From contig JANFAH010000016.1 of assembly GCA_024663395.1 (NCBI GenBank), forward strand, positions 1,360,827-1,424,826: a stretch of 64,000 bases of DNA, given 5' to 3'. Made by a program: the position numbers and the translations under genes. Shown here piece after piece: positions 1 through 64,000 of this stretch; the stretch's first letter is position 1; each line of letters starts with the position of its first letter. The notes under the pieces were generated by a model. That model made no database searches. It was not told the DNA's origin and saw nothing but the letters and a program-made list of their open reading frames with translations. Source of the stretch: Pisolithus tinctorius. Taxonomy: Eukaryota; Basidiomycota; Agaricomycetes; Boletales; Pisolithaceae.

Positions 1-173
1 TTAAGGTTCGGATAAGGGAACGACTTCGTCAGTGCAAGTTTGAGTTCCAGTGACTACAATGGTCATATGGGACCTCTTCCAGTAGTGAGCAATTTTTTAT
101 TTCTGGCTGCTATGTTCAATAACATCATGTAGAAAACCATTTACAGTCACATGTGGAGTCATCCATAAAATGA

Positions 174-998
174 CGAGAGCCTACCATCCTGAAACTTGTC
201 ACCACATACAATAATCTCTGTGGTGAACTGCAGAGTATGATACGACTGTGTAAGGCACCACCTGGTGCCATCCCTCCCAATCCCATACCTTCTAAAGGTA
301 TCTTTCAGCTGGATGTTGATAGTGATATTTGGCAGGATGGTCTTGAGGAGCTTAGTGCTAGCACCCCACGTTGGCTTGCTGATGAGAGTGTGTGCAAGGG
401 AATCAGGCTGATGTTGGAAGTTGATCGCTGTAATGAAGAAGAAAGAAGGTTGTCAAGAGAGCGGTCTATCATGCAGGAATGGTTTTCCATGGAGTGGCTG
501 AGTGTAAAGTCTGCTCTGGAAAATGTGGCAGGTGAGTGCAAATACCATGTTTATGTCTCATCTCATAGGGAGTTAGATGAATATTACAAGTATCACCTGC
601 ATGCCTACAGGGATTCCATTGTTGCAGTATATGTCAAATGGGAGGCCAAGGTTCGACATATGCCATATGCATGGGCTGCATCTAGGCCATGGGGACCTAC
701 AGCAGAAGACATCAGGGATTGCCTTGCTGCCACACATAATCCTGGTGGAACCCATGCTTCAGAGGATCTAACAGCACCAGTATTAGAAGAGAACGACTCT
801 GATGAAGGGGATGTAATGTCAGAAGGAGATGATGAGCTGTTGATGGCCATTGAAGAGATGGAACTGGAAGAGGAATGTCCCACTGAGCAAGCAAATGAAG
901 GGGAATTTACAGAGGATGAGGATTGGTTGGAGGACATTGGAACTGGTTATTTGCCCTCATCACCATTGCAGGTGCCATCAAAAAGGCATAGATACTAG
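174..998 (+). CDS. KDZ-type transposase, C-terminal part (5' end outside window or decayed)
   Basis: The frame is open from 174 (a TGA lies at 171-173), with the first internal ATG at 237, and ends at TAG 996-998. The protein carries the C-terminal signature I associate with basidiomycete KDZ (Kyakuja-Dileera-Zisupton) transposases. This is a block reading PRWLADESVCKGIRLMLEVD followed by an Arg/Glu-rich helix (RCNEEERRLSRER) and later a WGP motif. The tail (about residues 180-253) is very acidic and ends in a basic patch SKRHRY. The catalytic core is not in the window, so this is either the last exon of an element extending left or a truncated relic. Family assignment is from motif memory and should be tested by profile search. 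Confidence 0.6.
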   Translation, partial: REPTILKLVTTYNNLCGELQSMIRLCKAPPGAIPPNPIPSKGIFQLDVDSDIWQDGLEELSASTPRWLADESVCKGIRLMLEVDRCNEEERRLSRERSIMQEWFSMEWLSVKSALENVAGECKYHVYVSSHRELDEYYKYHLHAYRDSIVAVYVKWEAKVRHMPYAWAASRPWGPTAEDIRDCLAATHNPGGTHASEDLTAPVLEENDSDEGDVMSEGDDELLMAIEEMELEEECPTEQANEGEFTEDEDWLEDIGTGYLPSSPLQVPSKRHRY

Positions 999-1170
999 AT
1001 GCATACCTAAGCTTCATCAATAAATAGTTTGTGCCCAGAGAAAAGATATGTATGAGCGATCTACATTCAATGTTACCCTAAGGAACTCTGTTTTATGGTG
1101 ACCTGCAATGCCTTTGACCTCCTGCTGGGTCAAGCATTATGATTGATTAAACTAACAAGAGAATGCACAT
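999..1170. other. Spacer between KDZ fragment and minisatellite
   Basis: A short AT-richer stretch with no supported gene. It could hold the 3' UTR of the KDZ fragment; no terminal inverted repeat was recognised. Confidence 0.4.
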
Positions 1171-1176
1171 AGTGCA

Positions 1177-1765
1177 TTGGAAAATCCTCAGCATTGCTGG
1201 GAAAATCCCCAGAGTGAGTGGGAGAATCCCCAGCATTGCCTGGAGAATCCCCAGGTCAGAACTTGGAGAATCCCCAGTATAGCTTGGAGAATCCTCAGAG
1301 TGGGTGGGAGAATGCCCAGAGCAGGTTGGAGAATCCCCAAGACAGAACTTGGATAATCCCCAGTATACCATGGAGACTCCCCAGAGTGGGTGGGAGAGTC
1401 CCCAGAGCAGGTTGAAGAATCCCAAGCATTGCCTGGAGAATCCCCAGCAGTGCTTGGGGAATCCCCAGGTCATAGCTTGGAGAATCCCCAGAGTCAGTTG
1501 GAGAATCCCCAGCATTGCCTGGAGAATCCCCAGAGTGGGTTGGAGAATCCCCAGCATTGCCTGGAGAATCCCCAGAGTGGGTTGGAGAATCCACAGAGTG
1601 GGTGGGAGAATCCCCAGCATTGCCTGGAGAATCCCCAGCAGTGCTTGGAGAATCCCCAGAGTGGGTTGCAGAAACCCCAGCAGTGCTTGGGGAATCCCCA
1701 GGACATAGCTTGGAGAATCCCCAGAGTTGGTGGGAAAATCCCCAGCATTGCTAGGAGAGCCCCTA
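1177..1765. repeat. 21-bp minisatellite (about 28 units)
   Basis: Tandem units of 21 bp built on the core GGAGAATCCCCAG followed by variable 8-mers, chiefly CATTGCCT or AGTGGGTT. Two unit types alternate in part (for example 1501-1600). Because 21 is divisible by 3, all six frames stay open and give false heptad-repeat proteins of 60-240 residues; none should be annotated. The core sequence is shared with the 43-bp minisatellite downstream, which suggests a common origin. Confidence 0.9.
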
Positions 1766-2187
1766 GAGACAGGAGTTGGCTGGGAAATTCCAAGCATTGC
1801 CTGGAGGATCTGCTGCATCCCTGTGGATGCCCAGAGTGGGTGGGAAAATTCCAATGACACTTGGACAATCTTTGACTTGTATGCAATGGCCAGGACTGGA
1901 GATCACTGAAGGCTTGGGAAGCATGGTGAAAGTATATGTCTGCTGTGCCTGGGCAATCACCATCACCAAGTATATTCTACTCCCTCCATCAGATGTCACC
2001 AGTCTTTCCTCAGTGGTCTATGGCCATACTTTTTCACATATTCATATTGTATATAGTGCTCAAATCAGATTCCATGGAAATAGGTACTTGGCATGATACA
2101 CACTCCTGTCAGCAACATGGAGACTCCAAATCATTTTGATTGATCCTTCATGCTGTGATGGTGGTCTATTTGAACTGGAGGTTCCCA
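1766..2187. other. Spacer between the two minisatellites
   Basis: About 420 bp of non-repetitive sequence separating the arrays. No coding or RNA feature is supported. Confidence 0.4.
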
Positions 2188-3437
2188 TGATCATCTTGGA
2201 ATAGGTCTGTTTGGGCTGGATGCCCTGGGAACAGGTCCATTCAGGCTGGGGAAACTCCCAGGATGCACTGGGAACAGGTCTATTTAGGCTGGAGAATCCC
2301 CCAGGATGCCCAGGGAACAGGTCCATTTAGGCTGGGGAATCCCCCAGGATGCCCAGAGAACAGGTCCATTTAGGCTGGAGAATCCCCCAGGATGCCCTGG
2401 GAACAGGTCCATTTAGGCTGGGGAATCCCCCAGGATGCACTGGGAACAGGTCTATTTAGGCTGGAGAATCCCCCAGGATGCCCAGGGAACAGGTCCATTT
2501 AGGCTGGGGAATCCCCCAGCATGCCCAGAGAACAGGTCCATTTAGGCTGGAGAATCCCCCAGCATGCCCAGGGAACAGGTCCATTTAGGCTGGGGAATCC
2601 CCCAGAATATCCAGGGAACAGGTCCATTTAGGCTGGGGAATCCCCCAGGATGCACTGGGAACAGGTCTATTTAGGCTGGAGAATCCCCCAGGATGCCCAG
2701 GGAACAGGTCCATTTAGGCTGGGGAATCCCCCAGGATGCCCAGAGAACAGGTCCATTTAGGCTGGAGAATCCCCCAGGATGCCCAGGGAACAGGTCCATT
2801 TAGGCTGAGGAATCCCCCAGGATGCACTGGGAACAGGTCTATTTAGGCTGGAGAATCCCCCAGGATGCCCAGGGAACAGGTCCATTTAGGCTGGGGAATC
2901 CCCCAGGATGCCCAGAGAACAGGTCCATTTAGGCTGGAGAATCCCCCAGGATGCCCAGGGAACAGGTCCATTTAGGCTGGGGAATCCCCCAGGATGCACT
3001 GGGAACAGGTCTATTTAGGCTGGAGAATCCCCCAGGATGCCCAGGGAACAGGTCCATTTAGGCTGGGGAATCCCCCAGCATGCCCAGAGAACAGGTCCAT
3101 TTAGGCTAGGGAATCCCCCATGATGTCCAGGGAACAGGTCCATTTAGGCTGGGGAATCCCCCAGGATGCACTGGGAACAGGTCTATTTAGGCTGGAGATT
3201 CCCCCAGGATGCACTGGGAACAGGTCTATTTAGGCTGGAGAATCCCCCAGGATGCCCAGGGAACAGGTCCATTTAGGCTGGAGAATCCCCCAGGATGTCC
3301 AGGGAACAGGTCCATTTAGGCTGGAGAATCCCCCAGGATGCACTGGGAACAGGTCCATTTAGGCTGGGGAATCCCCCAGGATGCACTGGGAACAGGTCCA
3401 TTTAGGCTGGAGAATCCCCCAGGATACCCAGGAAATA
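2188..3437. repeat. 43-bp minisatellite (about 29 units) with hairpin core
   Basis: The period is exactly 43 bp, measured from successive AGGTCC/AGGTCT at 2362, 2405 and 2448. The unit is GGAACAGGTCCATTTAGGCT plus CTGGGGAATCCCCCAG plus GATGCCCA or GATGCACT. CTGGGG-AATC-CCCCAG is a 6-bp-stem, 4-nt-loop hairpin; units with CTGGAG have one stem mismatch. Unit variants (CCCAGG, CACTGG, CCCAGA before GAACAGG) recur in blocks, suggesting higher-order repeats of about 5 units. No ORF here is meaningful. Confidence 0.92.
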
Positions 3438-4052
3438 GGTCTATTAACTCACTGGGGAAAGCCCCATTTGGACCCCAGGCACTCTGTTATAGATGTAATA
3501 ATCCTGGAGAAAGTCCATGTCTGACACCTTGCTCTGGAGAATCTCCAGGGCCTGGCAAATCTCCAGCAGTCACTGGGAATACCCAGGTGGTCAACACCTA
3601 TTAGGTGGATACATCTATAAGAATATATGAACCTAATAGGTCCCCTGGGGGGGGTGACTGAAGTGATTGAACATACTTGCTGTATATATCACAAGATGAG
3701 AATGCAAACAGAATTTTTTTGAAGTACCTAGAACAACAATTAATCCACCAAAAATGGCATGGTCGAAGACTTACTTGGAGATCATGCTGTTTGACCTTTG
3801 AAAATGTTCACCTACATGTCTGATGGACAAACCAGTGACAGAGGTATATAGAAAGATTGTGAGTTACTCTTCAAGCATGACATGTTTGGAAGGACCGATT
3901 CCATGCTGTTGGAGCTCCTGCAATAAGATGTCGAATACATGCTTGTGAACTGCAAGTTCTGTACAAATTTGCTCAGGATGGCTGTTCAACAATTTGGCTA
4001 CCCACCCACTCCCAGTCAGGATCAATGTGTGGTATGGGATCAGGTCAGCATG
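3438..4052. other. Unannotated stretch between minisatellite and R1 repeat
   Basis: Contains degenerate remnants of the minisatellite core to about 3600, then unique-looking sequence. A 74-codon minus-strand ORF at 3864-4088 lacks any recognised motif and overlaps the repeat edge, so it is not called. Confidence 0.4.
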
Positions 4053-4437
4053 CTGTGAGTCAAAGTGTGGAAAGGTGGTGAAAACCAACCAAAACCAACA
4101 CCAAAGACAAATATGAGTGAGTGGTGGTTTACCTCTGCAGAACCTGGAGGGCAGAGAAACCTAAAGTGGGGGAGACTTCAAGTGGAGGTGCTCCTGGCAC
4201 AAGTCATCAATGAGTTATGCAGGAGAGGATGAATGAATGCTGATTGAGAAGGGGATGCTGAACAGAGTGAAGGTATTCAGCTGAAAGTACTCTGGTGTGA
4301 TGATCTTTTGGATGTGCTCCTGGTGCAAGTCATTGACAAGTTACACAGGAGTAGATGGATGACTAAGCAGGTGTGCTGACAAAGCACAGATGATACTTCA
4401 GATAATGAATGAAGGTAGATAGACCCTTGATGGAGCC
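4053..4437 (+). repeat. Dispersed repeat R1, copy 1, left half
   Basis: Starts at TGTGAGTCAAAGTGTGG and matches 23732-24110 closely. It is interrupted at 4437 by the gypsy-type element and resumes at 11938-11943. The rejoined copy is about 765 bp, the same length as the uninterrupted copy at 23732-24497. R1 begins TG and ends near CA, but no target duplication was found, so its class is unknown. Confidence 0.8.
4433..4437. repeat. Target-site duplication GAGCC (left); partner 11938-11942
   Basis: GAGCC immediately precedes the 5' LTR and immediately follows the 3' LTR. Removing the element and one GAGCC restores R1 sequence that aligns through the junction with the intact R1 copy near 24110. 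Confidence 0.95.
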
Positions 4438-4947
4438 TGTCATAGTCGTGCCTTGACTCCGGCCAGACTCAGCCTCGCGCTCACTCAGTCCGGCCTCGGC
4501 CTCGCCAATCCCATATCTCCAGTTGGTCTAGTGTGGTAGACACTGCAAAGCAGTGTCTGTCATTTCGGTTAAGTCCTGTCCCTGGTCCTGTCCCAGTCTC
4601 CGTTGCCTTAGTCATATCTTACTAATACCTGTCTTACCAATCCTCTTAGCAATCCTTGCGAGACTGGCATTACCAGTCTCTGTACTATAGCTACTCTAGT
4701 ATATAAGCTCGTAGATACTCGGCCTGTAGACCTCAGTCTGAAATCAACAAAGTTAACCCTGATAACCCCATCTCAGCCTCAGACTCGGACTGAGACCCAC
4801 ACAAGGGAATAGCACTGTATCTTCGGTTGCTAAGTCCAATCAGTCCAACTACCTGTATCCTCGACTCCTCTCCTGATCCCAATCCCTCGGCCTCATGCCC
4901 ACTTCGGTCTCCGGTCCAGTCCCAACCCGGACATCCCGTACTTGACA
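4438..4947 (+). repeat. 5' LTR of gypsy-type element (510 bp)
   Basis: Starts TGTCATAGTCGTGCC and ends CCGTACTTGACA. It contains a 9-bp-stem hairpin at 4538-4558 with loop AAA and a TATA box TATATAAG at 4700-4707. The predicted transcript start, about 30 nt downstream, falls on the self-primer sequence at 4735. The 3' LTR (525 bp) is about 15 bp longer because a CCTGTCC-type motif is repeated once more. Confidence 0.93.
4700..4744 (+). promoter_or_regulatory. LTR TATA box and predicted 5' end of element RNA with self-primer
   Basis: TATATAAG at 4700-4707 places transcription start near 4731-4736. The first bases there, AGTCTGAAAT (4735-4744), are the exact reverse complement of ATTTCAGACT at 4950-4959, two bases after the LTR end. 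This is the arrangement known for Tf1, where the RNA 5' end primes its own minus strand. The start site itself is inferred, not seen. Confidence 0.65.
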
Positions 4948-4949
4948 GT

Positions 4950-4959
4950 ATTTCAGACT
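4950..4959 (+). promoter_or_regulatory. Primer-binding site complementary to the element's own RNA 5' end
   Basis: ATTTCAGACT sits 2 nt after the 5' LTR, the normal PBS position. It pairs over 10 nt with 4735-4744 in the LTR R region. I recognised no tRNA 3'-end complement here. Confidence 0.65.
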
Positions 4960-4985
4960 CTCCACTTGTGTGGGTCTAATACATC

Positions 4986-6374
4986 ATGGCAACCAAGACT
5001 CGCTTCCAACCTCCCCATGGCCATTCTGCCACCAATCCCAACTCTGCCTCAGCCAGTGGGGCTTGCTGCGAAACAGCACTAGCTGCTTTGGGCACCACTA
5101 GGCGCTCTCCAGGTCCCATCAGTCCTTTCAGGGGCTTCTCAGCCCACACATCTAACACCCCCACCCCATGTTGTCCCACTGCTCCCATCCCCGAGGGTGA
5201 CCCCGGCGATGATGGGCCAGGTAACAATGATGACAACAACCCAGATGATGATGAGCCTGGTGATAATGGTCCTGGTGATGATAACCTGGAAGATAATGAT
5301 CTGGAAGACGATCTGGACTTCCCAGACCCGGACACTGAACCTGCAGTCATGGTCTTCGACAGTCTCGCAAAGGCCATCAAGCTGTTGGCTCACAATGCCC
5401 GTACTAGTCCTGAGTCCTCAAGTAGGACCAAGCTACACGAGCCCAATACCTTTGATGGCACTGACCCAAAGAAACTTCGCGCCTTCTTCATCCAGTGTGA
5501 ACTTAACTTCCAAGACCATCCCCGGGCTTTTAGGACCGACCACACCAAGGTCATCTTTGCCCAATCATACCTCAAGGGTATGGCTCTTGAGTGGTTCGAG
5601 CCGGACTTGCTTGGGCTCGATGACCCCGACAATTGGCCTCTCTGGATGGACTCCTGGAGGGAGTTTGTCCTGGAGCTACAAACCACCTTCGGCCCCCACA
5701 ACCCGGTCACTGATGCTGAGAGTCAGCTCGACCATTTACACATGAAGGATAGCCAGTGCATTAACAAGTACATAGTTGACTTTAATCAGCTTGCTTCACA
5801 AGTCCAAGGCTATGGAGATGGTGTGCTGCACCATCATTTCTATTCCGGCCTCCCAGACTGAATCAAGGATGAGGTCTGTCGGGTTGGCAAACCCCGGACA
5901 CTTCACGAGCTCCGCCACCTCGCCCAGGAGATAGATGCGCACTATTGGGAGCGCAAGGAAGAAGTCCAGCAGGCGAGTAAACACCAGGGCTTGTCCAACT
6001 CCAGCAACAATAAGTCTGGCAGTTCCAGCAATAACAGTCAGCCCAGGACCGGTCAGGAGAAAGCCAAGACCGGCAACAACAACAACAACAACAACTCCGG
6101 ATCTTCTCCCAAGCCGGCTTCATCAAAGCCGGGAAATAGTAATAACAGCAATTCGTCCAAGCCCGAGCCTAGCAAACTCGGCAAAGATGGAAAGCTTACC
6201 CCCGAAGAATGCAAGCGTCGCATAGACGGAAACCTCTGCATGTTCTGCAGAGGGTCTGGTCACTTCGCTGACAAATGCCCTGAGAAAGCCGCAAAGGCCA
6301 AGGCTCGTGCTGCGACCACCACTGAGGCCATGCTGGCCTCAGGCTTGGGTTCTACCCCCAAGACAAAAAAATAG
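4986..6374 (+). pseudogene. gag: gag of gypsy-type element, one in-frame TGA
   Basis: One frame runs from ATG 4986 to TAG 6372-6374 with a single internal TGA at 5859-5861, where relatives would have arginine (LPD-stop-IKDE). N-terminal residues 1-120 are low complexity with an Asp/Asn/Pro-rich repeat. A retrotransposon-gag capsid-like domain follows (about residues 145-330, with FIQCELNFQDHP and YIVDFNQLA). A Ser/Asn-rich linker and one CCHC zinc knuckle CMFCRGSGHFADKC (about 6236-6278) close the protein. It would coat the element RNA in virus-like particles. Protease follows in another frame. Confidence 0.88.
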
Positions 6375-6376
6375 GT

Positions 6377-9300
6377 AGCAGCTCCTGGGACTCCACACAA
6401 TCCAGGAGCTGCATTGACTCCGGTTGTGCAAACTTGGAGGCTCGTCTCAACACATCCGCTCTTTCCAGTCCAAATTCTTTAACCCCCTATGTCACATTAG
6501 AAAACCCAGATTTACCTCGGCTTCATACTTTAGTGGACTCTGGTTCCACTCACTGTTTTATAGACAATCACTTTGCTAATCAACAATCTTTTACCCCATA
6601 CTCAGTCTCCCTGATCTGACTCTGGCTCTTTGATGGAACGTCCACCTTCACCATAACCCAAGCAGTAGATGTCAATATCTGCTTCGTGTCTGGCGATGTC
6701 ACCCCGGTAACCCTGTATCTAGCCCCATTGGATTCTGAGTGTAGAATAGTCCTTGGACATGACTGGCTCACCCGCTACAATCCATTGATTGATTGGGTAT
6801 TGGGCAGTCTAACATTCTGGACTCCTGCACAAGGAATGCCAACCCCATCGACACCCTCTGTAAGTCCAGTTTCCACTGGCCTTCCTGACACCAGTCTTAG
6901 TGACCAACCCGGCCTTGCGCCATCTGTACTGGTCCCTGACTCCCTGGCTTGCACCCCTCTGAAAGCCCCTCTTGTTTCCCTCATCAATGCAGCCGCCTTT
7001 GTGCATGCCTGCAAACTTGAAGGGTCTGTCCAGTTCCAACTTCAGCTTCCCCTCCTCCGGCCTTACCCAATGTCCCAGAAGAGTATCACGACTTCACTGA
7101 TGTATTCAGCAAGGCCAAGGCCTCGGCACTCCCACCACACCAGGAGTATGATCTGAAGATAGAGCTCGAAGAAGGAATAACCCTGCCTCTTGGCACAATC
7201 TACTTGCTGTCTCTGGTTGAGCTCCAAGCTCTCCGGACTTTCATCGATGAGAACCTCACTACCCGATTCATTCAGCCTACTTCCTCCCCATATGCTGCAC
7301 CAGTCCTCTTTGTCAAAAAGAAGGATGGCTCCCTCCAGCTTTGCATAGACTTCTGCAGCCTGAATAAAATCACTAAGAAGGACCGATACCCGCTACCGCT
7401 CATCTCCGACCTATTAGATTCACCAAGCCAAGCCAAGATCTACACCAAGATTGATCTTCAGCATGCCTACCATCTCGTCTGGATTGCCCCGGGCAATGAA
7501 TGGAAGACCGCATTCCGGACTTGGTATGGATCCTACGAGTGGTTAGTGATGCCTTTTGGCCTCACCAATGCCCCAGCCGCCTTCCAGCACTTCATCAACA
7601 CTATCTTCGCAGATATGTTAGATGTCTGTGTGGTCATCTACCTAGATGACATCTTGATCTACTCTGGAGATAAGGAGTCTCACAAGCAGCATGTCTGAGA
7701 GGTCCTCCACCAGCTTTGGCTTCATGGCCTTTATGCAAAGCCGGAGAAATGTGAGTTTCACTTGGACTTGGTCGAGTACCTTGGGTTCCACCTCTCCCCT
7801 GCCAGCCTCACGATGTCCAAGGAAAAGGTCCAGACCATCTGCGATTGGCCTGAGCCTTGCAAGGTCAAGGACATTCAGTCTTTCCTTGGATTCGCCAACT
7901 TCTACTGCCGGTTTATCTTTAATTACTCAGACATCATCGTACTGCTGACTCAGCTTACCCGCAAGGGGGCTCCTTGGAACTTCTCTGAGGAGTGCCACTG
8001 ATCATTCAACAACCTCAAGGCTGCCTTCACCACTGTGCCAGTCTTAACTCACTTCATCCCCGGGGTCCCTATCACCATTGAGACCGATGCATCAGACTAT
8101 GCCATCGCCGGCATTCTGTCTATTACTTGTGGCGATGGCCAGATTCATCCAGTCGCATTCTACTCCCAGACTCTGATGGCCCTGGAATTGAATTATGACA
8201 CCCATGACAAGGAATTGCTTGCTATTTTTGAAGCATTCCAGACCTGGTGCCATTACCTTGAGGGCTCGGCCTCACCAGTCGACGTTGTTACTGACCACAA
8301 AAATCTTGAGTACTTCTCTACCTCTAAAGTACTCACCTGCTGCCAAGCTCGCTGGTCTGAGTTCCTGTCTCAGTTCAATATGATCATTCAATTCAGGCCC
8401 AGTAAGCTCGGGGCTAAGCCCAATGCCCTAACTAGATGATGGGACATCTACCCCAAAGAGGGGGATAGTAGCTATGCCCAAGTGAACCTGCAGAACCTGA
8501 GACTGGTCTTCACCCAAGAGCAACTAGCGGTCTCCCTTTGTGCAACCTACCTAGAGTACCCGGTCTTACGAGCAGTTGCACTAATGGATATAGAAAAACT
8601 TCATAATGATATCCTGACTGCACTGCCGGACGACCCAGTCTCACAAATCCGCCTGTCCGACATGTCTGATCCCCGGTGGTCAGTAGATGATACCAGCTTC
8701 CTTCGGCTTGATGGAAGGATCTATGTGCTGGACTCAAACAACCTTTGCCTTAGGGTCTTGCACCTCAAGCATGACCACCCTCTGTCCGGCCACTTCGGCC
8801 AAAACTGCACACTAGAGCTCATACGGCGTGAGTATACCTGGCCTGGCCTCAGGACCTTCATCAAGGACTATGTCCAGTCTTGCACGGCCTGTGCTCGGGC
8901 TAAGGTTCCCTGCCACCGGCCTTATGGCCTCCTCAAGCAACTCCTGGTGCTGGAGAAGCCGTGGAACTCCATCTCTATGGATTTCATCGAGCAGCTTCCG
9001 GCCTCAACCAGCTTCACGGCCATCCTCGTAGTAGTTGACCGGCTTTCCAAGCAGGCCATATTCATCCCCACCCATGACACCATAACAGCCCCAGAACTTG
9101 CCAAACTGTTCCTACTCCATGTCTTTTCGAAGCATGGAGTACCAGCCCATGTAACCTCAGACCAAGGCTCGGAGTTCATCTCCCACTTCTTCCAGTCACT
9201 TGGTAAGGCCTTAGATATGCACTTACATTTCACCTCAGGCTACCACCCTGAAGGTGATGGCCAGACCGAAAGGACCAACCAGACCCTAGAACAATACCTC

Positions 9301-10049
9301 CGAGTGTACTGCAACTACCAGCAGGACAACTGGGCTGACCTACTACCTTTGGCCAAGTTCGCTTATAATAATGCCCCTAGCGCTACTACCGGTGTTTCCC
9401 CTTTCTTCGCTAATAAGGGATACCACCCCAACATCTCAGTGTACCCGTCACGTGACCTCACTTCCACTCGGGCTTGTGACTATGCAGTTGACCTAGACTC
9501 ACTGCACCAGTACCTACGTGAGGAGATGACCCTCGCACAACAGTGCTACCAAGGACCAGCCGATGCCAAACGCATGCCGGCTCTGGACTTCAAGGTCGGT
9601 GACCAAGTATATGTAAAGCCAAATACTTCCAGTCTACTCAGCCTTCCAAGAAGCTCTCAGAGAGGAATCTTGGGCTGTACCTGGTCATAGCTCAGGCCAG
9701 TACCCACTCATTCACACTGCGCCTGCCAGACTCAATGTGCGCAGTGCATCCAGTCTTTCATGTTTCCCAACTCGAGCCGGCCATCCCTAATACCATCCTG
9801 AACTGGACTCAGCCACCACCCCCACCAGTCGAGGTTGACGGTGAACTAGAGTTTGAGGTAGCAGAAATCCTCGACTCCAAGGTCGACTGGCATCGCTGGT
9901 GTTGGTTGCAGTACCTAGTCCAGTGGACCGGCTATGAAGGGACTGATGAAGAAACTACATGGGTACTTGCTACCGAACTTGATAATGCCTCTGAACTTGT
10001 GCAAGAGTTTCACTCCCGCTACCCCAGTAAACCCAGCCCATACCAATGA
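6377..10049 (+). pseudogene. pol: pol of gypsy-type element: PR-RT-RH-IN-chromodomain, decayed
   Basis: Protease has LVDSGST near 6530-6550. The reverse transcriptase has LPFGL-like MPFGLTNAP and YLDDILIYS (about 7639-7665), so its YxDD is intact. RNase H has TDASDYA and the DKELLAIFEAF block (8080-8240). Integrase has the HHCC finger (HDHPLSGHF, CTACARAK) and catalytic blocks MDFIEQLP, SDQGSEF and PEGDGQTERTNQ (8770-9290). The C-terminus at 9735-10049 is a chromodomain (YLVQWTGYEGTDEETTW). TGA stops lie at 6617, 7696, 7999 and 8437, each where Arg (CGA) is expected. Frame changes occur near 7040 and near 9615, the latter a one-base loss. The chromodomain points to chromatin-directed integration. 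Confidence 0.9.
8457..8467 (+). promoter_or_regulatory. Internal copy of the polypurine tract (candidate cPPT)
   Basis: AGAGGGGGATA at 8457-8467 is identical over 11 nt to the 3' PPT at 11401-11411. It lies just after RNase H and encodes the KEGD residues, so coding constraint alone could explain it. Confidence 0.3.
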
Positions 10050-10215
10050 GGACCAGTCTCAACCGGCCTCAACTTCTGTTCTGTTTTCTATTGGTATCTA
10101 GCTTTCTTTGATCCCTTACTTACCTTGTTTTCCCTTCCTTTTGTTTCTCTTACTTTACTGGACACCGGACACATGACATTCGTGGAGGAAGCAACAAAAA
10201 TGCTATGCTACAAAT

Positions 10216-11274
10216 CTACTCGGCCTCAGCCATACTCTCATCCTCCCCCTCGGACTCCTCCTCTTCATCCTCACCGTGGTTCTTCAACCACTCTGCTTCC
10301 TCGCACAACTCATCAGAGTTGAGCTCAGATGAGCCCAAGTCTGAAGGGGATACTGCCATCCTGAAGCCGTACGATTCGTTGAGTAGGGACTCAAGTGCAT
10401 CAGCGATCTGGCCTGAGTTCTCGACTGCAGTTTCATGAAGTTCAAAGAGGCTGGCCAGGTTGTTGGCAATCAGCCCCACGGCCTCAATCAATCGCTCGAG
10501 CTTGCCCTCCAAGCCCAAGTATCTAGCTGCACCGGCCTCCTTCACTCCACTCCCGCCAGCCTCGGTCTCATTGAGATCCAAGACCTCGATTGGCCTCACG
10601 CTTGTCTTCGCCTGCTTCTTCTGGCTCAGCCCGGGCTCTGGCGTCTCTTCATTGGCCTTCCGCTTCTTCCCTTTGTCATCCTTGCCATCCCCAGGCCACC
10701 GGCATTTACCTTTCGACTGATTGCATCACATGCAGGCAATGCGCTTCTTGTTGCCATCTACGACAAACTCACAGACGACTTGAGTGTGGGCACAGCAAGT
10801 ACAGCTGAAAAGGAGGTTAGAAGAAAAACGCGCACCAGATCAAAAATATACTCACCCAGGGTCCATTACCACCCATTTCACTTCACCCCCGGCCTCACCA
10901 CTAGTACTGGCCTCATCACCTTTGCCAGCCCCAGCCTTATGCTTATGCTCGGCCTCCTGTTTCTCCTCCTCTTCACACGCCTTCTTCTCCTCGGCCTCCC
11001 TCTCTGCCCTCTCGGCCTCAGCCCTCTCCTGTGCTGCCCTCTTGGCTTTGGCCTGCTCCCTCACCGCCCTTTCAGCCTCAAGCTGCGCCTGTTCCTCCTG
11101 CTGGGCTTGCTCAGCTGCCTTTCACCTTTTCCTCTCTTTGGCCTTGGCCCTCATCGTCTCCTCCTCGTCGTCAGTGTCATATCAGATGGCATCATCCGAC
11201 ACCTGGGTCCAATCGATGACGACCCGGCCTTTGTTGTTGTTGTCAATTGCGGTGGTCGGCCTCGGTTCAGACAT
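10216..11274 (-). pseudogene. Antisense two-exon gene inside the gypsy-type element
   Basis: Between the pol stop and the 3' LTR the minus strand holds a gene. Exon 1 is 11274-10856, the intron 10855-10805 is 51 bp (GTGAGTAT...CTAACCTCCTTTTCAG), and exon 2 is 10804-10216. Spliced length is 1,008 nt, an exact 336 codons including stop. Residues 1-140 start MSEPRPTT, contain VVIDWTQVSDDA and a Lys/Glu/Ala-rich coiled-coil-like stretch. A Cys cluster begins exactly at the splice junction (CTCC..., then C...CM-stop-CNQSKGKC). An acidic C-terminus follows. Three in-frame TGA codons (11184, 11124, 10728) sit where Arg fits. The cysteine spacing suggests zinc or nucleic-acid binding; the function is unknown. 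Confidence 0.75.
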
Positions 11275-11400
11275 GATGGTTAAGATGAGAAAGAAAGACG
11301 CAAAGGGCTTAGCGAGCCACAAGTATTGGTTTTTTCAAACTCAGCCAATTTTCGGACTCAGCCTACCACTCTCGCAGGGGTCTCATGGATTTGACCCCTA

Positions 11401-11412
11401 AGAGGGGGATAC
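11401..11412 (+). promoter_or_regulatory. Polypurine tract before 3' LTR
   Basis: AGAGGGGGATAC directly abuts the TG of the 3' LTR at 11413, the position required to prime plus-strand DNA. Confidence 0.85.
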
Positions 11413-11937
11413 TGTCATAGTCGTGCCTTGACTCTGGCTGGACTTGGCCTCGCACTCACTCAGTCCAGCCTCGGCCTTGCCAATCCCGTATCTCCAGTTG
11501 GTCTAGCGTGGTAGACACTGCTTTGCAGTGTCTGTCATTTTGGTTAAGTCCTGTCCCCAGTCCTGTCCCTGGTCCACCTGTCCCGGTCTCTGTTGCCTTA
11601 GTCATATCTTACTAATACCTGTCTTACCAATCCTCTTAGCAATCCTTGTGAGACTGGCATTACCGGTCTCCATACTATAGCTACTCTAGTATATAAGCTC
11701 ATAGACACTCGGCCTGTAGACCTCAGTCTGAAATCAACAAAGTTAACCCTAATAACCCTGTCTCGGCCTTGGACTTGGACTGAGACCCATGCAAGGGAAT
11801 AGCACTGTATCTTCAGTCACTAAGTCCAATCAGTCCAACTACCTGTATCCTCGACTCCTCTCCTGATCCCAATCCCTCGGCCTCACACCTGCTTCGGTCT
11901 CTGGTCCAGTCCCAACCTGGACATCCCATACTTGACA
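11413..11937 (+). repeat. 3' LTR of gypsy-type element (525 bp)
   Basis: Same ends as the 5' LTR. The hairpin at 11513-11533 has loop TTT, where the 5' LTR has AAA. Most other differences from the 5' LTR are C/T or G/A, many at CpG in one copy. Confidence 0.93.
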
Positions 11938-11942
11938 GAGCC

Positions 11943-12325
11943 TCAACTACCAAGGACGATGGATGGTGACAGATAGACTCTTCCAAATGAGCCTCAACTG
12001 TCGACAATGAGATATGCACTGAACTGGCTGCTGAGTGACTTCTGGTTCACTTGATTTCTTGTGGGTAGCTAAGTACATGGGGGTTTATATACTGTGGGGG
12101 GAGCACAGCTTGTGACAAACAAGGCACAAACACTTGGTAAGTAATGAGTAAGGACTGAGTAATCATGATGAGTAAGCGAGAAATGAAAAGTAAGCAAGCA
12201 AAGAAGATTGGTAAGTATTGGCAATGAACAAGTCAAGGACAGTCAAAGTATCACAGAATGAGTCAAATAGAATCAGAAACTGAGTAAGTGCACTGATGTC
12301 ACATTAGGGGGTGGCGATGTAGGGA
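11943..12325 (+). repeat. R1 repeat, copy 1, right half
   Basis: Continues R1 after the gypsy-type element: TCAACTACCAAGG... through AAGTACATGGGGGTTTATAT to GTCACATTAGGGGGTGGCGATG. It matches 24112-24497 and, for its last part, 26954-27100. Confidence 0.85.
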
Positions 12326-12988
12326 ATGAGTTTGAGTTCCCTAGGAGAAGCAGTCTGGGTCATGAGTTCAGGGGTGGAGAGTTTTCTTTTGTTTTTTTTG
12401 CATTGTACCACTGGACTTAGTGACGAGCAGCCACATTGCTGACTAAGCACATGCGTGGTGTTCGCATGAGTTCAGTTTACCATAGGAACCAATAGATGTA
12501 ACAGGCCCTCAGTAGTAGGGTGAATTTGTCTTGCAATTCAGCAAGTTTTTGAAGTTAGATTTATTACTTTGGGGAGTCCCCAAAGTGCCAGGAGGACTGG
12601 CAAGAGTATTAGACAGGCACAGCTAAGTATCCTTTTACAGTTCGCATTTTTCACCCTTTTACTACACTTCATTTCTCCAAAACAGGACCTCCCTTTTGGG
12701 TTGAGCACAAATCTCACCCATCACTGACATTTACTAATTCTAGGTACTTCTATTTACCTTTTCCTACATCTGGAGCCCACCGTGAGGGGGGTTCTGTTCA
12801 TTTTGGGGAAAGAAGCCACCTCATTATCACCACATGAATTTTTTTTTCTGGATTAGGTTGGACAAGCTAAGTGTTTGAAGTCTTGATTCTAGCTACAATC
12901 TACACTCAGGAATTTAGGAAATTTTCAGAGCTTTTTTTGAGCAGCAAATGTCAAGCAAGTATCTAAGTCAAAGATCCCTTGAGCCAAG
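12326..12988. other. Non-coding stretch between R1 and antisense copia remnant
   Basis: No ORF with recognisable content and no terminal repeats seen. Homopolymer T runs occur at about 12390 and 12841. Confidence 0.4.
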
Positions 12989-13257
12989 TCTTAAGAGGAG
13001 GTCAAAATTTAAGACTGTAAAGAAGGTCTCAGGCTTCTGTGGTAAGAAGACTGAATATTAACAAGCTAACCTGTAAAGAAGGTCTATAGTAGTACATCAG
13101 TAAGGTAGCTGTAGGGTTAATATAGTAAACATACCTCAGGCTTCTGTGGTAAGAAGACTGAGGTGCATGAGGAAAAACTAATTGCCTAAGTGCGAAGAAT
13201 TATTATGTAAGCTTGTACGCTGTAAGCAAATAAACATAGGGGACACATGTTCCAACA
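12989..13257 (-). repeat. Copia-type LTR (269 bp), antisense
   Basis: Read on the minus strand it begins TGTTGGAACATGTGTCCCC and ends CCTCTTAAGA, like the two LTRs of the complete copia element at 29373 and 34212. This copy carries an extra internal duplication of CAGTCTTCTTACCACAGAAG, making it the longest of the three. Confidence 0.88.
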
Positions 13258-13594
13258 CACCCCCTCAGTGTAGCAAGTCTTTAGAAAATAATTCCCATAC
13301 CAAGAGAAAAGCGTTCATGCTTCTTGCGTGACAGTCCCTTGGTGAGAACATCGGCAATCTGCTTGTTTGTAGAAATGTACTTGACATCCACTTCTCCATC
13401 TTCAACCTTCTCATGAATAAAATGATGACGAATAGCTATGTGCTTCGTGCAATCGTGGAACATTGCATTGCTCATCAGGGCTATTGCAGACTGGTTGTCA
13501 ACTAGGAGGGAAGTGGGCTGTGCGGTCGTATCCATATCTAGTTCACGTAGTAGCATTCACAGCCAAAGTATCTCTTTTGCAGCTGCCAAGACTG
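13258..13594 (-). pseudogene. 3' end of antisense copia pol (RNase H), first fragment
   Basis: The minus-strand reading contains LLVDNQSAIAL and KHIAIRHHFI and ends LGMGIIF-stop at 13281, the same C-terminus as the full copia copy at 34188. The copia sequence stops at 13594 in the middle of the AAAKEILWL block and continues at 23657, because the Plavaka-type transposon inserted here. The upstream part of pol is missing. Confidence 0.9.
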
Positions 13595-13608
13595 CATCAG
13601 CAAAACAC
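13595..13608 (+). repeat. Left terminal inverted repeat; partner 23641-23654
   Basis: CATCAGCAAAACAC pairs with the reverse complement of 23641-23654 at 12 of 14 positions. Its outer edge coincides exactly with the copia breakpoint. Confidence 0.75.
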
Positions 13609-13970
13609 AAAAATGTGTTAGTAACTCATAGCTGCCCATAGTATTTGCACAATTCCATATTAGTCCAAAGCAATGTCAAGCATCCTAGCAACTCATAGTG
13701 CCAGAGTAGACTACACCAGACTTGCCCAAAGTAGTGGCCAGCATCCAAGCAACTCATAGCACCTGAGTAAGCCACACCAGTGATACCAGCAATCCAAAGA
13801 CCAATAGCTACCTAGCATACAAGGGAACAGACACACCTAGCTAATACAGCAACCTAGATTCCCACTGTAGTAGAGAACTTGGTAGATCTAACTTCATTCC
13901 TATGCATGAAGGCAACAACACACAAACATAACATACAGCATTTTTCGATAAGTACAGGAAAGTAATGGAT
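13609..13970. other. Left subterminal region of the Plavaka-type element
   Basis: No gene. It holds several imperfect copies of GCAACTCATAG and of a CCTGAGTAAGCCACACCAG-like motif (about 13620-13790), resembling subterminal transposase-binding arrays of CACTA-like elements. Confidence 0.5.
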
Positions 13971-13974
13971 AGTA

Positions 13975-14648
13975 CTAGTCTAGACGAATGGCGAGTATTC
14001 GACTACCGGCATGCTCAATAACTGTGCCTATCAAGGTCCGGCATAAGTAAAATAGCGGCCCAAAAGAAAAGAGCGAGCATAGCATACCATTGGACTTGAG
14101 AGATGGCTGCAGCTCACTGGCCAGAACACTAATGTCGAAAATAGGCTCCCCCAGTCCGCATTTTTTCATTGCTACACGTAATGAGCTGACCTCCATATCT
14201 TTTTCGTGGACTCTTGCCTTGCTGCTGCCCGCCTTGTACTTGTACAACTTGGCCATCGATTCATATTTGTGGGCGATGCATGCGGCCAGAGCTTGTTCCG
14301 CACGAAAGACTTTGCGTTGTGCGCGTGCTACATCGAGAAGGAGAAGTGCCTCGTGATTCAGCTGACTCTTTGATTCATGCTGCAGATTGAAAACCTATCA
14401 ATGAGCGGTTATTAGGAAGGAAAAAAAGAACTTACTGTGTGAGTGGACGACTCCAATATTCCATACATCTCAGCTAAGACACCAGTTGTCTCTGCTTTGA
14501 CCTCAGCACTGCTAGAGGGGCTGTTGCAGGAAGAGAACCCGCCATCACGAGGCTTATGGGGCAGTCCTTTGCTGCCCGGGCGACGCTCAACCGTGGGCAT
14601 GGTCGACCCAGCATGAAGGTGTGTGTGATTGAGGTTATAAACGGACAT
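13975..14648 (-). CDS. Three-exon gene of unknown function inside the Plavaka-type element
   Basis: Exons are 14648-14436, 14394-14088 and 14027-13975. The introns (41 and 60 bp) have GTAAGT/TAG and GTATGC/TAG ends, and the frame closes with TAG after 190 codons. The N-terminus is basic and Ser-rich. The middle (about residues 75-150) is Ala/Leu/Lys-rich and looks helical (LLLLDVARAQRKVFRAEQAL, then YESMAKLYKYKAG), suggesting a coiled coil. It faces the transposase gene across a 137-bp gap, so the two probably share a divergent promoter. No stop or frameshift was seen. I do not recognise the family; it may assist transposition or simply be cargo. Confidence 0.6.
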
Positions 14649-14785
14649 GAGTGACTATGTTCACGAATGGGATGTGATTGGGTAGTATATGAGAAATACA
14701 CTCCGTAGCGATCCAAACAACGTCCTGATTCGCACTGAAGTGATAATCACGTAACATGGAACTGGCCTGCCTGACCATCTAGAGT
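14649..14785. promoter_or_regulatory. Putative divergent promoter between coiled-coil-like gene and transposase
   Basis: The 137-bp gap between two head-to-head start codons (14648 minus, 14786 plus) must contain both 5' UTRs and promoters. No specific motif was identified. Confidence 0.35.
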
Positions 14786-17700
14786 ATGCCCCGCTGTCCA
14801 AGTTGCGGTAAAGGTGGCTTCCAGAGTCACAGTGCTGTCGCAATGCACATGAGCCAGCCGTCCTCTGGGTGCAATACCTGGGTCAATAACTTAGTCCGCC
14901 TTCATGAGTCTCTCCAACCTTTGAGCTTGAACATTCGTAACTCTCAACACCCAACACACTTAGAAGATGTCCCGATGAGCACCGACCCCAATGACTATGC
15001 AACTCACGATTACCTGGATTTTGTTCATATGGCATTTGACATGTGGGGGCCAACCACAGATGACTTCGAGGGCGCAGCTAAAACGTTTGGACTTGGCCCA
15101 ACATTTATGGACAAATTTAACAGCGACCAGTTCAGCAACCTACAGGCATCAAATCTGTACTACCCCTTCAACTCCCACAATGAATGGGAGCTGGCATCGT
15201 GGTTACTTCGTTCAGGCCTGAGCATGAGAGCTATAGACTCTTTCTTGTCATTGTCAATCGTAAGCCTGTCCCTATTCTCTCCGAAGATCATTATTGACGT
15301 GCGCCAGATACAGCTACTAAATATTTCCTTTCGTACAGCCAGAGCACTTCGTGGGCTGGCTGAGTTACTCCCTGGCAGGCCACACTGGCGCTCAATGGAG
15401 ATTACTCCTTCGCAGCCAACCAAACACCCTGTGCACTTGTACTGGCGCAATCCCCTGGAATGCATTGCGTGGCTCCTCAACCACCCTTTGTTCTCTGACC
15501 AGCTCGATTTTGTTCCGAGGCATGTGTACAAAACGCCCGAGAAGCTTTGTAGGGTGTATACAGAGTGGATGACTGCTGATGATGCTTGGTGTATGCAGGT
15601 ATGTTTCCACTGCGAGTTATAGATCCTTTTATTCAATTGACATACCCCAGTCACAGCTTCTGAGCAGAGCGACTCTTCTTGGCACAATACTTTCTTCAGA
15701 CAAGACGAATATTACTACTTTATGTGGTGGCAGAGTTGCTCATCCACTTCTCGTCAGCCTAGCAAATATCAAGATGTCCACGCACCTAAAATTGTCATCC
15801 AACTCATTTATGCTTGCTGCTCTCCTCCCCGTCCCCAAGTTCATGCACAAGAACAAGCGTATGCGCGGCCTCCTCGAAGATAGGCTCATTCATGAATGCC
15901 TGGATATCGTACTTGAACCCGTCAAGCAAGCTGCCAAACTCGGCATTATGTTACCGGATTCTCTGGGGCACATGTGGTACTGTTTCACACCAATCGTGGG
16001 TTATATCGCCAACACTCCCGAGGCTGCCATGCTCGCAGCTGTTGGGGGAAAGACTTCCCCAATCACCATGGCGATGTACAAACAGTTCGGAGACCCATTC
16101 CAACATGAGCCACGAACCGTGTCCACCACTTTGGCTCAGCTCGCAGCAGTGAAATCGAAGGTCCACCCTACAAACATCCAAGTCTTCTTTCGCAAAGCAC
16201 AGCACTTTCGCCTCAGCGGAGTTAGTGACCCATTTTGGAGGGACATTCCGCTTTCTTGTCCAAGCACTTTTATAACTCCGGAGCCCCTTCACCACCTGCA
16301 CAAGGAATTTTGGGACCACGACATGAAGTGGTGCATAAATGCGGTTGGTGAAGCCAAAATCGACTTTTGCTTCTCAGTTTTACAGCCTACTGCGGGGTTC
16401 TGTCACTTTAAAGGTGGTGTTGCTAAGCTGAAGCAGGTGACTGGACGCGTGCACCGTGATGTCCAATGTTACATCATCAGTGTTATCGCTGGAGCAGCCC
16501 CTCCCAAAATTATTACTGCTATTCGTGTGCTCATGGACTTCCAATACCGAGTCCAAGCTTACTGCATTGATGACGATGATCTTTGTATAATATCTTCTGC
16601 ACTGGACAAGTTTCACACACACAAGCAGTCGATACTCGATCACGGTGCATGACGCGGTAAGGGAAACAAGCCCATTGACAATTGGCACATCCCCAAGTTA
16701 GAACTCATGCAGAGCATCGTACCAAGTGTGAAGCATGTCGGGGTCACCATCCAATGGACTGCCAATGTAACTGAACATGCCCATGTATCAGAGATCAAGA
16801 CGCCCGCATCAGCTAGCAATAACAATAACTACGATCCTCAAATTTGCCAGTACCTCGATCGCACTGAAAAATGTAGGACGTTTGAACTCGCGACATCATT
16901 ATATGAATCGAAGACTCACTCCCATGGTCGTGCGGAAGAAAAGTCCTTAGAGGTTGAGGATGGGAGTTCTGATGATGGCGACAGTGAGATCAGTGATCGT
17001 GAGGAGGCGAATCTAGTTTCCAAGACGCCAGGTCCCATGCAGCCTGTCACCAATTACTTCGCCATCTCTGTGCACCTCAGGACTCAGGATCCAGACTCCA
17101 TTCCCTTCCCCTTGCGTAGTTTTATCACAGACGGTACGGCGATCAACCTTTCCTACGACCCACCCTTGCAATGCATTAGTGTTGATGGTGCTGCCGAGAA
17201 GTTTGGACTACTTGACCTCTGAGCCACCCTTGTCAATTTTCTAAATCGTGAGAAGGTGTATGGACCAAGCTCTGTGCACACTATAAGTGGGCAACGTCGG
17301 GGATCAAGCTCTTCAACCCTGCCTTTTACCGATCTGCAGGTTTGGTACAAGATGCGGCTGCAGAACACGGCGATACACAATATCACGGACATCCTCCCTG
17401 CCCAGACTCTCTTCTGTTCTCCACCTTGCAAGACCTGGACCCTTGGCCACTATGATGCAGCTATCATCAACGTGGACCCCCGTTTCAAATGGCCAGAGAG
17501 TGGCCTGAAAGGTTCGTGGTCCACACTACTTTTCCGTGTCACTCACAAGAGTATCTTAGGTCATGTTGTTGGCAAGCTCTGTCTCCTGATGCGCCCTTTT
17601 GGCAAGAGGGGGGTAAGATGGTCGTGGACAGACCGTTTTTTGGTCTACGTACAACGTTTTGACATAGCAGCTGAAGATGCGACACACCTACATATCCTTA

Positions 17701-17918
17701 GGCGCGCAAAGAGAGCAAATGGCCAACGTCTTGGCGATGTCATCCCACTCAGTCAGGTCCGGGCGTTCGCACATCTCATACCTCGCTTCGGGCAAACTGC
17801 AGATAATCGATTGACGGCATACAACTCCTTCGAGCATTCTTCCGAATTCTATCTCAACAAATACTTCAACAAAAATACATACTTTGCCCTAAGTCGTTCG
17901 GACTCTCCTCCCATCTAG
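14786..17918 (+). pseudogene. Plavaka transposase, two in-frame TGA codons
   Basis: Exons are 14786-15259, 15314-15598 and 15651-17918, with introns of 54 and 52 bp (GTAAGC..ACAG, GTATGT..CCAG). The N-terminus has a C2H2-like finger (CPSCGKGGFQSHSAVAMHM). The core has blocks I know from Plavaka-family proteins: HPVHLYWRNPLECI, LLGTILSSDKTNI, GGKTSPITMAMYKQFGDPF, HEPRTVSTTLAQLA, PEPLHHLHKEFWDHD and VTEHAHVSEIK. TGA codons interrupt at 16650-16652 and 17220-17222, the second where Arg fits. A Ser/Asp/Glu-rich linker lies near 16930-17010. Plavaka belongs to the CMC (CACTA-like) DNA transposons. The lesions imply this copy cannot make a full-length enzyme unless the stops are read through. Confidence 0.85.
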
Positions 17919-18132
17919 TCAACATACATGTTACCTTACCGTATACCAGAGTTTATTACATGTTAATGTTGAAATGCATCAGTATTTTGAGTGGTGGCAC
18001 CATTTTCGAACGTGTGACCCTACTTGTCAACAACCCTCAGAAATGTCCAAAGACTCGAACAAAAACAGATATTGAACAATAGATGGTACCTACAAGCTGA
18101 TCGGTTCTCTCCCCCTGCCCAAACACGGCCGC

Positions 18133-20531
18133 ATGGTTCATGTTATGGACAAGTTCACTGCTTCAGAACTTGAGGGCACCATCATCTGTGAACCACGGAT
18201 ACAAGTTAGCTCTCCTCAGAGCCTCGGTTATGTTACAAATATTATCTTCAAGTCCTTCAGAGATACATTCACCTCCATAGCTCCCAGGTCCCTGATTGTC
18301 CCTCTGAAAACAATTCCCACATGTGTCCATAGCTATTCCGCCTCCTTCAATCAGGGTGGCTTGTCAGAGGACAGCCTGGTCAGCCTATATGATGACGATA
18401 GAAAGCGCTGGAACTGGGAGCTTCGTCCACCCCCAGGCTCTGATTCACCTCCCGAGCAACCCGGGCCACTTGCCTCAGAGCTGCCAGTAGAATCGGAAAA
18501 GCTCTGCTTTGAAAAGCAAGTTGCTCTGTTTCTCAATGCTATCGGAACCGCCGCCAAATCCACGATGCCCAGTCTATCCAGCAAACCCCAGCGTCAATGG
18601 ATGGCGGACTAGAGCAGAACCAGCTTGCAAGGTTCTACAGGTTATTCCCGAAAGCCCGACCTCATCCTTGTCGATGACACCCCAGTATCCCTCGACAAGA
18701 TTACATGGTTAAGTCCCAAAGTCATCACCAAGTACTCAAAGGAGTCTTTCAAGCCAGCATCCCGCCTTGGGAAGACGATGGACACTAAGGCATATCTAAC
18801 CCTTGTCGACCAGCCCTGGAGGTGCTATGTCCTTGGATTATCAATTACTGATAGCGAACTTCTTCGACTTCACTTTTACGACCACTCTGGTGGTGCAATC
18901 TCACCCTCTATCAATATCCACACTGACGCAGAAGTCTTCATATACATTGTATGTGCTGTTGCGTTCAGCTCCCGCTCAACCCTTGGCTTCGATTCGACCA
19001 TTGAGATATCCCCCCATCCTGCACACAGCCGCAAATGCACAGCACTTGCGATACCTCTCTCCCCTTTCCCCTCTCCTACAACGCCTTCTCCTCACTTGGA
19101 GTTGGGCATCCTCCCCAGTGCAAACTCACTCCCGACTCCCACATCACCTGAACACATCCCAGCAATCGGGAGGATCCAAGTAAACAAGACCTTCTACGAG
19201 GTGCTCGATGTATTATTCTCGAGCACAGGCTTTCTAGGAAGGGGTACTGTTTGTTACCTCGCACGCTACAATGGGGAATACTATGTCATCAAGGATTATT
19301 GGGTGGAGGAGTCGGAGCAGAGGACAGCCCTGCATGAAGTCAACATGATGAAGCTGGTCCAGGACATCGACGGAGTTCCCAAGTTGCAACACTACTGGGT
19401 CGTTGAGGTCAAGCTGGGCATTGTCGATAAAACTGAACGATATCGTGATGAGAAGTGGCGATTGTGCATGAAGTCTCGGAGAACTCACATGCGATTGGCT
19501 ATGAAGCCATGTGCAAGGCCAATGGTAATGTTCAAGACAAAAAAGGAACTCGTTTCATGCATCCGAGATATTTTACAAAGTACGTATCCTCTTCCACTTG
19601 TAAAATCAATACTAATTGCTTTAACAGTCCAACAGCAGGCTCTCGAGAGGGGTGTCCTCCATCGAGACTGTAGCATCAACAATACGATGATCGAGGACTT
19701 TGCAAATGGGTCGCACGGCTTTCTCCTCGACTGGGAATTTGCTGTACAGGTCACGTTACAGGGGGAATATGACTTGGGCGGCACAGTAAGTACTATGCAA
19801 AACATTTTGGAACTCGAAGCTGATAGTACGCAAAGGGGACAGTCCCCTTCCTTTCAGTGAATATCCTTTGCCAACTCAAGGAAGCCATCACTAAAAGTGG
19901 AAAGACTAATGTCCCATTGATCCGGAAAAGCGCCTCTCTCACCCACATATTCATCGATCACCCTACTACTATACACCATACATTTGTGGACGATATCGAA
20001 TCCCTGTTCTACATTTTCATCTGGATCCTCATCCTTTATGATGGGCCACTTGGCCACGAGCGTCAAGATATCAGCCATGAAAAGACACTTCTTGGCTTGT
20101 GGAGTGAAAAGGCAGCCGAAGATCTCGAAATCGCCAGATGCGCCAAATTCACATTCCTTAATGACCCATCTGAATCGAGGCTGGATTCCGAGGTCTCGCA
20201 ATATTTTCAAGATCTAATCCCTCTGGCTAACGAGTGGCACGTATTGTTTGGGCGGTCCCTGCTGAGCAGAACTGCAGTGCAGTTCTCTGACATTATCTCC
20301 CTCTTTGATTGTTTCTTGGCCAGCATGCCATATGAGAAACCACCGGAGATGACGAATGCATTCCAGCAGATCATCGCCCAGCACAAAGCGCTTAATTCAA
20401 GCATGCGTCCGAGTCAGGAGAACGATATGGATGTTATGTCTTCGGCAATTATGTCTTCTAAACGCCTTTGTGAAGAGGTAAGGAGCATGGATAACCCTCC
20501 TATACCCAATAAATGCTTCAAAGGCATGTAG
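18133..20531 (+). pseudogene. FunK1-family protein kinase, one TAG near residue 160
   Basis: Exons are 18133-19579, 19628-19785 and 19836-20531, with introns of 48 and 50 bp. Kinase features in order: a glycine-loop-like FLGRGTVCYLARY, VIKD as the lysine strand, catalytic loop GVLHRDCSINNTM (HRD with the Asn four residues on) and LLDWEFA at the DFG position, followed by TVPFLSVNIL after the second intron. HRDCS..N and DWE in place of DFG are typical of FunK1, a kinase family expanded in mushroom-forming fungi. A TAG at 18610-18612 interrupts the N-terminal region; the kinase core downstream is open. The start at 18133 is the first ATG in frame, and upstream exons are possible. It lies wholly between the transposon ends. 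Confidence 0.8.
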
Positions 20532-20745
20532 TCTTAGCATGAATTTTATGTTTAGTTCATGTTCTGTACGTTACATGTAAAGTGTTTCAATTCATTTGCA
20601 GCAGGTAACTGTCTCAGCGCGTTGTTTCGTTTTACGTCTCGCGATGAACCTGTCAATGTTTATATGGATTCACAAGATGTCATTTCGTTGTGGTCCCCAG
20701 GCTTCCATCTTATACTGTTCTCTGCTTAACTGCTTGTACCTTCAG

Positions 20746-23250
20746 ATGTCCACCCAATCTGGAACAATCCCACCGAAAAAGAAGGATAGCAAAAAAGCCA
20801 AACGACGACCAGAGGCTGACAGAAGCACTCGACCCACAAAAAACAAGCATCTAGGAAGCCCACCTGTCGATCTCGAAGAGTCTCAGTCTGTTGCCACAGC
20901 AGGACTCCGTCGTAGCGGAAGGGCAGGGGTGGGTTCAGGTGGAAGGGCCGAGCAATTGGAGCGGATTGGTACTGCCCTTGAAGGCCGAGCTACACAGCTG
21001 CGAAAGTCGACAGATCTCCCCAACAATTCTGTTGTAAATCCTCTTGCACCTCCACCCACTCGGCAGAAAAAGGGTGGGGGCCGCAGTGCCAGCCAGAATG
21101 CAAAACCGAAGGTCAGTTCTAGTTATTTGCAAATATCAAGCTAACTGCTTGCAAAGTCCAATGTCGCCCCACCACCCTACGCGCCTCCCATTGTGAATGG
21201 TCCTAGCCCAGCTGATACGCCTCTGGTGAGTGTCTTTTCATACTGATATACAATGTTCATTTCAGAATCCCGTCCCTCAGTCTTCAACAGCAGTAGCAAC
21301 ACCTGTCTTCCATCAGTGTCCCACAGACTCCCATTGCTTTGGTTTCAGTCTTCTGGCTCAACAGCCAGGTCATATCGTGCCTCCCAGGATGGAACCTGAC
21401 CTTCAAGTGCTCAATAATCCTTATATCGCCGCAATTCGGGGAGACCAAGTTCCCAGTAATACATCTCGTCCGCCAACACCCCAGCCCAACTACCAGTCTC
21501 GGTTTATCCCCCACCAGCCACCTGCTACTGTCCCCGACTCTTGTATCGACCCCTCCCTTGATAGCTCGCTCTCATCGAGACAAACTTCGGCAACCACTGA
21601 CATTCGCCACAAGAGTTCAGAGAAGCTGTCATCAGAGGGCTCCTCAGAAGAGGAGTCGGAGTCCTCGAGTAATAACCCATGGGACGCAGAGGCTGGCGAG
21701 GTCTCTGGCGATGAGTCCAACAAAGATGAGGACGATGCATTTGGATGGGGTGCAACGAATCTTAGGCAATCAACTCATCCTGGTACGCGTCAGAGGTTAT
21801 TATGGTATTGGCTCAACGTTCTTTGTTAGGCTTCTCCCAAGAAACGATGACAAGCAATCCTATTCGCCACAATTCCTTACCCCCTGACCACGAGTTTCAG
21901 TACTCATGCGACGAGGATGACGATGCGGCTCTGCGAAGCTTACAATCCAAGGACAAGGCTCAGCCAGAGGTACAAAAATGCCATTCCTGCTAGCTTTATT
22001 TATTCAGATTGTTATTTTAGGGTTCCCAACATGGCACTGTCGTCGACGTTCTTGAACGCCACCATCGCACTAACGGCTGTCCTTCTGTTCCTGATCGTGA
22101 TCTTCTGACCCTTGCGCACGACTCAGTCAATGAAGTATCTCAGCGCGCCAGAGCCCCTTGTAACTCCAAGAAAGCTAAGGATAAGGGCCCATTGCCTTCA
22201 CAACTGAGATTTTACAAGGCAGTATGGAAGGACTGTCTCGAAGACGCTAAGCGAGAATGCAGGGCTGCACATGCACTTTCTAACCCGTTCCCATCGAAAT
22301 CTCACGACCTCAACCTCTCCATAACAGAGGCACTCGTCACTGTCATCGTTGAGTGGAATCAACGCAGTGTGCAATTTGAAGATGGTGAGTAACAATATTT
22401 TTGCTTTATACGTGTCTCATTATCCTAACTTTATAGGTTACTGGCCTGACCACAAGCAAGATATGGCGTGCCTCGTAAGTAGTCCCGTCTTTTGGTTACA
22501 GCTACTGACATACCACCAGTAGCTCCTTGGTGATATATCTACCTGGCGTTCGGAATTGAAGTCAGTTACGCTGGCAACCACGCCATCCGTGTTCAACCTT
22601 ATCCCTCCTTCTGATGTTGCACCACGGGTTCATGTACAATGGATAGAGACCACTGCCACAAAGCTCCTTGACAACTCGCTTTTCCTGCGAGATGGTTTCG
22701 ACGAGAATGTATGTTCATGCGGTTCGTTATCTGCACTACTAACGGATTGGTTTATCAGGGAAAAACCAGGAATTTCGCTCACCCCACCCTCAAGGAAGCT
22801 GTCATACAATTCTACTATACCGGGACCTATCAAATCGCAGATAAGCGTCCTGAGTCCTTCAACAATTCAGTTCCCCTTTCCTGTCTGGCTCTTGTTGCAG
22901 CTGCGGTGAGTTATCTTACACCCCGAGTCGCTGCAACTCGAACTTTTCTCGCAGTATCATTGTGTGTTGGACAGATTTGCGAAGAATGGCACAGGAAAGA
23001 CAATGCCTCAATTCTCCAGCAAGGCTTACAATTCCATTTTCCATGGCATGATGAAGGTGCTGAACAACATCCTTCGTAATCCCTATCACAGCGCGAGGTT
23101 GCGCGATCAGCTTTCTCAGTGGGCAAAGGAAGGATGGTAAGTACTGGGACGGCCGACGTGCTCGCACTGACTCCTCGTATCAGGGCTGCACTGCAAGAGG
23201 TTGATTCGAATGTAGAGAGGTACCAGCACATTCAGGCAGTCCTTGATTGA
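20746..23250 (+). CDS. DUF6532-like multi-exon gene inside the Plavaka-type element
   Basis: Supported exons begin 20746-21111, 21157-21225, 21266-21782 and 21830 onward, then further short exons to TGA 23248-23250. All junctions I checked have GT/AG ends and keep frame. The N-terminus is basic and Ser/Arg-rich (nuclear-type), with repeated RxxQLERIG/RATQLRK motifs. The middle is Pro-rich and then strongly acidic. The C-terminal 280 residues contain LPSQLRFYKAVWKDCLEDAK, LLGDISTWRSELK, NFAHPTLKEAVIQFYYTG and NPYHSARLRDQL, the pattern I associate with the fungal DUF6532 domain. No stop or frameshift was seen. Function unknown; it may be an accessory DNA-binding protein of the transposon. Confidence 0.7.
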
Positions 23251-23640
23251 TTTCATAATACCTAGTCCTGTCGTACCTGTCATTACACATAGTATGCAAT
23301 TGATGCCAATGCTCCTGTTCCTGTCATACCTGCTGTGAACTGTTCCTAGTTGTGGAGTGATCACATGTTTGCAAAGTAAACATTGAGATGGGGAGTACTG
23401 GACAACACCCCAAGGAGAATACAGTCTGGCCAGTTTTGTACAGTGATATTTAAGCATGAAAGTTCCATAGCAATCCATAGTAAGTAAGATACTGGACAAA
23501 GTTCCATGACAATGTGACCATTCCATAGTAACAGGCAACTAGCCATAGCAAAAAGTGTTGTTGGGTGCATCTGTCCAGCCTGGACCTAGCTAGGGGACTC
23601 TGTGTATTATGGAGCACTGTGGAGAGCTCCACAGCTCAAA
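23251..23640. other. Right subterminal region of the Plavaka-type element
   Basis: No gene. Repeated short motifs such as TTCCATAG and CAATCCATAG occur between 23455 and 23545, echoing the subterminal array at the left end. Confidence 0.5.
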
Positions 23641-23654
23641 GTGATTTACTGATG
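23641..23654 (-). repeat. Right terminal inverted repeat
   Basis: GTGATTTACTGATG; its reverse complement matches the left terminus at 12 of 14 bases. It is followed by the TG duplication and the continuing copia sequence. Confidence 0.75.
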
Positions 23655-23656
23655 TG

Positions 23657-23731
23657 CCATGTACTCGGCTTCCATGCTAGACAAAGCAATGGAGGTCTGT
23701 TTTTTGGATGACCAGCTAACTGCTCCACCAG
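23657..23731 (-). pseudogene. Antisense copia RNase H, second fragment
   Basis: The minus-strand reading GGAVSWSSKKQTSIALSSME then AEYMA is the sequence immediately upstream of the piece ending at 13594. It joins R1 copy 2 at about 23732, so the rest of this copia copy was lost or replaced there. Confidence 0.9.
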
Positions 23732-24497
23732 TGTGAGTCAAAGTGTGGAATGCTGGTGAAAACCAAACAAATCCAACACAAAAGACAAATAAGAGCAAGT
23801 GGTGGTTTGCCTCCGTGGAACCTGGAGTGCAGAGAAACCTAAATGTGGGGGAGACTTCAAGTAGAGGTGCTCCTGGCACAAGTTGTTGATGAGTTATGCA
23901 GGAGTAGATGAATGGATGATGACTGAGGAGGGGATGCTGAACAGAGTGAAGGTGTTCAGCCGAAAGTACTTGGGGGTAATGGACTTTGATAGAATATGCT
24001 CCTTGCACAAGTCGATGATGAGTTATGCAGGAGTGGGGGGGATGACTAAGACTGCTGACTAAGAGGAAGCTTCAGATGATGAAGGATGGCAGATAGACTC
24101 TTCTGAATGAGCCTCAACTACCAAGTATACAAATGATGACAGATAGACCCCTTTGTGGAGCCTCAACTGTTGACGATGAGATATGCTGAGCTGAGCTGAA
24201 CTGACTGCTGGATTGCTTCTGATTGCTTCCTGGTAGCTAAGTACATGGGGGTTTATATACTGTGGGGGGGGGCACAGCTTGTGACAAACAAGGCACAAAC
24301 ACTTGGTAAGTAATGAGTAAGGACTGAGTAATCATGATGAGTAAGCGAGAAATGAAAAGTAAGCAAGCAAAGAAGATTGGTAAGTATTGGCAATGAACAA
24401 GTCAAGGATAGTCAAAATATCACAAAATGAGTCAAATAGAATCAGAAACTGAGTAAGCGCACTGATATCACATTAGGGGGTGGCGATGCAAGTTAGA
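23732..24497 (+). repeat. R1 repeat, copy 2 (about 765 bp, uninterrupted)
   Basis: Aligns to 4053-4437 plus 11943-12325, giving the pre-insertion structure of copy 1. Its right end runs directly into the 1.24-kb direct repeat. Confidence 0.85.
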
Positions 24498-25580
24498 TCT
24501 CAGCAGAGACATCTCTAGATCCAAAGACAGCATGACAGATGGACAGTGTTTCCAGATAGGGAAGTATTAATTCCAGAATTGAAGGGCATGAGTCAGGTGT
24601 CAAAGGGGCTAGGGCATTGGGGGTCTGTGGGGCAATGAGAGCATACATGATTGCATCTCCCACCCTTCCATCCTCTCAGCGAAGTTAACAAAAACTTCAT
24701 GAACAGGGCTCTGATGGAGGAGGAGGAGAAGGGGGGACATCTTCTGCTGGATCTTGCAGTAAGAAGGCAAGATGCATGTCATACTCATCATGAATGTGAT
24801 CAGGGAGGCTGGAGAACAGTAGACTATGCTGCAGCTGTTGCAATGTAGGAAGAATGATGGATGAGATTGGAACAAAGACGGTGCAGGGAGCAGGGAGGAA
24901 TGATCCATATGCTTCATCAACCAGGGAGACTGAAACAACCACATAAGACCTTTCTACCTGAGTGACAGACCTGAGGTGACCAAAGAACGTCCTTCTGGAA
25001 GTCATACTGACAAGGAGAACATGCTGACCAAGCTGCATGGGATGAGATGGGGCCGACAACGATGGGATGAACCAGGGGGCTTCAGGACAGAAGCTGGTGG
25101 GAATGCCTGGCAGATATACATAGCCACTGTCTCTGGCAAATGAGACAAGTGAGATGATCGATGAAGAGGTGGCCATGATTGATGGACTTAGTGAAATGAG
25201 TGTCTGATGGATGGAGTGCTGTAGAAATGCGCAGGGTGTGAGGATCCTCTCCAAATTTGGAAGGAAGAATTGTGGGGCTGAGCACTTTAAGCAAGTGTGG
25301 GAACGGAGTCGATATCTTTGGAAATGGTGGAGATACGACAAAAACTGGAATGCTGTACATGGGCACTAAAAACCTTTAACATGTGCTTAACTTGCTTCCT
25401 CTTTTCTCTTTAGCACTGATGACTTGTTCTTGTGTGAAGGATGATTGTTAATGTCTGACAGTCTTTCTATGCATGAGGCCTTTAGTCTTCATCTGCATGC
25501 TTGGGCATTGTGTGCAACTTGTCGATGAGTTAGGCAGAGTCAGCTGTAACCATGTCCACAACACCTTTGGTGTGTGACAA
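24342..25580. repeat. 1.24-kb direct repeat, copy A
   Basis: Collinear with 26954-28194 over its whole length, both ending at CCTTTGGTGTGTGACAA. The first 155 bp are also the end of R1, so R1 and this unit together may be one larger element. Confidence 0.85.
24697..25341 (-). CDS. Unrecognised ORF in direct repeat copy A (214 codons)
   Basis: The ORF is open for 214 codons with a Pro/Ser-rich, moderately hydrophobic product; blocks include YVYLPGIPTSF and PMQLGQHVLLVSMTSRR. Copy B (27264-27816) keeps very similar blocks on the same strand, which is why it is listed. There is no known domain, and copy B is split by frameshifts. It could be a captured gene fragment or a chance ORF kept by recent duplication. 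Confidence 0.3.
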   Translation of the reverse strand: MSYLHHFQRYRLRSHTCLKCSAPQFFLPNLERILTPCAFLQHSIHQTLISLSPSIMATSSSIISLVSFARDSGYVYLPGIPTSFCPEAPWFIPSLSAPSHPMQLGQHVLLVSMTSRRTFFGHLRSVTQVERSYVVVSVSLVDEAYGSFLPAPCTVFVPISSIILPTLQQLQHSLLFSSLPDHIHDEYDMHLAFLLQDPAEDVPPSPPPPSEPCS

Positions 25581-26520
25581 TGGGAGTCATTGGGGGATGC
25601 TGATTTCTTGAGAATAGGAGGGAAGGGGATGCTGTTTCTGTGATATCAGTAGACATCACAGTGAATGAGTGCTTTCCACCAAGCGTGGCAGTGGAGGGGG
25701 GGATGGATGGGACAGAGGTGGTACTGTCAGTAGTCATCATAGGGTTGGGGGGGGACAGAGACTGTAAAGTTACTATCAGTGGTCATGGTGAGCGTGGGGT
25801 TTAACACCCCAGGACAGAAAGCATGGGAGCTGGTCACACCACCCTGTGGAAAAATATCCTCCATCATTGGAAGATACTGCCAGCCCTTGTTGTGGAAGGG
25901 CTTCATGGCTGCATTTCACTGCGATGTCTCAGCGAACCAATCATAGTTATCTGTAAGATCAAATATGTACCTTCACACCGACAAATTTTGCCCATTTCTC
26001 TGCATCAGCCACTCCACAGATATTTGCACTGTTCTCGTTGTCCCAATGTTTGCCTGATCCACTGCGATAAGTCATGATTGCATTGTACATATGTTTAAGC
26101 TACGTCTAGTGTCAGCATAGCAACTTTAGAATAGAGAAGGACATGCTGATGTAAGGAGAGAGATCTCCTTACTATGGAATTGGGTATTAATTTCTATTTT
26201 ATTTGTTTTATGGTTTCTTTACTTACTGTTGTGGGTACTATACTTGGGTACCATAGTTCGCTTTTTGTGTGCTTAGTCAGCACTTACTTACAGTTTGTTC
26301 AATGGTACTGTAAGTTTTTACCAATAGACAAGTTACCCCCAAAGATGAGAACAGGAGAAAGACAGCCCCAGACAGCCCCAGACAGTCTCCTATCCCCCTA
26401 CCCTCTCTGCTCAGGCTAAAGAAGCCCCTTTGGACTTACTCACTCCCTCTCAGATCCTACCCCATCCTCAATCCACACTATTATAATTCCTCACACCAAT
26501 CCCCATTTAATCGACACATT
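25581..26520. other. Spacer between direct repeats
   Basis: Low-complexity G runs at about 25690 and 25746, then AT-rich sequence. No coding or structural RNA feature is supported. Confidence 0.35.
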
Positions 26521-26823
26521 CTTCAAATCCTTGATTTTACCGGACCTGTGGAGCTTGTGAATGCTCTCTGCAGCTTTCACATAAGTCACTTGTCAGAAGT
26601 TGCCAGCATCAGCCCGCTCTGAGTGATTTGTGTGCAGATAATCAATGAGGGCAGCAACCTCTTCATTGGTCCACTTGGCATGCTTGGATTCTTCCTCTAT
26701 TTCCCCTGTTGTTTCCATTAGTTCAACAATATTTGATCCTAAGACATCGAAAAGTTTGATTAGTACTTGCTGGATGTGATTGTGTCGAGTATTGGCAGAG
26801 GCGAGATAGGGAGGGAGAGACAT
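26521..26823 (-). pseudogene. Myb/SANT-like protein remnant
   Basis: The minus-strand frame reads AKWTNEEVAALIDYLHTN then ERADAGNF, followed after a stop by YVKAAESIHKLHRSGK. This matches the Trp-spaced Myb/SANT-like module often encoded by PIF/Harbinger-related elements and by basidiomycete repeat genes. It is short and interrupted, and no partner transposase is nearby. Confidence 0.55.
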
Positions 26824-26953
26824 GCTACCATCAGGAGGGAAACCAACATTTCAATCTCCGATGCTTTGGCCTGGATTTTTCCACCACCTGTCAAACAAGA
26901 ACAATCTGTGAAGTTTGTAAACTACAACTGAACTGCCCTTTCCGTACAAGCTC

Positions 26954-28194
26954 TAAGCAAGAAATGAAAAGTAAGCAAGCAAAGAAGGTTGGTAAGTATT
27001 GGTAATAAATGAGTCAAGGATAGTCAAAACATTGCAGTATGAGTCAAATGGAGTCAGAAACTGAGTAAGTGCACTGATATCACATTAGGGGGTGGCAATG
27101 CAAGTCAGATCTCGGTGGAGACATCTCTAGATCCAAAGATGGCATGACAGATGGATGGTGTTTCCAGATAGGGAAGTATTAATTCCAGAATTGAAGGGCA
27201 TGAGTCAGGCATCAAAGGGGGCTAGGGCATTGGGGGTCTGTGGGGCAATGGGAGCATAAGTGATCACATCTCCCACCCTTTCATCCTCTCAGTGAAGTTA
27301 ACAAAAGCTTCATGGATGGGGCTCTGATGGAGGAGGAGGAGAAGGGGGGACATCTTCTGCTGGATCTTGCAGTAAGAAGGCAAGATGCATGTCATACTCA
27401 TCATGGATGCAATCAGGGAGGCTGGAGAACAGTAGACTATGCTGCAGCTGTCACAATGCAGGAAGAATGATGGACAAGATTGGAATAAAGACAGTGCAGG
27501 GAGCAGGGAGGAACAATCCATATGCTTCATCAACTGGGGAGACTGAAACAACCACATAAGACCTTTCTAACTGAGTGACAGACCTGAGGCAACCAAAGAA
27601 CATCCTTCTGGAAGTCATACTGACAAGGAGAACATGCTGACCAAGCTGCATGGGATGAGATGGGATTGACAATGATGGGATGAACCAGGGGGCTTCAGGA
27701 TGGAAGCTGGTGGGAATGCCTGGCAGATATATGTAGTCACTGTCTCTGGCAAATGAGACAAGCAAGATGATTGACAAAGAGGCAGCCATGATTGATGGAC
27801 TTAGTGAAATGAGCATCTAATGGATGGAGTGCTGTAGAAATGCATAGGGTGTGAGGATCCTCTCCAAATTTGGAAGGCAGAATCACATGGCTGAGCACTT
27901 TAAGTGAGTGTGAGAATGGAGTCAATATCTTTGGAAATGGTGGAGATATGATGAAAACCAGAATGCTGTACATGGGCACTAAAAACCTTTAATGCATGCT
28001 TAACTCACTTCCTCTTTTCTCTTTAGCACTGATGACTCATTCTTGTGTGAAGGATGACTGTTCATGTCCAGCAGTCTTTCTACACATGAGGCCTTTAGTC
28101 TTCATCTGCATGGCATGGGCATTGTGCACAACTTGTCAACAAGTTAGGCAGAGTCAGCTGTAACCATGTCCACAACACCTTTGGTGTGTGACAA
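26954..28194. repeat. 1.24-kb direct repeat, copy B
   Basis: Second copy of 24342-25580, with scattered transitions and indels that split the ORF on the minus strand. Its right end at 28194 abuts the Tc1/IS630 remnant. Confidence 0.85.
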
Positions 28195-28234
28195 CAGGTT
28201 CCAAGTGGTGACCATGCTGATTGTCACTTTGTTG

Positions 28235-28829
28235 TCATTTAATTACATGCTGACTCATCAACAAAGATGAGTTGTGACAGATGAAAGTTCTCTGCAATAT
28301 AGACTTGGTACTGGTCTCATGCATCCTCATTTCTTTCCAGTGTGACCTGTGAGACCTAGAACAGACCCATAAGCCTATTAAGTCATCAGCACATGCAGTG
28401 TACACCACTTGTACTTTTTTGTGAGAGAATCCATGCCTATGTAGAGTACAACTGATTGTCTGCCTTGAAACCTCAACACCTCTTGATTTGTTGAGATAAT
28501 ATTGTATGTAGCTCATTGAGGTAGGAGTCTGGTGTGCACTTGATACATGAGATGAGATACTATAGTAAATAGCAATATTATGTATCAGTTCTGTCTCATC
28601 AGAGATGATGACCTACATGGACATCATGCACTGTCAGTGAGTGAGGACATCCACTTTCAAGAGGTTTCTTCACTACAGAGCCTGTCTGGTGTGACAAGTG
28701 AAGGACACAGTTGACAGTCCATTGACTGTAACCAGTGACCTTTACAATTTCTCTCGAGCTCATGTGGGTGGACATTTTGACCCATTGCTCCTTCATGGTC
28801 TCTGGGATATGGCATTGATTTCCAGGCAT
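28235..28829 (-). pseudogene. Tc1/IS630-type transposase remnant
   Basis: On the minus strand the 5' part (28829-28600) reads MSSREIVKVTGYSQWTVN, a helix-turn-helix, followed by GSVVKKPLESGCP. The 3' part (28516-28235) reads NKSRGVEVSRQTISCTLHRH then GFSHKKVQ. In another frame LIFVDESACN provides the first catalytic Asp region. There are several stops and frame changes, the central part is poor, and the rest of the DDE domain is cut off at the direct repeat. Confidence 0.65.
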
Positions 28830-29367
28830 TTCACTTGCTCATGATGGCAACTCAAGGAGGGGGATGGTTTATGAGGACTCACACAGGTGCAGTGCTACTA
28901 GTATGATTTGACACCATAGCAGTATATCCAAGCCATACAAATAAGGCATAGCTCATGCCAATGTTTGGCCACCAAACAAAAAGTGCTCATGTGATCATCA
29001 CAAACAAGGTACATATAGTGTGCACCATTGTTTGGCTGCATTCCAGGACTAATGGAAAGCACTTATGTGTGTGTTGGTCAATTCTGGTCTATCAATTTGG
29101 ACCCTGCTGTGCCTTGCAGGAATTCCCTCCATGGCCCTTGTTACAGGGGCAGCTTGCATATTTGATGTCCACCAGGAACACAGGGCCTAGTCACAGATAT
29201 ATTCCTGGACACCATCAGGCCAGGTCTGCAAACTCTTTGTCCTCAATGATCATACCAGACCATTAAGTCTGATCACATGCAATTTCCTTTTGGGGGGGGA
29301 CTGGTTGTGTTGGGGTTCCTGCATTTGCATTTTGTTTGTACATGTCAGATAATGTCATGCAGATGAC
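28830..29367. other. Unannotated flank upstream of complete copia element
   Basis: Mixed AT-rich sequence with no supported gene. Some of it may be flank of the Tc1 remnant. Confidence 0.35.
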
Positions 29368-29372
29368 CATGG

Positions 29373-29584
29373 TGTTGGAACATGTGTCCCCTATGTTTAT
29401 TTGCTTACAGCATACAAGCTTACATAATAATTCTTCGCACTTAGGCAATTAGTTTTTCCTCGTGCACCTCAGTCTTCTTACCACAGAAGCCTGAGGTATG
29501 TTTACTATATTAACCTTACAGCTACCTTACTGATGTACTACCATAGACCTTCTTTACAGTCTTAATTTCGACCTCCTCTTAAGA
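29373..29584 (+). repeat. 5' LTR of copia element
   Basis: TGTTGGAAC...CTCTTAAGA. It is followed by GGTTATGAGCCC, which resembles a degraded initiator-methionine tRNA primer-binding site (consensus about TGGTATCAGAGC). Confidence 0.92.
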
Positions 29585-29654
29585 GGTTATGAGCCCCACA
29601 CAGCTCTAACCTTACAGTATCAACAAACTCAAAAGTGGTACCACCAAATAACCT

Positions 29655-32600
29655 ATGGACATGTCATCTGGAGTGTCAGCGTCAACATCCCAGCAACTGG
29701 GCCCATCGACAAGCATGAGCACAACAGTTTCTGCATCTACTAGTGCTAGGGTCACCCAAGGCTCGAGCTGACTCTATGATATAACACCCCTTGCAGACGA
29801 TGGAGCAAATTATCAAATGTGGAAGTTTCAAATGCAGAAAGTCCTAGGTATATGAGGCCTCTGGAACATAGTTGCTGGCACAGAGAAGAAAGCTCTGGAT
29901 GTGAACATGAACCCAGACCAGTATGAGGAATGGTTAATGAAAGACAAAGAAGCATGTGCACAGATTACCTTAACACTCAAGGATGAGCCTCTTAGCAGTG
30001 TTCTGTATGCTAGTACTGCAGTGGAGACCTGGACCAAGCTCAGTGAACGGTATGAAGGAAAGGGAAAGCAATCCATAGCCTACCTTATAGGAGAACTGTT
30101 CCATGGCACACTCACCAATGACCAGCCTATGGAAACACAGCTAAATGCCATGTGGCAAAAAGCCCACATCCTCTTGTCGCTTGGTCAACCCCTCAATGAC
30201 TCGCTGGTAGCAATCACAATGGTGATATCTCTCCTGCAGTCATACTCCACACTCTGGACAATCCTTATGTCCTCAAATGACAAGCTCACTATCGAGACTG
30301 TCATATCCCAAGTCCTGGTAGAAGAAAGAACATGACAAACTTCAACAGCACATTCTGCTCTCACTGCTAAGACTAACCCAGGTAAAAAGTCAAAGGCAAC
30401 AGACAGGAAGAAAAAGAAGAAGTGTATCTATGCCCCCTGTGGCAAAACCGGACACATGGAGGATGAATGCTACAAGAAGAAGGCAGACAAAGCAGCCAAA
30501 GCTGCACCACAGGGATCTGCACAAGGGAGCAAGGATAAATCCAAGGAAAAAATGGAGTTAACAGCCAAGGTTGCAACTGTTGCAGAAGAGGATTGTGGAC
30601 CTCTTTGTCTGTTCATGGCATGCACCTGCCCTGAGACCAGTGCATCAGAGTGGGTAGTCAACTCCAGTGCCTCAGCACACATGTGCTGCCAATGCTCATG
30701 GTTTGCAATGTTCAGCAAACTGTCACCCTCACAACCAGTGATTGTCGGTGATGGCAGAACCATACAAGCTATCGGGAAAGGGAGAATCGAAGTCTCCATG
30801 CATCTCGAGGATGGCCGCACAAGTGGAACAATCCTCCGAGACATCTACTATGTTCCAGACCTGGACACAAACCTTGTGTCAGTGCCTGCACTAGCCTCGA
30901 AGGGACTTCTAGTCACCTTTGGAGAGCAGGAGTGTAGGGTGCACATCGACAGCAAGGTTGTAGCTCTGGCTACTAAATGAAAGTCTCTCTACATACTCGA
31001 AGCAAGTGTCATATCTGGCAGTCATTCTGCATACATTGTCAGTACACCTGATGTGCTAAACCCAAATGAACCTTTCACTGCTCTCACCTCATGCATAACA
31101 ACATCTAAGGCTACACTAACCACCTGGCATTGTCGACTCGGACATGCAAACATCAGAAATGTCCTAAGACTATCTGAGAGTGGCATGGTGTCTGGGATGG
31201 AACTGACAGGACCAAAGGAGCACAACACGACTTCATGCAAGGCCTGCCATGATGGCAAACAACATCAGGAACCTATTCCATTGAAGTCAGCTGTGGAAAG
31301 CCCGAGTGTACTGCACAGAACTTACACAGATGTGTGCAGGCCTATGGAGACTGCAGGACAATCTGGCCACCAGTACTTCATAACATTCATTGACAGACAC
31401 TTGCACCACCTGGTGGTTAAGTTAACCAAGTCGAAGGACAAAGTCTTTGGACTAACCAAGGAGTACTTCGCTAGAGCTGAAGTGGAAACTGGACATTGCC
31501 CTAACTATCTTTGAAGCAATGGTGGTGGGGAATACAGCTTGAACACATTTGAAGCCTATCTGAAGTCAAAAGGCATACATCATGAGAAGACGAATGCCTA
31601 CACACCACAGGAAAATGGCATAGCAGAATGGATGAACCAAACACTTGTTGAGTCTGCACAAGCTATGCTCAGTGATGCCAGTCTGCCCAACAAATATTGG
31701 GGGGATGCCATACTGCATGCAGCACACATAATAAATAGACTACCAACTAAAGCACTCGAGCAAAGCATAACCCCCCATGAGGCATACACTGGGAACAAGC
31801 CATCAATCACCCATCTTCGAATTTTTGGATGCATGGTGCATGTCCATGTTCCAGAGGAGAAGCATCAAAAGCTGGATGTTAAGTCCCTTGAGTGTGCACT
31901 CTTGGGATACTCAGAGAATAAAAAGGTGTACCTGTGCATACATCAGTCCACCAGGCAAATTGTCAAAATGCACAATGCTGTCTTCGATGAAGGGGACATC
32001 ACAGACATGTCTTGAGTCCAGATAGACATGGTAACTAGGGAAACAAGGCATGTAATGCCTGCAGTTTATGCACAAGGGATGCGAAGGGAGATTGACCTAC
32101 CAGAGAGCAAAACGACCCCAGATGAACCTGGAAACAAGTCAGATGGAGGAGATATTGAAGGACACACCTGGGACAGTCAAAACGACAAGACGGCGATCGA
32201 CGATGGCTCGCAGATCACTGACAATCATGGCCACTCAATGCTTGAGCCTAAAACTCACATTAAAACAGAGAAAAGTGTTAGTGGGTCAAACCATGAGCAG
32301 AATGATGAGGTACAGACCTCAGAACATCGACACCAAGTGCCATCAGTGGCCATTCATTGCTCTGGTGCAATGCCTGGGCCTCCCAGTCCCTATCCAATCC
32401 CTATCCCCCCTCTGGGGCTTCAAAGGTCATCCCAAGCCAGAAAAGTGCCTATTCGAGACAACAATCAATGCTATTTTGTCAATGCATATCAAAAACATAG
32501 CTTACTGTCTGTGGAGGATGTAGCAGCAGAGGGTAAGGGTGCTGAGACAGAGGCAAGCATGCAAGAAGGTGTGGCAACAGTGAGGCAGAGTGGTGATGAC

Positions 32601-34188
32601 CCAGAAAGGGAAGAAGTTACCACATACCAAACAAACACAATCTGTGATGATGAGCCTATGATGTTCACAGAGGCAATGCATCGTACTGATGCTGACCACT
32701 GGTATGCAGCAATGGCCAATGAATTAGCAATGTTTCATGCTATAGGATTGTATGAGGAGGTACCACACCCACCTGACAGAAAGATTATAGATTTGAAATG
32801 GGTCTACAAGATAAAGCAAGGCCCTACAGGCGATGTTGATAAGTACAAAGCCCAACTCATCACAAAGGGACTCACACAGGTCCATGGAATTGATTATATG
32901 GAGACATTTGCACCTGTAGCTAAGTTCTCTACCATCAGAACCCTACTCACCCTTGCTGCTATGTTTGATCTGGAGATCCACCAGATGGATGTAAAGTCCA
33001 CCTTTCTAAATGGCAAACTTGAGGAGGAAATATACCTCCACCCTCCTGGCTTCCGAGACTCAAGTGATGTTGTTTGGCACCTCTATCATGCACTCTACGG
33101 ACTGAAACAGGCTCCTAAAGCCTGGTACAATCGACTACGAGAAGTCTTTGAATCTCTTGGATTCACATGCAGTGATGCTGACCACAGTCTTTTCTACAAA
33201 GACAAAAATGGGATTTTAATTATAGTTGCTGTCTATGTCGACAACAAACTAATCCTCTCGAAGAGCTGCAAGGCCATTGACTGCCTCAAAGTCCAGCTAT
33301 CAGCTGAGTACGACCTCTCTGACTTAGGCAAGGCTCAGTGGATCCTCAGTATGGAGATTATTAGTACGAGATTGCAACAAGGGAACCATAGAATTGTCTC
33401 AGTGTTGCTATATAGAGCTCATTCTCGAGTGCATGGGCATGCAGGATGGCCGTACAGTGTCCACACCCATCGAGCAGAACTTAAAATTAGAGAAACTCGA
33501 TACTCCTGCCTATGACCTACATGCGTATCAAAGTGCTCTTGGAGCATTGATGTATGCTATGCTGGCTACCCAGCCAGATCTTGCATTCACTGTGGGTGTG
33601 CTTAGCAGGCATGCAGCTACCCCTGGTGACCAACACTGGACCAAGCTCAAACAAGTTTACAGATACCTTCGAAAAACTGTTGATGTGTGTTTACAGTACA
33701 CGAGAGACTTTGCAAGTTCTCTTGTAGGCTATGCTGATGCTGACTGGGCTGCAGATGTAAATGACTGCTGTTCTGTAACTGGCTATGTCTTTACTCTGTC
33801 TGGTGGAGCAGTTAGCTGGTCATCCAAGAAACAGACCTCTGTTGCTTTGTCTAGCATGGAAGCTGAGTACATGGCAGTCTCAGCAGCTGCAAAAGAAATA
33901 CTTTGGCTGCGAATGCTACTATGTGAACTAGATATGGATATGACCACACAGCCCACTTCCCTCCTAGTTGACAACCAGTCTGCAATAGCCCTGACAAGCA
34001 ATGCAATGTTCCACAATCGCACAAAGCACATAGCTATTCGTCATTATTTTATTTGCAAGAAGGTTGAAGATGGAGAAGTGGATGTCAAGTACATTTCTAT
34101 GAACGAGCAGATCACCAATGTTCTCACCAAGGGACTGTCATGCGAGAAGCATGAATGCTTTTCTCTTGGTATGGGAATTATTTTCTAA
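29655..34188 (+). pseudogene. gag-pol: copia gag-pol polyprotein, six TGA codons and one frameshift
   Basis: ATG 29655 opens a frame that continues to about 33390, where the frame shifts, and ends at TAA 34186-34188. Domains: a UBN2-type Gag (WTKLSERYEGKGKQS), an atypical zinc knuckle (CIYAPCGKTGHMEDEC), protease with NSSAS where DSGAS is expected, and integrase with GHAN..CKACH and PQENGIAEW. Reverse transcriptase follows, with VYVDN where YVDD is expected, and then RNase H (GYADADWAAD, ALSSMEAEYMAVS). TGA stops are at 29769, 29853, 30333, 30978, 31512 and 32013. The PR and RT changes are G-to-A transitions. All catalytic modules except RNase H are therefore damaged. Confidence 0.92.
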
Positions 34189-34211
34189 AGACTTGCTACA
34201 CTGAGGGGGTG

Positions 34212-34372
34212 TGTTGGAACATGTGTCCCCTATGTTTATTTGCTTACAGCATACAAGCTTACATAATAATTCTTCGCACTTAGGCAATTAGTTTTTCCTC
34301 ATGCACCTCAGTCTTCTTACCACAGAAGCCTGAGACCTTCTTTACAGTCTTAATTTCGACCTCCTCTTAAGA
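34212..34372 (+). repeat. 3' LTR of copia element (shortened)
   Basis: Preceded by a purine tract CTGAGGGGGTG. It lacks the GTATGTTTAC...CATAG block present in the 5' LTR, joined at GCCTGAG/ACCTTC. Confidence 0.92.
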
Positions 34373-34377
34373 CATGG

Positions 34378-34867
34378 ACAGTGCTGGTGCCAGTGTTGTT
34401 GCTGCTATCAGCTACAAGTTTATTTGATGAGAATATATGCTGGATTATGTTACTATACATGAGGAATTTACTGCCAAGTCTGTGTACCCTAGAGGATTGT
34501 TGTTGGTATGTCATGCAGACTCAGTGCACAAGTTTGTGGAACAGTACCCCTTCCTGATGTTGAAGGATATTAAATCTATTGTGGCATTTCACAGAGTGGT
34601 TCTGCTTCATTGTCTGCACCATCAGGGGTGTGTCGATGCCCTCCATGTTCATGAGTGTTCAGCTGCTTGTCTGTCATTGTTGTATGTGCTTCAACAGCTT
34701 AAAACTGCTTGGAGAGGGAGATGCCTCCTTCCTGCACATCATCAAAGATTGCTCATATGTCATCCTCTAAGCATGAAAACATCCTCTCATAAATGACATG
34801 GATGCCCCATAGACTTTTCCATTCAATATTGTCCCCCCCACAGTACTAATCTCTTATGTACACTTGG
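34378..34867. other. Unannotated flank downstream of copia element
   Basis: A 119-codon plus ORF (34437-34796) has no recognised motif and is not called. Confidence 0.35.
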
Positions 34868-35130
34868 ATGTGCACTCACCCAATAGACCATAAATTTGGA
34901 CTCGCACTCCCTCAATAGAATCCCATAAACTTGGACTTGCACTCACTTGATAGAATCCCATAAACTTGGACTTGCACTCACTTGGTAGAATCCCATAAAC
35001 TTGGACTTGCACTCACTTGATAGAATCCCATAAACTTGGACTTGCACTCACTTGATAGAATCCCATAAACTTGGACTTGCACTCACTTGATAGAATCCCA
35101 TAAACTTGAACTCACACTCACTCAATAGAA
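34868..35130. repeat. 35-bp tandem repeat (about 7 units)
   Basis: The unit is CTTGGACTTGCACTCACTTG plus ATAGAATCCCATAAA, period 35 bp; the outer units are degenerate. No coding meaning. Confidence 0.9.
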
Positions 35131-35768
35131 TCACCTGTAGAGTCACTTGTAAATGTAAAGAACTACATCACATGCTTTCCCCAAATGCACCCAGGAGCAC
35201 CCAGAGGGCTTTGGTATCTAAGCAGATAACTAGGTGCATGGTAAGTATGGTAAAGTAAATGAGAAAGTATTGTACTCACCTCAGTCACATGCAGACAGTG
35301 ACAATGTCTGAGATGATGGAGTTTACAGTGCTAGACTAAATACTGTAGTTGTAACAAAGGACATGAGACATCAGGTGTTGAACCCGTCTATACATAACAA
35401 GGATTGTCTCAAAGTGAGACATGCTACATTCTTCGTAAGTAATAAGAAAAACACGCACATAAGTGTGAAACACTGTAAACACAATAAGCACAAGGGCGCG
35501 TAAGTTAATTGCGCGCTCAATAGTGAGTGTAAAGTATGAAAGCCTTCGAACGGAAAGTAGTTCTCACGCCTCGGAGCGGACGCGTTCGGACTACGCACGA
35601 CTTGCCAAATCTAACACCTAGAGTTTTGCCGCTCAGCTGGTCACTGACCTTGGCAGTGTGCATGGGTCTGTGCGAAACATCTCTGGATCCAGTTGACACC
35701 CCTCTCAACTTAGCCCGCCGACGCCCGAAACCGTGGTCTTCAATCTGAGGAGCAAAGTCACTGCCTCC
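35131..35768. other. Transition from transposon island to host genes
   Basis: No gene supported. From about 35500 base composition and CpG content rise, fitting unique host DNA and the promoter of the next gene. Confidence 0.45.
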
Positions 35769-37701
35769 ATGAGTTTAGATCGTAACCTCTTCACGCTCCT
35801 CCTCACACCCAATGCTGCCGCTTCACGTGTAGACCAGGGTGTCTCCGTCGTCGATCTCACTGACCCGTCTGGGACAGTGTATTATCGAAAGCGACGTATC
35901 GGCGGAGGAGTATACAAGGCTGAACTATGCGGTGAGTTCCGAACGCACTAATCCATGTCACTTTGGTCTCTCGCAATTCTGAACGACCGCCTTCGTACCG
36001 TAAATCATAGAACCCATATCGAACACGTTGTTAGCGACAGTAACAGCGCCAAGCGCTACGAGCAAGCATAAAACGATGGAACTCTATAATCCCACAAAGG
36101 TCGTCGAGCTCAAGTTCACAGGCACTCTAAGCTTCAAGTGGTCGTTCAAATGGGAGGAGTGAGTGTCACCTCTTACAGTATTCTTCCCTTCTTGGTCAGG
36201 TCAACCATCATTTACCGATCGTCTATTCGACGGGTTCATTCTATCGCAACCCTGTATGTGAATGGATAGTCACGAGTTCGAATGGAGGCGCGAAGAGTGC
36301 TTCATCGTTCGCAAGCCCGACCCACCAGTACTCGTTGCCTTGACCAAGCAACCCCCAGGAAGGATTAAAACGTCGTCCGTTCAGATCCTCGATTACAACT
36401 TGCATCGTGTGTCCATGCTTACTTACTCAGGGCATGAAATTTATACTTCGTTCTTCACCCTTAGATTTGATATCGAAGACCGTAAAGGTCTGGAAATCGT
36501 CATTCTCTTCGCCCTCCTTACGTTTCAAGATTCGAGCGACGCATACCACGAACCAGATACTGCCGCCTCTGCTTCTCCCACACCAGCGAATTCCAGCAGT
36601 ACTAAAGTCATACCTACGGCAACAGCGCCACCACCTCTCCCTCCAAAACCGGCGCCAAAGACGGGTGTTGAGAGGATCGCCGAACTACAACGCGGCCGCG
36701 GTCTGGTGAATGAGGTCTCCGTCATGGAGGAGGGAGATGTGAAGGATTACGCCAAGTACTGCTTACAGTTGCTTTCGGTAAGCTCCTTGGCTATTCATGT
36801 TTTCGCTCCTGCGCACGCAGCATCTCTCTGACGGAACCATACCCAGGACGACGCTATGCTGTTTATCAGCGTCTGCTCTACAGAAGCAGCTCAGGTTCCG
36901 AAAGTCTTGCAAGTCGTTGAAGAAACTAAGCGGAAGCGATACAAAGCTGGTTGGTGATTTTCTCCCTTCTTCCTATCACTGGTGTAAACATCCCCTCCAC
37001 TCACATTGCATTATGTAGGCGACCCGGAGTTACACCAGTATGTTCTCTATGATACTCAAAGGGAGACACCCCAGAAAGGACCGAGGATTATTAAACTTGA
37101 CGATGAGCCTAGCAAGTCGAAAGCGAAGGATTATACCCTCCGAGCAGTCTGATTGTGCATTTGAGCAAGATCGATATGCCTGAGCTAAGACCACGCAGCG
37201 TGGGATTCCCCCCTAGTCGTACTAAGGAAGCTGATTCCGGAAGAAGCAAGGGTAAAGAAAAGGCAAAGGAGAAAGAGAAGGACAGAAAAAAAGAAAAAAA
37301 GAGAAAGGCAAGGACAGCGACAACGAAAGAGTCAAGAAGGATAATCATCCTCAGTACTACACAGGAACAGCCCACCTGGAGGAAATTCACCTGCCCGACT
37401 CGTTCGTCCGCAATCGCAGCACTTTCAGACATATCCCTCTCCGCATACTCGTGCCTATTCTCATGGAAATAACTCATTCGGAATCCCCCCTCCGCTCCCA
37501 CCACGTCACGCTCGCCCGCCCAACCCACAGTCCCAGCCCGCACATCGTCAGTCGATGTATGATGGTTGGTACGGTTATCCTACAAATGCACCACCACCTC
37601 AGCCCCCAGCACAGCACCTCCAGCACTTCGGCCCCAGCAGAGTTCCACTGGGCTCTTGGGCAGGCTACTTTGGGCGCGATAGTAGTTTTTCATGTTCGTG
37701 A
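35769..37701 (+). pseudogene. Tubby/LURP-one-like conserved protein with Pro-rich tail, several apparent frameshifts
   Basis: Exon 1 35769-35931, exon 2 36011-36158 and exon 3 from 36270 join in frame (..AELCEPISNTLL.., ..FKWEDHEFEW..). Later exons give DDAMLFISVCSTEAAQVPK and GDPELHQYVLYDTQRET. The N-terminal 190 residues look like the antiparallel-strand pattern of tubby-C/LURP-one-type domains (VYYRKRRIGGGVYKAEL, LDYNLHR); that is only a fold guess. A Lys/Glu run and a Pro/Gln/His-rich C-terminus ending at TGA 37699 follow. Single-base losses are needed near 37135 (CCC run), near 37300 (A runs) and near 37375 to keep the frame, so this is either a decayed gene or a consensus error. Confidence 0.45.
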
Positions 37702-38404
37702 TTTGCCCCAGTGGTTCATTCACTATCCCTTTCCTTTCTTCTGTTTCTTTGTCTTTCTTTCTCTCGATTGCTGCGACGACGACCAACGCAACACATTTTG
37801 GCTGACGCGTCGTACATGTGCGCAACCACGTCGTGGCACCGCTGCCAGAGTACTTGTAGGGGGTGGCTTCCTATGTCTGTCAAGGTAGTCAATTCCTGGT
37901 CTGAGTACTTACATCCGCAGTAGGGTCGGGTGCTTTCCGACTTCCCCGTTCACATCGCTCTCGCATCCCAAAACGGGCGTCACTTTTATCTTTAAGGCGA
38001 CTGGAAAACCAAGTATACGTATATTTATCACTGTCTCTCGATCAGAATTGCATAGTAACACGGACCTTTTTCTTTTGCTTGTGGGATCATTCAACGCAAG
38101 TCTTGAGAGATCTCCATCTGGTCATAAATCCGAGACTTGTATGGTTCGTATATCCAATTCATGGGCTCACAGAAATGCATTGCTTAAGTTTGTCCAATCA
38201 AACCCTACTACATACATATCACAACGTCGGACCAAGCAGTTGAGGGCGCGCGAGGGTATGACGATGGGGAAAAGAAAAGATAAAGCACAATGCGGAAGCA
38301 TGATCGATGCGAGGGAAACAGCTCAATAATTACACACCACAAGCGAAAATGCTTAAGAACGTTCGTACACAAAAGTAAGCAGGGTTGCTGTTTGGGTATC
38401 CATT
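37702..38404. other. Intergenic, convergent 3' regions
   Basis: Between the plus-strand tubby-like gene and the minus-strand phosphatase. No further gene seen. Confidence 0.45.
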
Positions 38405-40261
38405 TTAAGGAAGCAATCCAGCCTTCTCGTTGATCACGAATGTAGCATAGCTCTGGAAGGTGGTATCATTACGCTGTTAGTAAGCGAATAGAGATCTAAC
38501 TGGCGTAAAACACTCACTCCATGTTGCTGTACCATCCCCTCGTTTCGCCTCGCACGTTTGGTAGCGATGGTGTGCTTGATGAACGTTGTAAGCGCAAACA
38601 TGGCAAACGCAAACAGGGACAGAGTGCCGAGGATCACAGCCATCATCGAGGTTTGTTCAGTTGCAGTGCTGAGGGTGTTTTCGAATGGGAACCACCGGTT
38701 GTTACCACATGCCGAGTTCCATTGCTTCGTGTCTGGGATGGCATAGTGCTGGTGTTATTTTGTAAATGGTGAGAATGTGAGCGACCATATCGGACCGCCT
38801 CGTGTAGCACACGCACCTCCAGACGGTAGATGAACTCCGTGACAGGGATAGCATCGTCCTCATGCCCCAACACGCGGAGTGTCTGGAACTCGCTGTCGTC
38901 GGTACCGTTTTTGAATTTGATACGAACAAAGTCCCGGAACTCAGGTGCAGGACCGCGGAGGAGCTCGAAGGACAGGGCAGATGCATAGTTAGCTGTGTGC
39001 AGGAAAAAGGCCGCTGTCAGACAGGCATACACTGACGGAATGTGGACACGGGTAGTTAAAGGAGGGTATACCCACGGATGCCAGCAAGATCAGGTCTTGA
39101 ACTCAGAACGTCGAGCATATGGAAAAGGGAAATGAAGGGTTGGTAGCTGGTTTCGATAAGAAAGATGCGGAGTGGGTCGTCATCAAAAGCAATGCGTTCA
39201 AAGGACCTCAAGATAGGGTGCAAGATCGTTCGTCCAGCAACTGCATGGTGGAGATCAGTCACATGCCCACTCCACCTAACCACGGGGACAACGTACTGTT
39301 CCCAATGCCCCCAACTTCCTTGTCTGAGAATACTGCATCCTCGTGATAGTTGGCCAGAGCACGTGCCTGCTCAATCAACGTCGGAGGAAGGCGGAAAGCG
39401 AAAGTCTGGTTGTAAGTGAGCTCCGTGTTCAGATAATCGTATACCTGTGTGTGTAGAGGTTAGGCTACCGGACTAACACAATATGCTGTAAAACCGACTG
39501 ACGTTCCACTAATATAGCAACATGGTTAGCATCGAATAACCAGAAATAGTAAACAATAACTTACGATATTTTCCAACGTCGTCGGGCGCCCGAACACGTA
39601 ATCGTGGACGGAACCAAAGAAGTGCTTTGCGTCCCGCGCCTTTTCCTTGAATTCTTCCGAGTTGTAAACCTTAGTGATGTGCTTCTTGAATGCCTGCGTG
39701 TCCGACCACTTAACAAAATGGGATCACGTGCGACAACAAGCAACACTTACCGCGCAGTCGACCCAAGATTCAAGCACGCTATCGCTGCTGTCGGGGACCA
39801 TTTCGACAGGGACGTACTGATAACCACCCAGTGGCGATGTTATGGTAGTTCCATTGGCCAACGTGATCTTGTTCCGTTGGGTCGGTGGGAACATTCCCTG
39901 AAGAAGTGCGATGCTAGAGTCAAAAACGGTTGCACCTTCACCTCCTGCCTTGGCATGGACATGAACTTGGTTGGGTGGGATGGGGTGAGTGGGATCAAGA
40001 GGCATGTCTAGGATGTGGAGGGGAGAGGATGAGTCGAGGTAGGTGGACTTGAGATAGGACCCGAGCTGGAAAGACTCGACCTGCGAACGGGGGTCAATTC
40101 AAACATGATCCTCGACTGGTATGCTGGACGAGCGAAACACGTACAGCACCAAGTGGGGTGGATTCGGTAAACGATGGCTCATAGGTGTAAGGATCCTGGT
40201 AGAAACCAGTACGGTCCCCATTACGGGCGAGGACGAGAACACCAAGGACTTGGGGTTGCAT
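38405..40261 (-). CDS. Histidine-acid-phosphatase-like membrane protein, nine exons
   Basis: Exons: 40261-40145, 40080-39751, 39693-39565, 39508-39503 (6 nt), 39444-39297, 39240-39076, 38992-38817, 38748-38518 and 38452-38405, totalling 1,350 nt and 449 residues with no stop. Every intron is GT-AG and every phase closes. The N-terminal motif is LARNGDRTGFYQDP, where histidine acid phosphatases have RHGxR, so the phospho-accepting His is Asn. Other family blocks are AKAGGEGATVFDSS, LGGYQYVPVE, IAGRTILHPIL and ETSYQPFISLFHML. Residues about 391-413 are a transmembrane helix followed by a basic tail, giving a type I anchor. No signal peptide was seen at this start, so an upstream exon is possible. 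Probably membrane-bound; catalytic competence is doubtful. Confidence 0.82.
39503..39508 (-). other. 6-nt microexon (TGGAAC) of the phosphatase-like gene
   Basis: Flanked by introns of 56 bp (ending TATATTAG) and 58 bp (starting GTCAGT, with branch-like CCTAACC). Including it gives TLENI-WN-VYDYLN in frame and preserves family spacing; skipping it removes two conserved residues. Confidence 0.75.
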
Positions 40262-42149
40262 GATAAGTCGTTAACAAGGTCGTCAGAGTATATACGTCAG
40301 GTCGGTTCAGGAAGGGAAGTGCTCGGGAAGGCTCGGATGAGCACAGAAGGGAGGGCTTGGGTGCTGGAAAAAAGACGATAGGTGCCGCCTTTTGATATCT
40401 TCGGACACGAGGCGGACTCATCGCCAACACTGTCTAGAGAACCGACTAATGGCGATGCATGTAGGAATTCTCCGCCATGCGACCCACGAACAAGGAGGAA
40501 ATGACATGAAATGGGGGGCGATACATCACATTCGCCTCGCGTTCAACACCTGTGAGGTTCGTGGCCACCGGGAAATCGAAATCACCTGAGGATCACGTCA
40601 ATTAGCGTGCATGGCCACGAAGAATTTGGGAAAAGAATCAATTGTAATCTCTGGAAAATTACAGATCAGTCGGCCCACGGGGGGGCATGCGCAGGAAGCA
40701 TGGCGACGTGTTGGAACTGAAGGGGGGTCACGCGAGGTACGCGTGCCGACACGTGTTGGATAATAGTAAATGCAGCATTCCTACCCTCACGACGAGCAGG
40801 GAAGCGCTCTCAAGGCAATGGAAGGTTGAGTGATGCAGCCTCTGCTTTCGTCAAGCTGAAAGAAAGTGAGCTTTTATCGGAACGGCGCTTTCCCAACCGG
40901 TCCAAGGCTCGCAAGCGCTGGAATGTGGGCAAGCGCTCCGTGACTGGTCGACCCAGACCAACGGACACGTCAACACGTGTGTGCCAATCTATTCACGGAC
41001 AATGCTGAGAGATCTGAGTGACATCGCAATGGACCACAGTCTGCAAGTCAATTCTTGACTGTGAGGGTTGTCCCGGTGTAGAGAGTGGCCGTCACCGCAA
41101 GGGTCGTACTCAGCCTGTGTATCGGACGGTTCAAGCAATTCAGCTCTTAGACCAAGGTGGTACACACCTCAGGGGTCCATGAGCATTCTACACGCTGTGC
41201 AAGAAGACGAAAAGCGAGTTTACTGCACACAGCTCTGAAGAATGATCGGCCCACATGCTAATTTCAAGTTCAGTATCTACTGCGCGTGCACTGCTAGAAG
41301 AACACTGGAAGAAGGGACACAGCATAACACTCAAAGATGATTACTATCCTTCTTACAGATCGAAGGCATACAGTTTCTGTTCCCCGAGACTGGGGTGTAA
41401 GTGCAGCCAGACGAGGTAGAACCGAAAGCACTGAGAGGTTAGACCTGGTGTCAAGTCAGACCAGAAATTTCAGACGCCCACAAAGTCTCAGTGTCGTCAG
41501 CGTTGATCCTAACATCGTATCCTGTGGTCAGCGGTGGTTATGGGATCTTCAAGGGTCTACACAACGACCGTGGCCTGCAGGTGCCATGGCTGTGGTATGT
41601 TTTTGGCGGTGCTAACCTCATCGGAAGTCCCAGTGGACAGGTAAAGAGAATGCAGTGCCGGACTGATAGAACGAAACAGGATCGATAATTTCCATGTCAG
41701 CTTGCAATGAAAAATGGACGGCGTGAAGGTCACAAAAGTAACCATATTTCCGTGCTTGCCGCTGCCTCAACTGAAGCAGCAGCACAGATATAAAGATTCT
41801 GTTACCATTACCGCCTGGATCAAATAAGACCATAAGCAGGACCAAGCATAAGGATGACGCGGGGTAATTTGAGCTAGAAGCCAGGCTACTGTTCTGTCGT
41901 TCCCGAAGAGACGCTTCACCTAATTCACAGTTTGACAGGGTCCAGTTAGTTGTTTGCGGTATCGCTAGTGATGTATGCAATGGATTATTCTCCAACATGC
42001 TCAGAAAATAACTTCAGGCCGCGAACCAAACGACACTAAAATGCTGAAAAACGACCCTCGCAAGTGACTGTTATTCACTAGCAACATACCGACAAAATCG
42101 GCGAATTCGCCGGAACAAACTATCTTGTGTACCATTCGTGGGGTGTTGT
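40262..42149. other. Long intergenic region (1.9 kb)
   Basis: The right part borders the 3' end of BET2 and the left part is the promoter side of the phosphatase-like gene. Several 60-130-codon ORFs occur on both strands, but none shows splice-consistent extension or a known motif. Confidence 0.4.
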
Positions 42150-43436
42150 TCAGATCGACTTACGAGGCAAGGATTTCCATCCCTTCCTGAGACCTCTAGC
42201 TTCAATGATGCTGGCAGGCATACAATAAACTGGATCTAAATCCACTAGACCAGGGTATCCCAAAAGCGAGAGACCTGAACGGAAAGTGAGTATGAGGACA
42301 TCATCAAGCTCAGCCAGACATCCTACCGGCTACGCCGAACTGAGTGTGGAATACATCAGCCATATCACCGGGACGGTCAGCTATGCCACCCGACTCGGGG
42401 TCTTGTGCTGAGAGGATGAAAGAAACAAGTTTCTCGGAATCGATCCAGGTCATTTTGTTAGGATCGACAGCGCGGACAGAACCCAAAAAGAGTAACACAC
42501 CTACAATACTATGTTCAGTCAAGCCGCAAATAAAGGACCCGCTAACTTACGTCCTCTAGCTTTTGCGGACGGCCATTCAAGCCGCCATTAGGCAACTGTC
42601 GTTCGGACAGCCACCAACATAGAGTCTGCTGGTCAACCACGTCTAACCTATCGAGGATCGCGAGTGCAGCAACACAAACAAAAACTGGGCGGGCTCAGAT
42701 CCAGAGCAGAATGCACAGAATAATTCAACGACCTCACCTTGCGCAGCGTGACTTTCTGCGCCAGCTGTGGCACCAAATCCACCATCGTAATTTTTGCACT
42801 CGCAGATGTACGACACGGTTCTCTCAACGTCCAGTTCAAAAGACGTCCGAGCAGAGACAGGGCGTTGACTGCACAGTAGAGGAAGCGGGTATCCACCTCT
42901 CCAAACGAATCGCCTGCAAATACGCCTGAGGGTTGTTGTAAAGAAAGTATAACTATTCCGCAGCACGTTAGTTGGTATGGCAAAGATGAAATAGACACCG
43001 ACACTTGACGACGCGATCAACATCGAGCCTATCGAGAGCGTCCTGCATTATCAAAATTTGGATCGCGCTCAATGTGGACAGGATATGGGCGTCGTGATCC
43101 GGGTGTGCCCAAACCCCCTAAATCACGAGCGCACCTATCAGCTGCAGTTGCGCATGCCAAGGATGAAACAAACCTGCCTCTTCGTCCCAACAACTCATCA
43201 CGAACCTATCATTTCTTCGCGATCAGTGCATCCTTGTGACCCATATATACAAGGCTGTCAGACCCCAATATATCGCGTTCATTCGCAGATGGGCGGTAAG
43301 ATGATAAGCCAGTTCATCTTGGCTCTGTACCAGCATCAGTCGTACATACCCATGAGAGACCACCTTCGCTTACCTTTCCCAAGTTCTGAATGTACGATAC
43401 GTGGAGTGGTACTAGCAACTTCAAGTCCTGTGTCAT
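42150..43436 (-). pseudogene. BET2: Rab geranylgeranyltransferase beta subunit with at least five one-base frameshifts
   Basis: The minus strand starts MTQDLKLLVPLHVSYIQNLG at 43436, with a 49-bp intron at 43373-43325. Hallmark repeats follow: [69 protein letters not shown] and [20 protein letters not shown], ending near 42150. These supply the zinc- and substrate-site residues of GGTase II beta, which prenylates Rab GTPases with the alpha subunit and escort protein. To read them as one protein, single-base losses must be assumed near 43262, 43241 and 43229, near 43120, near 42845 and near 42462. The gene is normally essential, so either the assembly has indel errors or another copy exists. 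Confidence 0.85.
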
Positions 43437-43868
43437 GGTCCTTGCAGACTTCGGATCTGCCTCATATCAGGCACTACTGTGCATTTCCCAATCGGGAAAT
43501 ATTCTTGATAGTTTTTTTTCGGCTTGCCCCGATCGCATGGCGGGCCCGACGACAACCATTTTTTCCGTTGTTGTTTGACTCGACGTTGAAGGGGCTTTTT
43601 TTTGGTGTGCACGTCTTCGTGCAACACTTTTGGCCGTCGGAAACCAGTCTTAGTTTGGGTATAAGCTTGGATTAGCTGGGTCAATTGGGTCTCGTGTCCT
43701 CATATCCCTGATTTGGTGCAGCGTGGTGGAGGTGTGGAACCGCCTTTAGGCTTCATCAAGAACAATAGGACCACCCTATAAAACCTCGTTTCTGTGGCAC
43801 TCGACGACTCGTTTGTACCATCTCCATCCCTTTCCGTCGCGACAGAGCGCTCACCCACGTCGCCATCC
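43437..43868. promoter_or_regulatory. Divergent intergenic region between BET2 and the P/S-rich gene
   Basis: 432 bp separating head-to-head genes. It contains T runs near 43506 and 43596; no TATA box was singled out. Confidence 0.35.
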
Positions 43869-45119
43869 ATGCCAGCCTACGAAATACACGGCCCATTCGG
43901 CCTCAAGTTCAACTTACAAACTCGCGTCCCGGGCGTTCTATCTATAATTTACGCATCAGGAGAAGAGGAGAGCATGACCGTTCCTGCTCGCTCGTGCTCA
44001 GAGCCGACCGCGGAGTCCAGCCAAGGTCCCTCGTTTGGCCGCAGGACTCAAAGCGAGGTATCCCTCTACGTACCCACCCCTATCTATCCCCTGCGGGCAC
44101 AGATAACCTTGTAAGTACGCTCCACCTTCCGACCATCTGGCATCGTACTCAAGTGACTCGCCTAGGCAGAAATCCATCGCGCCTCAGCGCCATCTCCCGT
44201 ACCGACAGAGATAATACCAACGGATCTCACTTCAGAAGATATCGTTGAAGACATTCAACGTATGGGTATCAAAGTGCGCGATTTTGCGTATGAGCCTGTA
44301 TCGCTGGCGCAGCTGGCCCCTGAACTCTTTGACCCGATCATGGCTTATAATTATTATGAAGACGCGGTGGCGAACCCCGACCCGCAGCGACCACCATGCA
44401 GCGGTCGGAACTTGCGAAGATTAATTGACCTTGGCTGGGTTTCCGAGGCTGCCGACCGTCCACGGTGGCAGAAAAAGGACGTAGAGGCGTTGGAGGCATT
44501 TGATAGTCGACCACATTATCCATGGGAGGCCTACAAGTTATTGATGCCGACGAAAGATAAGCTCAAGGAAGTGGCACGAGCTCGGTTGCAATTCGTTCAC
44601 GGTGGCCAGTGGCCACCCGAAGTGTTGGCGCGCGGCTTGGCGCGGATAGGTGGCTTTCTTCCTCAAGATACGTCTTCGGGAAAACGTCCCGCCGACGTTG
44701 CGGACACAGAGTCACAATCTGAAGGTCCTCCGTCAAAGAAATTGCGCTCGCTGGGTGACACTCCCGCAGGTACCCAAGTACAGTCGATGTCTGGGCAATA
44801 CACCCCACTCGCTCTGGTAAATGGTAAAGCTCCCCAACAATTCCCTGCTGGCCGCCTACCTGAAAATCCTTCCCCTCCGTTACGACCGGCAAGCACACCC
44901 GTTGCATCCAATCTGGGTACCCCAAGGCAGTCGTCAGAAACACCATCACCCGACTCTCGTATCCAGCGACCACTCAGTACGCCAGCTAGCGGAGAACCGC
45001 CGAAACAATATCCAGCAGGATACCCATCAGACGGTTCTCCTTGTTCTTCACTCACCAAGGGTTCACCCGTTGGTCGACCTTTGCAGCGTCAGCAAACCAT
45101 GCCCTCTCTACCCTACTGA
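43869..45119 (+). CDS. Unrecognised protein with Pro/Ser/Gln-rich C-terminus
   Basis: ATG 43869 opens MPAYEIHGPFGLKFNLQTRV. A GTAAGT donor at 44111 and a CCTAG acceptor ending 44165 bracket a 55-bp intron, and the second exon runs to TGA 45117-45119. The second exon begins with conserved-looking sequence (EIIPTDLTSEDIVEDIQRMG, FAYEPVSLAQLAPELFDP, HYPWEAYKLLM) and ends in about 130 disordered Pro/Ser/Gln residues with a KKLR patch. With this intron the phase is off by two bases, so either another junction is used or an indel lies in exon 1. I do not recognise the family. Confidence 0.5.
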
Positions 45120-45759
45120 TCTCACGCACTCGGACTCACGGACTGTTCGTACAGAGAGCGCCAAGTCCTAATTGATCACATTTGTTTTTCGCAGCAATAT
45201 TCTTGTCATTGGACATGAATTGTGCCAATAGTGTTTATTTAACATATATTGCACAGTTTGTACTCTTCACGGTCTCGTTTGTCTTATCAGTGGATGGGCG
45301 GCGTTGTATCAGGTCTTTTTTATTGCTTCTTTACAGTGTCCTTGTAATCCGCGTTCAACCTGACGTGTTTCAACGTTTAGAAAATATCAGATGGAGGTTC
45401 GAAATCCTTTGGCCTCCTAAATTTCGGAAAGAAAACTTCGTGAGCGTGACCTGGCGTGACTCCGCTGATCGTGTAGGGGAATGAGTCAAATTGAGTCTCG
45501 CGCCACACATGACTAGTAGGACTTCGATGTTCATGTTATAATCCGACTCACCACCGCAGCTGCTTTGACACCCGCACCCCGTTTCTTAAGGCCAAATCGA
45601 GTTTCCAAGTACCGGATCGTACCTTTCGATAAGAATAAAGCACGGCTTACGCTTGGCTGACGTTCACAGACACCCCTAAACGATATAGATTCATCTGGTT
45701 CCATATGTGCGCTGCATTGGTTCAGTGGTTGACGACACTGCTTAAGCCCTTTTACGCAG
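45120..45759. other. Intergenic stretch
   Basis: A 100-codon plus ORF (45182-45484) is hydrophobic but has no supporting signals and is not called. Confidence 0.4.
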
Positions 45760-46820
45760 GCCGTACCAGCTCGCATCACCGTCCAGGCTTGGTCCAGGCG
45801 ACAAGATCGGAGAGGGTGACTCAGAGCTCGTGCTAAACATACTCCCACCTGATTTGGTAGAGGATGCCTTCGAAAATATGAGGAAAGAAGTCGCATGGAA
45901 GGCCATGCACCATAGAGGCACGTTCTCCCTATGCCATGTCCCAATTAGATTTCCCTAATAGGAGTCTCTATCATATCTGTTTTCCAGGAGGGGAAGTGCC
46001 TAGATTAGTGGCTGTAGAGGGGGATGTTGCCGCGGACGGAAGGTACGAACATCCGTCTCCGTTTCTTATCAAACGCGCGCTCGAACATTACGACAGTTTC
46101 CCTCTGTACCGGCATCCTGCTGACGAGTCTCCCGCCCTGCGCCCGTTCTCACCAACCGTGTCACTCATTCGCGAACATGTGCAGAAAGTCTTGAAGCACC
46201 CCGTTAACCACGTTCTGATCCAACATTATCGGAGCGGAGCGGACTATATTTCCGAGCACTCAGATAAGACGATCGATGTCGTTCGCGGTTCCAAGATCGT
46301 CAATGTTAGCCTCGGCGCACAGCGTGTCATGACCCTGCGGCTCAAACGAGACGGAATAGACGGTCTAGGAAAAGGTACACGTCGGCCATCCCAGAAAATT
46401 CCCCTTCCGCACAATTCCATGTTCGTTCTTGGTCTCGAAACCAATGCGAAATGGTTGCACGCCATTAACCACGACAAACGCCCGCTGTATCAGAAGTCAC
46501 CAGAAGAGCGATTCATGAATGAAGAGCGTATCAGTTTGACTTTTCGGCATATCGGGACGTTCCTCACTGCGGACGAGTCGCACATTTATGGACAGGGCGC
46601 CAAGGGAAAGACAAGGGAGACCGCGCAGCCCGTCATAAATGGGACGGAAGAAGCGGTGAAGCTTATCAAAGCCTTTAGTAAGGAGAACCAGCGGAGCGGT
46701 TTCGATTGGGAGGCTGTCTACGGGGAGGGGTCGGATGTTTTACATTTTACCCACACCAATGACACTGCCCCTCAGAGAGAGAATTTGCATGAGGCGAAGT
46801 CTGCACTGGAAGGGACTTGA
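45760..46820 (+). CDS. AlkB-like 2-oxoglutarate/Fe(II) dioxygenase (5' end uncertain)
   Basis: The upstream part reads LVLNILPPDLVEDAFENMRK then EVAWKAMHHRG to 45917. A 70-bp intron at 45918-45987 joins to GEVPRLVAVEGDV and runs to TGA 46818-46820. Catalytic features: HYRSGADYISEHSD (the HxD iron ligands are HSD), a later His in NAKWLHAINHDKR, and RISLTFRHIG with the arginines that bind 2-oxoglutarate. The intron starts GC, not GT, yet this junction is the only one keeping frame and family spacing. AlkB homologues demethylate nucleic acids or proteins; the substrate here is unknown. No ATG was found in the first visible exon, so an earlier exon is likely. Confidence 0.8.
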
Positions 46821-47029
46821 TTCTGCGCCTTTAAAGGATCTCCTCTTTCACTTATAAATTCATCGATGGAATCACGACGATGGGAAGTTGACTGTTACCT
46901 ATCTACATCCAGTTACTTAAAAAGTCGCGTGGTGCCACAAATACACTTTGCCCGCTGCTGGTACATGGTGTTGACCGCTTCTGACAGTTCAGAATTCAGA
47001 ACTACTCTTGTCGCTGCAGTCAGCGTCAA

Positions 47030-47468
47030 TTATTTCCTTGTATCCGGTGCGTTGTCCCTGTAATCCTCACTCATACTCAGGAGCTGCGCCATCTCTTGAA
47101 TCGACACTTCAAGTTCTTGTTCCGCTTTACACAGCAGTGCGACAATATAGTATATTCTTTCTTCGGAATGAGGAGCGTGGATAATAAGTCGCATCTTCCA
47201 GCTGTGACCGATGCATGAATCAAGAAAGACCAACACCTGGGACACTTACTGGAACGATAAGCGTCAAAGTACGTAGTACGGAGAGGAAAGGCGCTGGTGG
47301 CAATAACAAGAACGGCCGATAGGGCAGCTCAGGAAGAACGAGTTGTTCGACAGAATTAAGTGGCAGTGGTTGAGGCACGAGCTCGTGTTCTCGAGTCACG
47401 CCACCTGGCCAAACCATCGATTTTCTCGCGAACAGTGTTCTCAAGAATCGCAAGCCCCGACAATCCAT
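47030..47468 (-). CDS. Possible small two-exon gene, unrecognised
   Basis: Starting at 47468, exon 1 (to 47250) encodes a Pro/Leu-rich segment (LPELPYRPFLLLPPAPFL). A GTAAGT donor follows, and an acceptor ending in AAG before ATGCGACTT would join in phase to a Glu-rich helix ending at TAA 47030. The splice donor is good and the acceptor unproven. The stretch 46821-47029 upstream holds only the AlkB 3' end. Confidence 0.3.
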
Positions 47469-47839
47469 CGTTACTCACTAATCAGGTCTCGGGACAATCT
47501 AGGATGAGACTGCAGTGGTAAATGTACGATGACGCCCGGAAGGGACGTCTTACCGGACGGAACAGGAGCCTATCGGGTTGCGCGAAACCGGTGTGCAATG
47601 TGTACCGGGGTAACTTACTTTGCGATAGGAGGTGATTTCAATAGACGAGGTATCATCAAGGGTAGGTATGTAAACCTGGTCAATTCTATTGCACTATTGT
47701 CTGCGGCTTAGCTTGGAACGCGCCTCATATTATAGGAAGTGGACATCTACCATTAGGAGGCTGTGTTATTTCGAGGAACTAGCCAATACATGTTGACTAC
47801 ATTCCTATTAACATCACGATTGTTACTGATCCGTTCAAT
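47469..47839. other. Intergenic stretch
   Basis: No supported feature between the possible small gene and the HET gene copy A. Confidence 0.35.
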
Positions 47840-50800
47840 TCATCCAGGCAAAGGACATACTACTGATATGGAAGGCATTTGATGGTTTGTACCTCGGATG
47901 GTCGCTTGGGTGTCGAGAGTAGGGGTGCCCCGCGACATCGTCGTAGCTGACCACCTGATCTGCTCTGTGGCCCGGGAAGCAAGCAACAACTGATGCTTTG
48001 ATGTGCCCGCTCCTGCGTCAAGCATGATCCTGGATAATGTACGATCAGTAATTCTGTCGTAGCCCCTTACCGAATGGCTCATCTACCGTCGCAAGTGAGC
48101 TTGATCGTCGTCCACGTTTGTAGATGTTCTCTCAATAATATTCCTAATCTCAGACAAACCCTGGTGACGGCAGTTACGATGACCTTCCGGTAAACGCAGT
48201 ACCACCTACCAATAAATTTCCTTCTTCCCGAATGTAACTCACGACCTAATCCATGTCAAGTGACATTTAAAGGAACAAGGGACTGGGCTTGCCTCTGGCA
48301 ATAGTTGGTCCACTTCGGCACAGATACCGCACCAACAAAGCCACAGGATCTATTAGCGGACAGTCAGCGTCGAAGGGAAACAAACTTGATGCCGCCCTTA
48401 CCTTTCTTGCGACGTCCTCCTGCAGTGCTCGCTGTTCATCATCGTCCTCTGTTACATCGAGCTTCGCTCGTAGAACCCTTAGCTCTTCCATCATAGCACG
48501 GGCATTGACCTGTCTACATACGATATTCAGGGGGTGGGCTACCGAACGTTAGTAGGTATAGTGCTGACCTGTCGTAATCAACATGGCTCGATTGATTTGT
48601 GTCTCTGAAACCAAAACATGGTGAATCATAGAAAGAGGAAACAATTCGAGCACCCACGAGTACTCGTGCCCCATGTATCCATTGAAGAAAGTAGCACCAA
48701 TGTGTTGGAATAACTGTTTGTGATTAGAATTAGCTTCAGTGCTTTCTGACAGAACACAATATTTACCCCAGCAGTCAGTGTTCGTGATATGCACTTCACC
48801 TCACGCTCCGTTTCTCGCATCTCGTCGACATACCGACGTGTCGCGCCATTCCCTGTGCAAAGAGCCTGGCATTTCTTGCGCAACATAGGTAACACTGATT
48901 CAAGGCGTGGGTCCCGTCTAGCCTTGGATTGGTGCTTGCTCTTGAATGGGTTACGCCTTACCGCCCAAGTGACGAACGACAAATTCGGTTGATGTGCTAA
49001 TAAACCATCCTCTGACGCTGCTGGTGAGACGGACCGACCTTCCGTCGTGCTTACAGAAACCTCGCTGTGCAACTCGGTTTCTGTCATCGAGGGGAGCCTC
49101 TCGAACCAGGATATCTCTCCGACCTGCATTTCGAGGGCATAAACAGGACAGGGTATTGAAAGGCTAAACACGCACGTAATTCCTCAGGTATTTGAGACCG
49201 AACATGTCCGAAAGGAACTCAATCGCTACATCCTTCTTCTGTTTGCTCTGCTGCTATCGTAAGAAGGTTTCCGTGTATTGCACATAGTTGACAAACGCAC
49301 TGCGGGCTGATGTACGCTCGCTATGGAGTAAAAGTGTTCCCTAAATTTTGAAACATCACGTTAGTGACAGAAAAGGGCCGCAATGTACTCACTGGATATT
49401 TTTGAGCTGGTTCCTTCTCTGCGTACAGGCTAACTCTCGTCGCCAAACCTGTGGGCTCGCGAGGGTGCATAAGGGGGTTAGGGTTCCCGGCACCGTGAAT
49501 TGTTTGCTGCCGTCCGGTGCGGAGTCTGACAGGCAGGATCAAACTGTAGTTAGGACACGAACATTTGCAGAAAGCTCACCACCTCCGGAATCTCTTCGCT
49601 TTCCTCTATTGTCAACCCAATAGACATCTAAGCATTGTATGACTATCACCACCAAATGCTTCTCTGCAAGACGAGAAGAAAAGGCTTTTAGCAGCAGCAC
49701 AAAATTATTGTTGGCAGGAAGCGAGAGGCCCTTCGGTTGACGCAGAGCCAGGTGTTTGTGCTTGTCGTGACATGCCACGACATCATTCTGATACCGTAAA
49801 TCAGACCACCAACGACGTTGGATGCTGGACACGCTAGAGACCACTGGGTGATAAGCTAAGTGCGTGAGATCGATGCCAAGTGCCTCCATATTTCAAAGAT
49901 ATTCCCATCACGTTTAAAACTGCCATTGGAATAGTTGCCATAATCACCCAGCTGTTTATATCAACCTCAAGACAAGTACGGAGATGCACGATTATGACGC
50001 ACTGTAATAGGTTGACCAGAGAACTTGCCGAGCCGTACCAACCAACCATCCAGCTCCAACTGATATGCGTGGGGAAGTGTCTTCAATAGCCCTGGCATAT
50101 CAAGGCCATCCGCATCATTCTGATGTAATACAAATGGTCAGGTCCACCCACATAGGAGCCGAAAATTACCAACAGATGTAGCCGTCCATCGGTGGGGACC
50201 ATCACAGCAACCAGGACATTGTACGACATCAACCATCACTTTGAAGTTGTCTGTGTCCCATCGACCCCATACCACCTTTGCAGCCCAGATTGACCGGGGC
50301 AGATGGGCATGCTTGACAAAGTTGATACAATGGTGCTTGTCTGCTCCAGGTACTTGGGCATACTCTGTGCATGTTCTGAGCGTGCATTCCACATTCGTCG
50401 ATATGCTTCTGTGGCAAAGTCTGACCATGGTGTCCAGTTCACCTCTTGAGTTGCAAGGCGTTCATCGTAGGTAACATGCACCCATCCCTGGCCAAGGTAG
50501 TATCCGAGACCAACTGCAAAGCGAGATCTTGCATTGTCGTTAGCATAGACTATGATGATGAGATCATCTGTGAAGGACATGAGTGAGACGGCATCGCCTG
50601 TGAATTGGCGCGGGAAGGTGCCACAGCGGGTGAAACCATAGTGTGAAGTGTTCTTGTCGTCAAGTGCAAAATCGCGGTGCATCTCATTGGCATCTTGATG
50701 ATGCGCGAAATGGAGAGTTCTGAACTCTGGATATGCATTGGGAATGCCAGTAGTGGCAAAGGTCCTATCAAAGCTAGACCCAGATGATACCAAATCGATG

Positions 50801-51944
50801 GTAACCAGGTTTTCGTCAGTACTGCTACATGCCAATATTGCCCTAAAGTGGAATGGGGAGTCGCGAAGGGGGTGGTTGGGTGGTTGCACTTGGATACCCG
50901 CATTGCTGACAGAGAATGTGCAATGTTGTTGGCTAAGCGCAGTATCACGCAGGGCCGCGAGTTTGCGTCGATGTGCTCTTCTGTAGGTCCCGAGAATGGA
51001 CCGCGGTCTGTCCGGATGATTGTCATCCACGTACTTCACGAGTTTATCGGCGAACTCGTCAAAGTCGACCCTCCTGATGCGGCCACAGTGCCGAAAGTCG
51101 CTGGGATCTTCGGCCAGCACACTGCCTGGGCGTGGCATCGCCGGGCTCCATGCAAATATGCTGTGATCGCTGGACACAGCTGTAGTCGCTGAAATGCCTT
51201 CTCCCCCTCGCCATATAACATCGGCATATTCACGCCAAACAGCCCCATCAACGAATATGCCCGATCCTCCACTCGTGTCGTCCTCCTGTCGGCTACCCAA
51301 GACATGATTTGAGCAACACTGAGGCGCTTAGCAGCCAGACCACCCCTCAAAACTTCGCGTGGAATTTGTGTGATTCTCTCCAGCGTAGGTGCAAGCCGTC
51401 GTTTGTTACCAATGCATGTCCAGTCCCTGTTGAAGAACTCGAGACGTTTCGGTGCAATGAGTTCCTGGAGTGTCCAGCCTCGTATGAACCACTCTGGCCA
51501 ACCATTGGACTTGTGAAACTTGCCATCATCTTGCTTGGTGGGGAAGGTTGGCTTGTCAACATCGTGAAGGTATGCATAGCACACTTGCGCGTTCCGGTAC
51601 CATCGATACATCGAATTCATGGCTTCTGATAGTTCCGAGCTGCTCCTCTTATCGAGGCAGCATGTATCGATCCACAACCACTCGTAGCCATCCCTCATCG
51701 CCTGTTCGCATCCCTTGATGATCTTCCGGAAGCCATCGCACTGCCTAATTTCTTCCCACTCGTGTTTCTCCATCTTCGTGAGCCCAACCATCTCTTCGTA
51801 CCTGATCTCGCTCCCCCAGCGATGTGACACTATGGCATATCTTGTAGTATGGTCATCAAGCTCCTTCATGACTTCGGTTTTGAGTCCAGCTCATGGGACG
51901 CCCTTTTCCAACTCGAGAACGACTTCTACGTTCAAAAACTTCAT
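47840..51944 (-). pseudogene. HET-domain protein, tandem copy A
   Basis: ATG 51944 gives MKFLNVEVVLELEKG, the usual start type of HET proteins, but codon 18 is TGA (51893-51891). Downstream are the HET motifs YAIVSHRWGSEIRYEEM, WLWIDTCCLDKRSSSELSEA and WFIRGWTLQELIAPKRLEFF. Near 51185 a 13-bp deletion relative to copy B shifts the frame; the sequence continues as DHSIFAW, LAALRDTALSQQHC and KHAHLPRSIW to about 50140. A long helical, many-intron C-terminal region (DDEQRALQEDVARKV, AGAGTSKHQLLLASRA) extends to about 47840. HET proteins trigger non-self recognition and cell death. Both lesions mean this copy is probably inactive. Confidence 0.75.
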
Positions 51945-52799
51945 CTCACTAGAAGGTCAATGTAAAGCTCAGTATCGATAATTACTAGTCGCTGCACATA
52001 CTCCCCAGAAGTCCCGAGCCTACAATGTGAATCTTTAGGCAGCTAGCATCCAGTGTGGGGCGAAGAGCAAATGGAAGACACGGCCTGATACCTTTGTCGT
52101 GGTCTCATGGAGGGCTATTCGGGAACGGGACAGAATTTATGTAATTTACGACTATGATTGGAGTGCCAAAATCAAAATCATGGGCAACCCCCCTCTCCCG
52201 AGGCTATCGTCGTATATTCTATGTATTGCAGCACAGTCTAGTCGCCGAATCGATCACTAAAGTACGCAACTCCTCACTTACAGCCGCTTTGGATTCTCCA
52301 ATCCAAAATAGATATCCACGGAGTTATCCTAAAATGAATCTGCTATGTGTACGCACACTCCTGCGCCTTTCTGCATTCGAATCTCTGGTTAGTATGCTGA
52401 TGTTCGTCATTGCCCTTGAGGCGGACCGCTATCCTGCTCATCCGGATTGTCTCGTAAAAGAGACTTACAGAGGTTTCTTCTCGAGTGGCATGTATGTCGG
52501 CACTTACGCTTCGCACGATGACCGCTTTCGACCCAGCATCCGATGGTGTGATCAACACGAGTCTTTTGAAGGACTGTTTTATCAGCTCTGACTCCAAGGA
52601 GACTGTACATCAAGGAAATGTGAAGAAAAAATATTCTGATACAGGACGAGCAACCATTGGTGAGTAGAGTACGGAATACTTCGCGACCCCTTTACCGACA
52701 GGTTGATCGGGCACCTCAGGGTCAGAGAAATATCGGTAAACTCTACAGTTACACCGGTATCATTATCGACGGGTTGAATTTATCCGACAAAGTCAAGGA
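51945..52799. other. Spacer between the tandem HET copies
   Basis: The first 100 bp share weak similarity with the promoter of copy B, placing the duplication boundary here. A 145-codon plus ORF (52154-52591) has no recognised motif. Confidence 0.4.
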
Positions 52800-55700
52800 C
52801 CTACCTGGCAATACCCACACTTGCTAAAGTACTGATGGGGAAGGTATTTGAGAATCTGCAGCAAGGATGGTATCTTGAGTATCGAGACCTGGGGTATCTC
52901 TCAAAACAAGTTGTACCTGGCCACTTGATTTGCTCTGCAGCCCTCGCAGCAAGCAATAATTGGTGTTTTGAGGTGCCTGCTCCTGCATCGAGCATGATCC
53001 TGTGTCGAGTGTGATCAGTAGCTTATATCACGGAACAATAATGCCTACCGTCGCATGTTGGCTTGATCATCGTCCAGCTCTACGTACTCTTTCCGAGCAA
53101 TAATGAGGAACTGAAGCATCAGTAAACCCTGGTGATGGCGGTTACAATGACATGCAAGTGTGTCGTGATGCCTACCTTCATATTTCCTTCCGCCGGATAT
53201 AACTCGCAACCTGAACCCTGTCAAATGAAAACTATAGAGATGATAATGCTGGCATACCTCTGGTAACAGTTGTTCCGCTTCTGTGCAGATCCCACACCAA
53301 GAAAGCCACAGTATCTGGTAATGAACAGGCCATGAGCTTCAGAAGGTAACAACTCGATAATGTCCATATACCTTTCCTGTGATGTCCTCCTCCAGTGCTC
53401 GTTGTTCATCATCATCCTCTGTTGCACTGAGTTTCATTTGGAGTACCCTTATTTCTTCCACTATGGTGCAAGTATTAGTCAGCCTGCACGTATGATAGTT
53501 AGAGGGTGGACTACTACACGTTAGTAGGCATGGTGCTAACCTGTCATAATCAGGATGCTTTGCTGGTAGTCTGGGACCAGAACACAATGAATGATAGAAA
53601 GAGAAAAAACTCCAGATGGAAAAGGCACTCACGTGTCTTCATCAGCAATGTATGCACCGCTGAAAGCAACATTGATATGTCTGAGTAGCTTTTGGTGACT
53701 AAAGTCAGCCCGAGTTTCATTTAGTCGATGGTAACACTGACGCCAACACTTAGAACTTGGGATATGGACTTGACTTCGCACTCCACTTTTTGTTTCTCAT
53801 TCGGAGGGAATGCACCACCTGGTACATCAAAAACTTGGCACTGCTTGTGAAGAAGAGGTAATACTGCTTCGAGACGGGTCTTGCCCAGCCTCGGATTGGC
53901 GCCTGCCCTTGAATGCATTATGTGTCATTGTCCAACTGGCGAACGACAATGTCGATTGGGGTGCTAGCAGACCATCTGTTAAAGCTTCATCTAAGTTTGT
54001 GGAAGAACGTACTTAGTGTGACAGGCTGATCCTGCATGTTGCCTATAGAAACCTCACTGCGTAACTCGGTTTCCATCATCGAGGGGAGCCTTTTGAAGAA
54101 TGTTATCTCGCCGACCTGCATTTTGAGTTTGTGAACATAACACGAACCGATGAGATATTCAAAGGCTAAATGGTACGCACATAATTTCTCAGGTACTCGA
54201 GACCGAAAATGGCTGAAAAGAACTTGATAGCTGTGTCTTTCTCCTGTCTATTCTGTTGCCATCGTAGGTGAGTGTCCACTAGTTTCGGATAGCTGCCTAA
54301 CGCACCACAGGCTTGTGACGAGCTTCAGTTCGCTACGAATAATGTGATCAGCACATACAAACCCTAAGCATAATATAATTAGTTACCAGATTCACCAGGG
54401 CGAAAAAGTGTTCCCTACACTCCCAAACAGAACATCAGTAATACCACGCAAAGTAATCCACATTGGACTTGCCGAATACATTTGAGCCATTCCCTCCTCT
54501 CTAGACAAGCTAGTCCTCTTCGCCAAACTTGTGGACTTGCGATCGTGCATAACGGAGTGAAAGTCATTGGTTCTGTTGAGTGATTGACGCTGTCCGATAC
54601 CGAGTCTAACACTCAAGGTCAAAAGGTGAGCAGGACGCGATCGTTCGCAGAAAGCTCACCGCCTCCCAGATCCCTTCGTTCTCCCTCATCATCAACCCCA
54701 TGGACATCTGAGCATTGTACGACTGACGTCACCAAACATTTTCCGGCAAGACGAGTAGACAAAACTTTCAATAGCAGCACGAAATGATCGTTGGCGGGAA
54801 GAGAGAGGCCTTTCGGTTGATGCAGAGCCAGGTGTTTTTTTTCATCATGATATGCCATGACAATGTCATCTCGATCCTGTAAAGTAGGCCAACAGTACTC
54901 GATGCTGGACACACAAGGGGCCACCGGGAGATAAGGTAAATCTGTAGAGTCAATGCCAATTGCCTGCATATCCTCAAATATATTTCCATCACGTGTAAAA
55001 TCATCATTGGAATAGCTGCCATAATCACCCAGCTGTTTATATCGACCTCAGGACAAATATGAGGATGCATGTCATGACGCACCGTAGTCTGTTGACTAGA
55101 GCATTCTTCAAGCTGTACTGACCACCCGTCCAGTACCAATTGATATGAGTGACACACTGTTTTCATCAGCCCTGGTATATCAAGACCATCTCCATCGTTC
55201 TATGATAATATGTATCGTTAGATCCGTATGCATACAACACGGAAAGCACCAACAGATGTTTCCACCCACTCACACGGGCCATTACAACAACCAGGGCATT
55301 GCTCGACATCAACCATGACATTAAAGTTGTCAGTGTCCCACCTACCCCATACTACCCTTGCGTCCCAGATTGACCGGGGTAGGTGGGCATGCTTGATGAA
55401 GGTGTCGCAGTGGTGCTCTTTGTTGTCTGCTCCGGAGTACGTGGGCATAGCCTGAGCAAGTTCTGCACGCACATTCCACATTCGTTGACACGCCTCTTTG
55501 GCGAAATCAGACCATGGTGCCCAGTTCATCTCTTTAGTTGCAGGGTTCATCGTGAATGACGTGCACCCATCCTTTGCCCAGGTAGTATCCAAGGCCAACC
55601 GCAAAGCGAGATCTGGTATCATCATTGGCATAGACTATGACTATGAGATCATCTGTGAGGGACGTAAGTGTGACAGAGTCGCCCGTGAACTCGCGCGGGA

Positions 55701-57039
55701 AGGTGCCACAGCGGGCGAAACCACAGTGTGAAGTGTTCCTATCATCGAGTGCAAAATCACGGTGCATCTCATTAACATCTTGGTAATGAGCGAAATAGAG
55801 CATCTTGAACTCTGGATACGTCTTGCGGGTACGAGTAATGCGGAAGGACCTTTCAAAACTGGACCCAGAAGATACCAAGTCGATGGTGACCAGACCTTCA
55901 TCAGGGTATGTGCATGCCAATATAGCCTCGAAGTGACACGGAGACTCGCGAGAGGGTAAGATTGGTAACCACACCTGGATGCCCGCGTTGCTAACAGAGA
56001 ATGTGCAATGCTGATGGCTGAGGGCGGTGTCACGCAGTGCCGCAAGTTTGCGCCGATGAGCCCCTCTGTTGGTCCCGAAAATGGACCGCGGGCTGCCCAG
56101 ATGAACATTGCCCACGTACTTCACTAGTTTGTTGGCGAACTCGTCAGATTCGACCTTCCTGGCGCGACTACAATTCCAAAAGTCACTCGGATCGTCTGCT
56201 AGGACACTGCCCGGTCGTGTCTCCGAGCGTGGTTTCCATGCGAATATGCTGTGATCGTTCGATACGCGAATGATTTCCAGCTGTAGCCTTTGGAATGCTT
56301 TCTTCCCTTCCCCGTACAGCATCGGCATATTCACGCCAAACAAGCCCAACAACGAGTACGCTCGATCCTCTACTCGCGTCGTCTTCCGGTCGGCTGCCCA
56401 CGACATAATTTGGCCGACACTAAGACGTTTTGCGGCCATGCCGTCTTTCAAAACTTCACGCAGAATTCTTGTAATTCTCTCCAACATGGGTGCAAGTCGT
56501 CGTTTGTTGCTAATATACCTCCAGTCCTTGTCGAAGAATTCAAGGTGTTTTGGTGCGATGAGTTCCTGGAGTGTCCAGCCCCGTATGAACCACTCTGGCC
56601 AACCATTGGAGCGGCTGAATTTGCTAAGATGTCATCTAGGAGGCAGGGTTGGCCTGTCAAGGTCGTGGAGGTATGTATAGCACACCTGAGCATTCCGGTA
56701 CCATCGAAATATCGAGTTAATGGCCTCCGATAATTCTGAGCTGCTCCTCTTGTCAATGCAACACGTATCGTTCCACAGCCATTTGTAGCCATCTTTCATG
56801 GCTTGCTCGCAACTCTTAATGATCTTCCGATAGCCCTGGCGCTGCCTGATTTCTTCCCTCTCGTGTTCCTCCATCTTCATCAGCCCAATCATCTCTTCGT
56901 AACTGACCTCGGCTCCCCAGCGATGTGAAAGTATGGCGTATCTTGTAGTCTGATCATCGAGCTCCGTTATGATTTCGGGCCTGGCGTGTGTGATGCCCTT
57001 ATCCTGGTCGAGAACAGCTTCTACGTTTAATAACTTCAT
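52800..57039 (-). pseudogene. HET-domain protein, tandem copy B
   Basis: The start MKLLNVEAVLDQDKG at 57039 aligns with copy A. HET motifs: YAILSHRWGAEVSYEEM, WLWNDTCCIDKRSSSELSEA and WFIRGWTLQELIAPKHLEFF. A TGA at 56634-56632 interrupts between the second and third motifs, and a 2-bp loss near 55545 shifts the frame before WAPWSDFAKEA. WLWNDTCC has Asn where copy A and HET relatives have Ile. The C-terminal region is collinear with copy A, including ILCCYV-type helices and DDEQRALEEDITGKV. The two copies are about 5.1 kb apart, in the same orientation, and differ throughout, so the duplication is not recent. Confidence 0.75.
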
Positions 57040-57069
57040 CTTCCCAAGGGCCATTTCCAGGTTCAACTT

Positions 57070-58931
57070 TACATCAATAATTAGAGGCCATCACACATAC
57101 CCCTGGGCGCAGGAAGTCGAGAGAATGACTGTCTTCCGTCTAACAGCCTTGGCCAGCTGGAAGGTTTGGATTACGTAATATGTGTAATATCACGTGGTTC
57201 ACCGTACTCTGGATGCGCTCGCCTGCAGCCTTGCGCCATGTTTCCGCACCAATATATCGAGTCTGCCCTATTTTGGTTGACACGACTTTTTCCTTTGTCT
57301 TCCATTCACTCCTTCTAGTTGTGTTCGACCTGAATCCTTGACGATAGTCCTGAGTTTGACTACAAAGGAACTCAGCACAATAGACAGGGTGCCCTCTCGA
57401 CCTTGCAATCCAAGTCGGCTCCCAGGCTATCTTGAATTTGAAATCGGAAACCCATGCTCTGCATGACTGCATGCATTCAGACAGGTGGAAACACTCTTGC
57501 CTGACGACAGCGTCCCTTAGCAGCTGCATATTTGGGGTGAGTTAATTATTCCAAAATGTACTAGCCCGTACTTGTACATCCCAGCTGCTTGCCCTCCTGT
57601 CAACTGGCTTCAAATTGTTCTACATATGTCCCACCGGGGATTGATTCACTGTCGAAGTTCATACCGGCCGCAATATATTTGTTTCGTAGGTCTCCAGGGG
57701 AAGCGGGTTCGTCGAGATCGGTGGTCGTAAGATGGCGGAGTCGGTGCGCGTGGGAGGTAAGGAATGTTCATTTCTGCGGTCCGCTTTCTGTGCATCTGTA
57801 ATCCTTTTTCATCTCTCCCGACGCCCGACCGACGGACCTCCCGCTCTATGACCGGTTTCGTTGACGGCGGTCTAATTTGAGAGCGTATGAGAAATATTCC
57901 GATTTTTAATTGTTTTCTCAATCGTTTTTCTGATTCCGCTGTTTTAATTAGAGGCACAGAATGTCTTGTGATTATCCCGACAAGGCGTGATCTCGTAGTG
58001 GATCGGGGGTTATCGCCGTCGAATTCGGCTCGCAAAGTTTCAGAAGAGTAGTAGTGCATGATCAGCCGTGATATATGGCGAACTTCCCCCCCGCGCATCG
58101 CAAAGAAGGGTGTTTAGTAAAAGTTGAGCGGATGGCGTAACTTACCCGCAAAGTCGGGACTCCCTCCTCCTCGTATCCCGCGTTTTTCTTTGGATGCAGC
58201 CAGGGGGACGCACCGAGCTCTCCGGAACATTTAGTTCTAAGGGGTGTTGGGGCGGCAAGGGGAACCAGATTGCCCCGCGGGACTGATATGGTCTCGACAA
58301 GGGTCCTTTACGTTGATACTTTGATGGTGCCCGACCGCGTGGTCAGTTATTTAGAGTTCGAAGGAAGAATAAACACGTACTTTCCTTGATTCTTGTTGCC
58401 TGTACTCACGATAATAGTAACCATGGTCGCACGAAAGATAAGATTCCTCTGAGCTGTTATTCTGCCCCCACCCCGCTCTTTTCGACTAGCTCAGGCAGCT
58501 GTACTCGTCTTGTCGTCTCCCCTTATCCTGTGGAAAAACGTCTTATGGTAAGCGGATGGAATTCTAGTCTTGTTTCCTAATTTGGCAGCCAGGTGGTTGA
58601 GGTTTTTCAGGGCGGACGCGTGTTTTGATGCGACTGAGCGCCGGCTTTCTTTTTTCTCCTCCCCCCGCACAAAAATCTTTCTGCCTGTCAGGAAGTGAAA
58701 AACACGAGGCTGGCTCATTGCGATACACGAGGCTCACGCTTCCGGATTTTTCCTTTGTCTTGTTATCTTGACCAGCCCTCGTCGTTGTGGAGAGGCGCTC
58801 AGTTATCTCCTTGACGCCACGAGAAAACCGAAAAATTCGTATCTTCGTTCACGCGATACCATCGTCGTTGACGTCTTCGGCGCCCGCTTATTTACCACTC
58901 TCTTGCATGCTAGTTTCCTTTTATTAACGAA
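57070..58931. other. Long intergenic region upstream of the large membrane protein
   Basis: 1.9 kb between the HET copy B start and the next gene. Several ORFs under 150 codons on both strands have no recognised content. The last 150 bp are pyrimidine-rich before ATG 58932, as in fungal promoters. Confidence 0.4.
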
Positions 58932-61900
58932 ATGTCACGATTGCAGCCCAGCTCTTCTTCCGGTTCACCGTTGAGCGGCGGAGGTTCTGCCCAGGGCGAG
59001 TACTCCCCGACAGGCCAGCGCGGGTATATTTTCGAACATCCATCGTCGCCCGAGCCCACAAGGATGTCGGAGGGGTCAGAGGGTTACCCATCCTGGCTTC
59101 CCACGAGGCCACCCCCACCAGACCCCGGTTCGACGCTTCACTCATCCATCGGAATGCCTGAAACAGGGTTGACCCCTACCGAGCCTTTTGCTGGTGGTCG
59201 CAAGCCTGCTCCACGCTCAATTCGTGTAGTAAGCCTTCAGGATGCCCCCCAGACCGGTCGGGACCGCAGCGAGCCTGCAGATCGAGCACGCGCGAGCAAC
59301 CCCGCCAAGCTCGTGTTTGGTCTCGCGCCACCACTGCTGGGCTGGATCCAACTCTCGTATCTGCCGCCGTTGATGCACATGGTCGTATACCTCGTCCCAG
59401 GTTTCGCTCCGTCGGCCTCCACCCGGAACTTCTACGGAACCCATCTGTCTTCGGTCGGATTTACTTCTATCTACTTCCTCTCCTCGCTTTCTACCACTTG
59501 CCGCTTCAAACATTTTTTGACTTCAATGTTGTATATATGCTGTTGCAGTAAGTGTGATGCCTCCATGTTCATCCCTCGTTGCTGATGGAGTCCCACAGAG
59601 TAGCGAAGTACCCAAATCCAGTAGCACCCGGCGTGTCAGGCTCTGGCAAGAATTGGGCCCTTGGCGCAGCAGCGTACATAGCTTGCTGGCTGGTTTGGAT
59701 TATGGTCGTTTTTGTGCTATATGAGCTCGTCTATTCCTTCTACCGTCGTTGGCGTGTCAGTAAGTGCAGTTCGATGCCTTGGAGTTCCCCATTTTCAAGA
59801 CAGTTCATCAGGGCGTCCGCTTATCGTCCCACTTTACCTTTCCTCGTCCGGTTTCAATTTCGTCAGCATGACCTCATACACCAACTTCTGCTTCATGCAG
59901 TACATTCGTTTCTCTGCCTTTTTCGGTGAAAACGGCAGTCTTCGCGACGGTCTTGCGGAAACGTTTTGGTTCTACTCCCAAAACTTACCTACCGTTGCAC
60001 TCCTCCTGCCACGAGCTGGTCTTGTCCTTACCTTGCTATTCGTGTTCTCGTACCCGAATCCCGAATATGTCGCTATGGCCGAAGCTGGCTTCAGTCCTCG
60101 AGATAGGACTTTCTTCCGCGCGTCAGATGGAACGCTGACAAGTTACGCCCGCGGCGTCCTTATCGCCAACGCTGCTTGGACAGCTTGGCGTATCCTCGTC
60201 TTGATTATCAGCTGGTATGTTGCGTGCACTTGTCTGTTGGTTAGTCTTTAAAGTTATCTTAAGGACCGGCCTGTGGATCCTGAGCGGCCAGGGCTGCGCA
60301 GGAATCTGTGGACCGCGTTACCGATGGGAGGAGGAAGAACACGAAAAGACCATGTCAATCAGTGATAGTGTCTCCGATGGCGATGCCTTACCCTGGGTTT
60401 GGAGAATGTGTACGAGGCTACGTATCCAAGAGGCGTACAACTTCTGTCTTACCGTGAAACCGTCTGCTCGGTGGAATATTTCCAAGAAGGAAGAAGGCGG
60501 GGATGAAGGGGTGTTGGGCGTCTCCACCACCCCAGCATTCGATGTGGAGCAAGTGCTGGCAGCTATTGGCTTGCCGTCGGCCCCGACACCTGCACGACGT
60601 GCACCAATCTCCGGTGACTTCTTTGAACCAAAGAAAGGAGGAATTGGGATGGCCCCCACGCCCCCACCGGAACTGTCCGACATCATTCCGAAGGTCGTCA
60701 GAAAGTCGTCGACAGAGCGGCCAGTTGCGGGTCCTTCAGCACCATTAATGAAGCTACCTTATCCATTTACAGGCTATGGAGCACAAGCCTCGCCAAAGGA
60801 TCAGATTCCCTTCCCGCCTTCACCAGGGTCAAGAAAGGAGAAACGCCGCTCACCGACTTCCAGTAGTGCCGGCCGTCAGCAGTCGACTCCTGAACAGGTA
60901 GACGATGATGATGAAGCGGAAAGCGAAGAGGATGCAGAGGAAGAGGAGGGTGAGGAAGAGGAGGAAGAGGAAGACCCAGGTGAGGTGGGGGAGGGCAGCG
61001 ACGCACAGCCGCGTACCTCTGGTTCTTTGTCGAGTCTTGGTCAGCCGATCATGTCTCGGTATCCGTTCCAGTTCCGTCGGCCTCACGGTCGCGGAGGATC
61101 CGTGTCCTCTGGCCCTGCAACCCGTTCCACCCCGCAATCTGATGAGATGCCGTCGTCGAATACACGGTCCTCGCATTCTCAGTCTACCCGTTCAACAGGT
61201 AACCAAGAGACATCTTCTGAATCCCCAATGTCGCACGGGGTCGGCAGTTCTGTCATGTCGAGTCCAGCCTCCGGACACGCAAGTGGTAGTCCGATACCCA
61301 TGCCTCCACGGCACCCTCAACCTGGTAGAGGACGTGCTCGCGCTGGGACGGTGCCCACGTCGTACCCGTACCCTACGTCGCCTTCCCCTGTTATATCCTC
61401 CGGTCGTGTCCTCACTCGCTTGCGCACGGACAGTCAGAACACCGATAATTTGGGGAGTGGTTACGAGTCTTTCATGAGCGAGCAATATGACGACCAAGAT
61501 GACGAAGAGGAAGAGGAAGCTGAACCCCAAATGATGGAGCAACCTGAACCTGAAGGTCCCCATGAGGCTGCAGAAGGCGAAGACAGTGTTGGTCTACTCG
61601 GCGTTATGCCCCGCAGCCCTAGGTCATCCAACATCAGCAGCCGACGGAGACGGGGTCGCCGTGACTCACGTTCTAATTCGCACTCTTCACAATCGGATTC
61701 TCAGTCCCGTTCAGCGTCATCACGCTCGCGCGCGGGCTCGGCTGTGCGGTCACGGACGCAGTCTCTCATTCAGAGCTTGAGTGCTGCATCTCGGTCCTCA
61801 CTCGATGTCGTGCAAGCCATACGATCACGGACAAGTTCGATGGCACGTCTTGAGGAAGATCCCGGACACATTTCGGACTCTCGTTCGCATTCCGGAAGTG

Positions 61901-62262
61901 CCGGAAGTGGTTCGGGCAGCGCGCGGAGCGCCACTGGAGAGTATACGTTTGGTCAGCCAATCCGTTTGCCCATGCACAGGCCACTGTCATCGAGTCGACT
62001 GCGCCCAGCGTCTTCTACGCCATCAATAGCCACGACTTCGGCATTCACTGCTCGCCCTGACGCTGGCCCACGAGAACATAGTGGGGAGAGGAGTGGAATT
62101 GCAATTCCAGCCGGAAGAAGCGAGAGCCGACCAGATATCAGCACAGCAGCCCAGTCTTTCGTTACGGCTCCGACGACACTGGCAGGTACTGTGATCAGTG
62201 ACCAGGCACCCAGCTGGCCAGAAACCATGGTGGACAAGCCACAAATTGAAGAATATGACTGA
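58932..62262 (+). CDS. Large multi-pass membrane protein with acidic and Ser/Arg-rich tail
   Basis: Five exons: 58932-59225, 59270-59547, 59599-59759, 59812-60214 and 60264-62262. They total 3,135 nt (1,044 residues) with all phases closing. Residues 1-110 are disordered. Hydrophobic segments lie near residues 164-190, 208-236, 312-335 and 355-385 (for example ACWLVWIMVVFVLYELVYSF). Short conserved-looking blocks surround them (VAKYPNPVAPGVSGSGKNWA, GRIYFYLLPLLAFYHL). The C-terminal 650 residues are low complexity: Pro/Ser-rich, an almost pure Asp/Glu run near residue 600, then an SR-like SRSRAGSAVRSRTQS region. Basidiomycete relatives are often labelled proteophosphoglycan from composition alone; I would not carry that over. 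Function unknown. Confidence 0.75.
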
Positions 62263-62987
62263 GGTTTCATCGGGCTTCATCGATGACAGCTCTGTACATG
62301 TCCTTCGGCTGTTTTTTTCCCCTCTGGTCACCGCTGATGTTTCTTGATCTGTATCGTTGTTGGTGGGCTATGCGTTCACTATCGAACCGTATCAGCACGT
62401 ATTTTACAAGGCACATCTTTCTTCATCCCTTCTTTCATTCCTACACATGTTCACCCAAGACGTGTCTACACCCTGCATTTCTACTGGTACCGTTATTACC
62501 ATTCACATATCCTGCATTCAGCACCCCCTTTATAATCTACCCATCACCTGGATCCGTATTTCATTCAACCCCAGAGACGTCTGCGTGCGATACCTTTTTT
62601 CTAATCATACTAACCCGTTTATACTGTTGTTCTACCTACCCCTTACCACCTACGCGATTTACGACTTGCCATGACCTTTATTGCCAATGTTCTCTGTGTG
62701 TCTTGCGTTAGTCGTTTATCTTCGCCCCCTCTGCAAGTCTTCCAATCTAGAGTTATTGGCGCTCGCTGATGGCATCAGAATACACCGCCCAGAAAGGTGA
62801 TCATCTTTCCTGGCCACTAGTTATGATTACATAATCGAGCACAAACATCGCCACACCCCAGCTTCAGATATCGAAGAACGTCTCCGTCGCCTTATTTTGC
62901 TAATAGCTTGAGCAGTTTTTCTGTCCCCGAGCTGCCTTCTAACACGCCAATCGTCTGTCTTTATCCCTGATCCACGTAAAACCAACC
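62263..62987. other. 3' UTR and promoter region between membrane protein and SUMO
   Basis: Pyrimidine-rich, with T runs. No gene seen; the ORFs at 62283-62711 are composition artefacts. Confidence 0.45.
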
Positions 62988-63682
62988 ATGGCGGAAGATA
63001 TTCCCCCGACTCAGTCTCAAGCTCAATCAGAGGTCAAGCCAGAGGGTGACAATTCCCCCATCAACGTGAAGGTACGGAGTGTACTCTGGTGAAGCCACAC
63101 CCCTCTTACATTACATAAAAATCGCGTGCGTTTGACATTCCCTTGGACTCTCTCTCATGCGATTTGTAGGTTGTTAGCTCTACGGGAGACGAAGTCTTCT
63201 TCAAAATCAAGCGTAACACGAAACTGAGCAAACTTCAAGGCGCCTATGCAAATAAAGTAGGCAAGGATGTGGCTAGTATTCGGTAAGTTCGCTGTTTCCT
63301 TCACGATATACCATCAGCGTACATCGGCAATCTGTGAGGATGCGGTGCTCCAGATTTCCTTTCTTTTCTCTTCTACATTTGTTTCGTGTTCGGTTTCTTC
63401 GGCGTCGGACTGATGTCGAACCGTGTAGTTTCCTGTACGATGGTAACAGGATAAACGAAGATGATACGCCAGCCAGCCTGGACATGGAAGACAACGGTGA
63501 GAGCGTTATCTCTTTCGAATTTTGGGACTCCGAAATGACCCCTATCATAACAGACACAATCGACGTTATGGTAGAACGTACGATTTTCAATATTCTAAAT
63601 CATCTTTCTCGGTCGCTAACGAATATTTGCAGAGGTCGGAGGATCAAGATTGCATGTGTATCAGTATCGTTGCTGCCAATAG
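62988..63682 (+). CDS. SMT3: SUMO (small ubiquitin-like modifier), five exons
   Basis: Exons are 62988-63071, 63170-63282, 63429-63496, 63554-63577 and 63633-63682, totalling 339 nt and 112 residues; all introns are GT-AG and all phases close. The N-terminal tail is acidic and Gln-rich. The ubiquitin-like fold carries the family signature: INVKVVSSTGDEVFFKIKRN, KLSKLQGAYANKVGKD and FLYDGNRINEDDTPASLDME. The end reads DTIDVMVEQVGG. The di-glycine at about residues 99-100 is the conjugation end after Ulp-type protease cleavage. A 12-residue extension, SRLHVYQYRCCQ, follows it, longer than the few residues in yeast. Introns of 98, 146, 57 and 55 bp split a very small gene. Confidence 0.93.
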
Positions 63683-63899
63683 TTGTATTTTTGTGTTTTT
63701 AGTACCTGACATATGCTTTTTGGACACCGTGCCAATAATCAAACTCCTTCATTGGACGAAGTGGTTCCCTCTGTTCTTTGTTCTTTTGCAACTTCTTCGC
63801 AAGAAGAAATGTGTACAATTTGGGATCGGTGCCTACATCCCAACGCCGGCGCCTCAATAAGCTGCAAGAGATCTGATTTACAACTGTCCTACTTACTTC

Positions 63900-64000
63900 T
63901 CAAGTGTCTTTAGAACCGGATGGCAAGGGACTTGCGTCCATGATCTTGTACATCACCTTCAACATCATGTTCATTGTTTCCGAGGTCTTGCGGTCACACT
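63900..64000 (-). CDS. C-terminal end of an unidentified minus-strand gene (cut by window edge)
   Basis: The minus-strand frame reading TSETMNMMLKVMYKIMDASP then LPSGSKDT ends at TGA 63902-63900, convergent with SUMO. It is open to the window edge, but too short to identify. Confidence 0.35.
   Translation of the reverse strand, partial: CDRKTSETMNMMLKVMYKIMDASPLPSGSKDT

Follow-up and report, generated by a model that had tools for sequence, protein, structure and literature searches.

The 64,000-nucleotide stretch of Pisolithus tinctorius DNA analysed here (the window) raises the question of whether a FunK1 kinase gene and a DUF6532 gene belong to one mobile unit with the transposase beside them. 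With a probability of roughly 0.9, we conclude that positions 13595-23654 are a Plavaka-domain DNA transposon containing the transposase, FunK1, DUF6532 and a divergent gene, and that it has likely spread as a unit by cut-and-paste.

Ends, empty site and genomic copies

The element spans 10,060 bp (13595-23654, plus strand) and is delimited by its ends, a TG duplication, an empty site and copies of the same length elsewhere. Its terminal inverted repeats are CATCAGCAAAACAC at 13595-13608 (plus strand) and CATCAGTAAATCAC, as read on the minus strand, at 23641-23654. They are bordered by TG target duplications at 13593-13594 and 23655-23656, identified by flank comparison and an end-pair survey. 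An uninterrupted relative of the target lies on the minus strand of the same window (33800-34334), where both flanks are contiguous: the left flank (13135-13595) matches 34334-33874 at 94.1% and the right flank (23655-23731) matches 33876-33800 at 94.8%. The ends, duplication and rejoined empty site are therefore as the original prediction described them.

Searching the genome with up to two mismatches, we found 25 occurrences of the 23-base left end (20 exact) and 19 of the 25-base right end (16 exact), while a reversed-sequence control for both searches returned none. A 2-bp duplication, expected by chance at 1 in 16 end pairs, was present at 12 of the 13 pairs genome-wide, none of them longer; the remaining pair (C1:485232-467577) has no duplication and counts against the one-unit explanation. 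All five constructs made by joining flanks have a match elsewhere that runs across the junction, at 92–100% identity; these matches represent empty sites and are mostly paralogous repeats rather than proven alleles.

Seven full-length copies (10,051-10,067 bp) lie at different sites in the P. tinctorius genome, each with a 2-bp duplication and with Plavaka, FunK1 and DUF6532 matches on one strand between both ends. The proposed search for further copies thus recovered shared termini, duplications and a common order of the three genes that Pfam recognises and, together with the empty sites, it places FunK1 and DUF6532 inside one mobile unit, as had been claimed. Copies whose ends exclude either gene had been named as grounds for abandoning this claim; copy C12 (4,245 bp) does lack FunK1, through an internal deletion with four shared bases at the junction, and leaves it standing. 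The C10 end pair, in which DUF6532 is the sole match between the ends, with neither FunK1 nor Plavaka, counts against a single unit, and adjacency in gene models of P. orientalis and Suillus hirtellus counts for it.

Genes of the window copy

The leftmost gene, small and divergent (13975-14600, minus strand; exons 14436-14600, 14088-14394 and 13975-14027), encodes 174 aa without a Pfam match; our model is identical to the annotated gene P0084 (174 aa). The transposase gene (14786-17918, plus strand; exons 14786-15598 and 15651-17918) encodes 1,026 aa in the open copy C6 and has the Pfam domains Plavaka (PF18759) and DUF6830 (PF20722). PF18759 matches a piece of the C6 transposase at E 3.7e-65 (220.7 bits against a cut-off of 26.3) and is above cut-off on the window pieces too. 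FunK1 (18043-20531, plus strand; exons 18043-19579, 19628-19785 and 19827-20531) encodes 799 aa in C6, and the window piece matches PF17667 at E 1e-41. The DUF6532 gene (20746-23250, plus strand) has ten exons and encodes 691 aa, with a PF20149 match of 36.3 bits against a cut-off of 24.

The transposase, FunK1 and DUF6532 frames are all open in C6. In the window copy the transposase is, as foreseen, broken by two TGA stops (codons 605 and 795). FunK1 is broken as well, by two stops (codons 11 and 190, one of them TGA and the other TAG) rather than by the single TAG first reported, and the DUF6532 gene is intact, with no stop in frame.

CpG decay and CpG-free termini

Copies of the element differ mainly through CpG decay, which has affected 211 of 1152 CpG (18.3%) compared with 16 of 3900 other C positions. 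The contrast between intact and broken genes had been put down to chance or selection; chance under CpG decay fits it. Selection holding DUF6532 intact was rejected on the basis of near-equal CpG-transition rates at synonymous (0.186) and nonsynonymous (0.176) positions and of 1.1 expected stops against 0 seen, and none of the genes in the window copy shows visible constraint since insertion.

In contrast to the interior, where 0 of 1972 windows are without CpG, the leftmost 351 bp (13595-13945) and rightmost 365 bp (23290-23654) are CpG-free in all three complete copies compared. We infer that CpG in the interior carries methylation and is lost to TpG/CpA, and that the CpG-free ends escape CpG methylation and stay usable, so that a decayed copy could be moved by the proteins of an intact one. 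Judged from sequence, the termini would then serve to keep the element ends unmethylatable, a putative function to which drift is a serious rival. The combination of CpG-type copy decay with CpG-free termini is a new observation here.

The chances are about even that the ends are simply old non-coding DNA that lost its CpG by drift, with no selected shield. LTR-like and satellite DNA of the window also has long CpG-free runs. Among five Plavaka families with mapped ends, only two (that of the 10-kb element and F2) have CpG-free termini; F3, F4 and F5 carry 12-16 CpG per terminal 280 bp, yet several copies were found, and CpG-free ends are accordingly rejected as a general Plavaka trait. Drift is harder to reconcile with F2, which has the same CpG boundary at both ends, and with the non-coding interior of C6, where CpG is near or above expectation (11 versus 8.6 expected and 13 versus 9.4 expected).

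A RIP-like process, as opposed to slow loss of methylated C, would fit the predominance of C-to-T and G-to-A changes (224 of 230) among those private to the window copy, but we consider it very unlikely because the changes fall at CpG and scarcely at CpA (0.9% of positions changed), with no TCG preference (decay of 0.154 at TCG and 0.168-0.250 after other bases).

DUF6532 and FunK1 across Plavaka families

DUF6532 lies inside all five mapped Plavaka families, and 33 of 47 DUF6532 loci in the genome are within 8 kb of a Plavaka match. The gene keeps recurring as a Plavaka companion and is not special cargo: its predicted place in one mobile unit with the transposase stands, and the notion that it is special to the FunK1-bearing element falls with its presence in four other families. 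A Boletus edulis relative of the protein (60% identity) also carries PF20149, and one published paper names DUF6532 in a domain list beside Plavaka and Pkinase_fungal. The structure model is weak (mean pLDDT 52). In a profile search of solved structures the best match was RPC7 of RNA polymerase III (E 0.0014), which we take as probable acidic low-complexity similarity; P0032 of Pisolithus marmoratus, whose end seemed to resemble the DUF6532 start, was dropped (comparison E 0.64).

Each terminal zone contains CATAG four times on the plus strand, and AACTCATA occurs three times in the ends and 0 times inside, both being raw counts without a chance control. TNPA, the second CACTA protein, binds subterminal repeats of its element. 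The Plavaka transposase, possibly together with the DUF6532 protein, would bind the terminal zones, excise the element and insert it at a 2-bp target.

FunK1, in turn, belongs to the 10-kb element's family only and was not found in the four other families with mapped ends. The C6 protein and Boletus edulis P0007 both contain VIKD, LHRD and DWE, which correspond to the kinase lysine, HRD and later D. FunK1 loci stand beside a Plavaka transposase in 14 of 47 cases in the genome; the proposal that transposition drove FunK1 expansion therefore holds for part of it and not for the whole. The 10-kb element likely explains part of this large fungal kinase family tied to multicellularity. A dispersed FunK1 group (L045 and matches on C55, C45, C63, C11, C19, C1 and C8), with a common gene unit of ~2.7 kb, was not accepted as transposon cargo, as no shared ends appear in the match table.

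These distributions bear on whether FunK1 and DUF6532 are host genes that were picked up by accident and now travel as idle passengers, a reading that we regard as possible, though not probable. The modest share of FunK1 loci beside Plavaka, its confinement to one mapped family and the lack of visible constraint on the window copy all suit it. Against it stand the recurrence of DUF6532 inside five families and its proximity to Plavaka (within 8 kb) at 33 of 47 loci, and a Boletus edulis FunK1 that, in a protein comparison, aligns at 52% over 99% of the length with kinase motifs kept. On our main reading, FunK1 would have been captured by an ancestor of the element family and retained as an element gene. 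That separate elements inserted side by side and merely resemble one unit is refuted for the 10-kb element's family, since seven copies of near-equal length share ends and order at different sites and the two flanks of the window insertion meet exactly in the empty copy, even though five of 13 end pairs exceed full length and nested insertions therefore do occur.

Relation to known systems

The window element and its copies have CATCAG..CTGATG ends and, at 12 of 13 end pairs, duplications of 2 bp, within the 2 or 3 bp of Plavaka/PlavakaB. They resemble PlavakaB as described by Kojima 2025 (PMC12730594), with CATCA..TGATG ends, 2-3 bp duplications and a Plavaka-type transposase. Some PlavakaB carry an additional gene, TET/JBP (PMC12730594), whereas the additional genes here are FunK1 and DUF6532, and no TET/JBP match was found in the element frames scanned. 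The alpha-kinase-bearing IS3EU elements of rust fungi (PMC12730594) are likewise DNA transposons with a kinase gene, but differ in both transposase superfamily and kinase family. Plant CACTA/EnSpm (PMC4219821) can be likened to our element in having terminal repeats and a transposase with a second protein, and its mobility is affected by methylation of subterminal repeats; it differs in its 3-bp duplication and CACTA ends, and any TNPA-likeness of DUF6532 is putative. Taken jointly, a multi-protein Plavaka system of mushroom-forming fungi in which DUF6532 is a second mobility protein, FunK1 serves the element and CpG-free ends act as a passive methylation shield, an alternative to the TET/JBP dioxygenase of other Plavaka elements, is a tentative picture that we hold to be rather unlikely in its entirety.

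Published work ties the number of FunK1 copies to multicellularity in fungi (PMC3203195, PMC6001611), and the lineage-specific expansions described there involve PF17667-type kinases, as here. The passages of these papers on FunK1 treat it through multicellularity, duplication and accessory chromosomes, with no transposon placement. A literature search excluding subscription journals and Repbase found no published description of FunK1/DUF6532 cargo in Plavaka, and Plavaka and FunK1 appear together in no paper among the matches listed. If many FunK1 copies are transposon genes, as the 14 of 47 loci here may indicate, such counts need a transposon filter, and if FunK1 does serve the element, transposon copies inflate host kinase counts. 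DUF6532, as a gene that accompanies Plavaka transposases, now has a definite setting, and the CpG-free ends suggest a testable way in which a DNA transposon might remain mobilisable while copies in its genome show methylation-type decay.

A C(2)C motif has been reported for the Plavaka transposase (PMC12730594). In our alignment of five transposases, CPLC of F2 aligns with SPIT in the 10-kb element, F4 and F5 and with SPTS in the C39 copy. The motif is thus absent at the aligned place of the 10-kb element's transposase, a position inferred from F2, and we therefore filed the element by its Pfam domain and ends rather than by this motif. The comparison for the H(3-4)H motif and catalytic D/E residues of Plavaka showed an H, followed further on by DH, conserved without exception in the five aligned transposases.

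FunK1 and DUF6532 lie inside one mobile unit

The Plavaka-domain element at window positions 13595-23654 has both ends and the TG duplication described in the original prediction, and comparison within the window recovers the uninterrupted relative of its target at 33800-34334. Spliced models with predicted splice sites yield a 1,026-amino acid (aa) transposase (PF18759, PF20722), a 799-aa FunK1 protein (PF17667), a 691-aa DUF6532 protein (PF20149) and a small divergent 174-aa product without a Pfam match, which a P. tinctorius protein record matches at 174/174 residues. The window copy carries two TGA stops in the transposase, one TGA and one TAG in FunK1 and none in DUF6532; all three frames are open in a copy on contig C6.

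Across the 92.5-Mb assembly (221 contigs), in which the window occupies C16:1360827-1424826, sites with at most two mismatches number 25 for the left end (20 exact), 19 for the right end (16 exact) and none for a reversed control. Pairing by position gave 13 end pairs. Seven full-length copies of 10,051-10,067 bp were obtained: the window element on C16 and those at C1:5284931-5274872, C6:2175139-2165080, C22:921517-931567, C24:724235-714176, C53:174977-185043 and C53:199536-189480. Five other pairs exceed this length, three with Plavaka, FunK1 and DUF6532 matches inside (C41:352871-340313, C95:78206-99791 and C1:485232-467577, the last without a target duplication), one without a DUF6532 match (C1:1087946-1100021) and one with a DUF6532 match only (C10:1467536-1454216). 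A 4,245-bp pair on C12 has an internal deletion with four bases common to both sides of the junction. A 2-bp duplication is found at 12/13 pairs and a longer one at 0/13. When the two flanks of a copy were joined, the constructs from all five copies used had matches elsewhere that span the junction; identity is 92-100%, with one construct reaching 100% over 298 bases, and most of these matches are repeats and not proven alleles. With both ends present and all three gene matches on one strand between them in 7/7 full-length copies, the proposal that FunK1 and DUF6532 belong to a single mobile unit is strongly supported. Separately, a left end at C2:1309797-1309819 is oriented opposite to the neighbouring copy at C2:1299888-1307526.

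DUF6532 recurs in other Plavaka families

In each of four further families with mapped ends (F2-F5, described from extracted loci in local coordinates), the element contains Plavaka and DUF6532 in head-to-head orientation. F2 (L043 2135-8200; 6,066 bp) has a TA duplication and an uninterrupted target in many of the matches listed, for example C4:4001392-4003604; F3 (L044 2597-8914) also has TA, with an uninterrupted target at C89:146274-149970. The duplication of F4 (L057, C16:892001-902000, 1672-7926) is CTT and its uninterrupted site, at C37:405560-409316, is probably the other haplotype, while the ends of F5 (L059 2132-8338; TA) are backed by other copies. No FunK1 match lies inside any of the four. 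DUF6532 is therefore a recurrent Plavaka companion and FunK1 an addition of the window element's family, so that DUF6532 is indeed carried within the mobile unit, as first proposed, but its link to Plavaka is broader than was claimed.

The ends and duplication of the window element fit PlavakaB as outlined in Kojima 2025 (PMC12730594), which also gives a C(2)C motif for Plavaka. At the aligned place, set by our own alignment without F3, this motif is missing from the window element's family, F4, F5 and a C39 copy (L058) that lacks mapped ends; F2 has CPLC, and the transposases of loci L041, L057, L058 and L059 have SPIT or SPTS instead. On domain and ends, we class the element as a transposon that has a Plavaka domain (PF18759) and termini of the PlavakaB type. 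The nearest precedents for extra genes, in the portions of the literature covered, are TET/JBP in Plavaka and an alpha-kinase in IS3EU. Transposable elements near kinase genes are reported for Coccidioides (PMC5872316), and the available text of the Pisolithus genome paper gives a transposable element content of up to 60% and does not mention Plavaka (PMC10066745).

Contribution to gene family expansion

Matches were merged into loci (FunK1, 68 to 47; DUF6532, 55 to 47; Plavaka, 143 to 113), and all locus and proximity counts are lower bounds because only 123/474 Plavaka candidates were scored. The suggestion that transposition expanded FunK1 and DUF6532 is partly supported: at least 14/47 FunK1 loci lie within 4 kb of Plavaka (at least 15/47 within 8 kb), and each of those 14 has Plavaka on its own strand at a distance of 2.3-2.6 kb, which is the arrangement of the FunK1-bearing family. 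For DUF6532 the counts are at least 22/47 (4 kb), 24/47 (6 kb) and 33/47 (8 kb), against about 1-2% expected from a uniform estimate that ignores repeat clustering; excluding nine loci adjoining FunK1 leaves at least 24/38 at 8 kb. A different dispersed FunK1 group, at L045 (C78:220501-228500) 2366-5125, occurs in at least eight places, and no transposon ends were seen for this group.

Among protein records from other species, six P. orientalis models (P0005, P0006, P0011, P0013, P0014 and P0020) match both FunK1 and DUF6532 queries; they are probably fusions across neighbouring genes and therefore point to gene adjacency. In the same species, P0010 combines DUF6830 and FunK1 by Pfam and P0003 begins, as judged by eye, with transposase sequence. 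Six small-gene records have tags at most three numbers from a FunK1 or DUF6532 record whose contig has an identical length, and 33/33 small-gene relatives found are from Pisolithus. From protein models or records alone, Suillus hirtellus P0041 joins DUF6830 to FunK1, and Boletus edulis has FunK1 (52% over 99%) and DUF6532 (60% over part of the query).

CpG decay and CpG-free ends

Comparison of three complete copies showed that 224/230 changes private to the window copy are C-to-T or G-to-A substitutions. From C6 to the window copy, changes affect 211/1152 CpG, 12/1401 CpA, 2/1286 CpT and 2/1213 CpC positions, with no TCG preference among changed CpG, a pattern that loss of methylated cytosine would fit best. 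CpG-transition rates in the window copy at synonymous and nonsynonymous sites are 0.186 and 0.176 (DUF6532), 0.146 and 0.191 (FunK1) and 0.181 and 0.197 (transposase), and stops expected from CGA versus observed are 1.1 versus 0, 1.67 versus 2 (one not CGA-derived) and 1.1 versus 2, respectively. The window copy looks unconstrained since insertion, and chance could account for its intact DUF6532 frame.

A lead beyond the original prediction is that 351 bases at the left end and 365 at the right (13595-13945 and 23290-23654) lack CpG in 3/3 complete copies; the observed-to-expected CpG ratio of the interior is 0.96 for C6, 0.96 for C53 and 0.70 for the window copy. In six elements representing five families, none of 1,972 overlapping 280-bp windows of the interior is CpG-free. 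F2 also has CpG-free ends of 280 and 283 bp (L043 2135-2414 and 7918-8200) and a CpG-normal interior; the ends of F3, F4 and F5 contain 12-16 CpG per 280 bp. Drift is a serious rival explanation, because LTR-like and satellite DNA in the window has CpG-free runs too, some exceeding the element's end zones. Alternatively, such ends might shield against methylation, by analogy with a soybean CACTA element in which higher methylation is reported alongside apparent loss of transposase binding at subterminal repeats (PMC4219821).

Elsewhere in the window, a 2.7-kb CpG-free stretch (1057-3764) has tandem-like internal repeats at 2218-3466. A 2.6-kb segment is duplicated in the same orientation at 76% identity (49330-51946 versus 54404-57041), with a weaker match upstream (47861-49261 versus 52830-54266).
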